Positions 1 through 64,000 of a stretch of DNA of 64,000 bases are shown here, piece after piece. This stretch comes from Nocardioides currus (GTDB taxonomy: Bacteria; Actinomycetota; Actinomycetes; Propionibacteriales; Nocardioidaceae), in contig NZ_PYXZ01000001.1 in the NCBI RefSeq assembly GCF_003057875.1, forward strand, positions 930,001 through 994,000. Direction: 5' to 3'. The translations under genes were made by a program, and so were the position numbers. A model generated the notes under the pieces. It saw nothing but the letters and a program-made list of their open reading frames with translations, was not told the DNA's origin and ran no database searches. The number at the start of each line of letters is the position of its first letter. Positions within the stretch are counted from its first letter, which is position 1.

Positions 1-545
1 CGGTGGCCGGCCTCGACGAGCAGCGTGGCCGCCGCCCGCCCACCCTCCTCCTCGTCGGGCACGATCGAGGGCAGGTCGGCGTCGCTGCGACAGTTGAGCA
101 GCACGACGGGCAGGCCGGCGGTGTTGCGCGGGGCGGTGACCCGGTCGTGGGAGGTGGTGGCGAGCACCAGCCCGTTGACCTGCCGCCCGACGAGGTCCTC
201 GACCAGCGTCGCCTCGAGGGCGGGGTCGCCCTCCGACTCGCACACGAGCAGGCGGTAGCCGTGGCGCAGGGCGGCGGTGAGGGCGCCACGGATCAGCTCG
301 CCGCCGTAGTGACCGGTCGCGATGGTGTCGGCGACCAGGCCGATCGTGCGGGTCTCCTGGGTGCGCAGGCTCCGCGCCATCAGGTTGGGGCGGTAGTCCA
401 GCTCGCGTGCCGTGCGCAGCACGCGCTGGCGCGTCTCCTCCGAGATCCGCATGTCACGCCCGCCGAGCACGAACGACGCCGTCGTCGGTGAGACGCCGGC
501 CCGATCGGCGACGTCACGCAGGCGAACCCGACGGGTCTCCTCCAC
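1..545 (-). CDS. LacI-family transcriptional repressor, C-terminus cut by window edge
   Basis: About 181 N-terminal residues are visible; the rest lies beyond base 1. The N-terminus has the classic LacI helix-turn-helix (RLRDVADRAGVSPTTASFVL) and hinge region (YRPNLMARSLR), followed by the start of the periplasmic-binding-like effector domain (TRTIGLVADTIATGHYGG). The GTG at 545 is chosen because a GGGAGGTGGGAG Shine-Dalgarno tract lies just upstream; an in-frame GTG lies four codons earlier. It is divergent from the sugar ABC operon at 701, so it is very likely the local sugar-responsive repressor. The inducer cannot be read from the sequence. Confidence 0.93.
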   Translation of the reverse strand, partial: MEETRRVRLRDVADRAGVSPTTASFVLGGRDMRISEETRQRVLRTARELDYRPNLMARSLRTQETRTIGLVADTIATGHYGGELIRGALTAALRHGYRLLVCESEGDPALEATLVEDLVGRQVNGLVLATTSHDRVTAPRNTAGLPVVLLNCRSDADLPSIVPDEEEGGRAAATLLVEAGH

Positions 546-583
546 TGGTGCTCCCACCTCCCCGCTGGTCTAGTCTGCTGCTC

Positions 584-613
584 TTGACGTGGTGCACGTC
601 ACAGGGGTTTACT
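584..613 (+). promoter_or_regulatory. Probable promoter of the sugar ABC operon, overlapped by a dyad
   Basis: TTGACG (584-589) and TTTACT (608-613) are separated by 18 bp. A perfect dyad, GACGTG-GTG-CACGTC (586-600), overlaps the -35 box and spacer and could bind a second regulator or the LacI protein. The -10 match is modest. Confidence 0.5.
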
Positions 614-615
614 CC

Positions 616-633
616 CGCTAATTCGTTTTAGCA
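616..633 (+). promoter_or_regulatory. Candidate LacI-family operator with central CG
   Basis: The sequence CGCTAATTCGTTTTAGCA is an 18-bp imperfect palindrome (GCTAA...TTAGC arms) centred on CG, the usual form of LacI/GalR-family operators. It lies where transcription from the 584-613 promoter would begin, so a bound repressor would block initiation. It sits between the divergent repressor and the ABC operon. Confidence 0.65.
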
Positions 634-700
634 AGGGTTTCCACGGTCACTCGGGCCACCATCCAACCCTGATCCGCGATTTCGCGAAGGAGTTCCACCG

Positions 701-1984
701 ATGCGCACCAGAGCACGTACATTCCGGGCGGCAGGCGCCGTACTCGCCGCCTCGCTCGTCCTCGCCGCCTGCGGCGGCGGATCCGACGACGACACCAGCA
801 GCTCGGGCGACGGGGGAGACACCCCGTCGGCGAGCGGCGGCGACCTCCTCATCTGGGTGGGCGACGGCCCCGGAGGCGACGCGACCACCGAGATCGGCAA
901 GGCCTTCGGTGAGGAGAACGGCGTCAACGTCAAGGTCGAGGTCCTGCCCGGCGCCGAGCTCCAGGCCAACTTCGTCACCGCGGCGCAGGCCGGCGACCCG
1001 CCGGACGTCGTCATGGGCGCCCACGACTGGATCGGCAACCTGGTCCAGAACGGCACCATCGACCCGATCCAGATCCCCGAGACGGTGTCCTCGACCATCC
1101 AGCCGCTCGCGATGGAGGCCGTCACCTTCGACGGCCAGACCTACGGGATGCCCTACACGATGAACAACATCGTGCTGATCCGGAACACCGACCTCGCCCC
1201 CGACGCACCCGCGACGGTCGAGGACATGGTGGCCGCCGGCAAGAAGGCGGTGCAGTCCGGCAAGGCCGAGGCCCCCCTCGCCTGGCCCGTCAGCGACACC
1301 GGCAACCCCTACTTCATCAACCCGCTCTACACCTCGGGCGGCGGCTACATGTTCGGCCAGGGGGCCGACGGCAGCTTCGACCCGAGCGACCTCGGCGTCG
1401 GCACGCCGGGCTCGGTGACGGCCTACGAGAAGATCAGCGCGCTCGGCGAGAAGGGCGAGGGCGTGCTGAAGCGCTCGGTCAACACCGACAACGCGATCGC
1501 GCTCTTCACCGACGGCAAGACCCCGTTCCTCGTCGAGGGTCCGTGGCAGCTGACCACGATCGACGACAGCAAGATCAACTACGAGGTCTCGCCCGTGCCC
1601 GGCTTCGCCGGTCTCAAGCCCGCCTCGCCGTTCATCACCGTCGACGCGGCGTACGTCGCCAGCGGCGGCAAGAACAAGACGCTGGCGCAGGAGTTCGTCA
1701 CCAACTACTGGTCGCGGGCCGACATCGGCGCGCAGCTCTTCGAGGCGACCAAGAACGTGCCCGCCAACAAGGACACGCTCGCCCAGATCGAGGGTGACAA
1801 CCCCGCCGTCGCGGCCGTCAGCAAGGCCGGCGCCGAGAACGGCCAGATCATGCCGAGCATCCCGCAGATGGCGGCGGTCTGGGACCCGCTGGGCAAGGCC
1901 GAGGCGGCCGTGATCGGCGGCGCCGACCCGAAGTCGACGATCGACTCGGCGGCCAAGGCCATCCAGGCGGCCATGAAGGAGTAG
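701..1984 (+). CDS. Sugar ABC transporter substrate-binding lipoprotein
   Basis: A 427-residue extracellular binding protein of the maltose/oligosaccharide class (SBP family 1). It has a lipoprotein signal peptide with lipobox L21-A-A-C24 followed by a Gly/Ser/Asp-rich tether, so it is anchored outside the membrane. The body has typical family features, such as an ADGSFDPSDLGVGTP segment and a conserved GPWQLT patch near residue 280. The ATG is preceded by AAGGAG 8 nt upstream. It is the first gene of the importer operon and delivers sugar to the two permeases downstream. The terminal glycosidase hints at sucrose or a fructoside, but malto-oligosaccharide is also possible. Confidence 0.93.
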   Translation: MRTRARTFRAAGAVLAASLVLAACGGGSDDDTSSSGDGGDTPSASGGDLLIWVGDGPGGDATTEIGKAFGEENGVNVKVEVLPGAELQANFVTAAQAGDPPDVVMGAHDWIGNLVQNGTIDPIQIPETVSSTIQPLAMEAVTFDGQTYGMPYTMNNIVLIRNTDLAPDAPATVEDMVAAGKKAVQSGKAEAPLAWPVSDTGNPYFINPLYTSGGGYMFGQGADGSFDPSDLGVGTPGSVTAYEKISALGEKGEGVLKRSVNTDNAIALFTDGKTPFLVEGPWQLTTIDDSKINYEVSPVPGFAGLKPASPFITVDAAYVASGGKNKTLAQEFVTNYWSRADIGAQLFEATKNVPANKDTLAQIEGDNPAVAAVSKAGAENGQIMPSIPQMAAVWDPLGKAEAAVIGGADPKSTIDSAAKAIQAAMKE

Positions 1985-1993
1985 TCCTCCTCG

Positions 1994-2036
1994 CTCCACC
2001 TCCGGAGCGGGCCGTCGGCCCGCTCCGGGGGTGGAG
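1994..2036 (+). terminator. Strong intercistronic hairpin between binding-protein and permease genes
   Basis: Twenty-base arms (1994-2013 and 2017-2036) pair along their whole length with one G-U wobble and a 3-nt loop GTC. There is no T-run. Its position resembles hairpins that protect the 3' end of binding-protein mRNA and reduce read-through into permease genes, giving more binding protein than permease. Confidence 0.8.
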
Positions 2037-2074
2037 GCACCCTCCTCACCCCAGCCCGTCGCAAGGAGAGTCAC

Positions 2075-3682
2075 GTGGCAGGAAAGACCGACACACCGTC
2101 GCGCCGCAGTGCGCCCCGATGGGGACTCGGTGCCGATGGCACCAGCAGCCCCGTCATGCTGCTCGTCAAGGTCGTCGGACTCGGCTTCCTGGCGGCGGTC
2201 GCGCTGTTCGCGGCCCTGCCGCTGATCCGCACCGACAACTGGTGGGGCCTGGCCATCGTCCTGGCCGTCACGGCCCTGGCGTTCTACATCTACCTCTCGC
2301 CCCGGCCGGTGCCGTTGAAGTACCTCCTGCCGGGCACGCTGTTCCTCATCGTCTTCCAGGTGCTGCCGGTCGTCTACACCGTCTCCACCGCGTTCACGAA
2401 CTTCAGCGACGGCCACCGCGGGACCAAGGAGCAGGCCATCACGGCGATCGAGGGCGCCTCGGTCAAGCAGGTCCCCGACTCCACGATCTACACCCTCACG
2501 CTCGCGACCGACGGCGACGCGGCCACCGGCGACATCGTCTTCCTGCTGGCCGACCCGACGACCCAGGACAGCTTCGTCGGCACGGCCGACGGGCTCGAGG
2601 ACCTCGGCGACGGCAGCTTCGAGGCCGCGAGCCCGGGCGGCAAGATCACGGCGGCCGACGACTACACCGTCCTCACCGTCCCCGAGATCAACGCCCGCCA
2701 GGACGACATCACCGCCTTCAGCGTCCCGACCGACGACGGCGCGATCAAGAGCCAGGGGCTCTCGGCCGCCTTCGAGGGCGCACCCCAGCAGTCCTACGAC
2801 GAGGGCTGCGACTGCATCACCGACGCGACGACCGGCAACGTCTGGACCGCGGACGACTCCGAGGGGTCCTTCGTCAGCAAGGACGGCACGCAGCGCAACC
2901 TCGCCCAGGGCTGGAAGGTCGGCGTCGGCTTCGACAACTTCGCCCGGGTCTTCACCAACGACACGATCCGCGGGTCGTTCCTGCGGATCGTGGTGTGGAA
3001 CTTCGCCTTCGCGATCGCCACCGTGGCCATCACCTTCGCGCTGGGCCTGCTGGTCGCGATCGCCCTCAACAACCCGCTGATGCGCGGGCGCACCATCTAC
3101 CGGTCGCTGATCATCCTCCCCTACGCCATGCCCGGCATCGCGATGTACCTCGTGTGGCGCGAGATGTTCAACAAGGACTTCGGCCTGATCAACCGCCTCC
3201 TGCACACCGACCTGAACTGGTTCGGCAGCACGGCGAGCTCGATGTTCGCCATCCTGCTGATCCAGCTGTGGCTCGGCTACAACTACATGTTCCTCGTCAT
3301 CACCGGGGCGCTGCAGTCGATCCCCTCCGACCTCGTCGAGGCGGCCGGCGTCGACGGCGCGAAGCCGTTCTACGCGTTCCGCACCATCACGTTCCCGCTC
3401 CTGCTGGTGGCACTGGCGCCGTTGCTGATCACCTCGTTCGCCTTCAACTTCAACAACTTCTCGGCGATCTTCCTGACCAGCAAGGGTGGACCGTTCCCAC
3501 CTGACAACCCGAGCGCCGGCAGCACCGACCTGCTCATCACCTACACCTACCGGCTCGCCTTCGGCGGATCGGGCGCCGACTACGGCTTCGCCGCCGCGGT
3601 CTCCGTCCTCATCTTCCTCATCGTCGCGGCCGTCTCGATCGTCAGCTTCCGCCGCACCCAGGCCCTGGAGGAGATCAACTGA
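2075..3682 (+). CDS. Sugar ABC transporter permease, MalF-type with large extracytoplasmic loop
   Basis: A 535-residue inner-membrane subunit. Three hydrophobic segments in the first ~110 residues are followed by a ~175-residue hydrophilic region (about 110-285), equivalent to the MalF P2 domain that touches the binding protein. The remaining segments hold the permease core with an EAA loop near residue 420 (LVEAAGVDGAKPFYAFRTIT) that contacts the ATPase. The GTG start has AAGGAG upstream. It follows the binding-protein gene after the hairpin and overlaps the next permease by one base (TGATG). The large P2 loop favours the maltose-type importer subfamily. Confidence 0.92.
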   Translation: MAGKTDTPSRRSAPRWGLGADGTSSPVMLLVKVVGLGFLAAVALFAALPLIRTDNWWGLAIVLAVTALAFYIYLSPRPVPLKYLLPGTLFLIVFQVLPVVYTVSTAFTNFSDGHRGTKEQAITAIEGASVKQVPDSTIYTLTLATDGDAATGDIVFLLADPTTQDSFVGTADGLEDLGDGSFEAASPGGKITAADDYTVLTVPEINARQDDITAFSVPTDDGAIKSQGLSAAFEGAPQQSYDEGCDCITDATTGNVWTADDSEGSFVSKDGTQRNLAQGWKVGVGFDNFARVFTNDTIRGSFLRIVVWNFAFAIATVAITFALGLLVAIALNNPLMRGRTIYRSLIILPYAMPGIAMYLVWREMFNKDFGLINRLLHTDLNWFGSTASSMFAILLIQLWLGYNYMFLVITGALQSIPSDLVEAAGVDGAKPFYAFRTITFPLLLVALAPLLITSFAFNFNNFSAIFLTSKGGPFPPDNPSAGSTDLLITYTYRLAFGGSGADYGFAAAVSVLIFLIVAAVSIVSFRRTQALEEIN

Positions 3683-4614
3683 TGACAACCACGACATCCG
3701 ACGTCCCCGTGGCCACGCGCGGCGCCGAGGGCGACCCGCCGGAGGTGGCACGGCTCGGCTCCGCGAAGGGCGGCTGGTTCCGCCGTACGGGCCTGAGCCA
3801 CCTCGTCGGCATCCTCGCCCTGGCCTTCTCGATCTTCCCGATCCTGTTCGTCGTCTCGGCGTCGTTCAACCCGACCGGCACGCTGAGCTCCTCGACGCTG
3901 ATCCCGCGCGAGTTCAGCCTGGCCAACTACCAGGACCTCTTCAGCGGCTCCTTCCCGCGCTGGTTCGTCAACAGCCTGATCATCGCCTCGATCTCGGCGG
4001 CGGTCTCGATGCTGATCTCCGCCTGCGCGGCGTTCGCCTTCTCGCGCTTCCGCTTCATGGGTCGGCGCCCCGGCCTGATCGGCCTGCTGCTGGTGCAGAT
4101 GTTCCCGCAGTTCCTGGCGATCGTGGCGCTCTACCTGATGTTCGCCAACATCACCGAGCTGTGGCCCTCGATCGGCTTCAACACCGCGGCCGGGCTCATC
4201 ATCCTCTACCTCGGTGGCGCGCTCGGCGTGAACACCTGGCTGATGAAGGGCTTCTTCGACACCATCCCCAAGGACCTCGACGAGTCGGCGAAGATCGATG
4301 GTGCGACGCACTTCCAGGTCTTCTTCGGGATCATCCTCCCGCTCGTCGCACCGATCCTGGCGATCACCGGCCTCCTCGGCTTCATCGGGGCGATCAACGA
4401 GTTCCTGATCGCCAGTGTCTTCCTCCGCCAGGACGACTCGAAGACGGCGGCCGTGGGGCTCTACGGCCTGATCGCCGACCCGCTCACCAAGAACGCACAG
4501 TTCGGCGAGTTCGCGGCCGGCGCGGTCGTCCTGGCGATCCCGACGGTCGCCCTGTTCATGTACCTCCAGCGCTACATCGTCGGCGGACTCACCGCCGGCG
4601 CCGTGAAGGGATGA
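3682..4614 (+). CDS. Sugar ABC transporter permease, MalG-type
   Basis: The 310-residue second membrane subunit of the importer. It has a cytoplasmic N-terminal tail, a first membrane helix near residues 35-57 and an EAA motif near residue 196 (LDESAKIDGATHFQVFFGIILP) for docking to the ATPase. The length is normal for the family. Its ATG overlaps the stop of the upstream permease (TGATG), indicating translational coupling and a 1:1 heterodimer. Confidence 0.93.
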   Translation: MTTTTSDVPVATRGAEGDPPEVARLGSAKGGWFRRTGLSHLVGILALAFSIFPILFVVSASFNPTGTLSSSTLIPREFSLANYQDLFSGSFPRWFVNSLIIASISAAVSMLISACAAFAFSRFRFMGRRPGLIGLLLVQMFPQFLAIVALYLMFANITELWPSIGFNTAAGLIILYLGGALGVNTWLMKGFFDTIPKDLDESAKIDGATHFQVFFGIILPLVAPILAITGLLGFIGAINEFLIASVFLRQDDSKTAAVGLYGLIADPLTKNAQFGEFAAGAVVLAIPTVALFMYLQRYIVGGLTAGAVKG

Positions 4615-4621
4615 GTGGATC

Positions 4622-5812
4622 GTGGCCGAAGTAGTCCTCGACAAGGTCAACAAGCAGTACGACAACGGCTTCCATGCCGTCAAGGACCTCTCGATCGACA
4701 TCGCCGACGGCGAGTTCATCGTGCTCGTCGGCCCGTCCGGGTGCGGCAAGTCCACCGCCCTGCGGATGATCGCCGGGCTCGAGGACATCAGCACCGGCAC
4801 GCTCACGATCGGCGACCGGGTGGTCAACACGCTGTCCTCGCGCGAGCGCGACATCGCGATGGTCTTCCAGTCCTACGCGCTCTATCCCCACATGAGCGTG
4901 GCCGACAACATCGCCTACGGCCTGAAGATCCGCCGCATGGACAAGGCGGCGATCCAGGAGCGGGTCAAGCGCGCCGCCGACATGCTCGAGCTCGGCCCCC
5001 TGCTCGACCGCAAGCCCAAGCAGCTCTCCGGCGGACAGCGCCAGCGGGTGGCGATGGGGCGCGCGATCGTCCGGGAGCCGCAGGTCTTCTTGATGGACGA
5101 GCCGCTGTCCAACCTCGACGCCAAGCTGCGCGTGCAGATGCGTGCCGAGATCGCGCAGGTGCAACGCGACCTCAACGTCACCACGATCTACGTCACCCAC
5201 GACCAGACCGAGGCGATGACGATGGGCGACCGGGTCGCCCTGATGAAGGCCGGCGTGCTGCAGCAGCTCGGCGCCCCGCAGCACCTCTACGACCACCCCG
5301 ACAACATCTTCGTGGCCGGCTTCATCGGCTCGCCGCCGATGAACATGGCCGTGGGCCGGGTGGGCCGCAGCGGCTCGGGGGTCACCGTCGGATTCGGCGG
5401 GGCGACGGTCCAGGTCCCGGAGTCCGTGGCCTCCGAGCGCCCCGCCCTGGCGTCGTACGACGGTCGCGACGTCGCCGTGGGAGTCCGCAGCGAGGACATG
5501 GAGGACGCGAGCCTGTCGCGCGACCCCGGCCGGCCGCGCCTGACCACGACCGTGAGCCTGACCGAGGCGCTCGGGTCGGAGATCGTGGTGCACTTCCCGG
5601 TCGAGGCCGCGCGCGTGGTCACCGAGGACACCAGGGCGCTCGAGGAGGACGCCGGCACCGAGGACGTGCCGGCCACCCACGCCGGGAACACCTGGGTGGC
5701 GTCCTTCAGCCCGCGCTCGCGCGTGCGTCCCGGCGACACCGTCGAGATCGCGATCGACCCCGAGCGGCTCCACTTCTTCGACACGGAGACCGGCCTGGCG
5801 ATCCGGGACTGA
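4622..5812 (+). CDS. Sugar ABC transporter ATP-binding protein (MalK/MsmX/UgpC type)
   Basis: A 396-residue cytoplasmic ATPase that powers the importer. Walker A is GPSGCGKST (about residues 37-45), the signature is LSGGQRQRV (about 135), and Walker B is VFLMDEPLSNLDAKL (about 155), followed by the H-loop TIYVTHDQTEAM. The C-terminal ~150 residues form the TOBE/OB-fold extension typical of MalK-type subunits. Having a dedicated ATPase in the operon is notable, because many actinobacterial sugar importers share one distant MsiK. The GTG start follows the permease stop by 7 nt. Confidence 0.93.
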   Translation: MAEVVLDKVNKQYDNGFHAVKDLSIDIADGEFIVLVGPSGCGKSTALRMIAGLEDISTGTLTIGDRVVNTLSSRERDIAMVFQSYALYPHMSVADNIAYGLKIRRMDKAAIQERVKRAADMLELGPLLDRKPKQLSGGQRQRVAMGRAIVREPQVFLMDEPLSNLDAKLRVQMRAEIAQVQRDLNVTTIYVTHDQTEAMTMGDRVALMKAGVLQQLGAPQHLYDHPDNIFVAGFIGSPPMNMAVGRVGRSGSGVTVGFGGATVQVPESVASERPALASYDGRDVAVGVRSEDMEDASLSRDPGRPRLTTTVSLTEALGSEIVVHFPVEAARVVTEDTRALEEDAGTEDVPATHAGNTWVASFSPRSRVRPGDTVEIAIDPERLHFFDTETGLAIRD

Positions 5813-5815
5813 GGC

Positions 5816-6766
5816 GTGCTGCGAGTCGCGGACCACTGGGTCTGGGACAGCTGGGTCGCCGACGACGGGGACGACTACCACCTCTTCTTCCTGAAGGCGG
5901 CGCGCACCGAGGCCGGGCCCGCGTCCCGGCACACGCGGGCCGTCGTCGGGCACGCGGTGTCCTCCGACCTCACGACGTGGACCGAGCTGCCCGACGCCCT
6001 CGGCCCCGGCCCCGACGGCGCCTGGGACGACCTGGCGACCTGGACCGGCTCGGTCGCCCGGGGCGACGACGGCCGGTGGCGGATGTTCTACACCGGCATC
6101 TCCCGGCGCGGCGGCCTGATGGACCAGCGCATCGGGCTGGCAGTCTCCGACGACCTGCTGGCGTGGGAACGGATCGGCACGACGCCCGTGGTGCCCGTCG
6201 ACCCGGCGCGCTACAAGACGTTGGCGGGCGACGGCACCGCCAGCGAGACCTGGCGCGACCCGCTGGTGCTCCGCGACCCAGCCGGGGACGGCTGGCACCT
6301 GTTCGTCACGGCCCGTGCCGTCGGCGCGGACGCGAACGACGACGGCGTCCTGGCGCACGCCCGCAGCCACGACGGTCTTGACTGGGAGGTCCGGCCGCCG
6401 GTGACCACCCCCGGCGCCGGCTTCGGCCAGCTCGAGGTCGCGCAGGTCGCCCCCGTCGACGGGCGATGGGTGCTGGTGTTCACCTGCCACCCGGACGAGC
6501 AGACGCCCGAGCAACGCGCGCGGTTCGGCGACTACTGCACCTGGTCGATCGCGGGCGACTCACCCGTCGGCCCGTGGGACGTCGACCGGGCCCGCCCCTT
6601 CCGCGACGACCCCACCCTGTTCGCCGCCCCCCTCGTGCAGCGCCGGGACGGGAGCTGGTGCCTGGTCGGGTTCCACAACCGGGAGTCCGAGGGCGTCGAC
6701 GGGATGTGGATCAGTGACCCCATCGCCGTACGCCTCGAGGACGACTGGCTGGTCGCTGACTCCTGA
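5816..6766 (+). CDS. Cytoplasmic five-bladed-propeller glycosidase (GH32/GH43/GH68-like)
   Basis: A 316-residue protein without a signal peptide, 3 nt after the ATPase stop, so it probably cleaves the imported sugar in the cytoplasm. Clan-J-like landmarks are visible: an N-terminal WVWDSW block (candidate nucleophile D11), a WRDP motif near residue 145 (transition-state stabiliser) and LEV near residue 205 (candidate acid/base Glu). Repeated F-Y/W-TG-x-S and SxDLxxW segments mark propeller blades. The family suggests hydrolysis of a beta-fructoside such as sucrose, or an arabinoside. The specificity is an inference. Confidence 0.8.
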   Translation: MLRVADHWVWDSWVADDGDDYHLFFLKAARTEAGPASRHTRAVVGHAVSSDLTTWTELPDALGPGPDGAWDDLATWTGSVARGDDGRWRMFYTGISRRGGLMDQRIGLAVSDDLLAWERIGTTPVVPVDPARYKTLAGDGTASETWRDPLVLRDPAGDGWHLFVTARAVGADANDDGVLAHARSHDGLDWEVRPPVTTPGAGFGQLEVAQVAPVDGRWVLVFTCHPDEQTPEQRARFGDYCTWSIAGDSPVGPWDVDRARPFRDDPTLFAAPLVQRRDGSWCLVGFHNRESEGVDGMWISDPIAVRLEDDWLVADS

Positions 6767-6770
6767 CGCC

Positions 6771-6821
6771 GGGTCGAGTGCGCTCGACGTAGTAGTCACG
6801 CAGTGCCTGCGCACTCGACCC
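6771..6821 (-). repeat. 51-bp dispersed inverted-repeat element, copy A
   Basis: Perfect 13-bp arms GGGTCGAGTGCGC (6771-6783) and GCGCACTCGACCC (6809-6821) enclose a 25-nt loop. The loop carries ACTAC on the minus strand at the same offset as copies B (7784) and C (24588). It starts 5 nt after the glycosidase stop codon, so it may also act as a transcript-end hairpin. Confidence 0.85.
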
Positions 6822-6876
6822 AGGGCCTGTGGATGAGCCCGGCGGGGTACGGCGCGGTGCGGGGACACTCGTCGCC

Positions 6877-7865
6877 ATGCGCGACCGCATCTGGCGAGAC
6901 CTCGCCGACGCCCAGGCCGGTCTGCTGTCGCGCCGCGAGCTCCGCGACCTGCGGGTCACCCCGGGCGAGATCAGGCACCACGTCGAGGTCGGGCGCCGGG
7001 CGGCGCGTTCGCGCGAGGTCGTCAGCACGACGACCGGCCCGCTGTCACCCGAGCAGCGGCTCTGGCTCGGTGTGCTGCACGCTGGTCCGACGGCCATGGT
7101 CGGGGGTCTCACCGCCGCCGAGCACCACGGCCTGCGCCGGTGGCCGCGCGAGGTGGTGACGGTGCTCGTCGCCAATCCCATGAGCTTCGAGCCGCTCGAC
7201 GGCTTCGCCTTCTTCCGGACCCGCCGCTCCTTCGCGCTCCTCGCCGGTCCGGGCCAGCTGCCGGTGTGCCGGATAGAGCCGGCCGTGCTGCTCTTCGCCG
7301 CGCACGAGCCGCACCTGCGCACCGCGCTCGGCGCCGTGACGGCAGCGGTCCAGCAGCGGCTCACCACGCCCGACCGGCTGCGGACCTGGATGGACGACCT
7401 CACCCACTGCGTCGAGCGCGGGAGGTCCGCGCCCTGCTCGACGACGTGGCCGGAGGTGCGCACTCGATGGCGGAAGTGGACGTGCGCCGCGCGTGCCGTG
7501 CCTTCGGGGTGCGGCCACCGCGTGGGCAGCAAGTGCGGGTGGACCGCTCCGGGCGGCGGCGCTACACCGACTGCGAGTGGGACCTGCCTGACGGTCGAGT
7601 CATCGTGCTGGAGGTCGACGGGGCCTTCCACGACGACGCGATGCAGGGCGTGCTCGACCGCCGCCGCCACCGCCGGCTCACGACCTCGCGGCGCATCGTC
7701 GTGCAGTGCTCGGCGTGGGAGATCCGCCACGAGCCGGCGGAAGTGATGGAGGACCTGGTCGCCCTCGGCGTTCCCCTCCTGGCGGGTCGAGTGCGCACGC
7801 ATGTGCCGATCACTACGCGCAGCGCACTCGACGAAGCGGGCGGGGGCTACTGGGCGACGCCGTAG
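6877..7865 (+). pseudogene. DUF559-like / AbiEi-antitoxin-like protein, frameshifted
   Basis: Two reading frames join to make one recognisable protein. Bases 6877 to about 7420 encode an N-terminal part (MRDRIWRDLADAQAGLLSRR, with TAAEHHGLRRWP), like the winged-helix and middle regions of a common actinobacterial family. The other frame, from about 7420 to 7865, encodes the restriction-endonuclease-like DUF559 C-terminus (YTDCEWDLPDGRVIVLEVDG and HRRLTTSRRIVVQCSAWEIR). One base is missing or extra near 7405-7430. It may be a real mutation or a sequencing error. The last ~25 codons come from repeat copy B, and the 3' end overlaps upp. Similar proteins are often called AbiEi-like, but no toxin partner is adjacent. 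Confidence 0.75.
7784..7832 (+). repeat. 51-bp dispersed inverted-repeat element, copy B
   Basis: Arms GGGTCGAGTGCGC (7784-7796) and GCGCACTCGAC (7822-7832) flank a 25-nt loop containing ACTAC at the same offset as the other copies. The last two bases of the right arm are lost. It is read through as the C-terminus of the frameshifted DUF559-like gene. Confidence 0.85.
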
Positions 7866-8488
7866 AGCCGGTCGCCGGCGTCGCCGAGCCCGGGCACGAT
7901 GTAGCCCTTCTCGTTGAGGCGCTCGTCCTGCGCGGCGGTCACCACGGTCACCGGCACGTCGAGGCCCTCGAGCCCGGCCTCGAGGTTGGCGAGTCCTTCG
8001 GGGGCGACGAGCAGGCAGATGGCGGTGATGTCGTCGGCACCGCGGTCGGTCAGGAAGCGGATCGCCGCGGCGAGGGTCCCGCCGGTGGCGAGCATCGGGT
8101 CGAGGACGTAGCACTGGCGACCGGACAGGTCCTCGGGCAGGCGCTCGGCGTACGTCGACGCCTCGAGCGTCTCCTCGTTGCGCACCATCCCCAAGAACCC
8201 GACCTCGGCGGTCGGCAACAGCCGCATCATCCCGTCGAGCATGCCCAGCCCGGCACGCAGGATCGGCACGACCAGCGGCTTGGGCGTGCTCAGCTTGACG
8301 CCGGTCGCCGGGGCCACCGGGGTGACGATGTCGGTGGTCTCGACGCGCACCTCGCGGGTCGCCTCGTAGGCCAGCAGGGTCACCAGCTCGTCGGTGAGCC
8401 TGCGGAAGGTCGGCGAGTCGGTCTCGCTCTGGCGGAGCGTGGTCAGCTTGTGGGAGACCAGCGGGTGGTCGACGACGTGCGTGCGCAT
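7847..8488 (-). CDS. upp: Uracil phosphoribosyltransferase
   Basis: A 213-residue cytoplasmic enzyme of pyrimidine salvage, converting uracil and PRPP to UMP. Diagnostic features are an N-terminal [15 protein letters not shown] block, [10 protein letters not shown] in the middle, the PRPP loop [10 protein letters not shown] near residue 130 and a C-terminal [11 protein letters not shown]. The length is normal. It is monocistronic and convergent with the frameshifted gene, overlapping it by 19 nt. The ATG at 8488 follows a TAGGGT hexamer by 6 nt, suggesting a leaderless mRNA. Confidence 0.97.
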
Positions 8489-8494
8489 GCCCGA

Positions 8495-8500
8495 ACCCTA
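8495..8500 (-). promoter_or_regulatory. Candidate -10 box of upp (leaderless)
   Basis: TAGGGT on the minus strand ends 6 nt before the upp ATG, placing transcription start at or next to the A of the start codon. Confidence 0.5.
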
Positions 8501-8586
8501 GTCGGCGCGGGCGTCACAGGGTTTCCTCGCAGGCAGGGATCTGCGACGCTGGAGCCGACGGAGGTGCTCTCGTGGAGGGATTCACC

Positions 8587-9078
8587 ATGGACGACCAGCT
8601 CGACGGCGTGGACTTCGCGCTGGCCGCCTTCCGCGACGCCGACGGCTGGCAGGTGCAGGACATCGCCTCCCCGGCCTTCGAGTCGGTGGAGTCCCTCAGC
8701 CACGCCCTGCGCCGGCTGCCCGGCGACGGCGGCGCGGTCGCGCTCGTCGCGGTCGACGAGGACTTCTTCCTCATCGTGCGCGTCGAGGGACCCACCACCC
8801 GGGTGCTGCTCAGCGACGTGACTGCCGCGGAGGAGTGGGAGCTCGCCCAGTCGGCGCTCGACTTCCTCAACCTGCCGCCCTTCGACGACCTGGACGACGA
8901 CGACGTCGCGCCGGCCGGTGACCTCGACCTGCTCGCCGACCTCGGGATGCACGCCATCGACATGGGCGTCCTGATCGACGACGACGACCTCTACCCCGAC
9001 GAGATGCTCTCCGACGTCGCCCGCGCCCTGGGCTTCGGCGAGGTCTTCGACGACCTGGTCGGGCTCACGTCTGCATGA
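8587..9078 (+). CDS. tRNA adenosine deaminase-associated protein
   Basis: A 163-residue acidic protein of the actinobacterial family always found beside tadA. It begins MDDQLDGVDFALAAFRDADG and contains an Asp-rich stretch (LPPFDDLDDDDVAPAGDLDLLADLG) and a conserved end (YPDEMLSDVARALGFGEVFD). The ATG at 8587 is preferred over an upstream in-frame GTG because GGAGGG lies 8 nt before it. Its ATGA overlap with tadA indicates translational coupling. The biochemical role is not known; a link to TadA is inferred from conserved adjacency. Confidence 0.88.
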   Translation: MDDQLDGVDFALAAFRDADGWQVQDIASPAFESVESLSHALRRLPGDGGAVALVAVDEDFFLIVRVEGPTTRVLLSDVTAAEEWELAQSALDFLNLPPFDDLDDDDVAPAGDLDLLADLGMHAIDMGVLIDDDDLYPDEMLSDVARALGFGEVFDDLVGLTSA

Positions 9079-9536
9079 GCTCGTCCGACACCTGGCGCGA
9101 ACCCATGCGGCTCGCGCTCGCCGAGGCTCGCGCCGCCCTCGCCACCGGCGACGTGCCCATCGGGGCCGTCGTGCTCTCGCCCTCCGGGTCGGTGATCGGG
9201 ACCGGGCGCAACGTCCGTGAGGCAGCGAACGACCCAACCGGCCACGCCGAGGTGGTGGCCCTCCGCGCAGCCGCCGCCTCGGTCGGCGAGTGGCGGCTGA
9301 CGGACTGCACGCTGGTCGTCACCCTCGAGCCGTGCACCATGTGCGCCGGCGCCGCCGTCCTCTCGCGCGTCGCCCGGGTGGTGTTCGGTGCGTACGACGA
9401 CAAGGCCGGCGCCGTCGGCTCGCTGTGGGACGTCGTGCGCGACCGGCGCCTCAACCACCGTCCCGAGGTGGTGGCCGGGGTGCTGGCCGCCGAGTCGGCC
9501 GAGCTGCTCGACGGGTTCTTCGCGGATCACCGCTGA
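9075..9536 (+). CDS. tadA: tRNA-specific adenosine(34) deaminase
   Basis: A 153-residue zinc enzyme that converts wobble adenosine to inosine in tRNA-Arg(ACG). Zinc and catalytic motifs are present: HAE (GHAEVVALRAA, near residue 57) and PCTMC (near residue 86). The fold elements GDVPIGAVVLSP and VARVVFGAYDDKAGAVGS also match. It overlaps the associated-protein gene by 4 nt. Its 3' end overlaps the convergent DUF779 gene by 10 nt. Confidence 0.96.
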   Translation: MSSSDTWREPMRLALAEARAALATGDVPIGAVVLSPSGSVIGTGRNVREAANDPTGHAEVVALRAAAASVGEWRLTDCTLVVTLEPCTMCAGAAVLSRVARVVFGAYDDKAGAVGSLWDVVRDRRLNHRPEVVAGVLAAESAELLDGFFADHR

Positions 9537-9895
9537 GCGGCGGCGTACTCCTCGTCGGTGAGGATCCGCGACCTGATCAGGAACCGCACGCCCTCGGGCG
9601 CCTCGAGCGAGAAGCCCGCGCCGCGACCCTTCACCACGTCGATGGTCAGGTGCGTGTGCTTCCAGTACTCGAACTGCGACCTCGACATCCACATCGGTAC
9701 GGCGCGCTCGAGCCCGACGTCCAGGTCGCCCAGGTGGATGTCGCTGCCGCCGGTGCGGAACTCGCCGTCGGGGTAGCACATGGGCGCCGACCCGTCGCAG
9801 CAGCCGCCGGACTGGTGGAACATCACCGGGCCGTGCGCCTCGGTGAGGCGGCGGATCAGCTCCGCCGCCTCACCGGTGACCGCTACACGGTCCAC
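9527..9895 (-). CDS. DUF779 domain protein, aldehyde dehydrogenase companion
   Basis: A 122-residue protein of the DUF779 family, typically encoded directly after an aldehyde dehydrogenase. It has a Cys-rich segment (QSGGCCDGSAPMC, around residues 27-40), consistent with metal or thiol chemistry, and a conserved MWMSRSQFEYWKHTHLTIDV block. Its GTG start abuts the dehydrogenase TAG with no gap, so the two are co-translated. The function is uncharacterised; a role supporting aldehyde oxidation is inferred only from this conserved pairing. Confidence 0.9.
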   Translation of the reverse strand: MDRVAVTGEAAELIRRLTEAHGPVMFHQSGGCCDGSAPMCYPDGEFRTGGSDIHLGDLDVGLERAVPMWMSRSQFEYWKHTHLTIDVVKGRGAGFSLEAPEGVRFLIRSRILTDEEYAAAQR

Positions 9896-11419
<1,524 letters not shown>

Positions 11420-11474
11420 GTGGTGCTCCAGGAGTGAGGGAGGAAGTGACGACCGTCACGCTAGGAACGCGGAC

Positions 11475-11490
11475 GTTGCATCCACGTTGC
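11475..11490 (-). promoter_or_regulatory. GTTGC-N6-GTTGC direct repeat upstream of aldehyde dehydrogenase
   Basis: GTTGC at 11475-11479 and 11486-11490 (11-bp period) is centred about 63 nt before the dehydrogenase start. The same arrangement precedes the GAF regulator gene at 12762-12777, so it is a candidate binding site for that regulator. Confidence 0.55.
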
Positions 11491-11495
11491 GTGCG

Positions 11496-12710
11496 TCAGG
11501 ACAGGTCGCGGTCCAGTCGGGCGAGCTGCCCGTCGACCAGGGAGCGCATCGGCGAGCTCGTGCCGAGGGCATCACGCTGGGCCAGCCACATGTCGTAGTC
11601 GTCGGCGCCCCAGCTCGAGCGGGTCCACGTCGACATCAGGTCCGGTTCACGGCTCCCCAGCACGGCGGCCCGCAGCGAGTGGTGGAGCTGCTCACGGAGC
11701 CGCACCACGCCCGGCGCGGTCGACCGGGGCAGGATCGGGCCGCGATACCCACGCAGCGCGCGGCGTACGTCGCCTGCCGCCAGCAGGGCCTCGAGCGCCA
11801 GCCAGTCGCCGGCGATGCCCGCGACGAGGCGGTAGGGACGCGAGGGCAGGAGCTCGTCGCCGAGCAGGTGACGCAGCCGGTTGAGCTCGGCGCGCAGGGT
11901 GGAGGACGCGCCGTCGTCCTCGTAGACCAGGACGGCGAGCTCGTCGCCGGAGAGTCCGTGCGGCGCGGAGGCGAGGAGCAGCAGGATCTCGCTGTGGCGC
12001 GGGGAGAGCCGCAGGTGGTGCCGGGCGCCGCGGCCGTCGTCGATGGCGAGCAGCGCCTCGTGCCGGCCCAGGAGCTCGACCACTGCCTGGAGCCCCGACC
12101 GCGGCGGGGCCGGCTGGGCCGCGCGCGTCAGCAGCTCGCGGGCGAGCTCCGCCTCGGCCATCCGGGCCGCGGCCCGCACCATCGCCATCGTCTGCGGAAC
12201 GGCGATGTCGTCGTTGCCGGTGATGTCGAGGACGCCGAGCAGGGTGCTGGAGGTCGGGTCGTGGATCGGGGTAGCGGCGCAGCTCCACTGCTGCACCGAG
12301 TGCCGGAAGTGCTCCGAGCGCCGGACCTGGGCGGGCTGGCCGAGGCGCAGCGCGAGGCCGGGGGCGTTGGTGCCGGCGAGGCGCTCGTCCCAGTTGGAGC
12401 CCTCGACGAACCCGATCGTCTCGGCTTTCCGCAGCGTCGACGGCGAACCGCACACCCACAGCAGCTGTCCGGCCGAGTCGGAGACCGCCATGATCGCACC
12501 GCAGTCGCGCGCCGCCTGCCCGAGCACGTCGTCCAGCAGCGGGAAGACCTGGGCCAGCGGGTGGGCGGCGCGGTGGTCCCGCAGGTCGGACTCACCGAGC
12601 GTGATCGGCGCCTCGACCCGCGCGGCGTCGACGCCGGCCGCGGCGGACAGGTGCCACGAGTCCGCCACCTCGGCACGCATGCCGTCGCTGCCCATGGGCT
12701 CAGTAGACAC
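11496..12710 (-). CDS. GAF-domain transcriptional regulator of aldehyde dehydrogenase
   Basis: A 404-residue protein. The N-terminal half resembles the GAF sensory module of AcoR-type activators (GSNWDERLAGTNAPGLALR and CAATPIHDPTSSTLLGVLDITG). No sigma-54 AAA domain is present. Instead the C-terminal part (about residues 235-330) looks like a winged-helix DNA-binding domain (LSPRHSEILLLLASAPHGLS, then LRAELNRLRHLLGDELL). The GTG at 12710 is chosen for the GGAGG 8 nt upstream; longer in-frame extensions run into the tRNA gene. It directly precedes the aldehyde dehydrogenase and is inferred to activate it and itself through shared GTTGC repeats. Confidence 0.85.
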   Translation of the reverse strand: MSTEPMGSDGMRAEVADSWHLSAAAGVDAARVEAPITLGESDLRDHRAAHPLAQVFPLLDDVLGQAARDCGAIMAVSDSAGQLLWVCGSPSTLRKAETIGFVEGSNWDERLAGTNAPGLALRLGQPAQVRRSEHFRHSVQQWSCAATPIHDPTSSTLLGVLDITGNDDIAVPQTMAMVRAAARMAEAELARELLTRAAQPAPPRSGLQAVVELLGRHEALLAIDDGRGARHHLRLSPRHSEILLLLASAPHGLSGDELAVLVYEDDGASSTLRAELNRLRHLLGDELLPSRPYRLVAGIAGDWLALEALLAAGDVRRALRGYRGPILPRSTAPGVVRLREQLHHSLRAAVLGSREPDLMSTWTRSSWGADDYDMWLAQRDALGTSSPMRSLVDGQLARLDRDLS

Positions 12711-12761
12711 GCTCAACGCCTCCGCCTTCCAGCGATCGGCGACCAGTGTGGGGCACCCGAG

Positions 12762-12777
12762 GTTGCAAGGAGGTTGC
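12762..12777 (-). promoter_or_regulatory. GTTGC-N6-GTTGC direct repeat upstream of GAF regulator
   Basis: GTTGC at 12762-12766 and 12773-12777 (11-bp period) is centred about 59 nt before the regulator start. It has the same spacing, orientation and distance as the repeat before the aldehyde dehydrogenase, which suggests autoregulation. Confidence 0.55.
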
Positions 12778-12821
12778 ATCCGATTTCTTGGCCCCGCCCC
12801 GTCTCCGGTAGCCTTCCCCGC

Positions 12822-12908
12822 GGTGGCGTGTCCGAGCGGCCGAAGGTGCAACACTCGAAATGTTGTGTGGGGTCAAACCCACCGTGGGTTCAAATCCCAC
12901 CGCCACCG
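12822..12908 (+). tRNA. tRNA-Ser(CGA)
   Basis: An 87-nt cloverleaf with a long variable arm. The acceptor arms GGTGGCG and CGCCACC pair (12822-12828 with 12901-12907), with discriminator G12908. The anticodon stem CAACA/TGTTG encloses the loop CTCGAAA with anticodon CGA at 12856-12858. The T arm is GTGGGTTCAAATCCCAC. CCA is not encoded. It reads UCG serine codons. Confidence 0.97.
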
Positions 12909-12914
12909 CCGACC

Positions 12915-12943
12915 GACAGCCGGATCCTCTGGGTCCGGCTGTC
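12915..12943 (+). terminator. Hairpin terminator after tRNA-Ser
   Basis: Ten-base perfect arms GACAGCCGGA (12915-12924) and TCCGGCTGTC (12934-12943) with a 9-nt loop lie 6 nt after the tRNA 3' end. There is no long T-run, as is usual in high-GC actinobacteria. Confidence 0.8.
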
Positions 12944-13007
12944 GTGCATTTCAGGGTCGTACGGCGCCTGGCCGATGCCGCGAAGCTCCGCGCACCTGCG
13001 TCGAGCT

Positions 13008-13241
13008 TCAGGCCAGGTCGAGGGCGATCAGCGGGTCGCCCTCCTGGACGACGTCGCCGATGGCGACCTTGATCGCGGTGACGGTGCCGGGGTGCTCGGC
13101 GAGGACGGGGATCTCCATCTTCATCGACTCGAGCAGCACGACCGTGTCGCCGGCGGCGATGGTGTCACCGACCTCGCAGTCCACCGTGAGGACGTTGGCA
13201 ACCATCTCGGCGAGGATCTCGGTCGACTTCGTGCGGGCCAT
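13008..13241 (-). CDS. Biotin/lipoyl-binding carrier protein
   Basis: A 77-residue stand-alone carrier domain. The biotinylation motif is ESMKMEIPV, with the acceptor Lys in MKM near residue 38, and the C-terminus is the usual GDVVQEGDPLIAL hairpin. Such small proteins carry biotin (or lipoyl) for acyl-CoA carboxylase-type enzymes, but the partner is not adjacent. The ATG at 13241 follows TAGCGT by 7 nt, suggesting a leaderless mRNA. Longer in-frame readings belong to the neighbouring gene's region. Confidence 0.88.
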   Translation of the reverse strand: MARTKSTEILAEMVANVLTVDCEVGDTIAAGDTVVLLESMKMEIPVLAEHPGTVTAIKVAIGDVVQEGDPLIALDLA

Positions 13242-13248
13242 GGGTGCG

Positions 13249-13254
13249 ACGCTA
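13249..13254 (-). promoter_or_regulatory. Candidate -10 box of the biotin carrier gene (leaderless)
   Basis: TAGCGT on the minus strand lies 7 nt before the ATG at 13241. Confidence 0.45.
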
Positions 13255-13279
13255 GCGGTTACCGCGGCGTACGCCCGGA

Positions 13280-14404
13280 TCAGAGCACGGCGAAGCGCGA
13301 GGGCTCCGGGCGGTGCGCGTCGGCTTCCTCGGCGCGACGCCCACGGCTGCCGCGCGGGGCGGTGAGGGCCAGGTCGGCGCGCACGAGGACGAAGCCGATC
13401 AGCAGGCCCGGCACCAGCGAGTAGACGATGCGCAGACCCGCCTCCAGGAAGGAGGTGTCGGGCTCGAGCAGCCCCTGGGCGAAGGGGACGGTGGCCGCGA
13501 CTCCGAAGGCGCACACCCACCAGCCCTGACGCCGGCGGGCGCGCTGGAAGCAGCCCCACAGCAGCGCCGGGATGCCGAGGAGCACCACGAGCGGGCGCGG
13601 GAAGGCGCCGATCCGGTCGTGGGTCCACCGGGCGAAGTCGATCACCGGGCCGACGACCGGGCCCGCGCCGTACCTCCGCAGGAGCTCGCCGTAGACCAGC
13701 GTCAGCAGCAGCGCGGCGGCGCCGACGAGCACGACGACGAGGCCACGCCGACCGAGGCCGTGGATGCCCGCGCCGAGTCGGTAGACCACCGCGAAGACCA
13801 GCGCGAGGGCGAGCAGGATCGCGGCGTAGTCGAACCGCGGCTCGGTCACGGTCGGCTCGAAGCCGACCGCCGCGAGCGCGGTCATGCTGGCCACCACCGT
13901 CGCGACCAGCACCTCGCCGGCCGCGCGCACGAAGCTGACCGCCGGCACCGTCGCCATCACGGCATAGACCGAGCCGACGACGACGGTCATCACCGCCGCG
14001 CCGGTCGGCAGCGTCTGGCCGCCGACGACGACCGCGGCCACCCCGATGCCCAGCGCGAGCAGCGTGGCCACCCCGGGGCGGCCGCCGGTGCGGTGCGCCA
14101 GCGCGCCCGAGAGCGTGGTCGAGACGGCGATCGCGCCGAGGCCGTCGACCCAGGCCGGGCCGATGCCCGCGACCGCGCACCCGAGCGCGGCGAGCCCGGC
14201 GAGCAGGACGGCCACGGCGACGAGCCCGACCAACCGGGCCGGGACACCGCCACCGGCCGGGCGCTCACGCGGCGGTGCGGGAGCCCGTGACTCCTTCGGC
14301 TTCCGCGCCGAACGACGCTCCTTGGGCGGCTTCTCCGCGATCCGCCGACCCTTGACGGGTCCCTTGGAGGAACCCCGAGCGGGGCCGTCGGACGGCGTGG
14401 ACAC
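13280..14404 (-). CDS. Polytopic membrane protein of unknown function
   Basis: A 374-residue protein. The first ~60 residues are a basic, Pro/Lys/Arg-rich cytoplasmic tail (GRRIAEKPPKERRSARKPKE), followed by about ten hydrophobic segments with short loops and a basic C-terminal tail. No catalytic motif was recognised. The GTG at 14404 is supported by TAACCT 7 nt upstream (leaderless start). It sits between the biotin carrier and a nitrilase-family gene, and nothing in the context reveals its job. Confidence 0.75.
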   Translation of the reverse strand: MSTPSDGPARGSSKGPVKGRRIAEKPPKERRSARKPKESRAPAPPRERPAGGGVPARLVGLVAVAVLLAGLAALGCAVAGIGPAWVDGLGAIAVSTTLSGALAHRTGGRPGVATLLALGIGVAAVVVGGQTLPTGAAVMTVVVGSVYAVMATVPAVSFVRAAGEVLVATVVASMTALAAVGFEPTVTEPRFDYAAILLALALVFAVVYRLGAGIHGLGRRGLVVVLVGAAALLLTLVYGELLRRYGAGPVVGPVIDFARWTHDRIGAFPRPLVVLLGIPALLWGCFQRARRRQGWWVCAFGVAATVPFAQGLLEPDTSFLEAGLRIVYSLVPGLLIGFVLVRADLALTAPRGSRGRRAEEADAHRPEPSRFAVL

Positions 14405-14411
14405 GGCGTCG

Positions 14412-14417
14412 AGGTTA
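14412..14417 (-). promoter_or_regulatory. Candidate -10 box of the membrane protein gene (leaderless)
   Basis: TAACCT on the minus strand lies 7 nt before the GTG at 14404. Confidence 0.45.
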
Positions 14418-15185
14418 CAGCCGGCGGTTCGCCAGGGACGGGTTGGTACGCCGCGCAGCGGCCAGCACCTCGCGGTCGACGACGGCGTCGAGGACGGCCT
14501 CGTCCGGACCGGCCTCGGCGAGCACGTCGCCGAGCGGGTCGACCACCATCGAGTGGCCGCAGTAGCGAGGGGCCGGCTGCCCGACCGCCACGACGTGCAC
14601 GGTGTTCTCGATCGCCCGCGCGCGCAGGAGGGTGCGCCAGTGGTCGACCTTGCGCTCGCCGGCGACCCACGCGGCCGGGACGACGAGCACCTCCGCACCC
14701 GCGTCGACCAGCGCGCGGGCGAGCTCGGGGAAGCGGAGGTCGTAGCAGGTCATCAGCCCGATCGTCGTGCCCGCGACCTCCACCAGGCTCGGGGCGAGGG
14801 CGCCCGCGGAGAGTCGGTCGGACTCCTTGTAGCCGAAGGAGTCGTAGAGGTGGATCTTGCGGTAGCTCCCCTCGGTCGCGCCCCGCACGAGCAGCGTGTT
14901 GAACGGGCGCTCCGGGTCCTCGCTCGCCTCGAACATGCCCGCCACGACGGTGGATCCGGTGCGATCCGCCAGCGCGGAGACGGCTGCACCGAAGGGACCG
15001 TCGAGCGGTTCGGCGTACTCCCCCAGCGGTTGCGACGGCGGGCCGAAGTCGCGCGCGAACGCCTCGGGCAGCACCACGAGGTCGACGCCGTCGTCGACCG
15101 GCAGCGAGTCGAGCCGGGCACGGTTGACCGCGGGATCGAGGTCGCTGCCCCACTGGACGAGCCGGACGCGAAGAGGGGTGGTCAC
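14415..15185 (-). CDS. Nitrilase-superfamily carbon-nitrogen hydrolase
   Basis: A 256-residue amidase-type enzyme with the Glu-Lys-Cys triad of the superfamily: Glu in VVLPEAFARDFG (near residue 39), Lys in YRKIHLYDSFG (near residue 107) and Cys in MTCYDLRFPELAR (near residue 143). It is similar in shape to omega-amidase and deaminated-glutathione amidase proteins, which remove faulty alpha-keto amides or deaminated glutathione; the substrate is inferred. The GTG at 15185 gives the normal family N-terminus (VRLVQWGSD). It is divergent from the MobA-like gene 46 nt away. Confidence 0.9.
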   Translation of the reverse strand: MTTPLRVRLVQWGSDLDPAVNRARLDSLPVDDGVDLVVLPEAFARDFGPPSQPLGEYAEPLDGPFGAAVSALADRTGSTVVAGMFEASEDPERPFNTLLVRGATEGSYRKIHLYDSFGYKESDRLSAGALAPSLVEVAGTTIGLMTCYDLRFPELARALVDAGAEVLVVPAAWVAGERKVDHWRTLLRARAIENTVHVVAVGQPAPRYCGHSMVVDPLGDVLAEAGPDEAVLDAVVDREVLAAARRTNPSLANRRL

Positions 15186-15231
15186 AGGACCCACACTGCC
15201 AGCCCGCGACCAGCGCTGGGAGGATCCGGGG

Positions 15232-15810
15232 GTGGACTTCGACCTGGGGGCAGCCGGCTTCAGCGGCGTGCTCCTCGCCGGCGGCACCGCCGCGCGGATG
15301 GACGGGATCGACAAGGCGAGCATCGAGCTCGGTGGGCGGACCCTCCTCGAGATCTGCCTCGACGCGTTCCTCGACGCCGACGAGGTCGTCGTCGTCGGGC
15401 CGCGGACGGTGCGTACGACGCGTCCGGTGACCTTCACCCGTGAGGACCCGCCGCTCGGTGGACCGGTCGCGGGGCTGCTGACCGGCGTCGACGCGCTGCT
15501 GCGGACGCCGCGGCTGCTCGGGGTGCTCGCCGTCGACATGCCGCGGGTCTCGGCGCACACCTTCCGTCGGCTGCGAGAGGCAGGCACGGACCGTGACGGC
15601 GCGTTCCTCGTCGACGAGGACGGTCGACGCCAGCTGTGCGGCGTCGTCGCGTTCGAGGCCCTGGCCCGCGTGCGACCCGACCTGGAGAGCCAGCACGGCA
15701 TGTCGCTGCGTCGTCTGCTCGCCGACCTCGACCTGGCCGCCGTCGAGCCGCTCGGCGACGAGGCGCGCGACATCGACACCTGGGCGGACCTGCGCGACCT
15801 GCACCCGTGA
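15232..15810 (+). CDS. MobA-like nucleotidyltransferase (molybdenum cofactor guanylyltransferase family)
   Basis: A 192-residue NTP-transferase-fold protein. The nucleotide-binding signature VLLAGGTAARMDGIDKASIELGG is at residues ~12-34 and the metal-binding Asp is in LAVDMPRVSAHTFRRL. Family members attach GMP to molybdopterin, but actinobacterial homologues are often annotated only as NTP transferases. The GTG has GGAGG 8 nt upstream. It is followed after 49 nt by a DUF6457 gene, a partner frequently fused to or paired with it. Confidence 0.85.
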   Translation: MDFDLGAAGFSGVLLAGGTAARMDGIDKASIELGGRTLLEICLDAFLDADEVVVVGPRTVRTTRPVTFTREDPPLGGPVAGLLTGVDALLRTPRLLGVLAVDMPRVSAHTFRRLREAGTDRDGAFLVDEDGRRQLCGVVAFEALARVRPDLESQHGMSLRRLLADLDLAAVEPLGDEARDIDTWADLRDLHP

Positions 15811-15859
15811 CGGGACGCGGCACTTGCACCACCCGCCGGATTGGCGAGAGATTGGAGGG

Positions 15860-16204
15860 GTGAACCTCCACGACTGGATCGATGAGCTCAGCGACGTGCT
15901 CGAGATCGAGACCGAGGTGGACGAAGCCCTCCTCCTCGACCTGGCGCGCACCGCGGCGACGAACGTGCAGAAGACGGCAGCCCCGATCACCACCTTCCTG
16001 CTGGGAGTGGCGGCGGGCGCGGCCGACGCCGACCCCGAGGAGATCGAGACCCTGGCCGCGAAGGCGCAGCTCCTCGCCGACCACTGGGACCGGCCGGCCG
16101 ACGCTCCCGACCCCGATGACGTCGACGACGACGTGCCGGACGACACTGGGGTCGACCACACCGGCGAGCAGTTCGACGACGACGACACCGACGAGGACGA
16201 ATAG
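15860..16204 (+). CDS. DUF6457 domain protein
   Basis: A 114-residue protein starting VNLHDWIDELSDVLEIETEV with an AATNVQKTAAPITTFLLGVA core, matching the DUF6457 family, which travels with MobA-type genes. The C-terminal third is almost entirely Asp/Glu-rich and probably disordered. The GTG has GGAGGG directly upstream. A role in molybdenum cofactor handling is inferred from adjacency only. Confidence 0.8.
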   Translation: MNLHDWIDELSDVLEIETEVDEALLLDLARTAATNVQKTAAPITTFLLGVAAGAADADPEEIETLAAKAQLLADHWDRPADAPDPDDVDDDVPDDTGVDHTGEQFDDDDTDEDE

Positions 16205-16209
16205 CCCAG

Positions 16210-17178
16210 ATGCGCGCAGTCATCGCCTCCGCCCCCGGGGGCCCTGAGGTCCTGTCCGTCGGCGAGGCCCCCGAGCCCGTCCTCCGCCCCGGGGAGGTGC
16301 TGGTCGACGTCGCCGCCACGGCCGTCAACCGAGCCGACACCCTGCAGCGGATGGGGCTCTACCCCGTCCCCGAGGGCAGCTCCGAGATCATCGGGCTCGA
16401 GTGCAGCGGCACCGTCGCCGAGCTCGGCGAGGGCGTCGAGGGGTGGTCGGTCGGCGACGAGGTGTGCGCACTGCTGAGCGGCGGGGGGTACGCCGCTCGC
16501 GTGGCCGTCCCCGCCGGGCAGCTGATGCCGGTGCCGGCGGGAGTCTCGCTGGTCGACGCCGCGGCCCTGCCCGAGGTGGCGTGCACCGTGTGGTCCAACG
16601 TCTTCATGGTCGCCGGGCTCCAGCCGCGCGAGAACTTCCTGGTCCACGGCGGCGCCGGCGGCATCGGCACCATGGCCATCCAGCTCGCGACCGCCCTGTC
16701 GGCGAAGGTCTTCGCCACGGCCGGGTCCGCCGAGAAGCTCGCCGTGTGCGCCGACCTCGGTGCCGACGTCCCGATCAACTACCACGACGAGGACTTCGTC
16801 GAGGTCCTCACCGCGGCCGGCGGCGCCGACGTCATCCTCGACAACATGGGCGCGAAGTACCTCGCCCGCAACGTCGACGCCCTCGCCACGTCGGGGCGCC
16901 TCGTCATCATCGGCATGCAGGGCGGCAGCAAGGCCGAGCTCGACATCAACGCCCTCCTGCGCAAGCGCGCGGCGGTGATCGCGACGGCGCTGAGGTCTCG
17001 GCCGGCCGAGGAGAAGGCGGCGATCTGCGCCGAGGTGGTCGAGCACGTCTGGCCGCTCGTGGCCGACGGCTCGGTCGTGCCGGTGATCCACGAACGGCTC
17101 CCCCTCGAGCAGGTCGAGGTCGCTCACCGCCTCATGGAGGAGAGCGGCCACATCGGCAAGATCGTCCTCACCCTCTAG
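16210..17178 (+). CDS. NAD(P)H-quinone oxidoreductase, zinc-independent MDR family
   Basis: A 322-residue medium-chain reductase of the PIG3/QOR branch. The GroES-like N-terminal half contains AVNRADTLQRMGLYP; the Rossmann half has VHGGAGGIGTMAIQLA (near residue 145) and VFATAGSAEKLAVCADLGAD. No structural zinc cysteines are present, as expected for quinone reductases. It probably reduces quinones or enones with NADPH. It begins 5 nt after DUF6457, so it may be co-transcribed. Confidence 0.92.
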   Translation: MRAVIASAPGGPEVLSVGEAPEPVLRPGEVLVDVAATAVNRADTLQRMGLYPVPEGSSEIIGLECSGTVAELGEGVEGWSVGDEVCALLSGGGYAARVAVPAGQLMPVPAGVSLVDAAALPEVACTVWSNVFMVAGLQPRENFLVHGGAGGIGTMAIQLATALSAKVFATAGSAEKLAVCADLGADVPINYHDEDFVEVLTAAGGADVILDNMGAKYLARNVDALATSGRLVIIGMQGGSKAELDINALLRKRAAVIATALRSRPAEEKAAICAEVVEHVWPLVADGSVVPVIHERLPLEQVEVAHRLMEESGHIGKIVLTL

Positions 17179-17189
17179 GTCAGTGGGTC

Positions 17190-17690
17190 GTGAACCGGGT
17201 GGTGGGCGCCGCTCTCGGCTCGGCCGTCTTCTTCGTCGCGGCGCCCCTCGTCATGGGCGCGGGCGTGCCGTTCCTGATCACGCAGTGGCACGGGTCGCCG
17301 TCCGGCGTCGACGTCCTGGACGTGGCGGGTGCAGTCGTGGCGGCGCTGGGCGCGGCCCTGGTCGTCGCCTGCTTCGTGCTCTTCGTCCTCGACGGGCGCG
17401 GCACACCCGCCCCGATCGCGCCGACCGAGGAACTGGTGGTGCGCGGGCCCTACCGGGTGGTGCGCAACCCGATGTACGTCGGCGTCGCGGCTGCCGTCGC
17501 CGGACAGGCGCTCGCCTTCCGCAGCGTCGGCCTGGTGGTGTGGCTGGTCGTCTTCCTGCTCGCGGTGGTGTCGTTCGTGAAGGGCTACGAGGAGCCGACG
17601 CTGAGCGAGCAGTTCGGGGCGCCGTACGACCGCTATCGCCGACGCGTGCCCGGGTGGCTGCCCCGGGTCCGGCGACGCCCGGCGCGCTAG
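17190..17690 (+). CDS. Isoprenylcysteine carboxyl methyltransferase / PEMT family membrane protein
   Basis: A 166-residue membrane protein with about four hydrophobic segments. The C-terminal half holds the family's SAM-binding signature RGPYRVVRNPMYVG and EEPTLSEQFGAPYDRYRRRVPGWLPR. Bacterial members methylate small lipids or thiols and the substrate is unknown. The GTG at 17190 lies 11 nt after the quinone reductase stop, pointing to an operon. Confidence 0.85.
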   Translation: MNRVVGAALGSAVFFVAAPLVMGAGVPFLITQWHGSPSGVDVLDVAGAVVAALGAALVVACFVLFVLDGRGTPAPIAPTEELVVRGPYRVVRNPMYVGVAAAVAGQALAFRSVGLVVWLVVFLLAVVSFVKGYEEPTLSEQFGAPYDRYRRRVPGWLPRVRRRPAR

Positions 17691-17713
17691 GCCGGCGCTC
17701 TGGGCCCGCGCTC

Positions 17714-17719
17714 TAGGGT
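17714..17719 (+). promoter_or_regulatory. Candidate -10 box of bpa (leaderless)
   Basis: TAGGGT lies 7 nt before the bpa ATG at 17727. Confidence 0.5.
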
Positions 17720-17726
17720 GGGGCCC

Positions 17727-18368
17727 ATGACTGATCAGCCGCAGCCGGAGCAGGAGTCCACCGAGGAGCAGATCGTGGTCGTCGGACCCGACGGCCAGCC
17801 CGTCGGCACGATCCCCGCGAGCGCGTTGCCCGCCGGCCTGGTCGGCGGACAGGGCGACGATGGCGACGACGAGCAGGAGGGCGAGCGCCACATCACCGAG
17901 CTGGTCGAGCAGCCCGCGAAGGTGATGCGGATCGGCTCGATGATCCGCCAGCTGCTCGAGGAGGTGAAGGCTGCTCCGCTCGACGAGGCGAGCCGCAACC
18001 GCCTCAAGGAGATCCACCAGGCCTCCATCAAGGAGCTCGAGGCGGGTCTCGCGCCCGAGCTGGTCGAGGAGCTCGAGCGGCTCTCGCTGCCCTTCACCGA
18101 GGAGGGCACCCCCTCCGAGAGCGAGCTGCGGATCGCGCAGGCCCAGCTGGTCGGCTGGCTCGAAGGTCTCTTCCACGGCATCCAGACCGCGATCTACGCC
18201 CAGCAGATGGCGGCACGCGGTCAGCTCGAGCAGATCCGCAAGGCGCTCCCCGGCATGGCCGCGGCCCAGCAGGGACACCATGACCCGGGCCCCACGCCGC
18301 AGGGCATGCCGACGATGCCGACCCAGGACTCGCCCGAGTCGGGCGGTTCGGGAGGCATGTACCTCTGA
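17727..18368 (+). CDS. bpa: Bacterial proteasome activator
   Basis: A 213-residue homologue of Bpa/PafE, the ring-forming, ATP-independent activator that opens the actinobacterial 20S proteasome. It has a disordered acidic N-terminus, a four-helix core (PAKVMRIGSMIRQLLEEVKAAPLD through LEGLFHGIQTAIYAQQMAAR) and a flexible C-terminus ending GGSGGMYL. The terminal motif is GMYL where GQYL is the well-known form, so the docking Tyr-Leu is kept. The ATG at 17727 is supported by an upstream -10-like TAGGGT. Confidence 0.93.
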   Translation: MTDQPQPEQESTEEQIVVVGPDGQPVGTIPASALPAGLVGGQGDDGDDEQEGERHITELVEQPAKVMRIGSMIRQLLEEVKAAPLDEASRNRLKEIHQASIKELEAGLAPELVEELERLSLPFTEEGTPSESELRIAQAQLVGWLEGLFHGIQTAIYAQQMAARGQLEQIRKALPGMAAAQQGHHDPGPTPQGMPTMPTQDSPESGGSGGMYL

Positions 18369-18396
18369 CGGCGCAGGCCTCTGACGGCGCGGGCCG

Positions 18397-18951
18397 CTAG
18401 GTCGTACGCCGCCGCGCCCGCCACCAGCGGACGGCGACGAACCCCATGACGGCCAGGCCGAGGACTCCGAGCACGGCCCGACCTGTCCGGAACTGGTCGT
18501 AGCTCAGCCCGAGCCCACGGTCGGCACGCAGGTGGCCGGCCGGCGGGGTCGTGCCCTCGCCCAGGTCGGCCAGCACCTCGCGGTAGTAGCGCCCGGGCGC
18601 GACGATCGTGCTGCAGCCGTTGCTGCTCACCTCGCCGTCCACCAGGGTGCCGAAGACGACCACCCGGTCCCCGTCGTCCGCGGTGATCGCGTCCTCCTGC
18701 TGCGCCCGGCTGACGACGTCCACCCGACGCCGTACGTCGCCCTTGAACGCCCGGTCGACCTTGACCGTCACGACGAGGTCGTCGCCGGAGGTGCGCCGCT
18801 CAGTGACCACGCCGGAGAAGGCGACGTCACTGCCGTCGAGGAAGTCGACCGACGGCTCGGCGCAGGACGCCGCCGCGGGGGCGGCACCCAGTCCGACGAG
18901 CGTGAGCCCAGCCAGCAGCCCGGCCAGCAGCAGCCGGGCCTGCGTGGTCAC
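18397..18951 (-). CDS. Secreted, C-terminally membrane-anchored protein (TIMP/netrin-like fold)
   Basis: A 184-residue protein. It has a signal peptide ending AAPAAASC, a conserved Cys just after it, a beta-rich middle (AFSGVVTERRTSGDDLVVTVKVDRAFKG), a second Cys (SSNGCSTIV) and a C-terminal membrane helix followed by a basic tail. The layout resembles bacterial proteins with tissue-inhibitor/netrin-like domains; function unknown. It overlaps the stop of the similar upstream gene by 4 nt, so the two are probably tandem paralogues. Confidence 0.75.
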   Translation of the reverse strand: MTTQARLLLAGLLAGLTLVGLGAAPAAASCAEPSVDFLDGSDVAFSGVVTERRTSGDDLVVTVKVDRAFKGDVRRRVDVVSRAQQEDAITADDGDRVVVFGTLVDGEVSSNGCSTIVAPGRYYREVLADLGEGTTPPAGHLRADRGLGLSYDQFRTGRAVLGVLGLAVMGFVAVRWWRARRRTT

Positions 18952-19520
18952 CGTCGGGCCAGGCGTCCCACGACGAGCAGGCCCAGGAAGCCGACCAGCA
19001 CGAGCGCGCCACCGGGCGCCGCGAGGCGGGACACCGGGGCCGGGGCGGACTCCTCCACCTTGGTCATCGTCGGCGCGGGCGGTGGCGGTGGATTGACCGC
19101 GTCCCCGCTGCCCAGCGCCTTCTCGACCTGGTTGATCCGCGCGGTGGTCGCCGGTCCGGAGCCGCCGCAGGTCGAGGCGGCGAAGGGCGGGGCGTCGCCG
19201 GTGACGAGGAAGAGGTAGTCGGAGCCGACCTCGAGGTTGCCGAGGCCGCACGCGGCCGTGGCCTGGTTGGAGCGGACGGTGGTCGTCCGGTCGACGACGC
19301 CCTTGTAGGCGCGGGTGGCGGTCAGGGAGTACTCGAAGCGGGAGCCCACCTCGCTGACCTCCTCGACGGTGGCCAGGAACACCGCGTCGGCACGCTCCGC
19401 CTGCTGGTCGATGTCGGCGGCCTGGCACTTGCACGCGAACGCCGGCGCCGAGGTGGCGAGCACGAGGCCGGACACCGCCAGGAACGCAGCGACCAGCACG
19501 CGCACAACCCTCATCAGCAT
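18948..19520 (-). CDS. Secreted, C-terminally anchored TIMP/netrin-like protein
   Basis: A 190-residue protein. The signal peptide ends APAFA and is followed at once by CKCQAADIDQQ, the Cys-x-Cys start typical of TIMP/NTR-like domains, then a beta-rich body (DAVFLATVEEV, ATRAYKGVVD) with two more Cys pairs. A Pro-rich linker leads to a C-terminal membrane helix and an RR end. The ATG at 19520 is supported by TAGGCT 6 nt upstream. It is translationally coupled to the related gene 18397-18951; function unknown. Confidence 0.78.
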   Translation of the reverse strand: MLMRVVRVLVAAFLAVSGLVLATSAPAFACKCQAADIDQQAERADAVFLATVEEVSEVGSRFEYSLTATRAYKGVVDRTTTVRSNQATAACGLGNLEVGSDYLFLVTGDAPPFAASTCGGSGPATTARINQVEKALGSGDAVNPPPPPAPTMTKVEESAPAPVSRLAAPGGALVLVGFLGLLVVGRLARR

Positions 19521-19524
19521 GCGA

Positions 19525-20334
19525 TCAGCCTAGCGAGGCGAGCCCGAAGACCTCGCTCAGCACGGCCGCGACCCCGTCGTCGTCGTTGGGCGGGGCGACG
19601 TGGTCGGCGAGGTCGAGGACGCTCGGGTGGGCGTTGGCCATGGCGTACGACGTCCCGACCCACTCGAGCATCGGCAGGTCGTTGGGCATGTCGCCGAAGG
19701 CGATGACCTCGTCGGCCGGGATGCCCAGCTCGGCGGCGAGGCTCGCCAGGGTGGTGGCCTTGGTGACGCCCACCCCACTCATCTCCACGAGGGCGCCCGT
19801 CGACGACCACGTCGTCGTGACGAGGTGCCCGACGGCCTCCTCCGTCCGGTCCCAGAACGCCTCGGGTGTCATCTCCTCGTGCCGGGCCAGCAGCTTGACC
19901 ACGGTGTCGTCGACGATCTCCTCGAGGTCGCCCATCGGGACGTCGCGCACGGCGTTGACATTGAGACGCGGCATGAACGCGTCCTCGCGGGCGAAGCCGG
20001 TGGTCTTCTCCAGCGCGAAGGTGGTGCCGGGGATCGCGCGGCGCAGCGCGTCGCCGACCGCGACCAGGGTGGCGGCGTCGATGGTGTGCGCCTGCGCGAC
20101 CTCGTGCGAGGCCACGTCGTAGACGATCGCGCCGTTGCTGCAGATCGCCAGGCCGTGGCCGCCGACGTCGGCCCACAGCGTCTCCATCCACCGGATCGGG
20201 CGGCCGGTGGTGAAGACGACCGGCACGCCGAGGTCGTCGAGGGCGGTCAGCACCGAGCGGGTCCGCTCCGTCACGGTCCCGTCGGTGTGCAGCAGCGTGC
20301 CGTCGAGGTCGGTGGCGACGAGGCGGGGCCTCAC
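19525..20334 (-). CDS. Cof-type HAD-IIB family phosphatase (first paralogue)
   Basis: A 269-residue HAD hydrolase with all catalytic motifs: DLDGTLLHTDG (residues ~9-19), FTTGRP (motif II), GVTKATTL (Lys motif III) and AFGDMPNDLPML (motif IV). The IIB cap lies between motifs II and III. Such enzymes dephosphorylate sugar phosphates or nucleotides, and the substrate cannot be told. The GTG at 20334 overlaps the upstream GNAT stop by 4 nt. It is the last gene of a serS-HAD-GNAT-HAD operon. Confidence 0.9.
   Translation of the reverse strand: MRPRLVATDLDGTLLHTDGTVTERTRSVLTALDDLGVPVVFTTGRPIRWMETLWADVGGHGLAICSNGAIVYDVASHEVAQAHTIDAATLVAVGDALRRAIPGTTFALEKTTGFAREDAFMPRLNVNAVRDVPMGDLEEIVDDTVVKLLARHEEMTPEAFWDRTEEAVGHLVTTTWSSTGALVEMSGVGVTKATTLASLAAELGIPADEVIAFGDMPNDLPMLEWVGTSYAMANAHPSVLDLADHVAPPNDDDGVAAVLSEVFGLASLG
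19527..19532 (-). promoter_or_regulatory. Candidate -10 box of the 18948-19520 gene (leaderless)
   Basis: TAGGCT on the minus strand lies 6 nt before the ATG at 19520, inside the 3' end of the upstream HAD gene. Confidence 0.4.
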
Positions 20335-20846
20335 CCCGGCGACCTGAGGGGCCGTGCCATCACGAGCTCGCCGTCCTCGTTGGCGCCGCGGAGCTCGGTG
20401 AAGCCGCACTTCGCCAGCACCCGGATGCTGGCGGCGTTGTCGGGCAGCACCGACGCCCGGACGCGTACGCCGAGGGCGTCGGCCTGCGCCAGCAGCGCCC
20501 GGACCGCCTCGGTGGCCACCCCGCGGCCGCGCGCGTCGGCGACCAGGCCGTAGCCGATCTCGGCCTCGTCCACCCCGTCGTCGGCCGGGGCGGGCGGGCC
20601 GAAGAACCCGATGGAGCCGAAGACCAGGCCGTCGAAGGTGCGGGTGACGTGGCGCGGACCCCAGCCGGCGCCGGCGTCCGACCCCTTCACCATCGACGCC
20701 GCGTCGCGGTCGTCCTGCCGCGGGTAGTCGGGGTGCCAGCGCGGGTCTCGACCATCAGGGGTGGCGGCGACCATCCGTGCGGCCTCGTCGGGGAGGATCA
20801 GGTCGAGGGTGAGCCGCTCGGTCGCGACCGTGGCGGGCAGCCTCAC
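20331..20846 (-). CDS. GNAT family N-acetyltransferase
   Basis: A 171-residue acetyltransferase of the RimJ/RimL-like type. It starts ATVATERLTLDLILP, has an acetyl-CoA loop region (EIGYGLVADARGRGVATEAVRALL, near residues 95-118) and ends with VLPDNAASIRVLAKCGF. The substrate is unknown. It is translationally coupled (4-nt overlaps) to a HAD phosphatase on each side, downstream of serS. Confidence 0.87.
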   Translation of the reverse strand: MRLPATVATERLTLDLILPDEAARMVAATPDGRDPRWHPDYPRQDDRDAASMVKGSDAGAGWGPRHVTRTFDGLVFGSIGFFGPPAPADDGVDEAEIGYGLVADARGRGVATEAVRALLAQADALGVRVRASVLPDNAASIRVLAKCGFTELRGANEDGELVMARPLRSPG

Positions 20847-21676
20847 CCGAACCACCGGTCGAGCTCGAGGGCCGCTCCGTCGTCGTGCACGCTGGCGGTC
20901 ACGTCGTCGGCGGCCGCCTTCACCTCGTCGACGGCCTGGCCCATCGCCACCCCGCGACCTGCCCAGCGCAGCATCTCGATGTCGTTGCGACCGTCGCCGA
21001 TGGCGAGCACGTCGGCGGCGTCCACCCCGAGCTGGTCGCACACGACCTGCAGCCCGCTGGCCTTGGAGACCCCGACCGGCGACAGGTCGAGCCACGCGGT
21101 CCAGCCGACGACGTAGTCGGTGCCGTGCAGGCCGAGCCGGGCCGCGAGGGCCACGAAGTCGTCGGCGGAGGCCTCGGGGTCGCGGATGATGACGCGGCTG
21201 ACCGGTCCGGCGACGATCTCGCCCACGTCGGTGAGGATCATCTCGCCCGAGAGCTCGCCGTCGGGGAAGTGCCGGTTGACGCGGTAGCCGATCCCGCGCT
21301 CCTCCACCGCGACCAGCGCGTTGGGGTGGTGCTCCAGAACGGCCGCCACGGCCTTGCGGGCGTCGAAGGTCTCCTCGTGCACCACCTCGAGGGGCGGGTA
21401 GCGGAAGATGACGGCGCCGTTGGAGGCGACCACCCACACCCGGTCGGCGACGGCCTCGGGCAGGTCGAGCAGGTCGGCGATCTTGTCCATCCCGTGCGGC
21501 GAGCGGCCGCTGGAGAGGACGACGTGGGCTCCCGCCTCGACGGCGCGGTGGACGGCGGCGTACACCGCGGGCGTGACCTTCTCGTAGGTCTGTCCCGCGC
21601 CCTCGACCCACGCGAGCAGCGTGCCGTCGATGTCGAGCGCGACCAGGCGCGGTCGCCAGGCAGGCGCGTCGGTCAC
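20843..21676 (-). CDS. Cof-type HAD-IIB family phosphatase (second paralogue)
   Basis: A 277-residue HAD hydrolase. Motifs: [29 protein letters not shown] and [12 protein letters not shown], with a IIB cap between. It is related to the phosphatase at 19525-20334 but not closely enough to look like a recent duplicate. The GTG at 21676 overlaps the serS stop by 4 nt, so it is co-translated with seryl-tRNA synthetase. The substrate is unknown. Confidence 0.9.
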
Positions 21677-22938
21677 GAGACCGGCTTGAGGACCTCGAGG
21701 CCCCCGAGGTAGGGCCGCAGCGCCTCGGGCACCCGCACCGAGCCGTCGGCCTGCTGGTGTGTCTCCAGGATCGCGACGATGGTGCGCGTGATCGCGGTCA
21801 GGGTGCCGTTGAGGGTGGCGACCGGGGTGTTGCCCGACTCGCCGCGGGTGCGGATGTCGAGGCGGCGGCTCTGGAAGTCGGTGCAGTTGGACGTCGAGGT
21901 GAGCTCGCGGTACTTGCCCTGGGTCGGGATCCACGCCTCGCAGTCGAACTTGCGCTGGGCGCTCAGGCCGAGGTCGCCGGCGGCCACGTCGATGACGCGG
22001 TAGGCCAACTCGAGCTTGTCGAGGAACTCCTTCTCCCACGCGAGGAGGCGCTGGTGCTCGGCGTACGACTCCTCGACCGTCGTCAGGACGAACATCTCGA
22101 CCTTGTCGAACCAGTGCACCCGGATGATGCCCTTGGTGTCCTTGCCGTGCGAGCCGGCCTCCTTGCGGAAGCAGGGGCTGAAGGCGGAGTAGCGCAGCGG
22201 GAGCGCGCCGGCGTCGAGGATCTCGTCGGAGTGGTAGGCCGCCATCGGCACCTCGGAGGTGCCGACGAGGTAGAGGTCCTCGCCCTCGATGCGGTAGACG
22301 TCGTCGGCGGCCTGGCCGAGGAAGCCGGTGCCCTCCATCGCGCGCGGCTTGACCAGCGACGGCGCGATCACCTGGGTGAAGCCGGCGTTGCGGGCCTGGT
22401 CCATCGCCATGTTGACCAGCGCCAGCTCGAGCTGGGCGCCGATGCCGGTGAGGAAGTAGAAGCGCGAGCCGGAGACCTTGGCGCCCCGCTCGAGGTCGAT
22501 GGCGCCGAGCATCCGGCCGAGCTCGATGTGGTCGCGGGGCTCGAAGTCGAACTCGCGCGGCGTGCCGACGTGCTCGAGCACCACGAAGTCGTCCTCGCCG
22601 CCGGCCGGCGACTCGTCGGCGGCCGGGTTGGGGATCGAGCGCAGGGCCTCGTCCCACTCGGTCTCCGCGGCGCCCTGGGCGGCCTCGAGCTCCTTGACCT
22701 CGGCGGAGAGCGCCTTGGTGCGGGCCAGCAGCGCGGTCTTCTCCTCGCCCTGCGCCTGGGCCACCTGCTTGCCCAGCGACTTCTGCTCGGCCCGCCTCGA
22801 CTCGTACGTCGCGATCGCACTGCGCCGCGCCTCGTCGGCGGCCAGGGCGCGGTCCACCACGTCAGGGGACAGCCCGCGCTTCACCTGGGCGGCGCGGATG
22901 CGGTCGGGGTCGTCACGGAGGAGTCGGGCGTCGATCAC
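21673..22938 (-). CDS. serS: Seryl-tRNA synthetase
   Basis: A 421-residue class II synthetase charging tRNA-Ser. The N-terminal coiled-coil arm (residues ~25-105, rich in Arg/Glu/Ala: [20 protein letters not shown]) binds the long variable arm. Class II motif 2 is seen in [21 protein letters not shown] and the core ends [15 protein letters not shown]. The GTG at 22938 gives the expected [12 protein letters not shown] start and follows TAGCCT by 7 nt (leaderless). It is the first gene of a four-gene operon with HAD-GNAT-HAD. Confidence 0.97.
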
Positions 22939-22945
22939 ACCGTGC

Positions 22946-22951
22946 AGGCTA
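22946..22951 (-). promoter_or_regulatory. Candidate -10 box of serS (leaderless)
   Basis: TAGCCT on the minus strand lies 7 nt before the GTG start at 22938. Confidence 0.5.
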
Positions 22952-22979
22952 GTCGGGCGGGGGTGCGGACCGCATTCGG

Positions 22980-22985
22980 CATACT
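22980..22985 (+). promoter_or_regulatory. Candidate -10 box of the PAP2-lipid kinase gene (leaderless)
   Basis: CATACT lies 6 nt before the GTG at 22992, in the 53-bp divergent region shared with serS. Confidence 0.45.
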
Positions 22986-22991
22986 GACCCG

Positions 22992-24569
22992 GTGCTCGAC
23001 CGTTCCCGCTCCGTCGTCCTCGCGTGGGCGGCGCTCCTCGCCGCGCTCTTCGCCGTCCTCGCGGTCCTGGTGACGCAGTGGACGCGCTACCCGCTCGCCG
23101 GCATCGACGACTGGGGACGCGACGCGGAGGGCTGGGCCGACGACCACACCACGCTGATCTACGTGTTGCGCGGGATCGAGCACGCCTTCGGCACCATCGG
23201 CATGACGATCATCACCGTGGCGATCGCCGGTGGCCTGCTCTACAACAAGCAGCGCCGAGCCGCGATCTACACCCTCGGGGTCATGCTCAGCACGTCGCTC
23301 ATCACGAGCGGCCTGAAGATCTGGCTCGGCCGCGACCGGCCCGACTGGCAGGACCCCACCCACCTGCTCTCGAGCAAATCGTTCCCGTCGGGCCACGCGT
23401 CCGCGATCGCCGCGATGGCGGCCGTCCTGGTCCTGCTGACGGTCATGCTCGTGCGTCGCCAGAACTTCCGCCGCGTCTGCTACACCGCGATCGCGGCCCT
23501 GGTGGTCGTGGTCAGCCTCGACCGGATCCTGCTGGGTCGGCACTACCCCACGGACACGGTGGCCGGCGCCCTGCTCGGCGCGGCCGTCGCCCTGGCTTGG
23601 CTGGCCTTCTACAGCCCACTGCCCCGCTCGATCGCCGACAAGGTCGAGCCGCTGCCGGAGGTCTACTCCTCCGCGCGCCGGCTGGCCGTCGTGCTCAACC
23701 CGATCAAGGTCGAGGACGTCGGCGGCTTCCGCGCGACGGTCGACGCGATGGCGCTGGAGTCGGGCTGGTCGGAGCCGAGCTGGCACTACACGACCGTCGA
23801 GGACCCCGGCACGGGCATGGCGGAGAAGGCCTCGGTGGAGGGCGCCGACCTCGTCCTGGTGTGCGGCGGCGACGGCACCGTGCGCGAGGTCTGCGCCGAG
23901 CTCGCCGGCACCGGCATCCCGGTCGGCATCATCCCCGCCGGCACCGGCAACCTGCTGGCCCGCAACCTCGACATCCCGCTCTACCTGCGCTCCGCGATCG
24001 ACGTCGCCCTCAACGGCCAGGACCGCGCCATCGACCTCGTCGACGTCAGCGGCGACGGCATCGAGGACACGCACTTCATGGTGATGGCCGGGATGGGTTT
24101 CGACGCCGCGATCATGGAGGGGGTCAACGACGAGATCAAGAAGAAGATCGGCTGGATCGCCTACATCCTCTCGGGCCTGAAGTCGCTGATGTTCCCCGCG
24201 GTGAAGATCGAGATCCAGATCGACGACGAGGAGCCCACGACGCACCGGGCCCGCACCGTCGTCGTCGGCAACGTCGGCTACCTCCAGGCCGGCATGCCGC
24301 TGCTGCCCGACGCCTCGATCGACGACGGTCTGCTCGACGTAGTGATCCTGCACCCCCAGCGCTTCCTGTCCTGGATCCCGCTCGCGGTCCGCGTCCTGGC
24401 CAAGAGCTCCTCGACAGACGAGCTGATCGACCGCCGCACGGGCGCCAGGGTCGTCATCCGGGCCGCCGCCGACACGCCCCGCCAGCTCGACGGCGACTCC
24501 ATCGGCCCCGGCCGGGAGCTGTCGATGACCTGCGTCCACGGGCGTCTGCTGGTGCGCGTCCCGCGCTGA
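22992..24569 (+). CDS. Bifunctional PAP2 phosphatase / diacylglycerol-kinase-family protein
   Basis: A 525-residue natural fusion. The N-terminal membrane half is a PAP2 lipid phosphatase with all three motifs: K-x6-RP (KIWLGRDRP), PSGH (SFPSGHASA) and R-x5-H-x3-D ([11 protein letters not shown]). The C-terminal half (from about residue 230) is a soluble DAGK catalytic domain with [13 protein letters not shown] and [12 protein letters not shown]. The pairing implies interconversion of phosphatidic acid-type lipids and their dephosphorylated forms at the inner membrane; substrates are inferred. The architecture is known in actinobacteria. A 51-bp repeat lies 19 nt past the stop. Confidence 0.93.
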
Positions 24570-24587
24570 GCCGGCCCCGGTCCGACC

Positions 24588-24638
24588 GGGTCGAGTGCGC
24601 AGCCCTCCGGCATTCACTACAGGGAGCGCACTCGACCC
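24588..24638 (+). repeat. 51-bp dispersed inverted-repeat element, copy C
   Basis: Perfect 13-bp arms GGGTCGAGTGCGC (24588-24600) and GCGCACTCGACCC (24626-24638) with a 25-nt loop containing ACTAC at loop positions 16-20, as in copies A and B. It lies between the lipid kinase stop and the kdp promoter region. Confidence 0.88.
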
Positions 24639-24670
24639 GTCAGGCCTGCGTCAGTACGCCGCCCGCCACC

Positions 24671-24687
24671 GTCAAGGAAGCGTCAAG
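24671..24687 (+). promoter_or_regulatory. Candidate KdpE-binding direct repeat
   Basis: GTCAAG at 24671-24676 and 24682-24687 has an 11-bp period about 40 nt before kdpF. Tandem sites with this period suit an OmpR-family response regulator such as the KdpE encoded at the end of the operon. Confidence 0.5.
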
Positions 24688-24727
24688 AACGCCCGGGTGA
24701 CCCGGCCGGCGGGTCGAGGCTCGGGAC

Positions 24728-24808
24728 ATGTCCGACGTCCTCCTCCTCGCGACGGCCGTGCTCGTCATGGCCGCCCTCGCCGAGCTCGCCCGCAGGCTCG
24801 ACCGGTGA
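24728..24808 (+). CDS. kdpF: Potassium-transporting ATPase small subunit KdpF
   Basis: A 26-residue single-span membrane peptide, [20 protein letters not shown] followed by ARRLDR. It is recognised by its position immediately before kdpA, its size and its one hydrophobic helix with a basic end. In other bacteria KdpF stabilises the KdpABC complex. Its stop overlaps the kdpA GTG by 4 nt (GTGA). It is too short for most gene finders. Confidence 0.85.
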
Positions 24809-26469
24809 GCGCCACCGCGGCCGCCCTCGGGCAGGTCGCGGCGCTCGTCGCCGCCCTCGTCCTGACCGTGCCCCTGCTCGCGCGCCACCTCGTCCACACC
24901 TACTCCAGCCCGCGCCACCTGCGTGTGGAGCGGGCGCTCTACCGCGCGTGCCGCGTCGACCCCGACGCGGACCAGCACTGGCGCACGTACGCGTGGTCGG
25001 TGCTCGGCTTCTCACTGGCGGGCATCGTCCTGCTCTACGTCCTGCTCCGCACCCAGCAGTGGCTGCCGCTGTCGCTGGGGATGACCGCGATGCCGGCCGA
25101 GGGCGCGTTCAACACGGCGATCTCCTTCGTCACCAACACCAACTGGCAGTGGTACTCCGGCGAAGCCGCCCTCGGCCACCTCGCGCAGATGACCGGCCTG
25201 ACGGTGCAGAACTTCGTCTCCGCCGCGACCGGCATGGCCGTCGCGGTCGCGCTGGCCCGCGGCTTCAGCCGGGCGAGCGCCGGAGGTCGCGTCGGGAACT
25301 TCTGGGCCGACCTGGTGCGTGGGGTCGTGCGCGTGCTGCTCCCGATCTCCGTCGTCGGTGCCCTGCTGCTGGTGCTGGCGGGCGTCGTGCAGAACCTCGA
25401 CGCACCGCACGCGATCACGACGCTGGCCGGCGACACCCAGCACCTCACCGGTGGTCCGGTCGCGAGCCAAGAGGCGATCAAGGAGCTCGGCACCAACGGC
25501 GGCGGCTTCTACAACGCCAACTCGGCCCACCCGTTCGAGAACCCCACGCCGCTCACCAACCTGCTGCAGGTCTACCTCATCCTGCTCGTCCCGTTCTCCC
25601 TCGCCTGGGCCTTCGGATCCCTCGTCGGCGACCGACGCCAGGGCCGCGCGGTCGTCACCGTGATGACGATGCTGCTCGGCGTCGGCACCGCCCTGCTGAC
25701 GTGGTCCGAGATGGCCGGCCCGGGCCTGGTGCCCAGTGCCGCCGGCGGCGCGATGGAGGGCAAGGAGGTGCGCTTCGGGGAGGCGGCCTCGGCCCTCTTC
25801 GCCGCCGTCACCACGGGCACCTCGACCGGCGCGGTCAACGCGATGCACGACTCGCTGACCGCCCCCGGCGGCCTCGTCACGCTGTTCATGATGATGCTGG
25901 GCGAGGTCGCTCCCGGCGGGGTCGGCTCGGGCCTCTACGGCATGGTCCTGCTGGCGATCATCACCGTCTTCCTCGCCGGCCTGATGGTCGGGCGCACCCC
26001 CGAGCTGATCGGCAAGAAGATCGGGCACCGCGAGATGTCGTTGGTCGCGGCCTACGTCCTGGCCACGCCCGCGCTCGTCCTCGTCGGCACCGCCGTCGCC
26101 ATCGGCACCGGCAGCGGGCGGGCCGGCATCCAGGAATCGGGTCCGCACGGCCTGAGCGAGGTCCTGTACGCCGTCACGTCGGCCGCCAACAACAACGGCA
26201 GCGCCTTCGGCGGGCTCACGACCGGCACGACGTTCTACGACGTACTGCTGGGCCTGTGCATGCTCGTCGGCCGGTTCCTGCCCATCGTGCTGGTCCTGGC
26301 GCTCGCCGGCCGCCTCGCCGCCCAGCGCGTCACGCCCGCCGGCGCCGGCACCCTGCCGACCCACCGGCCGCTGTTCATCGTCCTTCTCACCGGCGTCGCC
26401 CTGGTCATCGTGGGCCTGACCTACGTGCCCGTGCTGGCGCTCGCCCCGATCGCGGAGTCCCTGCTGTGA
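24805..26469 (+). CDS. kdpA: Potassium-transporting ATPase, K+-binding channel subunit
   Basis: The 554-residue channel-like subunit that binds and passes K+. It contains about ten membrane helices and selectivity-filter-like glycine segments: [41 protein letters not shown] and [10 protein letters not shown]. The length matches the family. The GTG at 24805 is chosen for the coupling with kdpF; longer upstream readings have no family similarity. It is part of kdpFABCDE. Confidence 0.97.
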
Positions 26470-28535
26470 CCACTCACGCCCCCGTCACCCCCGGCCTTCC
26501 GACGCTGCTGCGCGGGGCCGCGCCGACGGCCGTCACGAAGATGCGCCCCGACCGGCTGCTCGACAACCCGATCATGCTGCTCGTCGAGGTGGGGGCGGTG
26601 GTCACGACCGTCGCCGCCCTGCTCGACCCCTCGACCCTCGCGGTGCTCGTGTCGGTGTGGCTGTGGCTGACCGTCTGGTTCGGCACGCTCGCCGAGGCGG
26701 TCGCCGAGGGCCGCGGCAAGGCGCAGGCCGCCTCGCTGCGCGACCTGCAGACGAGCACCACCGCGCGCCGGGTCCGCGGGTCGGCCGACGAGCTGGCCCA
26801 CACCGGCCCCCTCGCCGTACGCCCCACCGACGAGGTGCCGAGCACCAGCCTGCGCGTCGGCGACGTCGTCGTGGTCGGACCGGGCGAGCGCATCCCGGCC
26901 GACGGCGACGTGGTCGAGGGTGTCGCCTCGGTCGACGAGTCGGCCGTGACCGGCGAGTCCGCGCCGGTGATCCGCGAGTCCGGGGGTGACCGCTGCGCCG
27001 TGACCGGCGGGACGGTCGTGCTCTCCGACGAGATCGTCGTACGGGTCAGCCGGGACCCCGGCCAGTCCTTCGTGGACCGGATGATCGCGCTGGTCGAGGG
27101 TTCGGAGCGCCAGCGCACCCCCAACGAGCTCGCGCTCAACGTGCTGCTGCTCGCACTGACCGCCGTCTTCGTGCTGGTCGTCGCCACGCTGTGGCCCATC
27201 GCGGGCTACGCCGACGCCCGGCCGCCCGTCGTCGTCCTCGTCGCGCTGCTCGTCTGCCTGGTGCCCACGACCATCGGCGCCCTGCTCTCGGCCATCGGTA
27301 TCGCCGGCATGGACCGGCTCGTGCGCCGCAACGTGCTCGCCATGTCGGGTCGCGCCGTCGAAGCGGCGGGCGACGTGGACGTGCTGCTCCTCGACAAGAC
27401 CGGCACCATCACGTACGGCAACCGGCGCGCCACGGCCCTGGTGCCGGCGCCCGGCGTCGAGCCCGACGACCTGGCCCGCGCCGCCTGCCAGTCCTCGCTG
27501 GCCGACGAGACGCCCGAGGGCCGCAGCATCGTGGACCTGGTCGGCGGCGGTGACCAGGCGCTGCCGGCCGGCGTCGAGCTGGTCGAGTTCAGCGCCCGCA
27601 CCCGCATGTCCGGGCTCGACCACGAGGTCGACGGACGGGTGCACCGCGTCCGCAAGGGAGCCGCCAGCGCCGTCGCCGCCTGGGTGCACAGCACCGGCGG
27701 GCGCCCGAGCCCCGAGGTCGACGCCGCCGTCACCGAGATCAGCGCCGCGGGCGGCACCCCGCTCGTGGTGGCCGAGAAGGTCGGCGACCGGCCCGCGCGG
27801 CTCCTCGGCGTGGTCCGCCTCAAGGACGTGGTCAAGGAGGGGATGCGCGAGCGCTTCGACGAGCTGCGCGCGATGGGCATCCGCACGGTGATGATCACCG
27901 GCGACAACGCCCTCACGGCCCGGGCGATCGCCGAGGAGGCCGGGGTCGACGACTTCCTGGCCGAGGCGACGCCCGAGGACAAGCTGGCGTTGATCCGACA
28001 GGAGCAGGAGGGCGGTCGGCTCGTCGCGATGTGCGGCGACGGCACCAACGACGCCCCCGCGCTGGCCCAGGCCGACGTGGGCGTCGCGATGAACACCGGC
28101 ACGTCGGCCGCCAAGGAGGCCGGCAACATGGTCGACCTCGACTCCGACCCCACCAAGCTGATCGAGGTCGTGGAGATCGGCAAGCAGCTGCTCATCACGC
28201 GGGGCGCGCTGACGACCTTCTCGGTGGCCAACGACGTCGCGAAGTACTTCGCGATCCTGCCCGCGATGTTCGCCGTCGCCGTCCCCCAGCTCGACGTGCT
28301 CAACGTGATGCGGCTGTCCTCGCCCGAGTCGGCGATCACCTCCGCGGTGGTGTTCAACGCGCTCGTCATCGTCGCGCTGGTGCCGCTCGCCCTGCGCGGC
28401 GTGCGCTACCGACCGGCCCGCGCCGAGGTGCTGCTGCGCCACAACGTCCTGGTCTACGGCGTCGGCGGGCTGGTGGTGCCGTTCGTCGGCATCAAGGCCA
28501 TCGACCTCGTCGTGTCCCTGATCCCCGGACTCTAG
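26466..28535 (+). CDS. kdpB: Potassium-transporting P-type ATPase, catalytic subunit
   Basis: The 689-residue P-type ATPase that energises K+ uptake. The phosphorylation site is DKTGTITYG (Asp near residue 308), with the A-domain motif AVTGESAPV, the P-domain hinge [14 protein letters not shown] and [17 protein letters not shown]. It has about seven membrane helices. The GTG overlaps the kdpA stop by 4 nt. All catalytic residues are present. Confidence 0.97.
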
Positions 28536-28546
28536 AGAGGCTCGTC

Positions 28547-29161
28547 ATGCACCTGATCCGCCACACCCTCGCCGGACTGCGCGTCCTGCTGCTCCTCACC
28601 GTCCTGCTGGGCGTCGCCTACCCGCTCGCGGTCACCGGGCTCGCCCAGGTCACGCTCGACTGGCGGGCGTCCGGCTCGCTGGTCACGGAGGCCGGCGCGC
28701 ACACCACGTCGTACGACGACGCGGTCGGCAGCGCCCTGGTCGGGCAGGACTTCGCGGGTGCCGAGTGGTTCCACTCGCGTCCGTCGGCGGCCGGCGACGG
28801 CTACGACCCGCTCGCCACCGCCGGCTCCAACCTCGGGCCGACCAGCCCCGACCTGCTCGCCACGGTCGAGGAGCGCCGGGCGGCCGCCGCGACCGAGGAG
28901 GGCGTCGCGCCCAGCGCCGTACCCCCCGACGCGGTGACCGCCTCCGCCTCCGGGCTCGACCCCCACATCTCGCCGGCCTGGGCCGCGATCCAGGTCGCTC
29001 GCGTGGCGCGGGAGCGCGGGCTGGACGAGGAGGTCGTACGCCGCCTGGTGGCCGACCACACGCAGGGCCGCACGTTCGGTGTGCTCGGGGCGCCGCGCGT
29101 CGACGTGCTCGGTCTCAACCTGGCGCTGGCCGACCTGGCGGGGCCGGGGCTGGAAGACTGA
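28547..29161 (+). CDS. kdpC: Potassium-transporting ATPase subunit C
   Basis: A 204-residue subunit with one N-terminal membrane helix (residues ~8-30) and an extracytoplasmic domain. Characteristic family patches are FHSRPSAAGDGYDPLATAGSNLGPTSPDLL and SASGLDPHISPAWAAIQVARVA. It assembles with KdpA and KdpB. It starts 11 nt after kdpB with AGAGAGG upstream. Confidence 0.96.
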   Translation: MHLIRHTLAGLRVLLLLTVLLGVAYPLAVTGLAQVTLDWRASGSLVTEAGAHTTSYDDAVGSALVGQDFAGAEWFHSRPSAAGDGYDPLATAGSNLGPTSPDLLATVEERRAAAATEEGVAPSAVPPDAVTASASGLDPHISPAWAAIQVARVARERGLDEEVVRRLVADHTQGRTFGVLGAPRVDVLGLNLALADLAGPGLED

Positions 29162-29166
29162 GCGGC

Positions 29167-31686
29167 ATGGACCGCGGCCGGCTGACCGTCTTCCTCGGCA
29201 TGGCGCCGGGAGTCGGCAAGACGTTCGCGATGCTCGACGAGGCGCACCGTCGGGTCTCGCGCGGCGCCGACGTCGTGGTGGGGATCGTCGAGACCCACGA
29301 CCGACCGCGCACCGCCGCCCTCCTGGAGGGGCTGGAGGTGGTGCCACGGCGCGTGGTCGGACACCGCGGCGCGGAGTTCGGCGAGATGGACACCGACGCG
29401 ATCCTCGCCCGCCGACCGGCGGTCGTGCTGGTCGACGAGCTGGCCCACACCAACGTGCCGGGCAGCCTGCGGGCCAAGCGCCACGAGGACGTCGACGTGC
29501 TGCGCAACGCCGGCATCGACGTCGTCACCACCCTCAACATCCAGCACCTCGAGTCGCTCAACGAGGTCGTGCAGGACATCACCGGGGTGCAGCAGCGGGA
29601 GACCGTGCCGGACGCGGTGGTGCGCGCCGCCGACCAGGTGCAGCTCGTCGACATGAGCCCCGAGGGGCTGCGCCGTCGGCTCGCGCACGGCAACGTCTAC
29701 CGTGCCGAGCAGATCGACGCCTCGCTCGCGTCGTTCTTCCGGCCGGGCAACCTGATCGCGCTGCGCGAGCTCGCGCTCCTGTGGCTGGCAGACCGGGTCG
29801 ACACCGCGCTCGACGACTACCGCCGCACCCAGGGCATCGACCAGACGTGGCCAACCCGCGAGCGGGTCGTGGTGGCCGTCACCGGAGGTCCGGAGAGCGA
29901 GACCCTGCTGCGCCGGGCGGGGCGGATCGCCCAGCGCGGAGCCGGCGGCGAGCTGGTCGCGGTGCACGTCGTGCGCGGCGACGGACTGACCGGACCGGCC
30001 GCCGACCTGGCCGGGCTCAAACGGCTCGTCGACGACCTCGGCGGCACGTTCCACACCGTTGTCGGGGAGGACGTGCCGACGTCGGTGATCGAGTTCGCCC
30101 GCGGCGTCAACGCCACCCTCGTCGTGGTGGGCGTCTCCAGCCACCCCCGCTGGTGGCGGGTCTTCCGCCAGACCACGGCCAGCGACCTCGCCCGGCTCTC
30201 GGGCGCCATCGACGTCCACCTCGTCACCCACGAGCAGGCCGGAGGAGCGGGCGGGCTGCGGGTGCCGCGCTCGACGCTGGGCGCGACCCGGACCCGGACC
30301 GGCTGGGTGCTCGCGCTGCTGCTGCCCGTGCTGCTGACGTGGCTCTTCCACGGCGGGCACTCCCCCGACGACTTCCCGCTCGAGGTGCTGGCCTTCCTGG
30401 CCGCGACGGTCCTGGTCGCGCTGGTCGGCGGCCTGGTCCCCGCCCTGGTCGCGGCGGTGGTCGGCTTCGGCCTGCTCAACTGGTTCTTCACCACCCCGGT
30501 GGGGCGCTTCACCATCTCCGAGCCGACCAACGTCGTCGCGCTCGCGGTCTTCCTCGCGGTCGCGACCGGCGTCGCGTCCGTGGTCGACATCGCCGCCCGG
30601 CGGGCCTCCGAGGCCGGTCGCGCACGCGCCGAGGCCACGACCCTCTCGGGCCTCGCCCAGTCCGTGCTCACCGGCAGCGACACCGCGCAGGCCGTGGTCG
30701 ACCGGCTCCGGGAGGCGTTCGGCCTGACCGCGGTGGCCCTGCTGCGGCGTACGCCGTCGGGCTGGGACCTCGTGTCCGCGGCGGGTGACGTCCCCGACGA
30801 TGCTGACAGTCCGGACGGCCCGGACGCCACCACGGTCGCCGTCGACGCCACGCACGTGCTGCGACTCCACGGTCGCACCCTGCACTCCTCCGACATGCGC
30901 GTCGTCGAGGCCTTCGCCCTCCAGGCGGGACTGGTGCTGGAGTATCGCCGCCTGCGCGACCGCGAGGCGCGGGCGGCCGTGCTCGAGCGGGCCGAGGAGA
31001 CCAGCACGGCCCTGCTGCGCGCGGTCTCGCACGACCTGCGCACGCCGCTGGCCACCATGCGCACCTCCGTCGACGGGCTGGTGGCCGGAGAAGCACTGTC
31101 CGAGGACGACCGCACCAGCCTGCTCACCTCGATCCGCTCCGCGACCGACCAGCTGGTGCACCTGATCGACAACCTGCTCGACCTCTCGCGCATCTCGTCG
31201 GGCCTGGTCGAGCCACGGCTCACCGACGTCAGCCTCGAGGAGGTGCTCCCGGTCGCCGTGGCCGGCCACCCGTCCGACCGGCTCGTGCTCGACCTCGACG
31301 AGGCAACACCGTTCGTGCGCACCGACCCGGGCCTGCTGGAACGGGTGGTGGCCAACCTCGCCGACAACGCCGTGCGCCACTCACCGCCCGACCGGCCGGT
31401 GCGCGTCGGGGTCCACCTGCACGCCGACACGATCGAGGTCCGGGTGGTCGACCGCGGTCCGGGCGTGCCGAGCGCGACCCGGGGGCGGATGTTCGAGCCG
31501 TTCCAGCGGCTCGGCGACGCCTCGCCCGGGGGCCTGGGGCTCGGGCTGGCCGTGGCGCGCGGGCTCGCCTCGTCGATGGGGGCCAGCGTGGCGGCGGAGG
31601 ACACACCCGGCGGCGGGCTGACACTGGTGGTGTCGGTGCCGCGGGCATCCTCGGACCCACTGGAGCAGGAGGTCGGTCGTGGCTGA
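29167..31686 (+). CDS. kdpD: Sensor histidine kinase KdpD
   Basis: An 839-residue membrane sensor. Domains in order: the KdpD N-terminal domain with Walker A GMAPGVGKT (residues 11-19), a universal-stress-like region (about 230-350), a four-helix membrane block (about 380-480), a GAF-like region, HisKA with AVSHDLRTPLATM (phospho-accepting His near residue 622) and HATPase with NLADNAVRHSP plus GLGLGLAVARGLA. It senses K+ limitation or turgor and phosphorylates KdpE. The ATG lies 5 nt after kdpC. Full length. Confidence 0.97.
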   Translation: MDRGRLTVFLGMAPGVGKTFAMLDEAHRRVSRGADVVVGIVETHDRPRTAALLEGLEVVPRRVVGHRGAEFGEMDTDAILARRPAVVLVDELAHTNVPGSLRAKRHEDVDVLRNAGIDVVTTLNIQHLESLNEVVQDITGVQQRETVPDAVVRAADQVQLVDMSPEGLRRRLAHGNVYRAEQIDASLASFFRPGNLIALRELALLWLADRVDTALDDYRRTQGIDQTWPTRERVVVAVTGGPESETLLRRAGRIAQRGAGGELVAVHVVRGDGLTGPAADLAGLKRLVDDLGGTFHTVVGEDVPTSVIEFARGVNATLVVVGVSSHPRWWRVFRQTTASDLARLSGAIDVHLVTHEQAGGAGGLRVPRSTLGATRTRTGWVLALLLPVLLTWLFHGGHSPDDFPLEVLAFLAATVLVALVGGLVPALVAAVVGFGLLNWFFTTPVGRFTISEPTNVVALAVFLAVATGVASVVDIAARRASEAGRARAEATTLSGLAQSVLTGSDTAQAVVDRLREAFGLTAVALLRRTPSGWDLVSAAGDVPDDADSPDGPDATTVAVDATHVLRLHGRTLHSSDMRVVEAFALQAGLVLEYRRLRDREARAAVLERAEETSTALLRAVSHDLRTPLATMRTSVDGLVAGEALSEDDRTSLLTSIRSATDQLVHLIDNLLDLSRISSGLVEPRLTDVSLEEVLPVAVAGHPSDRLVLDLDEATPFVRTDPGLLERVVANLADNAVRHSPPDRPVRVGVHLHADTIEVRVVDRGPGVPSATRGRMFEPFQRLGDASPGGLGLGLAVARGLASSMGASVAAEDTPGGGLTLVVSVPRASSDPLEQEVGRG

Positions 31687-32380
31687 ACCGGGTCCACGCG
31701 TCCTCGTCGTCGACGACGAGCCCGCCCTCGCCCGCGCGCTGGCCATCAACCTGCGCAGCCACGGCTGGGACGTCGTCACCGCGGCCGACGGCCGGGCCGC
31801 CCTCGACGCCGTCGCGCACGCGCACCCCGACGTGGTGCTGCTCGACCTCGGCCTGCCCGACCTCGACGGCACCGAGGTGATCGCCGGGATCCGGGGCTGG
31901 ACCAGCGTGCCCATCGTCGTGCTCTCGGCGCGCCAGCACGGCGAGGACAAGGTCGAGGCGCTCGACCTCGGTGCCGACGACTACGTGACCAAGCCCTTCG
32001 CGATGGACGAGCTGCTCGCGCGGCTGCGCTCCGCCGTACGCCGCGGCCAGACCACCGCCGCCAGCGACGGTGCCGCCACGAGCACCGTCGTCGCCGGGCC
32101 GCTCGTGATCGACCTCGCCCGCAAGCAGGTCGCCCGCGACGGCACCGAGGTGCAGCTGACCCCCACCGAGTGGGCGTTCCTCGAGCTGCTCGCCCGCAAC
32201 GTCGGCCGGCTGGTGACACGCGAGCAGGTGCTGCGCGAGGTGTGGGGACCGGGCTACGAACGTGAGGGGCACTACCTCCGGGTCTACGCCGCCCAGCTGC
32301 GACGCAAGCTCGAGGCCGACCCGGCGGCGCCGCGCCACCTCGTCACCTCACCGGGCCTCGGCTACACCCTCGTGCCGTGA
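31679..32380 (+). CDS. kdpE: Response regulator KdpE
   Basis: A 233-residue OmpR/PhoB-type regulator. The receiver domain has DDEP, the phospho-acceptor Asp in VVLLDLGLPD (near residue 55) and the conserved Lys in DYVTKPF. The C-terminal winged helix contains LTPTEWAFLELLARNVGRLV and HYLRVYAAQLRRKL. The GTG overlaps kdpD by 8 nt, so kinase and regulator are made together. The likely target is the GTCAAG direct repeat before kdpF. Confidence 0.97.
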   Translation: MAEPGPRVLVVDDEPALARALAINLRSHGWDVVTAADGRAALDAVAHAHPDVVLLDLGLPDLDGTEVIAGIRGWTSVPIVVLSARQHGEDKVEALDLGADDYVTKPFAMDELLARLRSAVRRGQTTAASDGAATSTVVAGPLVIDLARKQVARDGTEVQLTPTEWAFLELLARNVGRLVTREQVLREVWGPGYEREGHYLRVYAAQLRRKLEADPAAPRHLVTSPGLGYTLVP

Positions 32381-32384
32381 CGAG

Positions 32385-32780
32385 TCACGGTCGCGCGTGC
32401 GCGATCGCCTCCTCCTCCTCCGGCGAGAGCTGCTGCTCGCAGGTCCACCCGGTGATCGACTTGGCGTAGGTGCGAGCCTCGCTGCGGCCGTGGATCGAGG
32501 TGAGGACGACGCCGTGGCCGGCGTCGTCGAGCAGGGCGACGCTCCAGCTCAGGTGCCCGCCGACGTCGCCGAACGCGTCGTAGCGCACGACCGAGAGGTG
32601 CCGCAGCGCATCGACGGCCTCGGCCTTGAGGGCCGCGACCTCCTGGCGCAGGCCGTGCACGTCCTCGGGCAGCGCGTCGGCGGTGGGGCGCTTGCCGGGC
32701 GCCGTACGCCGCAGCCCGACGACCGCCAGGACGAGCGCGGCCGCGGCGATGACCAGGGCGAGGGCGGCGACGACGATCAC
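32385..32780 (-). CDS. DUF4446 family membrane-anchored protein
   Basis: A 131-residue protein with one N-terminal membrane helix (VIVVAALALVIAAAALVLAV), a short coiled coil and a beta-rich domain (YDAFGDVGGHLSWSVALLDDAGHGVVLTS), the recognisable DUF4446 pattern. The end LSPEEEEAIAHA is also typical. Function unknown. The GTG at 32780 follows TAGGCT by 7 nt (leaderless). Convergent with kdpE, 4 nt apart. Confidence 0.85.
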   Translation of the reverse strand: MIVVAALALVIAAAALVLAVVGLRRTAPGKRPTADALPEDVHGLRQEVAALKAEAVDALRHLSVVRYDAFGDVGGHLSWSVALLDDAGHGVVLTSIHGRSEARTYAKSITGWTCEQQLSPEEEEAIAHARP

Positions 32781-32787
32781 GACCGCG

Positions 32788-32793
32788 AGCCTA
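32788..32793 (-). promoter_or_regulatory. Candidate -10 box of the DUF4446 gene (leaderless)
   Basis: TAGGCT on the minus strand lies 7 nt before the GTG at 32780. Confidence 0.45.
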
Positions 32794-32849
32794 GGTGCGG
32801 GCCTGAGACGCCACGGTCGCGACACGGCCACGCGTGGAAAGATCGGGGC

Positions 32850-33707
32850 GTGAGTGAGCCCACCTCCCCGTCCCGCCGACGGATCGCCTACCAGGGCGAG
32901 CCCGGCGCCAACTCGCACCTCGTGTGCCAGCAGCACTACCCCGACTGGGAGGCGCTGGCCTGCGCGTCGTTCGAGGACGCGTTCGCGGCCGTGGAGAACG
33001 GCGAGGCGGACCTCGCGATGATCCCGATCGACAACTCCATCGCCGGCCGGGTGGCCGACATCCACCACTTCCTCCCGACCAGCGACCTGCACATCGTCGG
33101 CGAGCGGTTCCTGCGGATCCAGTTCGCCCTGATGGCCACGCCCGGAACGGACGTGTCGACGCTGCGGACCGTCCACAGCCACGTGCACGCCCTCGGCCAG
33201 TGCCGCGGGGTGATCCGCGAGCTCGGGCTGACCCCGGTCGTCTCCGGTGACACGGCCGGCGCGGCCCGCGAGGTCGCGGAGGCGCAGGACCCGACCCAGG
33301 CCGCGATCGCGCCGCCGCTGGCCGCCGAGATCTACGGGCTCGAGGTGCTGCGCTCCGACGTCGAGGACGAGGACGACAACACGACCCGCTTCATCGTGCT
33401 CTCCCGCGACTTCGAGCAGGCGCCCCGCGGCGAGGGCCACGTCGTCACGAGCTTCATCTTCAACGTCCGCAACCTGCCGGCCGCGCTCTACAAAGCCCTC
33501 GGCGGCTTCGCCACCAACGGCGTGAACATGACCAAGCTGGAGAGCTACATGGTCGGCGGCCACTTCACCGCGACCCAGTTCCTGGCCGAGGTCGACGGCC
33601 ACCCCGAGGACCCCGGCGTCAAGAACGCATTGGAGGAGCTGGCCTTCTTCACCACCGAGGTGAAGGTGCTCGGCGTCTACCGGGCCGACGAGTTCCGCAG
33701 CCGCTGA
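32850..33707 (+). CDS. pheA: Prephenate dehydratase
   Basis: A 285-residue enzyme converting prephenate to phenylpyruvate in phenylalanine synthesis. The catalytic periplasmic-binding-like domain starts IAYQGEPGANSH and includes IPIDNSIAGRVADIH and the conserved Thr-Arg-Phe (NTTRFIVLSRD). A C-terminal ACT domain (about residues 200-278, FIFNVRNLPAALYKALGGFA and LESYMVGGHFTATQFLAEV) is expected to give feedback inhibition by phenylalanine. No chorismate mutase domain is attached. The GTG at 32850 gives the family N-terminus. Confidence 0.96.
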   Translation: MSEPTSPSRRRIAYQGEPGANSHLVCQQHYPDWEALACASFEDAFAAVENGEADLAMIPIDNSIAGRVADIHHFLPTSDLHIVGERFLRIQFALMATPGTDVSTLRTVHSHVHALGQCRGVIRELGLTPVVSGDTAGAAREVAEAQDPTQAAIAPPLAAEIYGLEVLRSDVEDEDDNTTRFIVLSRDFEQAPRGEGHVVTSFIFNVRNLPAALYKALGGFATNGVNMTKLESYMVGGHFTATQFLAEVDGHPEDPGVKNALEELAFFTTEVKVLGVYRADEFRSR

Positions 33708-33713
33708 CCTGCC

Positions 33714-33719
33714 TAGGCT
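33714..33719 (+). promoter_or_regulatory. Candidate -10 box of the GDT1-family gene (leaderless)
   Basis: TAGGCT lies 6 nt before the GTG at 33726, just after the pheA stop. Confidence 0.45.
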
Positions 33720-33725
33720 CGTCCG

Positions 33726-34325
33726 GTGGACCTCGTCGTCATCGCCCTCAGCTTCGCCGCCATCTTCGTGGTGGAGCTGCCCGACAAGACCTTCATCGCG
33801 ACGCTGGTCCTCTCGACGAAGTTCCGGCCCCTCCTGGTCTGGATCGGCGTCGGCCTCGCCTTCCTGGTGCAGACGTTGGTCGCCGTCGGGCTGGGAAAGG
33901 CGGCCTCGTTCCTGCCCGAGACGGTGGTGCACGTCGCGGCGGCCCTGATGTTCCTGGTCGGCGCGATCATCCTGCTGCGCGAGGCGCGCGCCCACGAGGC
34001 CGCCGAGGGCGAGGAGGAGGAGGACTACGCAGCCAAGGCCGGTGAGGCGCAGGGCTACAAGGTCATCCTCACCAGCTTCCTCGTGCTCTTCGCCGCCGAG
34101 TGGGGCGACCTGTCGCAGCTGCTCACGATCTCGCTGGTCGCGAAGTACGACGACCCGGTCGGCGTCTTCCTCGGCGCGTGGGGCGCCCTGCTCGCCGTCA
34201 GCGGCCTCGCGGTCATCGTCGGCCGGGTCCTGATCGCCCGCATCCGGCTCAGCCTGCTGCATTATCTCGGTGCAGGGGTGTGCGTGCTCATGGCATGTTT
34301 GACCGTGTGGGAGATGACGCGCTGA
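33726..34325 (+). CDS. TMEM165/GDT1 family cation exchanger
   Basis: A 199-residue membrane protein with six predicted helices in two inverted halves. Each half carries the family motif E-x-G-D-(K/R)-(T/S): here ELPDKTF near residue 17 (Pro in place of Gly) and EWGDLSQ near residue 126. A charged Glu-rich cytoplasmic loop (AAEGEEEEDYAAK) separates the halves. Homologues move Mn2+ or Ca2+ against H+, and here manganese export or homeostasis is inferred. The 3' end overlaps the next gene by 31 nt. Confidence 0.9.
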   Translation: MDLVVIALSFAAIFVVELPDKTFIATLVLSTKFRPLLVWIGVGLAFLVQTLVAVGLGKAASFLPETVVHVAAALMFLVGAIILLREARAHEAAEGEEEEDYAAKAGEAQGYKVILTSFLVLFAAEWGDLSQLLTISLVAKYDDPVGVFLGAWGALLAVSGLAVIVGRVLIARIRLSLLHYLGAGVCVLMACLTVWEMTR

Positions 34326-35452
34326 GCGCACTGCAGACCGTCCAGGACCGCTTCCGGGAGGTCAACGGGGAGCACCCGATGTCCGAGGCCGACGACGCCT
34401 ACGCCCGCGAGCACTTCACCCCGGCCACGCCGGAGCAGCTCGCCGACATCGCGGCCGGCCGGCTGCCGCTGCCGGGCTACCTGCTCTCCGACGGCACACC
34501 GATGGTCGCCGACGTGTCGGAGAGCATCGAGTCCGCCGGTGGCGTCGAGCACCTGCACGACTGGTTCCTCGCCTTCTGGCCCGACGACCCGGAGACCGCC
34601 GAGTCCGAGTGGGCCGCCTTCCTGTCCGGGCAGTACGTCTGCCTGGCGAAGCTCAACCCGATCTCCATCCGCCGCAAGAACCGGATGGTCGAGCAGGCGC
34701 AGTCCGCGGTCGACGCCCTGCGCGCCGACCCGCGCGACGAGATCGCCCAGGGCGCGCTCGCGGAGGCCGTCGACGGCGGCCTCGCGGTCACCGGGCTCGA
34801 CGAGATCCTCGCCCCGATGACCGGCTACGACCGGCTGCGCTTCGGCGGGCCGACGAGTCGCGACCTGTGGGTCGACGCCGTGCGCGCCGAGTTCCACGAC
34901 CCGCAGCCGCCCGCCCTGCCGATCCGCACCGAGCGGCTCACCCTGCGCCGTACGACCCTCGACGACGCCCCCGCGATGGCGCGCGCGTGGGCCGATCCCG
35001 ACTTCGCGCGCTTCCTCCTCCAGCCGCCGCAGAACACGGCGGAGGTCACCTTCGCGACCCTCGGCCGCTCCAAGCCGCCGGAGGGTCCGCACCGCTTCCT
35101 GGCCCTGGTCATCGAGCACGAGGGCGAGGCCGTCGGCGACGTCATCCTCTTCTTCCAGGGCGCGGGCCACACCTCGGCCGAGATCGGGTGGACCGTGCAC
35201 CCGACGGCCGCGGGCAAGGGGCTGGCGACCGAGGCCGCCAGGGCGATGCTCGCTCTGGCCTTCGAGCACTACGGCGTACGCCGCGTGGTGGCCAACCTCG
35301 ACGCCGCCAACGACCGGTCGGCGGCCCTCGCCGAGCGGCTCGGCATGCGCCGCGAGGTGCACCGGCTCGCCGACTTCTGGTCCAAGGGCCGGTGGACCGA
35401 CTCCTACGAGTACGCGCTGCTGCGGTCCGAGTGGGAGGCTCAGCAGCGCTGA
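34295..35452 (+). CDS. Two-domain protein: unknown N-terminal domain fused to GNAT acetyltransferase
   Basis: A 385-residue protein. Residues ~1-205 form an uncharacterised domain (PLPGYLLSDGTPMVADVSES, LHDWFLAFWPDDPETAESEW, GQYVCLAKLNPISIRRKNRM) that may resemble DUF6058, though I am not sure. Residues ~208-385 are a RimJ/RimL-type GNAT domain (IRTERLTLRRTTLDDAPAMA, AEIGWTVHPTAAGKGLATEA, DAANDRSAALAERLGMRRE). The ATG at 34295 lies inside the 3' end of the exchanger gene. The substrate is unknown. Confidence 0.8.
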   Translation: MFDRVGDDALSALQTVQDRFREVNGEHPMSEADDAYAREHFTPATPEQLADIAAGRLPLPGYLLSDGTPMVADVSESIESAGGVEHLHDWFLAFWPDDPETAESEWAAFLSGQYVCLAKLNPISIRRKNRMVEQAQSAVDALRADPRDEIAQGALAEAVDGGLAVTGLDEILAPMTGYDRLRFGGPTSRDLWVDAVRAEFHDPQPPALPIRTERLTLRRTTLDDAPAMARAWADPDFARFLLQPPQNTAEVTFATLGRSKPPEGPHRFLALVIEHEGEAVGDVILFFQGAGHTSAEIGWTVHPTAAGKGLATEAARAMLALAFEHYGVRRVVANLDAANDRSAALAERLGMRREVHRLADFWSKGRWTDSYEYALLRSEWEAQQR

Positions 35453-35465
35453 GCCCTCCCTCGGG

Positions 35466-35680
35466 GCGGTGCGTGAGCCACCTTCCGCCGCCCGCGAATG
35501 TGGGTGGGCCACCGCACGACGGGCAGACACCGTGTCGACCGAGCGCGGCGGTGCGTGAGCCACCTTCCACCGCCCGCGAATGTGGGTGGGCCACCGCACG
35601 ACGGGCAGACACCGTGTCGACCGAGCGCGGCGCTGGGTGAGCCACCTTCCACCGGCCGCGAATGTGGGTGTGCCACCGCC
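35466..35680. repeat. 82-bp tandem repeat, about 2.6 copies, in a 321-bp gene-free stretch
   Basis: Units begin at 35471, 35553 and 35635 with an exact 82-bp period. The first two differ by only a couple of bases; the third is partial and more diverged. Each unit has GTGAGCCACCTTCC, then CCGCGAATGTGGGTG and ACACCGTGTCGACCGAGCG. The stretch 35453-35773 holds no other gene apart from the arcA promoter at its end. Confidence 0.9.
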
Positions 35681-35760
35681 ACGGACGACGCAAGCACGGG
35701 CCAGAAGTCCTACACGTGTGCCGGCCGGCTCGCGAACTGTCCCCCGAAAGCCGTCCCGTC

Positions 35761-35766
35761 TAGGCT
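35761..35766 (+). promoter_or_regulatory. Candidate -10 box of arcA (leaderless)
   Basis: TAGGCT lies 7 nt before the arcA ATG at 35774, about 80 nt after the end of the tandem repeat. Confidence 0.5.
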
Positions 35767-35773
35767 CACGCCC

Positions 35774-37000
35774 ATGCCTCACAACCATGGCGCGGACAGC
35801 GAAGTCGGCACTCTCACCACCGTCATGCTGCATCGGCCCGGCAACGAGCTGAAGCGCCTGACGCCCCGCAACAACGACAAGCTGCTCTTCGACGGCATCC
35901 CGTGGGTCAGCCGGGCGCAGGAGGAGCACGACGCCTTCGCGGACACCCTGCGCCAGCGCGGGGTGGAGGTGCTCTACCTCACCGACCTGCTGACCGAGAC
36001 CCTCGCCAGCGAGGAGGCGCGGGCGCACGCGATCAGCTCCGCGCTCAGTGGCCTGCACCTCGGCGACACCCTGCGCGCCTATCTCGCGGTGGCCCTCGCC
36101 GAGGCCTCGCCCGAGGAGCTGACCGGCCTGCTGACCGCCGGCATCCGCAACGACGAGGTCCGCGGCGGCCACGGGCTCGTGACCAGCCTGCTGAGCCCGT
36201 ACGACTTCCTGATCGACCCGCTGCCCAACCTGCTGTTCACCCGCGACTCCAGCGTGTGGGTGCGCGACCGGGTCGCGATCACCAGCCTGGCCATGCCTGC
36301 CCGCAAGCGCGAGACGCAGCTGACCGAGCTGATCTACACCGAGCACCCGCGCTTCGCCGGCCAGACCCAGAAGATCCACGGCTGGCACAACGAGCACGTC
36401 GAGGGCGGCGACGTGCTGCTGCTCTCGCCGGGCGTCGTCGCGGTCGGCGTCGGCGAGCGCACGACTCCCGCCGGCGTGGAGCGCCTCGCCCGCCAGGTCT
36501 TCCAGGCCGAGCTGGCCCACACGGTCCTCGCGGTGCCGATCGCCCAGGAGCGGGCGACGATGCACCTCGACACCGTGTGCACCATGGTCGACGTCGACAA
36601 GGTCGTGATGTATCCCAACGTCGCCCACTCGCTGATGGCCCACGCGGTCACGGTGCGCGAGCGCGGCGAGACCGACACCGACCTGGTCCTCGACGTCGCC
36701 GGCGCCGAGCCCTTCCTGGTCGCCGCGGCCAAGGCGATGCAGATCGACACCCTCCACCAGATCGACACCGGCCTCGACCCGGTCACCGCGGAGCGCGAGC
36801 AGTGGGACGACGGCAACAACACCCTGGCCCTCGCCCCGCGGGTCGCGGTCGCCTACGAGCGCAACGACGAGACCAACGACCGCCTCGAGGCCGCCGGCAT
36901 CGAGGTCGTCCGCATCGCCGGCTCCGAGCTCGGGTCGGGTCGCGGCGGACCACGGTGCATGTCCTGCCCGGTCGAGCGCCAGCCGCTCACGACCGACTGA
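35774..37000 (+). CDS. arcA: Arginine deiminase
   Basis: A 408-residue cytosolic enzyme that hydrolyses arginine to citrulline and ammonia. Active-site elements are all visible: the [11 protein letters not shown] segment, [16 protein letters not shown] (catalytic His/Glu region), [12 protein letters not shown] (His, Asp) and the nucleophilic Cys in [11 protein letters not shown] near residue 396. The length is normal. No arcB, arcC or arcD follows, so this is a stand-alone deiminase rather than a full energy-yielding pathway at this locus. A cNMP-binding gene follows after 37 nt. Confidence 0.96.
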
Positions 37001-37037
37001 CCCATATCCTCAGCGGCTGCGGAGCGTTGATCGGGTC

Positions 37038-37424
37038 ATGACGTCTTCCATCTTCGACGCGCTGTCCCCGGCCGAGGCTGCGCAGGTGCGGGCCGCCGGC
37101 ACCCAGCTCACCCTGCCGGCGGGCTGGTCGCCGATCGGCGAGCGGACCCCCGCCGACAAGGCCTACATCCTGACCGCGGGCGAGGTGTCCGTGCGCCGTA
37201 ACGGCACCGAGATCGCCCAGCTCGGTCCGGGCCAGATCATCGGCGAGGCCGCGATCGTCAACCACACCCTGCGCTCGGCCACGATCGTGGCCCTCACCCC
37301 GCTCGAGGCCATCCACTTCACCAGCGCGAAGCTGGAGGAGCTGGTGGCTCGCATCCCCGCCTTCGCCGACGCGCTCACCCGCGCCGCGGCCGAGCGCCTC
37401 GAGAGCGGTTCGGCACCTGAGTGA
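37038..37424 (+). CDS. Stand-alone cyclic-nucleotide-binding domain protein
   Basis: A 128-residue protein consisting essentially of one cNMP-binding beta-roll: KAYILTAGEVSVRRNGTEIAQLGPGQIIGEAAIVNHTLRSATIVAL, with the phosphate-binding-cassette-like GEAAIV...RSATI. It has no helix-turn-helix, so it is not a Crp-type regulator but a likely cNMP sensor or adaptor. It is followed 6 nt later by a nucleotide cyclase gene, suggesting that the two work together, possibly with arcA upstream. Confidence 0.85.
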   Translation: MTSSIFDALSPAEAAQVRAAGTQLTLPAGWSPIGERTPADKAYILTAGEVSVRRNGTEIAQLGPGQIIGEAAIVNHTLRSATIVALTPLEAIHFTSAKLEELVARIPAFADALTRAAAERLESGSAPE

Positions 37425-37430
37425 GCCCAC

Positions 37431-38441
37431 GTGAGTGAGTCCGACCCGCTCGAGGCGATCGAGGCGTTCCTGCTCGGCAGTCCGCCCACCCTCACCCAGG
37501 GCGAGGTGGCCGAACGCGCCGGCGTGCCCCTCGACCTCGCCCGCGACCTGTGGCACCACCTCGGCTTCGCCCACGCCACCGACGACGCGCGGGCCTTCGC
37601 CGCGAGCGACGTGGAGGCGCTGCGCCTGAGCGCCGAGCTGGTCAGCATGGGCATCCTCGGTGCCGACTCGCAGGCTGCGCTGGTCCGCACCTGGGGGCGC
37701 AGCTTCGCACGGCTGGCGGAGTGGCAGGTCTCGCTGCTGGCCGGCCTCGCCGTCGAGGGCGCGGACCCGGACGAGCGCCTCACCGAGCTGACGACCGGCG
37801 TGCTGCCGCGGGTGGAGGCGCTGCAGTCCTACGTCTGGCGTCGGCACCTGACCAGCGCAGCCCACCGCCTGCTCACGACCGGCACGGCGCCCGACGAGCA
37901 CACGACGGCGGTCTGCTTCGTCGACATCGTCGGCTACACCACCCGGAGCAGGTCCCTCGCCCAGGATGAGCTCATCGACTGGATCGAGCGCTTCGAGCAG
38001 GCCGCCACCATCGCCGTCGTCGACCACGGCGGACGGGTGATCAAGACGATCGGCGACGAGATCCTCTTCACCGTCGACGACCCGGTGGCCGCGGCCGAGA
38101 TCGCGCTCGACCTCACCGAGCGGGGTCTCGACGAGGACGACGACTTCCCGGCCGTCCGGGCCGGGATCGCGTACGGCGCCGTCGTGGCCCGCCTCGGCGA
38201 CGTCTTCGGGCCGACGGTCAACGTCGCGTCGCGGCTCACCTCCATCGCGCGCCCGGGCACGGTGGTGCTCGACCGCGGTGCCTACGCGGCGCTGTCCGGC
38301 GATCAGGACGAACCCGACGAGCAGGAGGAGATCGACACCCCCGACTACCGCTTCCGGCGACTGCGGCGCGTCTCGGTCAAGGGCTACGCCCGCCTCGAGG
38401 CGTGGCGGCTGCGACGGGTCAAGGAGTCGCGGGACGACTGA
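37431..38441 (+). CDS. Class III adenylate/guanylate cyclase
   Basis: A 336-residue protein. Residues ~1-150 form a helical regulatory region (TLTQGEVAERAGVPLDLARDLWHHLGF) like that of mycobacterial-type soluble cyclases. Residues ~160-335 are the cyclase homology domain: metal-binding Asp in CFVDIVGYT (near 164-171), second Asp in KTIGDEILF and transition-state Arg in VNVASRLTSIA. No membrane segments. It sits 6 nt after the cNMP-binding gene. The product (cAMP is most likely from KTIGDE) is inferred. Confidence 0.92.
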   Translation: MSESDPLEAIEAFLLGSPPTLTQGEVAERAGVPLDLARDLWHHLGFAHATDDARAFAASDVEALRLSAELVSMGILGADSQAALVRTWGRSFARLAEWQVSLLAGLAVEGADPDERLTELTTGVLPRVEALQSYVWRRHLTSAAHRLLTTGTAPDEHTTAVCFVDIVGYTTRSRSLAQDELIDWIERFEQAATIAVVDHGGRVIKTIGDEILFTVDDPVAAAEIALDLTERGLDEDDDFPAVRAGIAYGAVVARLGDVFGPTVNVASRLTSIARPGTVVLDRGAYAALSGDQDEPDEQEEIDTPDYRFRRLRRVSVKGYARLEAWRLRRVKESRDD

Positions 38442-38445
38442 CCCG

Positions 38446-38988
38446 CTACAACGGCAGGCAGATCTGCGAGGGCGGGATCGGCAGCGGGTTGGGGACGCAG
38501 ACCGGCGTCGGCAGGACGGTCGGGAGGACGGTCGGGACCGGGGTCGTCGGCGTGCCCGTCGGGGTGGGCGAGCCCGTGGTTGGCGTGCCGGTCGGGTTCG
38601 GCGTGCCGGTGGTGGTCGGCGTCGCGGTCGGGTTGGCCTTCATGCACTGGTCGTAGGCGGACCGCGCGGAGGTGTACCACTCGAGCTGGAGGCGCAGCTC
38701 CTTCTTCGCCTTCCGCAGCTTCCTGGTGGCGGTCCTGACCTGGGCGGGCCGGTCGGCCTTCCTCGCCTTCCTCAGCACCTTCTTCAGGCGGGTGACCGTG
38801 CGGCCGGAGTCCTGCGCCGCCTGCGCGGCGTCGGTGAGCTCCTCGGCCTGGGCCTTGCAGGCGGTGCTCACCCTGCCCGAGGACGCGGTGGCGCTGCCCC
38901 CCGACCCCACCAGGACGGCGAGCCCGGCGACGGCCAGGACGACCGCGAGGGAGGTGGCGAGGAACGTGCGGAACGGGGTCGTCGACAT
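38446..38988 (-). CDS. Secreted coiled-coil protein with Pro/Thr-rich tail
   Basis: A 180-residue protein. It has a signal peptide (TFLATSLAVVLAVAGLAVLV...ATAS), a basic coiled-coil region (TRLKKVLRKARKADRPAQVR, then LRKAKKELRLQLEWY) with one Cys at each end, and a C-terminal repeat tail of PTGTPTT units ending with two further Cys. No known domain was recognised. The ATG at 38988 is supported by AGGAGC upstream; a longer reading adds 14 residues. Convergent with the cyclase gene. Confidence 0.75.
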   Translation of the reverse strand: MSTTPFRTFLATSLAVVLAVAGLAVLVGSGGSATASSGRVSTACKAQAEELTDAAQAAQDSGRTVTRLKKVLRKARKADRPAQVRTATRKLRKAKKELRLQLEWYTSARSAYDQCMKANPTATPTTTGTPNPTGTPTTGSPTPTGTPTTPVPTVLPTVLPTPVCVPNPLPIPPSQICLPL

Positions 38989-39164
38989 GCTGCTCCTGGG
39001 TCCGGGCGCTCCGGTGCGCGGGTCGGGCACACGCTAGGCGCGGCCACGCGAGTTGGGAAGAGGCTCCGACCACCCGAGAGGGCATGGACGCGGGAGCGAT
39101 CGTGGTGCACGCTGTCCCGACCATCCCGCCCGTCCGGTCCGGGACCTGAGCTTCGGGGGAAGTC

Positions 39165-41216
39165 ATGGAGCGTTCTCGTCGGGGTCGGGTCCTCACCATC
39201 CTCCTGGTCGCCGTGCTGGGACTCGTCTCCCTCACCTCCTCGCCGGCCCTGGCGGCCGACGGCTCCGTCTCGGGAGTCGTCACCGGGACGGGTACGCCGA
39301 TGGGCGAGGTCAACGTCTCGCTCTACCGCTGGTCCGGCAGCACGTGGGGATGGGTGGCCAACGACTTCACGGATGCGAGCGGGCGCTACGTCTTCGACGG
39401 CCGGGCCGCCGGCGACTACCGGGTGGGGGCGGAGCCCTCGGCGCCGTACGTGGAGACGTTCCATCCCGCCGCCGACCTCGTCACGAGCGGGACCACCCTC
39501 ACCCTGGGTGAGGGCGAGGTCGTCGACGACGCGGACATCGCCCTCCTGCGGGCCGGCACGATCGAGGGCAGGGTCACCGACTCCGCCGGTGACCCGGTCG
39601 CGGGGCTGGAGGTGACCGCGACCGACACCAGGGTCGAGACCCGCATCGTCGAGGCCACGACCGACGGGGACGGTCGCTACGTCATCGACGGCCTCACCAC
39701 CGCCGACTACGTGGTGCAGTTCGCCGGCCACCAGGCTGGGCTGCAGGGCGAGTTCTACCTGGACGCCGGGTCCAGGACCACGGCCACCCCGGTGCACGTC
39801 GTGTCCGGTGAGCCGACGCGCGACATCGACGCCGAGCTCACCGAGCCGAGCCGCCTCGACGGCACGGTGCGCGACCGCGACACCGGCGACCCCGTGCCGT
39901 ACGCCCAGGTCTGGCTGTTCGAGAGGCAGGGCGCCTTCTGGCAGCCGACGAGCATCCGGGCCTACACCGACGCGCAGGGTCGCTACGCGCTCGACGGCGT
40001 GTTCGGGACCTACCGGCTCCTCGTCATCGACAGCTACGGCAACACGCACACCAACACCTACTACCCCGAGTCGCTGTCCGTCGATGACGCTGCGGACGTC
40101 GTGATCCCCCGGGGCGGCGGGGAAACCGTCGACGTCGCCATGCTCGGCGAGGCCAGGATCACCGGGACCGTCACGGGAGGCGGCGAGTCGGTGGCCGGCG
40201 TCCGGGTCGACGTCGACCTCCTGGACGGCGACCGGTGGGTGAGCTGGACCAGCCTCGACGTGGTCGGTGACGGGTCGTACGCCGCCGAGGTCGCCACCCC
40301 CGGCACCTACCGGGTCTCGTTCCGCGACCCCCAGCAGCGCTTCGCCCCGCAGTGGTGGGACGGCGCCGACAGCGCGGACACCGCCACGCCGGTCGTCGTC
40401 GACGTCGTCGGTGTCGACGCGACCGGGATCGACGCCGATCTCGACCTGCTGCCGGCCCTGACCAACAGCAGCCCACCGGGCATCACCGGTGACCCTGTCG
40501 TGGGCCGGACGCTGACCGCCACCACCGGCACGTGGTCGCCGGAGCCAGACCTCGTCCGCTGGGCGTGGCTGTCCGAGGGCGAGCCGATCCCGGGCGCCAC
40601 CTCAGCGTCGTACGTCCTCCGCACGGCCGACCTCGGCGACCGGCTGAGCGTGCGGGTGACGGTGCGGGCACCGGGCCACCGCCCGACAGCGGTCGACAGC
40701 GCGCAGACGAGCGCCGTCGCCGAGGACGTCACACCGACGCCCACGCCGACCGTGACCCCGACGCCGACCGTCACCCCGAACCCGACCATCACCCCGACCC
40801 CGACCGCCACACCGACGACGAGCGCGCCGACGACGACCCCGACCGTGCTCCCGACCATCACCCCGGAGCTGCCGGCGCCTCCCGCGACCACCACCCCCCT
40901 CACCACCGCGACTGCCGACCCGGTCGCCGAGCCGGTCCATCTGGAGGTCGACACCCGCCCGCGCCTGCGCGGAGCACCCCGCGTGGGTCGCACGCTGCGG
41001 GTCACGACGGGCAGGTGGAGCGCCGACACCGCCGACATCTCGTTCAGCTACCGGTGGTTCGTCGACGGACGGCCCCTGCGCCGGCCGTCGCGGCCGCGGC
41101 TCGAGGTCGCGCCCCGGTTCGTCGGCGCGAGGATCGCGGTGCGGGTCACGGCCCGGCTGGACGGCGCACCGACGGTGACGCTGCGGACCCGGCCGACGCT
41201 GCGCATCGAGGCCTGA
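39165..41216 (+). CDS. Large secreted multi-domain surface protein (Cna-B/carboxypeptidase-regulatory-like and Ig-like)
   Basis: A 683-residue exported protein. The signal peptide (residues 1-30) ends SSPALAAD. Four to five beta-sandwich repeats of the carboxypeptidase-regulatory/SdrD-B type follow (SGVVTGTGTPMGEVNVSLYR, EGRVTDSAGDPVAGLEVTAT, DGTVRDRDTGDPVPYAQVWL, TGTVTGGGESVAGVRVDVDL). Then comes an Ig-like repeat (VVGRTLTATTGTWSPEPDLV), a ~60-residue Thr/Pro linker and a second Ig-like repeat (RVGRTLRVTTGRWSADTADI). There is no LPXTG or terminal helix. A role in adhesion or scaffolding is inferred. GGGGGAAG precedes the ATG. Confidence 0.85.
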   Translation: MERSRRGRVLTILLVAVLGLVSLTSSPALAADGSVSGVVTGTGTPMGEVNVSLYRWSGSTWGWVANDFTDASGRYVFDGRAAGDYRVGAEPSAPYVETFHPAADLVTSGTTLTLGEGEVVDDADIALLRAGTIEGRVTDSAGDPVAGLEVTATDTRVETRIVEATTDGDGRYVIDGLTTADYVVQFAGHQAGLQGEFYLDAGSRTTATPVHVVSGEPTRDIDAELTEPSRLDGTVRDRDTGDPVPYAQVWLFERQGAFWQPTSIRAYTDAQGRYALDGVFGTYRLLVIDSYGNTHTNTYYPESLSVDDAADVVIPRGGGETVDVAMLGEARITGTVTGGGESVAGVRVDVDLLDGDRWVSWTSLDVVGDGSYAAEVATPGTYRVSFRDPQQRFAPQWWDGADSADTATPVVVDVVGVDATGIDADLDLLPALTNSSPPGITGDPVVGRTLTATTGTWSPEPDLVRWAWLSEGEPIPGATSASYVLRTADLGDRLSVRVTVRAPGHRPTAVDSAQTSAVAEDVTPTPTPTVTPTPTVTPNPTITPTPTATPTTSAPTTTPTVLPTITPELPAPPATTTPLTTATADPVAEPVHLEVDTRPRLRGAPRVGRTLRVTTGRWSADTADISFSYRWFVDGRPLRRPSRPRLEVAPRFVGARIAVRVTARLDGAPTVTLRTRPTLRIEA

Positions 41217-41241
41217 GCCCGCTCGCCCCAGAAATTGGAGC

Positions 41242-41281
41242 GCCCGGCCGATGTTGACGGGGGATACAACAACGGCCGGGC
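41242..41281 (+). terminator. Hairpin terminator after the surface-protein gene
   Basis: Arms at 41242-41256 (GCCCGGCCGATGTTG) and 41267-41281 pair at 14 of 15 positions around a 10-nt loop, 25 nt after the stop codon. It lies between convergent genes. Confidence 0.8.
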
Positions 41282-41335
41282 AGAGAGAAAACTACTCCCC
41301 AGCAACCTGCGAGACAAGACGCGGGGGGTGCTTCT

Positions 41336-42271
41336 TCAGCGAATGGTCACCTGACGGTTCGCCAGACCGGCCCGCGCGGACCGCTCGGCGGCACTCAGGT
41401 CGCCCGACTGAGACAGCGCCTCGGTCAGGTCGGCGGCGAAGGTGGCCGCCGGCCCCTCGAGCACGTCGGCACCCGTCCCGACCGGCAGGTCCCACACCGG
41501 GGCGAGCAGGCCGTGCGCGCGGAACATGCCCACGAAGCGCGACCCCTCGGCCACCGAGTCCTGGCCGGCGGCGTGCAGTCGGGCGAGCGCGCTGAGCAGC
41601 TCGTCCTCCTGGTGCGGCATCACCCAGCGCAGGTGCTCCTTCGGACCGACGTTGGTCCAGTACGCCGCCTCGACCCCGCTCAGGCGCACGGTCGGGTTGG
41701 CGGCGCCGTTGGCCTCCTCGAGCGCGGCGGCCATGGCGTCGTCCTTCACCTCGACGTCGTCGGCCCAGTAGCCGAAGCCGTCGTGGACGGTGATGTCGAG
41801 CGAGTCGTCGGTGATCAGGTCCTGCAGCCGCTTGCCCTCGCCGGGCGGGGAGGTGAGCCCCACGATGCCCGGCTCGGTGGTCGCGATCGCCGCCTCCAGC
41901 ACCGCGCCGAGGTCGCGTGCCGGGTCGCCGTACTGGTGGGCGACCTGCAGCCCGAGCCAGATCGCGCCGCTGTCGCGGACCATCGCCGGCGCCGCCATCG
42001 GCAGCAGCGTGCAGAGCCGGACCTCGCGGTCGGTGCTGGGCACGGTCAGCGGCACGGTCGCCGCGGGGACGAGCTCGCGCAGCGCGATCACGTCGCACTC
42101 GCCGGGCAGGCCCTCGAACGGGCGGTTGACGAACACGGGGGCAGCACCGCCGGCGGCGCCGTGGCACGCCTTGTAGCGCTTGCCCGAGCCGCAGGGACAG
42201 GGCTGGCGGGGACCGACCTCGCCCTCGGCGGGAGCGGTGTCGCGGGCTTTGGTGCGGGACTTCTTGGCCAT
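41336..42271 (-). CDS. DUF5926 family protein with SEC-C zinc motif
   Basis: A 311-residue actinobacterial protein. The N-terminal SEC-C-type zinc knuckle is PCPCGSGKRYKACHG (residues ~24-38), preceded by a basic tail (AKKSRTKARD). The remaining ~270 residues match the DUF5926 pattern (FEGLPGECDVIALRELVPAA, VGLTSPPGEGKRLQDLI, MPHQEDELLSALARLHAAG). SEC-C motifs often contact the ribosome or SecB-like partners, but no function is known here. The ATG at 42271 follows TAGCCT by 6 nt. Confidence 0.88.
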   Translation of the reverse strand: MAKKSRTKARDTAPAEGEVGPRQPCPCGSGKRYKACHGAAGGAAPVFVNRPFEGLPGECDVIALRELVPAATVPLTVPSTDREVRLCTLLPMAAPAMVRDSGAIWLGLQVAHQYGDPARDLGAVLEAAIATTEPGIVGLTSPPGEGKRLQDLITDDSLDITVHDGFGYWADDVEVKDDAMAAALEEANGAANPTVRLSGVEAAYWTNVGPKEHLRWVMPHQEDELLSALARLHAAGQDSVAEGSRFVGMFRAHGLLAPVWDLPVGTGADVLEGPAATFAADLTEALSQSGDLSAAERSARAGLANRQVTIR

Positions 42272-42277
42272 GCGGTG

Positions 42278-42283
42278 AGGCTA
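42278..42283 (-). promoter_or_regulatory. Candidate -10 box of the DUF5926 gene (leaderless)
   Basis: TAGCCT on the minus strand lies 6 nt before the ATG at 42271. Confidence 0.45.
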
Positions 42284-42369
42284 TCCAACGCTCGCGCGCG
42301 CCGCCGCGCCGCGTCCGCTGGTCTGCGTACCCCGACAGCCGGTGGTCCGGTCGCGATGCACCACGACCG

Positions 42370-42433
42370 TTGACAGTCGATCGAACCCGGTCCTAGCGTG
42401 ATGGGAATGGTGTTTGTTAGGTCGCTTAACTAA
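42370..42433 (+). promoter_or_regulatory. Chitinase promoter with TTNGTTA-type inverted repeat
   Basis: TTGACA (42370-42375) and TAGCGT (42394-42399) form a promoter with 18-bp spacing. Just downstream, TTTGTTAG (42413-42420) and TTAACTAA (42426-42433) are inverted half-sites around GTCGC (6 of 8 bases agree). This is an AT-rich candidate operator in the 5' untranslated region. Confidence 0.45.
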
Positions 42434-42461
42434 TCCTCTCTCTCGGGCCTTGGAGGCCAAC

Positions 42462-43955
<1,494 letters not shown>

Positions 43956-43985
43956 TCCCTCGACCCGGGCGAGCGCTCGGGGCAG

Positions 43986-44021
43986 GCGGGCCCGTGGGTG
44001 GGAGACCACCCGCGGGCCCGC
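43986..44021. terminator. Bidirectional hairpin terminator between chitinase and GDPD genes
   Basis: Sixteen-base arms (43986-44001 and 44006-44021) pair with a single G-T wobble around a GAGA tetraloop, located between the convergent stop codons at 43955 and 44064. Confidence 0.85.
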
Positions 44022-44063
44022 GCTGCGTCAGGCGGCCGGACGACCGGACTCAGGCGACCGGAC

Positions 44064-44843
44064 TCAGGCGTCCAGCAGCTCGAGCATGTAGGCCGGCTTG
44101 TCGCTGATCACCGCGGTGACGCCGAGGTCGAGGCAGATCTGCAGCTCCTCGGCCGTGTTGACGGTCCACACGTGGATCTCGCGGCCGGCCAGCCGCAGGT
44201 GCTTGCCGAGGCCTGGGTGGTCGCGCAGCTCGTCGATGCCGGGGCCGATGATCCAGTCCTTGCCGACGGCTCGCCGCAGCAGCGGCCAGTGGTGGGCCTT
44301 CTCGATCAGCATCACCACAGGGAGCTGGGGCGCCATCCGCTGCAACCGTTGCAGGGCGGTGAAGCTGAAGCTCATCACCCGCACCGGCGAGTCGGCGCCC
44401 GTCCACCCGAAGTCGGAGAGCAGCTCGACGAGCCGGCGCTCGACCAGGGAGCCGTAGCGCGTCGGGTGCTTGGTCTCGATCGCCATCTCGACCCGGCGCC
44501 CTGCGTCGGCGACGGTCTCGAGCAGCTTGCGCAGGGTGAGGACCTTGTCGTCCTCCGGGTCGGAGTCGGCAGCCTCGTCGTCGAGCTCGGCCCACGGGTT
44601 CTTCCAGGACGCGAAGTCGAGGGCGTCGAGGTCCTCGAGGTTCATCGTCGAGACGACGCCCCTGGTCGCCGCCGTCCGGCGCAGGTCGCGGTCGTGGACG
44701 CACACCAGGTGACCGTCGGCCGTCAGGCGTACGTCGCACTCGAGCGCTCCGGCGCCGACGGCGATCGCCCGCTTGTAGGCCCTGAGTGTGTGCTCGGCGT
44801 TCTCGTGGCTGGCGCCCCGGTGCGCGACGACCTGCGGCCTCAT
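44064..44843 (-). CDS. Glycerophosphodiester phosphodiesterase
   Basis: A 259-residue GDPD-family TIM barrel that hydrolyses deacylated phospholipids to glycerol-3-phosphate and an alcohol. Catalytic His and Arg are in VVAHRGASHENAEHTLRAY, metal-binding Glu-x-Asp in ALECDVRLTADG and the second His in LVCVHDRDLRRT. No signal peptide, so it is cytoplasmic. The ATG at 44843 overlaps the stop of the upstream MFS gene by 4 nt; coupled uptake and use of a substrate is possible. Confidence 0.94.
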   Translation of the reverse strand: MRPQVVAHRGASHENAEHTLRAYKRAIAVGAGALECDVRLTADGHLVCVHDRDLRRTAATRGVVSTMNLEDLDALDFASWKNPWAELDDEAADSDPEDDKVLTLRKLLETVADAGRRVEMAIETKHPTRYGSLVERRLVELLSDFGWTGADSPVRVMSFSFTALQRLQRMAPQLPVVMLIEKAHHWPLLRRAVGKDWIIGPGIDELRDHPGLGKHLRLAGREIHVWTVNTAEELQICLDLGVTAVISDKPAYMLELLDA

Positions 44844-46261
44844 GCTGGCAGCGTAGGGCTCCCGGACCGGCTGGTGGTGGAGGCGACCGGCACTGCCCCC
44901 GAACTGGTGACGGGCGCCTCGTCGACGTGCAGGTCGCGTCCCCGGGTCTCCGGCAGCAGCCGCGCGCAGAGCAGCGAGAGGATCGCGATCGCCGCGTTGT
45001 AGGTCGCGACCCACCACAGCGTCCCGTCGCCCAGCGTGACGAGCCACGCGGCGATGAGCGGGGTGAGGCCGGAGGCGAGGATGCCGGAGACCTGGTAGAG
45101 CGTGGACAGGGCGGAGTAGCGGTAGCGCGTGTCGAACAGCTCCGACCAGAACGCGGCGAGCGGGCCGTAGATCACGCCGTACAGCACGCCGAGCCCACCG
45201 ATGAAGGCGGCGGCGACCGACAGGGTCGTGCCGTGCTGCACGAGCCAGGCGGCGGGGAAGGCGAAGAGCAGGGCAAGCGTCGCTCCGGTCGAGAACACCC
45301 GCTTGCGCCCGAGCCGGTCGCTGAGGCCGCCGGCCACCACGACCAGCACCACGCCGAGCGCGGCCCCGACGAGGATCGCGTTGAGGGCGGTCGACTTCTC
45401 GATCCCGACGTTCTTCACGGCGTAGGCGAGCAGGTAGACCGAGAAGAGGTTGAACGTGAAGCCCTCGATGAAGCGGGTGCCCATGCCGAGCAGCAGCCGC
45501 CGCGGCTGGCGCCGGAACAGCTCCGTCACGGGCAGGGTCGAGATCTCCTTCTCCTCCGCCACGACCTGGAAGGCCGGGGTCTCCATCACGCTCAGCCGGA
45601 TCCACGCGCCGATGCCGAGCAGCACGATGCTGATCAGGAAGCAGGCGCGCCAGCCCCAGGCGAGGAACGACTCGTCGGGCAGCTGGCTGGCGACGGCGAA
45701 CGCGCCGCTGGCCAGGAACAACCCACCGGGCACGCCGATGTGGGCGAAGCTGCCGAAGAAGCCACGGCGCTGCGGCGGGGCGAACTCGACGGCGAGCAGC
45801 ACGGCGCCGCCGTACTCACCCCCGACGCCGATGCCCTGCAGGATCCGCAGGACGACCAGCAGCACCGGCGCCCAGACGCCGATCTGGTCGTACGTCGGCA
45901 GCACCCCGATCGCCGCCGTGCCGGCGCCCATGATGAGCAGCGTCCAGATCAGCATCGTCTTGCGCCCGATGCGGTCGCCGAAGTGACCGAAGATCAGCCC
46001 GCCGATCGGGCGCGCGATGAAGCCCACCGCGAAGGTGCCGAACGCCGCGAACTGGGCGGCCGGTCCGGAGAGGCCGTTGAAGAACAGCTGGTCGAAGACC
46101 AGGCCGGCGGCCGTGCCGTAGAGGAAGAAGTCGTACCACTCGATGGTCGCGCCGACCGCGCTCGCGAGGGCGACGCGACGCGCCTCGCCGGGCGACGGCG
46201 TGCGCTGGTCCGCGGCGGGCTCGGTCGCCGCGTGGCGACCGGTGGCGGTGGTGCTCGACAT
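44840..46261 (-). CDS. MFS transporter, metabolite:H+ symporter (MHS) type
   Basis: A 473-residue carrier with twelve predicted helices. MHS-subfamily features: IEWYDFFLYGTAAGLVFDQLFF in helix 1, FGHFGDRIGRKTMLIWTLLIMG after helix 2 and GVGGEYGGAVLLAVEFAPPQRRGFFGS in the central loop. MHS members import citrate, ketoglutarate, shikimate, proline/betaine and similar solutes; the substrate cannot be assigned. Co-translated with the GDPD gene. The ATG has AGGAGCC upstream, and an AT-richer promoter region lies at 46262-46371. Confidence 0.92.
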   Translation of the reverse strand: MSSTTATGRHAATEPAADQRTPSPGEARRVALASAVGATIEWYDFFLYGTAAGLVFDQLFFNGLSGPAAQFAAFGTFAVGFIARPIGGLIFGHFGDRIGRKTMLIWTLLIMGAGTAAIGVLPTYDQIGVWAPVLLVVLRILQGIGVGGEYGGAVLLAVEFAPPQRRGFFGSFAHIGVPGGLFLASGAFAVASQLPDESFLAWGWRACFLISIVLLGIGAWIRLSVMETPAFQVVAEEKEISTLPVTELFRRQPRRLLLGMGTRFIEGFTFNLFSVYLLAYAVKNVGIEKSTALNAILVGAALGVVLVVVAGGLSDRLGRKRVFSTGATLALLFAFPAAWLVQHGTTLSVAAAFIGGLGVLYGVIYGPLAAFWSELFDTRYRYSALSTLYQVSGILASGLTPLIAAWLVTLGDGTLWWVATYNAAIAILSLLCARLLPETRGRDLHVDEAPVTSSGAVPVASTTSRSGSPTLPA

Positions 46262-46371
46262 GGGGGCTCCTGGGCAGCGGGCTGCCGGATCGACGACGAC
46301 GAATCAATCTGCAGTAAACCACTACATTTTGTTCGTGTCGCATCCGGCGTCCGCCGACGGGTCCGTCGGGC

Positions 46372-46959
46372 TCAGCTCGCGGCGCTGCTCCAGGGCTGGA
46401 TGAAGTCGTTGCCGGGGATGTCGTGGACGGCCATCGTCAGCTGGCCGGCCAGGGCGCCGTCGAGCTGCTCGCGGACGATGTCGGCGTGCCCGGCGTGGCG
46501 GGCGAACTCCTCGACCAGGTGCAGCGCCAGCATCCGGCCGGTGACCGTCGTGGGCTCCATCCGTCCGAACCACGGTGCCGGCGCCTCGACGGCGTCGGCG
46601 CCCGGGTCCATCGTGGCAACGGCGTCGACGAGCGCGGCGGTGGCGGCGTCGTACGTCGCGAGGACCTGCTCCAGCGTCTCTTCCTCGGTCAGCGCGAAGC
46701 TGCCGTAGAACAAGGCGTAGTCGTCCTCGGTCAGCTCCCACCCGCGCTCGCCGCTGGCGCAGGCCTCGCGGCGCTGCCAGGTCGGCCAGCCGCTGGCGAG
46801 GTGCTTGAGGATGCCGCCGATGCTGAGGTCGCTGCGCGCCGGGACCCGGCGCGCCTCCTCCTCGGTCAGGCCGAAGGCGGCGGTCCGGACAGCCTCGACC
46901 TGCTCGCGCAGGAAGGTGGCGAGGGCGGCTGCTTCGTCGAGACGGGCGGGCTGGATCAT
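46372..46959 (-). CDS. DinB / mycothiol-dependent enzyme family protein
   Basis: A 195-residue four-helix-bundle protein of the DinB/DUF664 type. The metal-site histidines are in GGILKHLASGWPTWQRR (first His), and in LALHLVEEFARHAGHADIVREQLDG (second and third His). Actinobacterial members are often mycothiol S-transferases or mycothiol-dependent isomerases, with a detoxification role inferred. The ATG at 46959 has AGGAG 6 nt upstream, preferred over a longer in-frame start at 46998. Confidence 0.88.
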   Translation of the reverse strand: MIQPARLDEAAALATFLREQVEAVRTAAFGLTEEEARRVPARSDLSIGGILKHLASGWPTWQRREACASGERGWELTEDDYALFYGSFALTEEETLEQVLATYDAATAALVDAVATMDPGADAVEAPAPWFGRMEPTTVTGRMLALHLVEEFARHAGHADIVREQLDGALAGQLTMAVHDIPGNDFIQPWSSAAS

Positions 46960-47029
46960 GGTGTGCTCCTGGGGATCTCGCTGGGTCGGTGAGACCACCC
47001 TCCCGCCCGAGGCGGACCGTTCGTGTCCG

Positions 47030-47545
47030 CTAGCCGCGGGCGTACACGACGACGTCCAGGTCGTGCATCACCGAGGTCCGGTCCAGCTCCAGACCGACCT
47101 TCTCGGCGACGCGGCGCGACGCCCGGTTGTCGGGTCGGATGATCGCGATCACCCGCTCGACGCCCCGGCTCCGGGCGAAGTCGACGCAGGCCGCGGCCGC
47201 CTCGGAGCCGAGGCCCTCGCCCTGGCGGTCGGCCACCACGTGATAGCCGACCTCGAGCTCGTCGACGCCGTCGAGGCGCTGCCAGGTCAGGCCGCAGTCG
47301 CCCACGAACCCGCCGTCGTGGTCCTCGATCACCCACAGGCCGAAGCCGTCCCGGGCGTAGCCCCGCCGGCACCACTCGATCCAGGCCAGCGCCTCGTCCC
47401 GCGTCTTGGGCCGCGGGTAGTGCGCCATCACCACCGGGTCGCCGAGCAGGCGGGCCATCGCGTCGAGGTCGTCCTCGACCATCCGGCGGAAGGTCAGGCG
47501 ACGGGTGGGCGGCGGCACGTCGGTCACGGCACCAGTGTCGGTCAC
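47030..47545 (-). CDS. GNAT family N-acetyltransferase
   Basis: A 171-residue RimJ/RimL-like acetyltransferase. N-terminus TRRLTFRRMVEDDLDAMARL, acetyl-CoA site EVGYHVVADRQGEGLGSEAAAACVDFA and C-terminal IIRPDNRASRRVAEKVGLEL. The substrate is unknown. The start is a GTG with GGAG upstream. It lies 10 nt after the DUF2087 gene and may be co-transcribed with it. Confidence 0.88.
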   Translation of the reverse strand: MTDTGAVTDVPPPTRRLTFRRMVEDDLDAMARLLGDPVVMAHYPRPKTRDEALAWIEWCRRGYARDGFGLWVIEDHDGGFVGDCGLTWQRLDGVDELEVGYHVVADRQGEGLGSEAAAACVDFARSRGVERVIAIIRPDNRASRRVAEKVGLELDRTSVMHDLDVVVYARG

Positions 47546-47555
47546 CGCTGCTCCG

Positions 47556-48014
47556 TCATCGCCCAGCGAGGAACCCCGGCAGCCAGTGGTCCTCCCACGC
47601 CGGGATCTCCTGCCGCTCGACCGGCGCCCGCTCGGGAGCCGTCGCGGCGACGCGGTAGGTGCCGTCGGCCCGCTCGAGGTAGCGGTAGTTCACCAGCTCA
47701 CGACGCAGGTAGGCGAAGTCCTCGTGCACCCCGAGCAGCACCTCGTTGACCTGCTTCTCGGAGTAGTCGCGGCCCGGTTCGAAGCGGGTCAGCACCTCGA
47801 GCAGCGCGGCCGCCCGCACCTTCCGCTTCGCCGGCACCCGCGCGAGCCGGCCGTCGGTGAAGAGGCGCCGCACCAGCCGTTCCTGCTCGGTGCGCGCAGC
47901 GGCGTACGCCGAGGCCTCGCGCGCCTCGATCGCGGCCCGGGCCACCGTGTAGCTCTCGCCGGTGTCGGCCATCCGCGCACGGACGACCCGCTTGAAGTCG
48001 CTGTTCCTGGTCAC
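47556..48014 (-). CDS. DUF2087 domain protein
   Basis: A 152-residue protein. The C-terminal half (RRLFTDGRLARVPAKRKVRA, YSEKQVNEVLLGVHEDFAYLRRELVNYRYLERADGTYRV) matches DUF2087, a winged-helix-like domain often fused to regulators. The N-terminal part (VTRNSDFKRVVRARMADTGESYTVARAAIEARE) is a small helical region. It is probably a nucleic-acid-binding protein, but its role is unknown. The GTG at 48014 is chosen for GAGGTG 6 nt upstream; another in-frame GTG lies at 48023. Confidence 0.78.
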   Translation of the reverse strand: MTRNSDFKRVVRARMADTGESYTVARAAIEAREASAYAAARTEQERLVRRLFTDGRLARVPAKRKVRAAALLEVLTRFEPGRDYSEKQVNEVLLGVHEDFAYLRRELVNYRYLERADGTYRVAATAPERAPVERQEIPAWEDHWLPGFLAGR

Positions 48015-48207
48015 TGCACTCACCTCGACTGCGATGCGTCCCCAGTCCGCCGCCGCAGTGCGTGAGACGTGACGGCTCGATCCACTCGCCCGAGGATCCG
48101 CTCCCCTTCGCCACCTCGCCCGGACTGGGGCCGACGCGCAGGCTGGGCGCTGGACGGCGCCGCTGGGAGAAGCGTGCCACGGCGGGTACGGCGACCGCGA
48201 ACCGGTT

Positions 48208-49407
48208 TCAGCCGACGTGCTCGCGCAGGTAGCGCCCGAAGTGGGGCACGGTGAACGCAATGCGGCCGCGCTCGCCGGAGTAGATGAGGCCCTTCTTGAG
48301 CAGCGCGTCGCGGGCCGGCGAGAGCGACTGCGGCTTCTTGTCCAGCGCCGCGGCGACGTCGGCGGTGGGGACGGCGTCGACGTCCGGGTCGTCGGACGCG
48401 GCCGCGACGTCGGCCATCGCCCGGAGGTAGTCGCGCTCCCCCGGCGTCGCCCGCTCGTAGCGCGAGCCGAAGAAGCCGACCGCGAGCTCCGACTCGGCCT
48501 CGGGCGTCGCGACCAGCACGTCGTCGAGGGTGATCGGAGAGCGTGGGGCACGGTCCCAGACGGCCTTGCCGTAGGCCTGGATGAAGTAGGGGTAGCCGCC
48601 GGTCGCGGTGTGCATCGCGGCCAGCGCCTCGTCGGTGAACGCGGCGTCCTCGTCGGCCGCCGGCGCCGTCAGCGCGCGGTCGGACGCGTCGCGGGCCAGA
48701 CGGTCGATGCGCTGGTAGCGGAAGAGGCGCTCGGAGTAGGACTTGCTGGCGGACAGCACGGCGGGCAGGTGGGGCAGGCCGGCGCCGACCACGATCACGG
48801 GCAGGCCGGTCTGGCTGATCTCGTGGCAGGCCGCGCAGAGGGCGGACACGTCGTCGGGTCCGAGGTCCTGCATCTCGTCGATGAAGATCGCGATCCCCTT
48901 GCCGACGTCGGCCGCCAGGCCTCCGAGGTCGGTGAAGAGCTCGACGAGGTCGATCTCGATGTCGCCCGAGTCGGCCCGGCCACGGACGGCCGGCACGTCG
49001 ATCCCGGGGCTCCACTGGTCCTTGAGCTTCGCGTTGGCGCCGGCGTCGCGGTGGGCGAAGGCCTTGATCACCCCGAGCACGTGGTCGACGCTGTCGGCGT
49101 CGGTGTGCCCGAGCTCGCGCACGGCCTGGTGGAGCGCACTGCTCAGCGGGCGGCGCAGTCCCTGGTCGGGGCGGGCCTCGAGCTTGCCGGTCCCCCAGCG
49201 CCGACGGACGGCGGCCGAGCGCAGCGCGTTGAGGAGGACGGTCTTGCCGACGCCGCGCAGGCCGGTCAGCACGAGCGATCGCTCGGGCCGGCCCTTGACC
49301 ACCCGCTCGAGCACCACGTCGAAGGCAGCCAGCTGCTCGTCGCGGCCGGCGAGCTCGGGCGGGCGCTGCCCCGCGCCGGGCGCGTAGGGGTTCCTGATCG
49401 GGTCCAC
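48208..49407 (-). CDS. Orphan AAA/STAND-type ATPase with C-terminal winged helix
   Basis: A 399-residue ATP-binding protein. Walker A is LTGLRGVGKTVLL (near residue 52), Walker B is IAIFIDEMQDL (near residue 172) and the sensor-like segment is GLPVIVVGAGLPHLPAVL. The last ~100 residues look like winged helices (YLRAMADVAAASDD..., SLSPARDALLKKGLIYSGERGRIAFTVP). It is similar to Orc1/Cdc6- or archaeal-ATPase-like proteins of actinobacteria whose function is unknown. The GTG at 49407 follows TACCGT by 6 nt. It has no obvious partner gene. Confidence 0.8.
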   Translation of the reverse strand: MDPIRNPYAPGAGQRPPELAGRDEQLAAFDVVLERVVKGRPERSLVLTGLRGVGKTVLLNALRSAAVRRRWGTGKLEARPDQGLRRPLSSALHQAVRELGHTDADSVDHVLGVIKAFAHRDAGANAKLKDQWSPGIDVPAVRGRADSGDIEIDLVELFTDLGGLAADVGKGIAIFIDEMQDLGPDDVSALCAACHEISQTGLPVIVVGAGLPHLPAVLSASKSYSERLFRYQRIDRLARDASDRALTAPAADEDAAFTDEALAAMHTATGGYPYFIQAYGKAVWDRAPRSPITLDDVLVATPEAESELAVGFFGSRYERATPGERDYLRAMADVAAASDDPDVDAVPTADVAAALDKKPQSLSPARDALLKKGLIYSGERGRIAFTVPHFGRYLREHVG

Positions 49408-49413
49408 GATCAG

Positions 49414-49419
49414 ACGGTA
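49414..49419 (-). promoter_or_regulatory. Candidate -10 box of the AAA ATPase gene (leaderless)
   Basis: TACCGT on the minus strand lies 6 nt before the GTG at 49407. Confidence 0.45.
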
Positions 49420-49450
49420 TCGGCGGGTCTAGCGAAAACCGTAGATTTGC

Positions 49451-49720
49451 TCAGCCCGCGTGGTGGTGGTGGAGCGGCATCGTGTCCTCGCGGGAGGCGG
49501 CGACGGCGTACGCCGCGTCGAGCCCGCGCCTCAGCATGTCGATCAGCGCCGGGACCTCGTCGACGGCGAGCCGGAACGACCCGCTGCAGACGTTGTCGCG
49601 CCACAGCGAGACCACGACCAGGTCGGCGTCGTGGTGCCACGAGACGCGAAGCGCACGGTCGTCGCCGCGGGCGTCGAAGAAGATCGACCCCGTCAGAGGC
49701 AACGGTCGGGCGAGAGCCAT
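49451..49720 (-). CDS. Small conserved actinobacterial protein of unknown function
   Basis: An 89-residue protein (MALARPLPLTGSIFFDARGD, then LVVVSLWRDNVCSGSFRLAV) with a beta-rich first half, one helix (VPALIDMLRRGLDAAYAVA) and a His-rich end (LHHHHAG). I recall this type as widely conserved and uncharacterised in actinobacteria. The ATG has GGAG upstream. It is divergent from the Fpg/Nei gene. Confidence 0.75.
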   Translation of the reverse strand: MALARPLPLTGSIFFDARGDDRALRVSWHHDADLVVVSLWRDNVCSGSFRLAVDEVPALIDMLRRGLDAAYAVAASREDTMPLHHHHAG

Positions 49721-49756
49721 GCTCCATTCTCCCCGGTGAGTCAAGGTCCGGCGCCC

Positions 49757-49762
49757 TACACT
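49757..49762 (+). promoter_or_regulatory. Candidate -10 box of the Fpg/Nei gene (leaderless)
   Basis: TACACT lies 6 nt before the ATG at 49769. Confidence 0.5.
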
Positions 49763-49768
49763 CGGCGC

Positions 49769-50635
49769 ATGCCCGAGCTGCCCGAGGTGGAAGCCCTGGC
49801 CCTCGACCTGAAGGGCCGGCTCCTCGACCGCGCGATCACCCGCATCGACCTGGCGGCCTTCAGCGCCCTCAAGACCTTCGACCCGCCGCTGCACTCGCTG
49901 CACGGCACGCTCGTCGAGGACGTCACCCGGCACGGCAAGTTCCTCGACATCACCGCGTCGGGCACCCACCTGATCATGCACCTGGCCCGCGCCGGCTGGG
50001 TGCGCTGGCGCGAGGAGGTGCCGGCCCTGCCGGCCAGGCCCAACAGCAAGAACCCGCTCGCCGCGCGGATCGTGATCGACGACGAGGCCGGGCTCGACGT
50101 GACCGAGGCCGGCACCAAGAAGAGCCTGGCGATCTACGTCGTCCGCGACCCGCAGGACGTGCCGGGCATCGCGCGCCTCGGGCCGGACCCGCTCGACGAC
50201 GCCTTCACCATCGACGTGCTCGGCGCCATCCTGCAGTCGGAGGGGCGCAAGCAGATCAAGGGCGTGCTGCGCTACCAGGGCACGATCGCCGGCATCGGCA
50301 ACGCCTACTCCGACGAGATCCTGCACGCGGCCCGCATGTCGCCGTACAAGCCGTCGAGCAGCATCGAGGGCGACGACCTGCAGACGCTGTTCGACGCGAT
50401 CAAGGGGACCATCGGCGCCGCCGTCGAGCGCTCGCGCGGGCTGCACGCCAGCGAGCTCAAGGGCGAGAAGAAGACCAACCTCGCCGTCCACGGCCGCACC
50501 GGCCAGGCCTGCCCGGTGTGCGGCGACGTCGTGCGCGAGGTGTCCTTCGCCGACTCGAGCCTGCAGTACTGCGCGACGTGCCAGACCGGCGGGAAGCCGC
50601 TGGCCGATCGGCGGATGAGCAAGCTGCTGAAGTAG
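49769..50635 (+). CDS. Fpg/Nei family DNA glycosylase
   Basis: A 288-residue base-excision repair enzyme. The catalytic N-terminus MPELPEVEAL provides Pro2 and Glu3, the H2TH region includes GNAYSDEILHAARMSPYK, and the C-terminal zinc finger has CPVCGDVV...YCATCQTGGKPLADRRMSKLLK. It removes oxidised bases and nicks the DNA. Whether it is formamidopyrimidine- or Nei-type cannot be settled, although its divergence from classical MutM suggests one of the extra actinobacterial paralogues. The leaderless start is supported by TACACT. Confidence 0.93.
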   Translation: MPELPEVEALALDLKGRLLDRAITRIDLAAFSALKTFDPPLHSLHGTLVEDVTRHGKFLDITASGTHLIMHLARAGWVRWREEVPALPARPNSKNPLAARIVIDDEAGLDVTEAGTKKSLAIYVVRDPQDVPGIARLGPDPLDDAFTIDVLGAILQSEGRKQIKGVLRYQGTIAGIGNAYSDEILHAARMSPYKPSSSIEGDDLQTLFDAIKGTIGAAVERSRGLHASELKGEKKTNLAVHGRTGQACPVCGDVVREVSFADSSLQYCATCQTGGKPLADRRMSKLLK

Positions 50636-50636
50636 G

Positions 50637-51071
50637 TCAGCTCGTCGGCGTCGGGGTGCCGGTCGGCACCTCGGGGGCGCCGCAGGTGTCGAGGACGTAC
50701 TCCTCGAACGACGCCCGCGCCTTCTCCTCGCCCGGTGTCATGTCCTGGTCGATCCTGTCGAAGTCCTCCGCGGTCGAGCCGTCCTTCAGCTCGGCGACCT
50801 CGCGGATCATCAGGTCGAAGGCCTCCCGCGCGTCCTCCGGCATGTCCTCGGGCGTGCCGACCTCCTCGAAGTCGCGGCCCCACTTCCGGATGACGTCGAG
50901 CGCCTCCTCCTGCGTCGTGCCGGACATGTCCGCGAGGTCGACCAGGAGGCTGTCGTGCTGCGCGCAGAACTCCTTCTCGGAGGCGTCGGTGGGCGAGGCG
51001 TCGGAGCACCCGGCCACCGCCAGCCCCAGCACCAGGAGCGACGTGGCGAGCGTGGTCTTCGCTGTCGGCAT
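50637..51071 (-). CDS. Small lipoprotein of unknown function
   Basis: A 144-residue acidic protein with a lipoprotein signal (LLVLGLAVAGC, lipid-accepting Cys at residue 22). The mature part is helical with Cys residues near each end (KEFCAQHDSLL and YVLDTCGAP) that may pair, and it ends in a short Pro/Thr tail. No known domain was recognised. It is convergent with the Fpg/Nei gene, with 1 nt between stops. Confidence 0.75.
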   Translation of the reverse strand: MPTAKTTLATSLLVLGLAVAGCSDASPTDASEKEFCAQHDSLLVDLADMSGTTQEEALDVIRKWGRDFEEVGTPEDMPEDAREAFDLMIREVAELKDGSTAEDFDRIDQDMTPGEEKARASFEEYVLDTCGAPEVPTGTPTPTS

Positions 51072-51094
51072 GGCTCCATGCTGCCCCAGCGACC

Positions 51095-51769
51095 TCAGCC
51101 GAACGCAGTCGGCAGCGGCGCCGAGGCGGCGACACGCAGGCGTTCGAGGTACGCCGCGCGGCTGATCTCCACCACCCCGAGCGTGGCCAGGTGGGGGGTC
51201 TGCCACTGCACGTCGAGGGTCCGCCGGTCGGCGTGCTCGTCGCGCAGCAGGTCGACGAGACCCATCAGCGCCACCTTCGAGGCGTCCCGCTCGTGGTGGA
51301 ACATCGACTCGCCGGCGAACAGGCCGCCGATCGCGACGCCGTAGAGCCCGCCCGCCAGTCGGCCGTCGCGCCAGGTCTCGACGGAGTGCGCCCAGCCGAG
51401 GCGGTGCAGCTCGAGGTAGGCCGAGCGCACGTCGCGGGTGATCCAGCCACCCTCGCGGCGCCGGTCGCCGCAGGCGTCGATGACCTGCTCGAAGTCGGCG
51501 TCGACGCGGACCTCGAAGTCCCGCGCGGACCGGCGCAACGACTTGGACACGACCATCCCGCCGAGGGGCAGCACCCCGCGGCGTACGGGCGAGAACCAGC
51601 CGATCGGGTCGCGGGGCGAGCCGACCGGCATCGGGAAGAGGCCCTGCAGGTAGGCCCAGATCAAGGTGCTCGGCGCGAGGTCGCCGCCCATCGCGACGAG
51701 GTCGTCCTCGGGGTCCCACTCGGCCGGCTCCGGGAAGACCCACGGCGACGGGTCGGGCAGGACGGGCAT
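51095..51769 (-). CDS. aat: Leucyl/phenylalanyl-tRNA--protein transferase
   Basis: A 224-residue enzyme of the N-end-rule pathway that adds Leu or Phe from tRNA to proteins with N-terminal Arg/Lys. Recognisable family blocks: FPEPAEWDPEDDLVAMGGDL, AYLQGLFPMPV, IGWFSPVRRGVLPL, GWAHSVETWRDGRLAGGLYG and AGESMFHHERDASKVAL. The ATG follows TAGGTT by 7 nt. It shares a 43-bp divergent region with the EcsC-family gene. Confidence 0.96.
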   Translation of the reverse strand: MPVLPDPSPWVFPEPAEWDPEDDLVAMGGDLAPSTLIWAYLQGLFPMPVGSPRDPIGWFSPVRRGVLPLGGMVVSKSLRRSARDFEVRVDADFEQVIDACGDRRREGGWITRDVRSAYLELHRLGWAHSVETWRDGRLAGGLYGVAIGGLFAGESMFHHERDASKVALMGLVDLLRDEHADRRTLDVQWQTPHLATLGVVEISRAAYLERLRVAASAPLPTAFG

Positions 51770-51776
51770 GCAGGCG

Positions 51777-51782
51777 AACCTA
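51777..51782 (-). promoter_or_regulatory. Candidate -10 box of aat (leaderless)
   Basis: TAGGTT on the minus strand lies 7 nt before the aat ATG at 51769. Confidence 0.45.
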
Positions 51783-51800
51783 TCGCTGGGGACCCGGCTC

Positions 51801-51806
51801 TAGGCT
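51801..51806 (+). promoter_or_regulatory. Candidate -10 box of the EcsC-family gene (leaderless)
   Basis: TAGGCT lies 6 nt before the ATG at 51813, facing the aat -10 box 18 bp away. Confidence 0.5.
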
Positions 51807-51812
51807 TGGCGC

Positions 51813-52496
51813 ATGAGTCTCAGGGGCAACGTCGGTCGTGCGCTGGCGCCGAAGATCACCTCGGCCGCGCCCGGCCTGACCACGTCGTTCGTGCGGGAGG
51901 CGCTCAACCGGGCCATCGACGGGGTCGGGCCGCTCCCCGGCGCGGCGGCCGCGGCCGACAAGCAGCTCGCGGAGCAGCGCGGCGACGTCGACCGCGCGAT
52001 CCACGAGGTCATCGAGAACCACGTCCGCTACGCCGGCGCGCAGGGCTTCCTCACCAACGTCGGTGGTCTCGTCACCGCCGCCGTCACCATCCCCGCCAAC
52101 GTCACCGGCCTGACGCTCGTGCAGTGCCGGATGATCGCGGGCATCGCCCACCTCCGCGGCCACGACCTGGCCGACCCGCGCGTGCGCAACGCGATCCTGA
52201 CCACGCTCCTCGGCGAGGACTCCGTCGCCACGCTCGTGAAGAAGGGCAAGCTCCCCGCGCCGCCGATGGCGCTGGCGACCGCGCCCGCCCACGACGCCGG
52301 GCTCGACAAGATCATCCAGGCCGAGGTCGGCGCCGACCTCGTGGCCCGCGTCGCCGGAAAGCGGCTCGCCGTCACCGTCGGGCGCCGCGTGCCGGTCGTC
52401 GGTGGACTCGTCGGCATGGGCGCCGACGGGTTCGCGACGTGGAAGGTGGGGCGCTACGCCGACCGCGAGATCCTCGCCCGCCCGAAGCCTCGGTAG
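51813..52496 (+). CDS. EcsC family protein
   Basis: A 227-residue protein resembling the EcsC family: VENHVRYAGAQGFLTNVGGLVT-type central segment (here ENHVRYAGAQGFLTNVGGLV), Gly-rich hydrophobic stretches and the C-terminal GRRVPVVGGLVGMGADGFATWKVGRYAD block with amphipathic helices. Such proteins are thought to associate with membranes, but the role is unknown. Convergent with the sulfotransferase-like gene, with 9 nt between stops. Confidence 0.82.
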   Translation: MSLRGNVGRALAPKITSAAPGLTTSFVREALNRAIDGVGPLPGAAAAADKQLAEQRGDVDRAIHEVIENHVRYAGAQGFLTNVGGLVTAAVTIPANVTGLTLVQCRMIAGIAHLRGHDLADPRVRNAILTTLLGEDSVATLVKKGKLPAPPMALATAPAHDAGLDKIIQAEVGADLVARVAGKRLAVTVGRRVPVVGGLVGMGADGFATWKVGRYADREILARPKPR

Positions 52497-52505
52497 TCAC
52501 GGCTC

Positions 52506-53684
52506 CTAGCGGCGGCGCGCCCTGCGGTACGCCGCGAGGGCGACGCGACCCGGTCGGCTGGTCTCCATCGACTGCACGGTCTTCTCGGCCACCGTGCGCC
52601 GGGCGAGGTCGAGCTCGCGGCGGGTCTCGTCGAGCTCGCGCGCCAGGTCGGCCTCGACCGTGCGCAGGCGCGAGCCCTCGACGAGCAGCGCCTTGATGAC
52701 GTCCAGCGCGGGCGGCAGCAGGTCGGCCGCGGGGGCGGAGTCGGGGTCGGTGAACGACTCGGCGGGCTGGCCGACGAGGTCGGCCACGTCGCCCACGACG
52801 TCGTACCCCCGCTTCTCGATCTCCTCGACCCACGTCCGCGACAGCTCCTGCACCCACTCCTGCGTGGCCGGCGGGAGACCGAGCCGGGCCGACGTCGTGC
52901 GGCGCGACAGCGTCTGGTGGGCGAGCAGCTCGCGCACGAGCGGGCGGTAGTCGGGCGGGTCGACGACGGAGGTGACGCGCTTGTTGATCAGCCGCAGCAG
53001 CGCGGTCTCCGGGACGCCCAGCGAGGGGTTGGCGCGGTCGGGGGTGAGGTCGAGCTCGAGCCCGTCGAGGCCGAAGGTGTGGCTGAAGCGGCGCCACAGC
53101 TCGTCGGGCGCGGCACCCGGCCGCGGCACCGTCACGAGGTGCACCTGCTCGGGCGGCAGCGTCGCGCCCCAGCGGGACAGGATGTCGGGGATCTCCTGCG
53201 CGCCCCAGAACCACGACCCGATCCGGGTGTCGCGCGCGGGGTCGCGGATCATCTCGAGGAAGTGGGTATAGGAGACGAGGCTGCGGTGCTTGACGTTCTC
53301 CTGCCACTCCGCCGGGACCTGGCGGACGAGGTCGCGCACCGACACGATCAGGTGCACCTCGACGCCCGTTCCGAACGAGGTCATCGCCCGGTCGATCTGT
53401 GTCGGCGAGGCGGTCGAGAGGATCTCGTGGCTGATGATCGAGGTCCCGGGCCATGCACGCACCTCGGCGGCGAGCCGGTCCCACGCACCGACGGCCTGCG
53501 TCTCCAGCCCGCCCCACGTCAGGCGCATCAGGTCGAGCGCCGCCAGGAAATGGCCGTCGAACCGGTCCGCCGGATAGAGGATCCCCGCCTCGCGCAGGCC
53601 CTCGCGGTTGCGGAACAGCACGTCCTGCAGGTAGGACGTCCCGGTCTTCGGGGTGCCGACGTGGAGCAGGACCTTCTTCCTCAC
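52506..53684 (-). CDS. Sulfotransferase-like protein, last gene of the leucine-degradation polycistron
   Basis: A 392-residue protein. The N-terminal P-loop-like PAPS motif is LLHVGTPKTGTSYLQDVLF (residues ~6-24); a second block (IVSVRDLVRQVPAEWQENVK) matches the 3'-phosphate-binding strand and helix of sulfotransferases. The C-terminal part has a module shared with its two upstream neighbours (WVEEIEKRGYDVVGDVADLV), followed by a coiled coil and an Arg-rich end. The acceptor is unknown. The GTG overlaps the upstream stop by 4 nt. Divergent enough that a different transferase role is possible. Confidence 0.8.
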   Translation of the reverse strand: MRKKVLLHVGTPKTGTSYLQDVLFRNREGLREAGILYPADRFDGHFLAALDLMRLTWGGLETQAVGAWDRLAAEVRAWPGTSIISHEILSTASPTQIDRAMTSFGTGVEVHLIVSVRDLVRQVPAEWQENVKHRSLVSYTHFLEMIRDPARDTRIGSWFWGAQEIPDILSRWGATLPPEQVHLVTVPRPGAAPDELWRRFSHTFGLDGLELDLTPDRANPSLGVPETALLRLINKRVTSVVDPPDYRPLVRELLAHQTLSRRTTSARLGLPPATQEWVQELSRTWVEEIEKRGYDVVGDVADLVGQPAESFTDPDSAPAADLLPPALDVIKALLVEGSRLRTVEADLARELDETRRELDLARRTVAEKTVQSMETSRPGRVALAAYRRARRR

Positions 53685-54811
53685 GGCTGCTCCTTCCAGG
53701 TGTCGTCGACCAGCATGCGTACGGCGAGGTCGAGCACCGCCTCGTCCGACGCCGGACCGGTTGCCTGGTCCGTCGCCTCGGCGGGGACCAGGACCGCCGG
53801 GTCGCCGACGACAGGGTAGCCACCTCGCCGGAGCTGCTGGACCATCCGCTGCGCCGCCGCGCTGACCCACTCGCGGTGCTCCGCGGGCAGGCCGACGGGC
53901 GCGTGCCCGGTGGCCGGCATCCGCGGCAGCAGGGTGTGCGTCATCAGGTCGGCACGCTCGTCCGGCGGCACCAGCAGCCCCACCACGGTGGCGATCCGGC
54001 GGGCCAGCTCGGCGGCGTCGGCCCCGGGCCGGACGACGGGCGGCAGGCGGCGTACGCCGAGCAGGTCGGGCAGCCGGTCGCGGTCGAGGACGACCTGCAC
54101 GTCGCGGTGGCGCGGACGGTGCCGGTCGACCACGGCGGGCAGGTCGATGCGCGGCGGCAGCTCGCCGCGCTGCTGCCAGAACCGCAGCCACTCCAGCCAG
54201 GCCCCGGAGCCGCGCTCGAAGCACCGGCGCGTCCACACGTCGGCGAGCAGCTCGTCGAGCGGGGCGCCGATCACGAGAGCTCGGGAGCCGGGACCGCCCG
54301 GCGGCCGGCCGAGGCCCGCGAGGTGGTCGCGGAGGTGGGCCGCCTCGACCGGGTCGCCGGCGAGGCGGACCGCCCGGTGCCACGGACGCCGCAACCTGCG
54401 CGCGGGCGCCGGCACACCGAGGGCGACGACGTCCTCGGCCAGCACGCTGGTCGCGACCCGGACCAGCTCGTGGGCGGGCAGCTGCGCGGGGTCGACCGGT
54501 TGAGGCCCGTACGGCGACGCCTCGACCCCCACGAGCGGCAGGTCCGGCTTCCCACGACCCGGGGCCGCGGCCGTGAGCACGCGGTCGGCGAGCGCTGGTC
54601 TCGAGGCTCGCTGCGCTCGCACCTCGACCGGCGAGGTCGACGCATTGAGGCGACGCAGCAGCTCGAGCTGCTGGGCGCCGGGCAGCACCCGAGCGCTCGG
54701 CGTCGACCCACCGGTCCAGTCGGCCCACGGCGTGGCGCCGCCGTCGCGCAGGTGCGCGACCCAGCCCCACGCACGGGCCGCACCCACGCTGTCCACGGCC
54801 AGCGTGCTCAA
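53681..54811 (-). CDS. Unknown protein sharing the C-terminal module of the flanking sulfotransferase-like proteins
   Basis: A 376-residue protein without the PAPS P-loop. It starts STLAVDSVGAARAWGWVAHL, has an Arg/Pro-rich middle, and ends with VGLPAEHREWVSAAAQRMVQ followed by QLRRGGYPVVGDPAVLVP, which lines up with the ends of both neighbours (W, then GY/V-V-GD-x3-L). The TTG at 54811 is chosen because it overlaps the upstream stop (TTGA) and gives a protein-like N-terminus; GTG at 54796 is the alternative. A palindromic repeat lies inside the gene (54597-54629). Function unknown. Confidence 0.7.
   Translation of the reverse strand: MSTLAVDSVGAARAWGWVAHLRDGGATPWADWTGGSTPSARVLPGAQQLELLRRLNASTSPVEVRAQRASRPALADRVLTAAAPGRGKPDLPLVGVEASPYGPQPVDPAQLPAHELVRVATSVLAEDVVALGVPAPARRLRRPWHRAVRLAGDPVEAAHLRDHLAGLGRPPGGPGSRALVIGAPLDELLADVWTRRCFERGSGAWLEWLRFWQQRGELPPRIDLPAVVDRHRPRHRDVQVVLDRDRLPDLLGVRRLPPVVRPGADAAELARRIATVVGLLVPPDERADLMTHTLLPRMPATGHAPVGLPAEHREWVSAAAQRMVQQLRRGGYPVVGDPAVLVPAEATDQATGPASDEAVLDLAVRMLVDDTWKEQP
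54597..54629. repeat. Palindromic REP-like element inside a coding sequence
   Basis: Outer arms GGTC-TC-GAGG and CCTCGACC enclose a direct repeat GCTCGC-TGC-GCTCGC. It is read in frame as VEVRAQRASRP within the unknown protein at 53681-54811. The form resembles short dispersed palindromes that I recall as frequent in Nocardioidaceae genomes. Confidence 0.55.
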
Positions 54812-55896
54812 CGCTCGCGCAGCCTGCGGGCCTGGAGGCGGACGCGCCGGCGGATGCTGTCGGGGTCGGTGCGGTCGGCGGCTTCGCGCGTCATCGTGGT
54901 GAGAGCGTCGAGGGCCGCGCCGAGCTGGAGCCGGGGGCTGACCGCGTCGGGGTCGCGCCAGCGCTCGTCGGGGCCGGGGCGGCGCGGGCGCAGGTCCTCG
55001 ACGTCGCCGATCACGTCGACCCCGGAGCCCTTGATCCACTCGATCCAGCGCTCGCCCTCGGCCTCGGCGTAGTCGTAGCGGTGCGGCGGCAGCCGGACCG
55101 GGATCGAGTCGCGGTTGGCCAGGACCTGCTGTGCGAGGAGCTGGCGGATCAGTCCGTCGTACGTCGCGTCGCGCCAGATCGGCATGTCGAGGCGGCGGTT
55201 GAGCCGGCGGATCAGCTGGGTCTCGGCGATCCCGAGCCCGCGGTTGTCGCGCTCGGAGTCGAGGGGCGCCCAGGAGGGGTCGATGCCGAAGGCCGTGCAG
55301 AAGCGCAGCCAGAGCTCGTCGCCGTGCGGACCGCGCTCGTGCGGGACGGTGACGACGTGCACCCGCTCTGGCGGCAGCTTCGCGCCCCAGCTCGACAACA
55401 CCTCGGGCAGGTCCATCGCCGCGCGGAACCAGGTCTTGCGCCGCTCGACCATGTTGAGGAAACGGTCGAAGGACCACTTGCGGCCCTGCTTGACGCTCTC
55501 CTGCCACGCGGCCGGGAGCTGGCGGCCGAGGTCGCGGGCGGAGTAGACGACGTGCACCTCGCTGCCCTCGAGGTCGTTCATGGCCCGGGCGATCTTCTCC
55601 GGCTTGGCCGGCGCCAGGATCTCGTGGCTGATGACGACGGTCCCGTCGGCGCGGCGCACGCGCCGGACCATCGTGTCCCAGGCGCCCTCCGCGTGGCCGG
55701 GCCGGCCGCCCCAGTCCTGGTCGATCAGGTCGAGCGCGGCGCGGAAGTGGAAGAGGTCGGCGTCCACGAGCCGGTTCTTGGTCGGGAAGTGCACCCCGTG
55801 CCCGGCCAGCGTCGAGGAGTTGAGCATCAGCCGGTCCTGCAGGTAGGTCGTCCCGGTCTTCGGGGCGCCGATGTGGAGATAGACGCGGCGGCTCAT
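54808..55896 (-). CDS. Sulfotransferase-like protein
   Basis: A 362-residue protein. The PAPS-loop motif is YLHIGAPKTGTTYLQDRLML (residues ~6-25), the 3'-phosphate block is VVYSARDLGRQLPAAWQESVK, and the C-terminal module is WIEWIKGSGVDVIGDVEDLRP. A central APAKPEKIARAMNDLEG region and a GLGIAETQLIRRLNRRLDMP block align with the protein at 52506-53684, so the two are paralogues. No membrane segments. The ATG overlaps the HMG-CoA lyase stop by 4 nt. The acceptor is unknown; a cell-surface glycan or lipid is possible. Confidence 0.82.
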   Translation of the reverse strand: MSRRVYLHIGAPKTGTTYLQDRLMLNSSTLAGHGVHFPTKNRLVDADLFHFRAALDLIDQDWGGRPGHAEGAWDTMVRRVRRADGTVVISHEILAPAKPEKIARAMNDLEGSEVHVVYSARDLGRQLPAAWQESVKQGRKWSFDRFLNMVERRKTWFRAAMDLPEVLSSWGAKLPPERVHVVTVPHERGPHGDELWLRFCTAFGIDPSWAPLDSERDNRGLGIAETQLIRRLNRRLDMPIWRDATYDGLIRQLLAQQVLANRDSIPVRLPPHRYDYAEAEGERWIEWIKGSGVDVIGDVEDLRPRRPGPDERWRDPDAVSPRLQLGAALDALTTMTREAADRTDPDSIRRRVRLQARRLRER

Positions 55897-56795
55897 GCAG
55901 GCGATTGTGCCAGCGCGCGCACCACCGCGCTGGGACTGGGCCGCCCGAGGTGGGAGGCCATCCACACGCTCGTCGACACCACGGCGTCGAGATCGACGCC
56001 CGTCTCGATCCCGAGGCCGTCCAGCATCCACACCAGGTCCTCGGTGGCGAGGTTGCCGGTGGCGCTCTTGGCGTACGGGCAGCCGCCGAGGCCGCCCGCG
56101 CTGGCGTCGTACGTCGTGATGCCCTCCTGGAGGGCGGAGAACGTGTTGGCCAGCGCCTGACCGTAGGTGTCGTGGAAGTGCATCGCGAGATCGTCGACGC
56201 GCATCCCCGCCGCGACGAAGCCGCCGATGAGGTCCTTGACGTGGCCGGCCGTGCCGACGCCGATCGTGTCGCCGAGGCTGAGCTGGCTCGCGCCGAGGTC
56301 GAAGAGCCGCTTGCCGACGCCGACGACCTGGTCGATCGGGACGGCTCCCTCCCACGGGTCGCCGAAGCACATCGAGACGTAGGCGCGGACGTCCAGGCCG
56401 GCGTCGCGGGCGCGCGTGACGGTCGGCTCGAACATCGCGAACTGCTCGTCGAGGGAGCGGTTGAGGTTCTTCTGCGCGAACGTCTCGGTGGCGCTGCCGA
56501 AGATGGCGATGTGCTGGAGGCCGAGCTCGAGCGCGCGGTCGAGGCCCCGCTCGTTGGGCACGAGGACCGGCAGGCCGCGACCCGACTCGCCCAGGGCGGT
56601 CATGACGTCGGCCGCGTCGGCGAGCTGTGGGACCCACCTGGGGTGCACGAAGCTCGTGGCCTCGACGACCGGCAGCCCGGCGGCCACGAGGCGCTGGATG
56701 AACTCGACCTTCACCTCGGTCGAGATCACGCCCTTCTCGTTCTGCAGGCCGTCGCGCGGGCCGACCTCGTAGATCGTGACCTTCGTCGGCATCAT
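55893..56795 (-). CDS. liuE: Hydroxymethylglutaryl-CoA lyase
   Basis: A 300-residue DRE-TIM metallolyase that splits HMG-CoA into acetyl-CoA and acetoacetate, the last step of leucine breakdown. Key residues: IYEVGPRDGLQNEKG (Arg/Asp of the active site), VEATSFVHPRWVPQLADA, metal-binding His pair in DLAMHFHDTYGQALAN and the catalytic Cys loop GLGGCPYAKSATGN. The length is typical. It overlaps the carboxylase alpha gene by 4 nt on one side and the sulfotransferase-like gene on the other. Confidence 0.96.
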   Translation of the reverse strand: MMPTKVTIYEVGPRDGLQNEKGVISTEVKVEFIQRLVAAGLPVVEATSFVHPRWVPQLADAADVMTALGESGRGLPVLVPNERGLDRALELGLQHIAIFGSATETFAQKNLNRSLDEQFAMFEPTVTRARDAGLDVRAYVSMCFGDPWEGAVPIDQVVGVGKRLFDLGASQLSLGDTIGVGTAGHVKDLIGGFVAAGMRVDDLAMHFHDTYGQALANTFSALQEGITTYDASAGGLGGCPYAKSATGNLATEDLVWMLDGLGIETGVDLDAVVSTSVWMASHLGRPSPSAVVRALAQSPA

Positions 56796-58708
56796 TCGGC
56801 GGCCTCCACCACGATCAGGGTGGCGCCGAGGGCGACCTGCTGGCCGGCGGCCGCGTTGACCTCGGTGACGGTCCCCGCGAAGGGCGCCTTGAGCGCGAGC
56901 TCCATCTTCATCGCCTCCATCACCCCCAGCGTCTCACCCTCGACGACGGCCTGGCCGACGGCGACGTTGACGGCGAGCACGGTGCCCGGCATGGGGGCGA
57001 CCAGGGTGCCGTCGCCGGCCTCGGGACCGTGGTCGGCGAACGGGTCGGGCCGCTCCCAGACCCACCGCTGCCCGCGGTGCACGACGTCGACGAAGCCACG
57101 CTGCACGTTGAGCACGGCGTGCTCGGCGACCCCGTCCACCATCAGGTGGACCGTGTGGTCGGCCGCGGAGACGAGGCGTACGTCGCGGGTCCGGCCGTCG
57201 CTCTCGACGCGCCCGCGCGCCCGGTCGACCACCACGAGGTCGTCGCCGAGGACCACGGTCGCGGGCGCGGGGTCCGCGCCCATCCGCCAGCCGTCGGCCT
57301 GCCACGGACCCGGGCCGGCCCGGTTGGACATGGTCTCGAGGAGCACCTCGGTCCACGCACCGAAGACTCGCGCGAGCCCGGCGTCCGGCACCGGGACCTC
57401 GTGGCGGTCGAGCCACGCCGTGTCGATGGTCGCGTCGCGGAACTCCTCGGAGTCGGCGAGCGCCCGCAGGAAGCCGGTGTTGGTGGTGATGCCGAGGATG
57501 GCGGTCTCGTCTAGCGCCGCCACGAGCGCCGTCCGGGCGGCCTCGCGGTCGGGTCCGGTCGCGACCACCTTGCCGAGCATCGGGTCGTAGGAGGTGCTGA
57601 CCTCCTGCTCGGCCTCGAGCGCGTGGTCGACGCGGACCGTGGTCGGCCACCGGACGATCGAGGTGCGGCCCGCCTGCGGCAGGAAGCCGTGGAAGGAGTC
57701 CTCCGCGTAGACGCGCGCCTCGATGGCGTGGCCCTCGAGCGCGACGTCGTCCTGCGCGAAGCCGAGGGGCTCTCCGGTGGCGACGAGCAGTTGGAGCTCG
57801 ACGAGGTCGACGCGCTCCCCGCGGATCCGCGTGACCTCCTCGGTGACCGGGTGCTCGACCTGGAGCCGAGTGTTCATCTCGAGGAAGTAGAACTCGCCGG
57901 TCGCGTTGTCAAGGAGGAACTCGACGGTGCCGGCACCGGTGTAGCCGACCTGCCGGGCCAGGTCGACGCCGGCCGTCGTGATGGCCGCCTGCTGATCGCT
58001 CGTCAGCGTCGGTGCCGGCGCCTCCTCGAGCACCTTCTGGTGCCGACGCTGGGTGGAGCAGTCGCGCTCGAAGAAGTGCAGCACGGTGCCGTGGGAGTCG
58101 CCCAGGACCTGCACCTCGATGTGGCGGCCCGACTCGACGTACTTCTCGATGAGCAGCGTGTCGTCGCCGAAGGCCTTCGCCGCCTCGCGGGCCGCGGCGG
58201 CCATGGCCTCGGGCAGCTCGGCGGCCGTCCGCACGACACGCATGCCCTTGCCGCCACCACCGGCGGCCGCCTTGACCAGCACCGGGTAGGCCAGCGTGGC
58301 GGGGTCGTCGTCGAGGGCGTACGCCGGCACGACGGGCACCCCGGCGGTGACGGCGATCTCGCGGGCGGCGTCCTTGCGGCCCATCGCGTCCATCACGTCG
58401 GCGCTCGGGCCGACGAGGGTGATGCCGGACTCGGCGAGGGCGCGCGCGAACGGGGCGCGCTCGGAGAGGAACCCGTAGCCGGGGTGGACGTGGCTCGCGC
58501 CGCTCTCGCGGGCGGCGGCGACCACCTCGTCGACGTCGAGGTAGGACCCGACGCGGACGGCACGGTCGGCCTCCCGCACGTGCAGGGCGCCGGCGTCGAG
58601 GTCGGTGTGGATCGCGACGGTCTGCCAGCCGAGCCGGCGGGCGGTGCGGATGACGCGGCGGGCGATCTCGCCACGGTTGGCGATCATGACTGTGTTCATC
58701 TGGTCCAT
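56792..58708 (-). CDS. liuD: Biotin-dependent acyl-CoA carboxylase alpha subunit (methylcrotonyl-CoA carboxylase type)
   Basis: A 638-residue biotin carboxylase plus carrier. BC domain: MIANRGEIARRVIRTARRLG, ATP-grasp GGGGKGMRVV, HIEVQVLGDSHG, ERDCSTQRRHQKV and EMNTRLQVEHPVTE. A linker follows and then a C-terminal BCCP domain with the biotin site EAMKMELAL. It carboxylates biotin for the beta subunit encoded directly upstream. The ATG at 58708 is coupled to the beta stop (TGATG); an in-frame ATG at 58699 gives the more usual N-terminus. Confidence 0.94.
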   Translation of the reverse strand: MDQMNTVMIANRGEIARRVIRTARRLGWQTVAIHTDLDAGALHVREADRAVRVGSYLDVDEVVAAARESGASHVHPGYGFLSERAPFARALAESGITLVGPSADVMDAMGRKDAAREIAVTAGVPVVPAYALDDDPATLAYPVLVKAAAGGGGKGMRVVRTAAELPEAMAAAAREAAKAFGDDTLLIEKYVESGRHIEVQVLGDSHGTVLHFFERDCSTQRRHQKVLEEAPAPTLTSDQQAAITTAGVDLARQVGYTGAGTVEFLLDNATGEFYFLEMNTRLQVEHPVTEEVTRIRGERVDLVELQLLVATGEPLGFAQDDVALEGHAIEARVYAEDSFHGFLPQAGRTSIVRWPTTVRVDHALEAEQEVSTSYDPMLGKVVATGPDREAARTALVAALDETAILGITTNTGFLRALADSEEFRDATIDTAWLDRHEVPVPDAGLARVFGAWTEVLLETMSNRAGPGPWQADGWRMGADPAPATVVLGDDLVVVDRARGRVESDGRTRDVRLVSAADHTVHLMVDGVAEHAVLNVQRGFVDVVHRGQRWVWERPDPFADHGPEAGDGTLVAPMPGTVLAVNVAVGQAVVEGETLGVMEAMKMELALKAPFAGTVTEVNAAAGQQVALGATLIVVEAAE

Positions 58709-60306
58709 CACATCCGGAAGACGCCGTAGGAGGGCTCGGGCACCGGGACCGCGGAGGTCACCGAGAGCGCCATGCCGAGGATGCGGCGGGTGTCGGCGGG
58801 GTCGATCACGCCGTCGTCCCACAGCCGGGCCGAGGAGTAGTAGGGCGAGCCCTGCGTCTCGTACTGCTCGCGGATCGGCGCCTTGAACGCCTCCACCTGC
58901 TCGTCGGTCTCCAGGTCGGTGCGCACGGTGGCGAGCACGCCCGCCGCCTGCTCGCCGCCCATCACCGAGATCCGGGCGTTGGGCCACATCCACAGGAAGC
59001 GCGGGTCGTAGGCACGACCGTTCATGCCGTAGTTGCCGGCCCCGAACGAGCCCCCGATGACGACGGTGAACTTCGGCACGACGCTGCACGCGACGGCCGT
59101 GACGAGCTTGGCGCCGTCGCGCGCGATGCCCTTGTTCTCGTACTCCCGCCCGACCATGAAGCCGGTGATGTTCTGCAGGAAGACCAGCGGGATCTTGCGC
59201 TGGTTGCACAGCTCGACGAAGTGCGCGCCCTTGAGCGAGGACTCGCTGAACAGGATGCCGTTGTTGGCGACGATGCCGACCTCGTGGCCGTGGATGCGCG
59301 CGAAGCCGCACACCAGCGTCTCGCCGTACAGCTTCTTGAACTCGTGGAACCTGCTGCCGTCGACGACGCGGCGGATCACCTCGCGCACGTCGTAGGGCGT
59401 GCGGGTGTCGGTGGGGACGACGTCGTAGAGCGACTCGGGCGGCTCGTGCGGCTCCTCGACGGTCTCCGGGTCGATGCGCGACGGCTCGGGCGGCGGCAGG
59501 GTGTCGATGACGCTGCGCAGGATCGCGAGGGCGTGGGCGTCGTCCTCGGCGAGGTGGTCGACGACGCCGGACGTGCGCGCGTGCACGTCACCGCCGCCGA
59601 GGTCCTCGGCGCTGACGACCTCGCCGGTCGCAGCCTTCACCAGCGGCGGGCCGCCGAGGAAGATCGTGCCCTGGTTGCGCACGATCACGGTCTCGTCGGA
59701 CATGGCCGGGACGTAGGCGCCGCCGGCGGTGCACGAGCCCATCACCGCGGCGAGCTGCGGCACGCCCCGGGCGGAGAGGTTGGCCTGGTTGAAGAAGATC
59801 CGGCCGAAGTGCTCGCGGTCGGGGAACACCTCGTCCTGCATCGGGAGGAACGCCCCGCCGGAGTCCACCAGCGCGATGCAGGGCAGGCGGTTCTCGGCCG
59901 CGACGGTCTGCGCCCGGAGGTGCTTCTTGACCGTCATCGGGTAGTAGGTGCCGCCCTTGACGGTCGCGTCGTTGGCGATCACCATCACCGGCCGCCCGTG
60001 CACGAGGCCGATGCCGGTGACGATGCTCGCGGACGGGACGGCGTAGTCGTCGCCGTCCTTGCCAGCTGCGTCCTTGCCGGCTGCGTCCTTTCCATACATG
60101 CCGTACGCCGCCAGCGGAGCCAGCTCCAGGAACGGACTGCCCGGGTCGAGCAGCCGGTCGACCCGGTCGCGGACCAGCAGCTTGCCGCGGCCCGTGTGCT
60201 TGGCCCGCGCGCTCTCCGACCCGCCCTGCCGGACGATCGCCAGTCGCTCCCGCAGGTCGTCGACGAGCTCGCGCATGGTCGGGGTGGCCGGTGTCTCGTC
60301 ACTCAC
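58708..60306 (-). CDS. liuB: Acyl-CoA carboxylase beta subunit (methylcrotonyl-CoA carboxylase carboxyltransferase)
   Basis: A 532-residue carboxyltransferase. The block [20 protein letters not shown] followed by [28 protein letters not shown] is characteristic of methylcrotonyl-CoA carboxylase beta. A C-terminal crotonase-like half contains [20 protein letters not shown] and [26 protein letters not shown]-type pentapeptide repeat interrupts residues ~76-87 (bases near 60050-60095). The GTG at 60306 is placed 7 nt after a TAACCT -10 box, with no Shine-Dalgarno, so the operon mRNA is probably leaderless. First gene of a six-gene polycistron. Confidence 0.94.
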
Positions 60307-60312
60307 ACCCGT

Positions 60313-60334
60313 GAGGTTAGCGATCGTTAACCTC
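60313..60334 (-). promoter_or_regulatory. TetR-type operator and leaderless promoter of the leucine-degradation operon
   Basis: A 22-bp near-perfect palindrome around GTTAGCGATCGTTAAC (60316-60331), one mismatched pair. Its half-sites match the palindrome before the TetR gene at 61343. On the minus strand the TAACCT -10 box (60314-60319) lies inside it, 7 nt before the GTG of liuB, so a bound repressor would block RNA polymerase. Confidence 0.75.
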
Positions 60335-61046
60335 GCGCGTCCAGTGCGAGACGCGCGGCCACGCCTTCCAGGTGTCGGCACACCGCGGCCTCGACCTCCT
60401 CGGACGTCAGCAGCGCCTGCCGCGCGGCCCGCGACTGCTCCTCGTCCTCCCGGTCCTCCCGGTCCTCCCCGTCCTCTCCGTCCTCCCCGTCACCCTCGAC
60501 TGCCAGCCCCGGGACGAGCGCCGTCAGGCCGATGAGGAGCGCCCACAGGTCCGTGCCCTCCTCCGCGACCGCCGCGGCAGGGACGCCGCACTCCTCCAGG
60601 ACGACCACGCAGAGCTCGCGAAGGCCGCCGAGGTGCGAGGCCACCGCCTCACCGACCCGCCTGTCGTGCCGACCCAGCGCGAGGAAGTCGACCTGCACGC
60701 CGACGAGCATGTCCGTGCTCCGGTCGAGTCCGAGGTGGCCGACCAGCAGTCGGGCCGCGCGCTCCGGGGTCAGCGGCTCGGGTGGGACCGGGCTGAGGAT
60801 CCGGTTGCGTCGGCCGAGGAGGACATTGCGGAAGGCCCAGAGCTGGGCGCGGACGACGAGCTCGTAGGCGCAGGCCAGCATCACGCTCTTCGTGTCGTAG
60901 TAGTGGCGCATCAGGCCGACGCTGCAGTGCGCCTCGGCGGCCGCGGCCCGCACCGTCACCGCGGGCATGCCGCCGCGATGCACGAGTCGGACGATGGCCC
61001 AGAAGAGGGGTTCGCCCGCCAGGTCACGACCACCACCATTCGCCAT
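60327..61046 (-). CDS. TetR-family transcriptional regulator
   Basis: A 239-residue regulator. The N-terminal HTH is [20 protein letters not shown] followed by [19 protein letters not shown]; the C-terminal ligand domain is divergent. [18 protein letters not shown] acidic run (9-bp-type repeats near 60450-60490) sits in the C-terminal part. The stop TAA lies within the operator of the liu operon. Its own targets are unclear; it is not the obvious match for the GTTAGCG operator, which also precedes the other TetR gene. The ATG at 61046 has a TAGACA box 6 nt upstream. Confidence 0.85.
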
Positions 61047-61139
61047 GCTCGATGTCTACCCGGGATCGGCGCCGGACGTCGGGCGTCCTCCACAGGTCGA
61101 CGTGCGTGACACAGGCGTACCGAAAATCTTCGCGCCACC

Positions 61140-61317
61140 TGAGCTCCGAATGACACAGGTGTGCTGGGATCCCGACACGCTTGTGTCGATCGCCCGCTCG
61201 GAGCGCCCGCCGTTTCGGCACATCCGTGTCGATCGCCCGTCCGGAGCGCCCGCCGTCTCGGCACACCTGTGTCATCCGCCGACCCGGTTCGGATCGTGGA
61301 TCGACACGCCCGTGTCG
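61140..61317. repeat. 43-bp tandem repeat and cluster of GACAC...GTGTC palindromes between two TetR genes
   Basis: Two 43-bp units start at 61183 and 61226 (GTGTCGATCGCCCG, then CGGAGCGCCCGCCGT and TCGGCACA), and a third begins at 61269 but diverges. Around them are imperfect palindromes such as GACACGCTTGTGTC, GCACACCTGTGTC and GACACGCCCGTGTC. The region 61047-61342 holds no gene. Confidence 0.75.
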
Positions 61318-61336
61318 GGTTAGCGAGCGCTAACCT
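61318..61336 (+). promoter_or_regulatory. TetR operator and leaderless promoter of the 61343 regulator
   Basis: Perfect 8-bp arms GGTTAGCG (61318-61325) and CGCTAACC (61328-61335) around AG. The right arm contains most of the TAACCT -10 box (61331-61336), 6 nt before the GTG start, the same design as in front of liuB. Confidence 0.75.
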
Positions 61337-61342
61337 ACGAGC

Positions 61343-61942
61343 GTGACGCAGACCGAGCCCACGTCGAGCCAGCAGCTGGGTCACACGCCGCGGCGCCAGC
61401 AGATCCTCGACATCGCGGCCGACCTGTTCGCCCGGCGCGGCTTCCACGGCGTCTCGGTCGCCGAGCTCGGCGCCGCGTGCGGCATCTCCGGACCGGCGCT
61501 CTACAAGCACTTCCCGAGCAAGGACGCGGTGCTGGCCGAGATGCTGGTCTCGATCAGCGAGCGGCTGCTGGCGGAGGGATCCGCCCGGGCCGAGGCATCG
61601 GCGGACCCGCGGTCCGCGATCGAGGCCCTCGTCGAGTGGCACATCGAGTTCGCCCTCGGGCACCGCGCGCTGATCGTCGTCCAGGACCGCGACTGGTCGT
61701 CGCTCCCGGAGGACGCTCGCGAACGGGTGCGCGGACTGCAGCGGGCGTACGTCGACGTGTGGGCCGACCAGCTCAAGCGGGCGCACCACGGTCTGCGCAC
61801 CGAGCGCGCCCACGCGATGGCGCACGCCGCCTTCGGGCTCCTCAACTCGACTCCCCACAGCGCGCTGATCCCGGACGGCCAGATGCACGACCTGCTGCGT
61901 CGGATGGCACTGGCCGCACTGCTGCCGGAGGCGGATCGATAG
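61343..61942 (+). CDS. TetR-family regulator, probable repressor of the leucine-degradation operon and of itself
   Basis: A 199-residue regulator. HTH: RRQQILDIAADLFARRGFHG, then VSVAELGAACGISGPALYKHFPSKDAVLAEM (residues ~17-66), followed by a ligand-binding helical domain (VEWHIEFALGHRALIVVQDR). Both its own promoter and that of liuB carry the GTTAGCG palindrome over the -10 box, supporting direct repression, probably relieved by an acyl-CoA intermediate. The effector is inferred. The GTG start is leaderless-type. The ferritin gene follows after 10 nt but has its own -10-like box. Confidence 0.88.
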   Translation: MTQTEPTSSQQLGHTPRRQQILDIAADLFARRGFHGVSVAELGAACGISGPALYKHFPSKDAVLAEMLVSISERLLAEGSARAEASADPRSAIEALVEWHIEFALGHRALIVVQDRDWSSLPEDARERVRGLQRAYVDVWADQLKRAHHGLRTERAHAMAHAAFGLLNSTPHSALIPDGQMHDLLRRMALAALLPEADR

Positions 61943-61945
61943 GGT
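61940..61945 (+). promoter_or_regulatory. Candidate -10 box of the ferritin gene (leaderless)
   Basis: TAGGGT lies 7 nt before the ATG at 61953, overlapping the stop of the TetR gene. Confidence 0.45.
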
Positions 61946-61952
61946 CCTCCGC

Positions 61953-62474
61953 ATGAAGCTCAGCTCGAAGTTGGAAAAGGCCTTCAACGCCCAGATCACC
62001 CTGGAGTTCCAGGCCTCTCTGGTCTACCGCCAGCTGGCGATCGAGCTCGAGATGATGGACCTCCCCGGGATGGCCGCCTGGCTGCGCCACCAGGCGGACG
62101 AGGAGATCGTCCACGCCAACAAGTTCATCGACCACGTCGCCGACCGTGACAACCACCCCGTGATCGGCGCGACGACCGCGCCGCAGGTGAAGGTGCGCTC
62201 GGTGCTCGACGCGTTCAAGGCCGCGCTCGCGCACGAGGAGCGGGTCTCGGAGTCGATCCGCAACCTCTACCGCATCGCCGAGTCCGAGGGCGACCTGGAC
62301 TCCCGCCCGCTCCTGAACTGGTTCATCGAGGAACAGGTCGAGGAGGAGGCGACGGTCAAGGAGATCGTCGGCCGCGTCACCATGATCAAGGACGACGGCC
62401 CCGGCCTGCTCCGCCTCGACGAGGAGCTCGGCGCCCGCCCGGTCGCCACCACCGAGGCGAGGACCAAGGGCTGA
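61953..62474 (+). CDS. Ferritin
   Basis: A 173-residue iron-storage protein. Ferroxidase-site residues lie in helix A (TLEFQASLVYRQLAIELEMM, Glu near residue 17), helix B (ADEEIVHANKFIDHV, Glu and His) and helix D (WFIEEQVEEEATVKEIVGRV). The length is normal for non-haem ferritin; no Met ligand pattern of bacterioferritin was seen. It stores and detoxifies iron in the cytoplasm. The acidic C-terminal helix is complete. Convergent with the SWIM gene 3 nt away. Confidence 0.94.
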   Translation: MKLSSKLEKAFNAQITLEFQASLVYRQLAIELEMMDLPGMAAWLRHQADEEIVHANKFIDHVADRDNHPVIGATTAPQVKVRSVLDAFKAALAHEERVSESIRNLYRIAESEGDLDSRPLLNWFIEEQVEEEATVKEIVGRVTMIKDDGPGLLRLDEELGARPVATTEARTKG

Positions 62475-62477
62475 GCC

Positions 62478-63179
62478 TCACTCGGCGAGCAGCTTGGCGA
62501 GGTCCCGCGCGGCCCGCAGCGCTGCTTCCTCGGCGATCGCGAGGTCGTCGACCGGCTCCGCGGCACCCGCGGGCACGTCCTGATCGGACGACCCGGCCCC
62601 CACGTCCGGCCGCGAGAGCGTGAGCGCGTGCAGCCGGGTCAGCAGGTCGTCGCGGGCCAGGCCGCGGAGCTGGAACAGCACGAACGGGTCCCGCTGGACC
62701 AGCCAGCCGAGCTGGGTGAGCACCGCCAGCGCGTGCGGGCACGGGTCCAGCCAGGAGTCGCAGCTGCAGGCGGAGCCCAGCTCGCCGCCGTACGGCAACA
62801 GCTCGACGCCCGCCTCCTCGACCGCCTCGACGAACGCATGAGGCAGGTCGCCCGACATCAGCGCACCGATCCGCCCGGACTCGGCGGCGATCAGCTCGAC
62901 GAGCACCTGCTGGTCCGCGGCGGCCAGCACGGGCACGCTGCCGGTCACGGTGCGCGCCTCGTCGCCGTCGAGCACCGCGGCGACGAAGGCGCCCGCGGCC
63001 ACGGTGATGGCGCCGACGTCGCCAGCCCGCGCGTGCCGCCGACCCTGCTTGAGTTCCGCCGACGCGAACGCCGCCTCCTCGACGGCACGCAGGAAGGCCT
63101 TGCTCCACCAGCTGCTCGGGGCCGGGCCGCGTCGGGGCGCGAAGCGCGGGTGGGTGACCCCGCCGGACAGCTCACTCAT
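62478..63179 (-). CDS. SWIM zinc-finger protein
   Basis: A 233-residue protein with one SWIM motif, CSCDSWLDPCPHALAVL (C-x-C...C-x-H, near residue 133-150). The N-terminus is basic/aromatic (HPRFAPRRGPAPSSWWSKAF), followed by a helical region. In actinobacteria this gene typically follows a SNF2-family helicase gene, and here its ATG overlaps the helicase stop by 8 nt, so the two probably form a DNA- or RNA-remodelling pair. Function unproven. Confidence 0.9.
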   Translation of the reverse strand: MSELSGGVTHPRFAPRRGPAPSSWWSKAFLRAVEEAAFASAELKQGRRHARAGDVGAITVAAGAFVAAVLDGDEARTVTGSVPVLAAADQQVLVELIAAESGRIGALMSGDLPHAFVEAVEEAGVELLPYGGELGSACSCDSWLDPCPHALAVLTQLGWLVQRDPFVLFQLRGLARDDLLTRLHALTLSRPDVGAGSSDQDVPAGAAEPVDDLAIAEEAALRAARDLAKLLAE

Positions 63180-64000
63180 CGGAGGAGCCGGTCCGGCGCA
63201 GCGTGACGAGGTCGCGCAGGTCGTCGTTGCTGAGCTCGGTCAGCGCGGTCTCGCCGGCGGAGAGCACCGAGTCGGCCAGCGACTTCTTGCGCGCGAGCAG
63301 CTCGGCGATCTTCTCCTCGATGGTGCCCTGCGTGACGAACCGGTGCACCTGCACGGGCTTGGTCTGCCCGATCCGGTAGGCCCGGTCGGTCGCCTGGTCC
63401 TCGACGGCGGGGTTCCACCAGCGGTCGACGTGGATGACGTGGTCGGCGCGGGTCAGGTTGAGCCCGGTCCCGCCGGCCTTGAGCGACAGCAGGAACACCG
63501 GGACCTCGCCGCCCTGGAAGCGCGCGACCATGCGCTCGCGCTCGGCGACGGTGGTGCCTCCGTGCAGGAACTGGTGGGTGACGCCGGCTCGGGCGAGGTG
63601 CTGCTCGAGCAGGCGGGCCATGGCGACGTACTGCGTGAAGAGCAGCACCGCGCCGTCCTCCGCCAGCACCGTGCCGACCAGCTCGTCGAGCAGGTCGAGC
63701 TTCTCCGAGCGCCCGGCCAGCTTGGGGTTCGTCTGCTTCAGGAAGTGGGCGGGGTGGTTGCAGATCTGCTTGAGGCCGGTCAGCAGCTTCAGCACCAGCC
63801 CGCGGCGGGTGTCCTCGTCGGCCTCCTCGATGCGGCGCATGCAGTCGCGGACGTAGGTCTCGTAGAGGACGACCTGCTCGCGGGTCAGGCCGAGCAGGTG
63901 GTCGGTCTCGGTCTTCGGCGGCAGCTCGGGCGCGATGCCCGGGTCGGACTTGCGCCGACGCAGCAGGAACGGTCCGATCAGGTCGGCGAAGCGCCGCGTC
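63172..64000 (-). CDS. SNF2/SWI2-family DEAD-like helicase, C-terminal part (window edge)
   Basis: About 275 C-terminal residues are visible; the N-terminal ATPase lobe lies beyond base 64000. The visible part includes the end of lobe 1 (FADLIGPFLLRRRKSDPGIA) and the helicase lobe 2 (LFTQYVAMARLLEQHLARAG, FLLSLKAGGTGLNLTRADHV, HVDRWWNPAVEDQATDRAYR with the arginine-finger motif GQTKPVQVHRFVTQGTIEEK). It moves along duplex DNA using ATP. Coupled to the SWIM gene downstream. Confidence 0.95.
   Translation of the reverse strand, partial: TRRFADLIGPFLLRRRKSDPGIAPELPPKTETDHLLGLTREQVVLYETYVRDCMRRIEEADEDTRRGLVLKLLTGLKQICNHPAHFLKQTNPKLAGRSEKLDLLDELVGTVLAEDGAVLLFTQYVAMARLLEQHLARAGVTHQFLHGGTTVAERERMVARFQGGEVPVFLLSLKAGGTGLNLTRADHVIHVDRWWNPAVEDQATDRAYRIGQTKPVQVHRFVTQGTIEEKIAELLARKKSLADSVLSAGETALTELSNDDLRDLVTLRRTGSSDE

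What the first reader, a model, noticed from the sequence alone, without database searches (positions are those of the whole stretch)
52506..60306. A sulfotransferase-like trio translationally fused to the leucine-degradation operon
Six genes overlap by 1-4 nt each: MCC beta, MCC alpha, HMG-CoA lyase, then two PAPS-loop proteins flanking a protein with no P-loop. All three last proteins end with a common module (W-x-n-GY/V-x-V-x-GD-x3-L). Such tight coupling of leucine catabolism to possible sulfation has no explanation from known pathways and may be an undescribed system, for example one making a sulfated isoprenoid or glycan, or a non-sulfating transferase family.
Basis: partly seen in the sequence, partly recalled or inferred. 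Interest (0 to 1): 0.68.

Follow-up and report, generated by a model that had tools for sequence, protein, structure and literature searches.

The report
Likely galactan sulfotransferases beside leucine genes
Three unannotated genes at the end of a leucine-breakdown operon in a soil bacterium look like an enzyme set that adds sulfate to a cell-surface sugar polymer; their place in the leucine operon seems to be a shared address rather than a shared job.

Summary
In detail: six minus-strand genes (60306-52506) overlap by 1 to 4 nt, and the last three (T1, T2, T3) reach no Pfam or NCBIfam cut-off. The window is Nocardioides. T3 has a confidently modelled sulfotransferase fold, closest to heparan-sulfate sulfotransferases (Z 14.9). 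T1 is its homologue with the same loop; T2 is a relative without it. The link to leucine breakdown looks positional: T3 follows HMG-CoA lyase in 76 of 98 Nocardioides genomes, but five liu-less loci (at least three separate cases) keep T1 and T3, one intact leucine locus has no trio, and six keep only T1. The family tracks galactofuranose better. The four genomes without a T1/T3 orthologue all lack UDP-galactopyranose mutase (one exception the other way, a draft); three of the four also lack a close leucine-locus lyase. Across the class, 25 of 25 genomes with a strong homologue have the mutase; relatives sit beside mutase, GlfT2 and Wzm/Wzt genes, and in one genome T2-T3 themselves do. Best reading: T1 and T3 sulfate a galactofuranose-containing surface galactan in the cytosol before export, with T2 as non-catalytic partner. 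Sulfation, substrate and complex are inferred, not shown.

The parts
54808..55896 (-). T1, sulfotransferase-like protein, 362 aa, P-loop HIGAPKTGTT
   Evidence: 42 % identical to T3; own clade in relatives, 100/99; positions K13, G15, T16, E87, R117 of T3 conserved in 60 of 60 rows of A4. No Pfam/NCBIfam hit over cut-off
53681..54811 (-). T2, P-loop-less sulfotransferase relative (pseudoenzyme candidate), 376 aa, TTG start
   Evidence: hhalign probability 99, E 7e-18 to the T1/T3 profile; pLDDT 92.6; best Z only 4.9, but the first 23 rows are sulfotransferases; no loop in 43 of 43 rows
52506..53684 (-). T3, sulfotransferase-like protein, 392 aa, GTG start, long C-terminal helix 319-361
   Evidence: pLDDT 93.7; Z 14.9 to NDST1, rmsd 4.0, 237 aligned
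55893..56795 (-). HMG-CoA lyase (neighbour, positional only)
   Evidence: PF00682, NF004283 over cut-off
56792..58708 (-). MCC alpha, biotin carboxylase plus biotinyl domain (neighbour, positional only)
58708..60306 (-). MCC beta, carboxyltransferase (neighbour, positional only)
51813..52496 (+). EcsC-family gene, convergent; marks the far edge of the slot
   Evidence: PF12787; present in 46 of 46 named loci that hold the trio or part of it and still there where the trio is absent (L116)

Best explanation
T1 and T3 are cytosolic PAPS-dependent carbohydrate sulfotransferases of a family that Pfam and NCBIfam do not recognise. They sulfate a galactofuranose-containing cell-surface galactan, which is built in the cytosol by UDP-galactopyranose mutase and GlfT2, before export by the Wzm/Wzt ABC transporter. 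T2 is a relative that lacks the PAPS loop and whose gene overlaps T3's; it most likely serves as a non-catalytic partner (scaffold, substrate-gripping or specificity subunit). The leucine operon is a long-standing chromosomal address with shared transcription, not a metabolic partner. Shown: gene layout, predicted sulfotransferase fold of T3, homology of T1 and T2, co-occurrence and neighbourhood with galactofuranose genes, cases of trio and leucine genes apart. Inferred: PAPS binding, sulfation, substrate, place in the cell, T2 partnership, shared transcription.
For: Fold: T3 model pLDDT 93.7; second-look Z 14.9 to NDST1 (rmsd 4.0, 237 aligned), 13.9 to a bacterial sulfotransferase (3rnl), 12.7-14.2 to 3-O-sulfotransferases, 10.3 or less to SULTs, 9.1 for the best unrelated P-loop kinase. 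The loop K, G, T and also E87 and R117 are invariant in 60 of 60 homologues. T2 homologous to T3 107-336, E 7e-18. PAPS supply: APS kinase in 96 of 98 genomes. Galactofuranose link: the mutase was not found in 5 of 98 genomes, among them all four without a T1/T3 orthologue (4 of 4 against 1 of 94, Fisher p 1.4e-6), at least two separate joint absences on an rpoB tree. Across the class, 25 of 25 genomes with a strong homologue have the mutase against 55 of 271 others; outside the own family 11 of 11, in 7 of which the two genes lie within about 3 kb (coordinates). Neighbours confirmed by Pfam as GLF, GlfT2 domains, ABC2 exporter, and one sulfatase. A T3 orthologue and T2 beside UGM-GlfT2-Wzm-Wzt in genome G020. 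Apart from leucine genes.
Against: No sulfation, PAPS binding or sulfated galactan has been shown. Foldseek alone gave T3 no match at E 0.001 (best 2e-3) and mixed sulfotransferases with kinases. The residue 8 after R117, where known sulfotransferases often have a serine that holds the 3'-phosphate (recalled), is Ala in 59 of 60. Absence of T1/T3 also goes with absence of a close leucine-locus lyase (3 of 4 against 6 of 94, p 0.002); only G097 separates the two on that side. Draft G089 has T3 but no mutase found. More distant homologues (E 1e-10 to 1e-90) do not track the mutase (5 of 42 against 43 of 218). Most mutase-bearing genomes have no strong homologue (55 of 80), as expected of a decorating enzyme but also of a loose link. 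In Nocardioides the trio was found beside the galactan genes in one genome only. APS kinase is present in the four genomes without T1/T3 too. Related genomes are not independent, so the p-values overstate.
Confidence: 0.58

Rival explanations
1. T1/T3 are PAPS-dependent sulfotransferases, but of another surface glycan, glycolipid or small molecule; the galactofuranose link reflects a shared lifestyle or shared wall type rather than the substrate.
For: The trio lies away from glycan genes in almost all Nocardioides; a paralogue cluster also carries LicD-like, methyltransferase and acyl-CoA dehydrogenase genes; genus g2 of the same family has the mutase in 7 of 8 genomes listed but no strong homologue.
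Against: Strong homologues go with the mutase in 25 of 25 genomes, and the two gene sets are physically linked in 7 of 11 genomes outside the family.
Confidence: 0.22
2. The trio works with leucine catabolism, for example sulfating a leucine-derived isoprenoid or 3-methylglutaryl product.
For: Conserved adjacency, 76 of 98 genomes, a possible 4-nt overlap with HMG-CoA lyase at 13 of 36 named loci, and absence of T1/T3 partly going with absence of a close lyase (3 of 4 against 6 of 94). A paper on the 3-methylglutaryl group of the antibiotic caprazamycin mentions both methylcrotonyl-CoA carboxylase and sulfotransferase (search listing only).
Against: HMG-CoA lyase was not found at E 1e-60 in six genomes that keep T3; in five of them the loci were read and carry T1 and T3, four of the five also T2, with no leucine genes upstream, at least three separate cases on the tree. 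In L111 T1 overlaps a different upstream gene by 4 nt. L116 has leucine genes and EcsC with no trio. MCC genes were not searched genome-wide.
Confidence: 0.07
3. The proteins keep a sulfotransferase fold but do another job, such as binding a nucleotide or glycan, or transferring a different group.
For: No sequence match to curated sulfotransferase families over cut-off; only weak PF13469 hits in 9 of 60 relatives; the expected 3'-phosphate serine is replaced by Ala in 59 of 60.
Against: The loop and an acidic/arginine set are invariant, carbohydrate sulfotransferases lead the structural list by about 2 to 5 Z units over SULTs, and a sulfatase (PF00884) lies near a homologue in L158.
Confidence: 0.13

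Closest known systems
Heparan-sulfate N- and 3-O-sulfotransferases (NDST1, 3-OSTs)
   Same: Predicted fold of T3: Z 14.9 (rmsd 4.0, 237 aligned) and 12.7-14.2; a PKTGTT-type loop (in NDST1 recalled); these rank above small-molecule SULTs
   Different: 10-14 % identity, no family hit; bacterial, and cytosolic in the model proposed here; arranged as a trio with a loop-less partner; extra C-terminal helix in T3
Bacterial sulfotransferase of Alicyclobacillus acidocaldarius (PDB 3rnl)
   Same: Z 13.9, rmsd 4.3, 233 aligned, the best bacterial match listed
   Different: 13 % identity; its function and genes were not looked up
Sulfotransferases WpsB/WpsH of Actinoplanes missouriensis wps-1 (PMC13390465; abstract and found passages seen)
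   Same: Actinobacterial, predicted to sulfate a polysaccharide that may contain galactofuranose
   Different: Their InterPro domains are named in the paper (IPR051135, IPR037359), the cluster is Wzx/Wzy-dependent, and a sulfated product was not shown; whether T1/T3 are homologous to them was not tested
Sulfated capsule of Cobetia marina (PMC11766843; search listing only)
   Same: A bacterial sulfated surface polysaccharide studied together with its genome
   Different: A different, marine bacterium; no sequence comparison made
Galactan assembly genes glf (UDP-galactopyranose mutase), glfT2, wzm/wzt
   Same: Neighbours of strong homologues and of T2-T3 in G020
   Different: The trio's family is an add-on, absent as a strong homologue from 55 of 80 mutase-bearing genomes
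Mycobacterial sulfotransferases (Stf0 and others; recalled, not compared)
   Same: Actinobacterial sulfation of surface compounds
   Different: Recalled as glycolipid or menaquinone sulfation; no comparison run

Membership tests
PAPS-dependent sulfotransferase fold (T1, T3) | Sulfotransferase three-dimensional fold | tested here: met
   Predicted model of T3: Z 14.9 to NDST1, rmsd 4.0, 237 residues, above unrelated P-loop proteins (best 9.1); T1 by homology only
PAPS-dependent sulfotransferase fold (T1, T3) | 5'-phosphosulfate loop PKxGTT/S | tested here: met
   K, G, T invariant in 60 of 60 rows
PAPS-dependent sulfotransferase fold (T1, T3) | 3'-phosphate site: Arg and, 8 residues on, Ser (recalled) | tested here: inconclusive
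   R117 invariant, position +8 is Ala in 59 of 60; equivalence to the known site was judged from sequence and memory, not from coordinates
PAPS-dependent sulfotransferase fold (T1, T3) | PAPS binding and sulfate transfer | not testable with these tools
   needs protein
Pfam sulfotransferase families (PF00685, PF13469) | Score over the curated cut-off | tested here: not met
   No sulfotransferase family for the trio up to E 1; PF00685 finds four other genes in this genome but not the trio; 9 of 60 relatives hit PF13469, best E only 0.009
Sulfotransferase (T2) | PAPS loop | tested here: not met
   No such loop in 43 of 43 T2 rows; homology holds for residues 173-373
Leucine-degradation system | Always found together with the leucine genes | tested here: not met
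   Both ways of separation seen, although absences partly coincide
Galactofuranose galactan modification | Strong homologues occur only where UDP-galactopyranose mutase occurs | tested here: met
   25 of 25 in the class sample; in the genus sample one exception, draft G089 (360 contigs, rpoB also not found), has T3 without a mutase
Galactofuranose galactan modification | Sulfate on the galactan | not testable with these tools
   needs chemistry

The most novel reading that the evidence does not exclude
T1-T2-T3 is a heteromeric sulfation machine in which a dead sulfotransferase (T2) positions the galactan for two live ones, writing a defined sulfate pattern on a galactofuranose wall polymer: a bacterial counterpart of heparan-sulfate modification, widespread in Nocardioides and, as far as my searches of the open library show, not described.
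Probability: 0.3. Interest if true: 0.78.

Novelty: new variant of a known kind. Interest (0 to 1): 0.6.

Why it matters
A 2026 study (PMC13390465) proposes a sulfated polysaccharide in the actinomycete Actinoplanes missouriensis and says that its production awaits experimental verification. This family gives a second, genetically simple candidate in soil bacteria, with a named likely polymer (a galactofuranan), an enzyme family without a name in Pfam or NCBIfam and a loop-less partner protein. It also warns that an overlapping, widely conserved operon can join genes with unrelated jobs.

Tried and rejected
Sequence routes that gave nothing: Pfam, NCBIfam and PADLOC scans of the trio (sub-threshold hits only), PDB sequence searches (nothing convincing), tblastn of T3 against plasmids, Foldseek for T2 (no match at E 0.001; second look best Z 4.9). 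The TetR_C_11 hit of T2 (E 7.6e-5) is below the family's cut-off and occurs in one of 43 relatives: treated as chance.

Considered and rejected: T3-like genes beside the mutase in G018, G024, G035, G050 and G063 as relocated T3. The gene tree puts them in other clades, so only G020 counts as T2-T3 beside galactan genes; G020 is listed with 7 % contamination, though the genes share one contig. An anti-phage role: no PADLOC hit.

Dropped or handled rows: positions were copied by hand; T3 rows were the best per genome down to E 1.9e-105, and HMGCL rows of 60 % identity or less that were second copies were left out, while G057's only hit (60 %) and G014's second copy (70 %) were kept. Of the 49 named loci, L086-L088 hold other paralogues and were left out of the counts; its junction counts also omit L052 (broken frames) and L081. 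Gene calls come from a simple codon-usage script and miss genes (at least two loci returned none; its output was cut). In one search only the 25 own-family genomes visible in the listings were removed; more may be among the unlisted ones. The rpoB tree covers 40 of 98 genomes. The first rpoB tree was wrong because strands were mixed; one search replaces it. On re-checking I added: three of the four genomes without T1/T3 also lack a close leucine-locus lyase; for that I lowered the best explanation from 0.60 to 0.58 and raised the leucine rival from 0.05 to 0.07. Not in print: searches (PMC open-licence papers only) listed no description of this trio or of a sulfated Nocardioides galactan; apart from PMC13390465 I saw listings only.
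Full report
On the minus strand of a Nocardioides contig (identified from the named relatives) run MCC beta, MCC alpha, HMG-CoA lyase and three further genes, here T1, T2 and T3, each overlapping the next by 1 or 4 nt. The first three are ordinary leucine-degradation genes. The trio has no Pfam, NCBIfam or PADLOC hit over a cut-off. T1 and T3 are 42 % identical homologues with a PKTGTT/S loop; T2 lacks it, as do all 43 T2 rows.

What the proteins are. T3 modelled on 60 homologues has mean pLDDT 93.7. Foldseek alone is weak: best E 2e-3, sulfotransferases mixed with kinases. The second look at those candidates puts carbohydrate sulfotransferases first: NDST1 Z 14.9 with rmsd 4.0 over 237 residues, 3-O-sulfotransferases 12.7-14.2, a bacterial sulfotransferase (3rnl) 13.9, SULTs 10.3 or less, the best unrelated kinase 9.1. 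K13, G15, T16, E87, R117 and D118 are invariant in 60 of 60 rows; the residue eight after R117 is Ala in 59 of 60 where I would expect Ser from memory. T2 is modelled well too (92.6). The first 23 of its structural matches are sulfotransferases, but at Z 4.9 or less; sequence profiles settle the kinship (residues 173-373 against T3 107-336, probability 99, E 7e-18). T2 therefore looks like a sulfotransferase relative without a PAPS loop.

How the locus varies. In 46 named loci the trio or part of it is followed by a convergent EcsC gene in all 46, and HMG-CoA lyase lies upstream in 40; of the six without it, three end too early to tell (L045, L073, L075) and three lack it in the stretch read (L046, L060, L078). 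Starts that would give a 4-nt overlap exist at 44 of 44 T2-T3 junctions, 27 of 40 T1-T2 junctions and 13 of 36 HMGCL-T1 junctions. In 98 Nocardioides genomes, 88 have a T3 orthologue and 90 an HMG-CoA lyase of at least 60 % identity; T3 lies just downstream of the lyase in 76, on another contig in five, about 16 kb away in one, without any lyase in six; the lyase occurs without T3 in eight, and both are missing in two. Thirteen of the 76 gaps have room for only one gene.

Apart from leucine. Five of the six genomes with T3 but no lyase were read (the sixth, G069, is an incomplete draft): T1 and T3 stand before EcsC in all five, T2 in four, with no leucine genes upstream; in L111 T1 overlaps a different gene by 4 nt. 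On an rpoB tree these are at least three separate cases (G048/G059/G066; G026; G053). Conversely, G097 (L116) has the leucine genes directly followed by EcsC, and six genomes have T1 but not T2 or T3 there (L117-L121, L123). So the two gene sets have come apart in both directions. MCC genes were not searched genome-wide.

The galactofuranose link. A search for UDP-galactopyranose mutase in the same 98 genomes found it in 93. The five without it are G057, G084, G094, G097 and the fragmented G089. The first three have no T homologue at E 0.001; G097 has only a weak one (7e-9 with the T3 sequence, 3e-20 with the family profile). These four are also the only genomes of the 98 without a T1 or T3 orthologue at the places looked at. 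G089 is the exception, with T3 but neither mutase nor rpoB found. Against a clean contrast: three of the four also lack a close leucine-locus lyase (G084 and G094 none, G057 only a 60 % one away from MCC and EcsC), so absence of T1/T3 goes with absence of a close lyase as well (3 of 4 against 6 of 94, p 0.002), though less than with absence of the mutase (4 of 4 against 1 of 94, p 1.4e-6). On the tree G057 and G094 are sisters, G097 lies in the other well-supported half, and G084 is unresolved: at least two joint absences. G169, a further genome of the genus in the class sample, has neither T2 nor mutase and only a weak homologue (2e-11). In 296 genomes of the class, all 25 with a strong homologue (E below 1e-90; 14 of them of the own family) have the mutase, against 55 of 271 others; outside the own family 11 of 11, in six genera, against 48 of 260. 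Weaker homologues show no such link (5 of 42 against 43 of 218).

Neighbourhoods agree. In seven of those 11 genomes a homologue lies within about 3 kb of the mutase (coordinates). Pfam confirms mutase (L158, L160, L161, L086), GlfT2 domains (L158, L160) and an ABC-2 exporter (L158, L086) near homologues, and a sulfatase in L158; the Wzt-like ATPase in L086 is nearest to teichoic-acid and galactan exporters, below their cut-offs. The window's genome has its own mutase with GlfT2-, Wzm- and Wzt-like genes (L189, tblastn), about 48 kb from a cluster of T paralogues (L089). In G020, T2 and a T3 that falls inside the T3 clade sit right after, and convergent to, mutase-GlfT2-Wzm-Wzt (L191). Within the order, near-full-length T2 occurs in 42 of 196 genomes, all of the own family, in three genera.

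Mechanism. GlfT2-type galactan is made in the cytosol and exported by Wzm/Wzt (recalled); PAPS is cytosolic, and APS kinase is present in 96 of 98 genomes, including the four without T1/T3, so it shows supply and no more. T1 and T3 would sulfate the chain before export. T2, whose gene overlaps T3's at all 44 junctions counted, would be a non-catalytic partner. Confidence: fold 0.95, PAPS use 0.85, glycan substrate 0.75, galactofuranan specifically 0.58, T2 as partner 0.5.

Prior knowledge. Tezuka and Ohnishi 2026 (PMC13390465; abstract and found passages read) predict a sulfated, perhaps galactofuranose-containing polysaccharide in Actinoplanes from two sulfotransferases and say that its production awaits verification. 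Nine searches of the open library listed no account of this trio. I call it a new variant of a known kind.

Noticed in passing
window 53681-54811 (T2), residues 1-135: The N-terminal part of T2 weakly resembles the C-terminal half of T3 (hhalign E 2.7e-4, probability 42), so T2 may be the remnant of two fused sulfotransferase copies.
   Followed up: partly
L089 (G000:C12:612500-632000), 5819-13764: Three T paralogues with a glycosyltransferase-like gene (by eye), a weakly LicD-like/methyltransferase-like gene, an acyl-CoA dehydrogenase and a methyltransferase-like gene.
   Followed up: partly
G000, G054, G061, G079, G083, G128, G131, G134, G137, G142, G145: In 11 of 12 same-genus genomes of the class sample with a mutase and strong T homologues, T paralogues lie 42 to 53 kb from the mutase on the same contig (coordinates); in the twelfth, G041, they are on different contigs.
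   Followed up: no
L158 (G491), 3008-5832: A sulfatase (PF00884) and a weakly arabinanase-like gene stand directly before a T homologue and near a galactan gene set: possible turnover enzymes of a sulfated glycan.
   Followed up: no
L112 (G026), 3161-4069: A gene that looks like a GT2 glycosyltransferase lies on the opposite strand between T1 and T3, where T2 is missing (by eye).
   Followed up: no
L111, L113, L115, gene upstream of T1: The same membrane-protein-like gene (desaturase-like by eye) stands where the leucine genes would be, overlapping T1 by 4 nt in L111.
   Followed up: no
L052 (Nocardioides sp. B-3): MCC and T3 genes are split into several pieces, probably sequencing errors in that record.
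   Followed up: no
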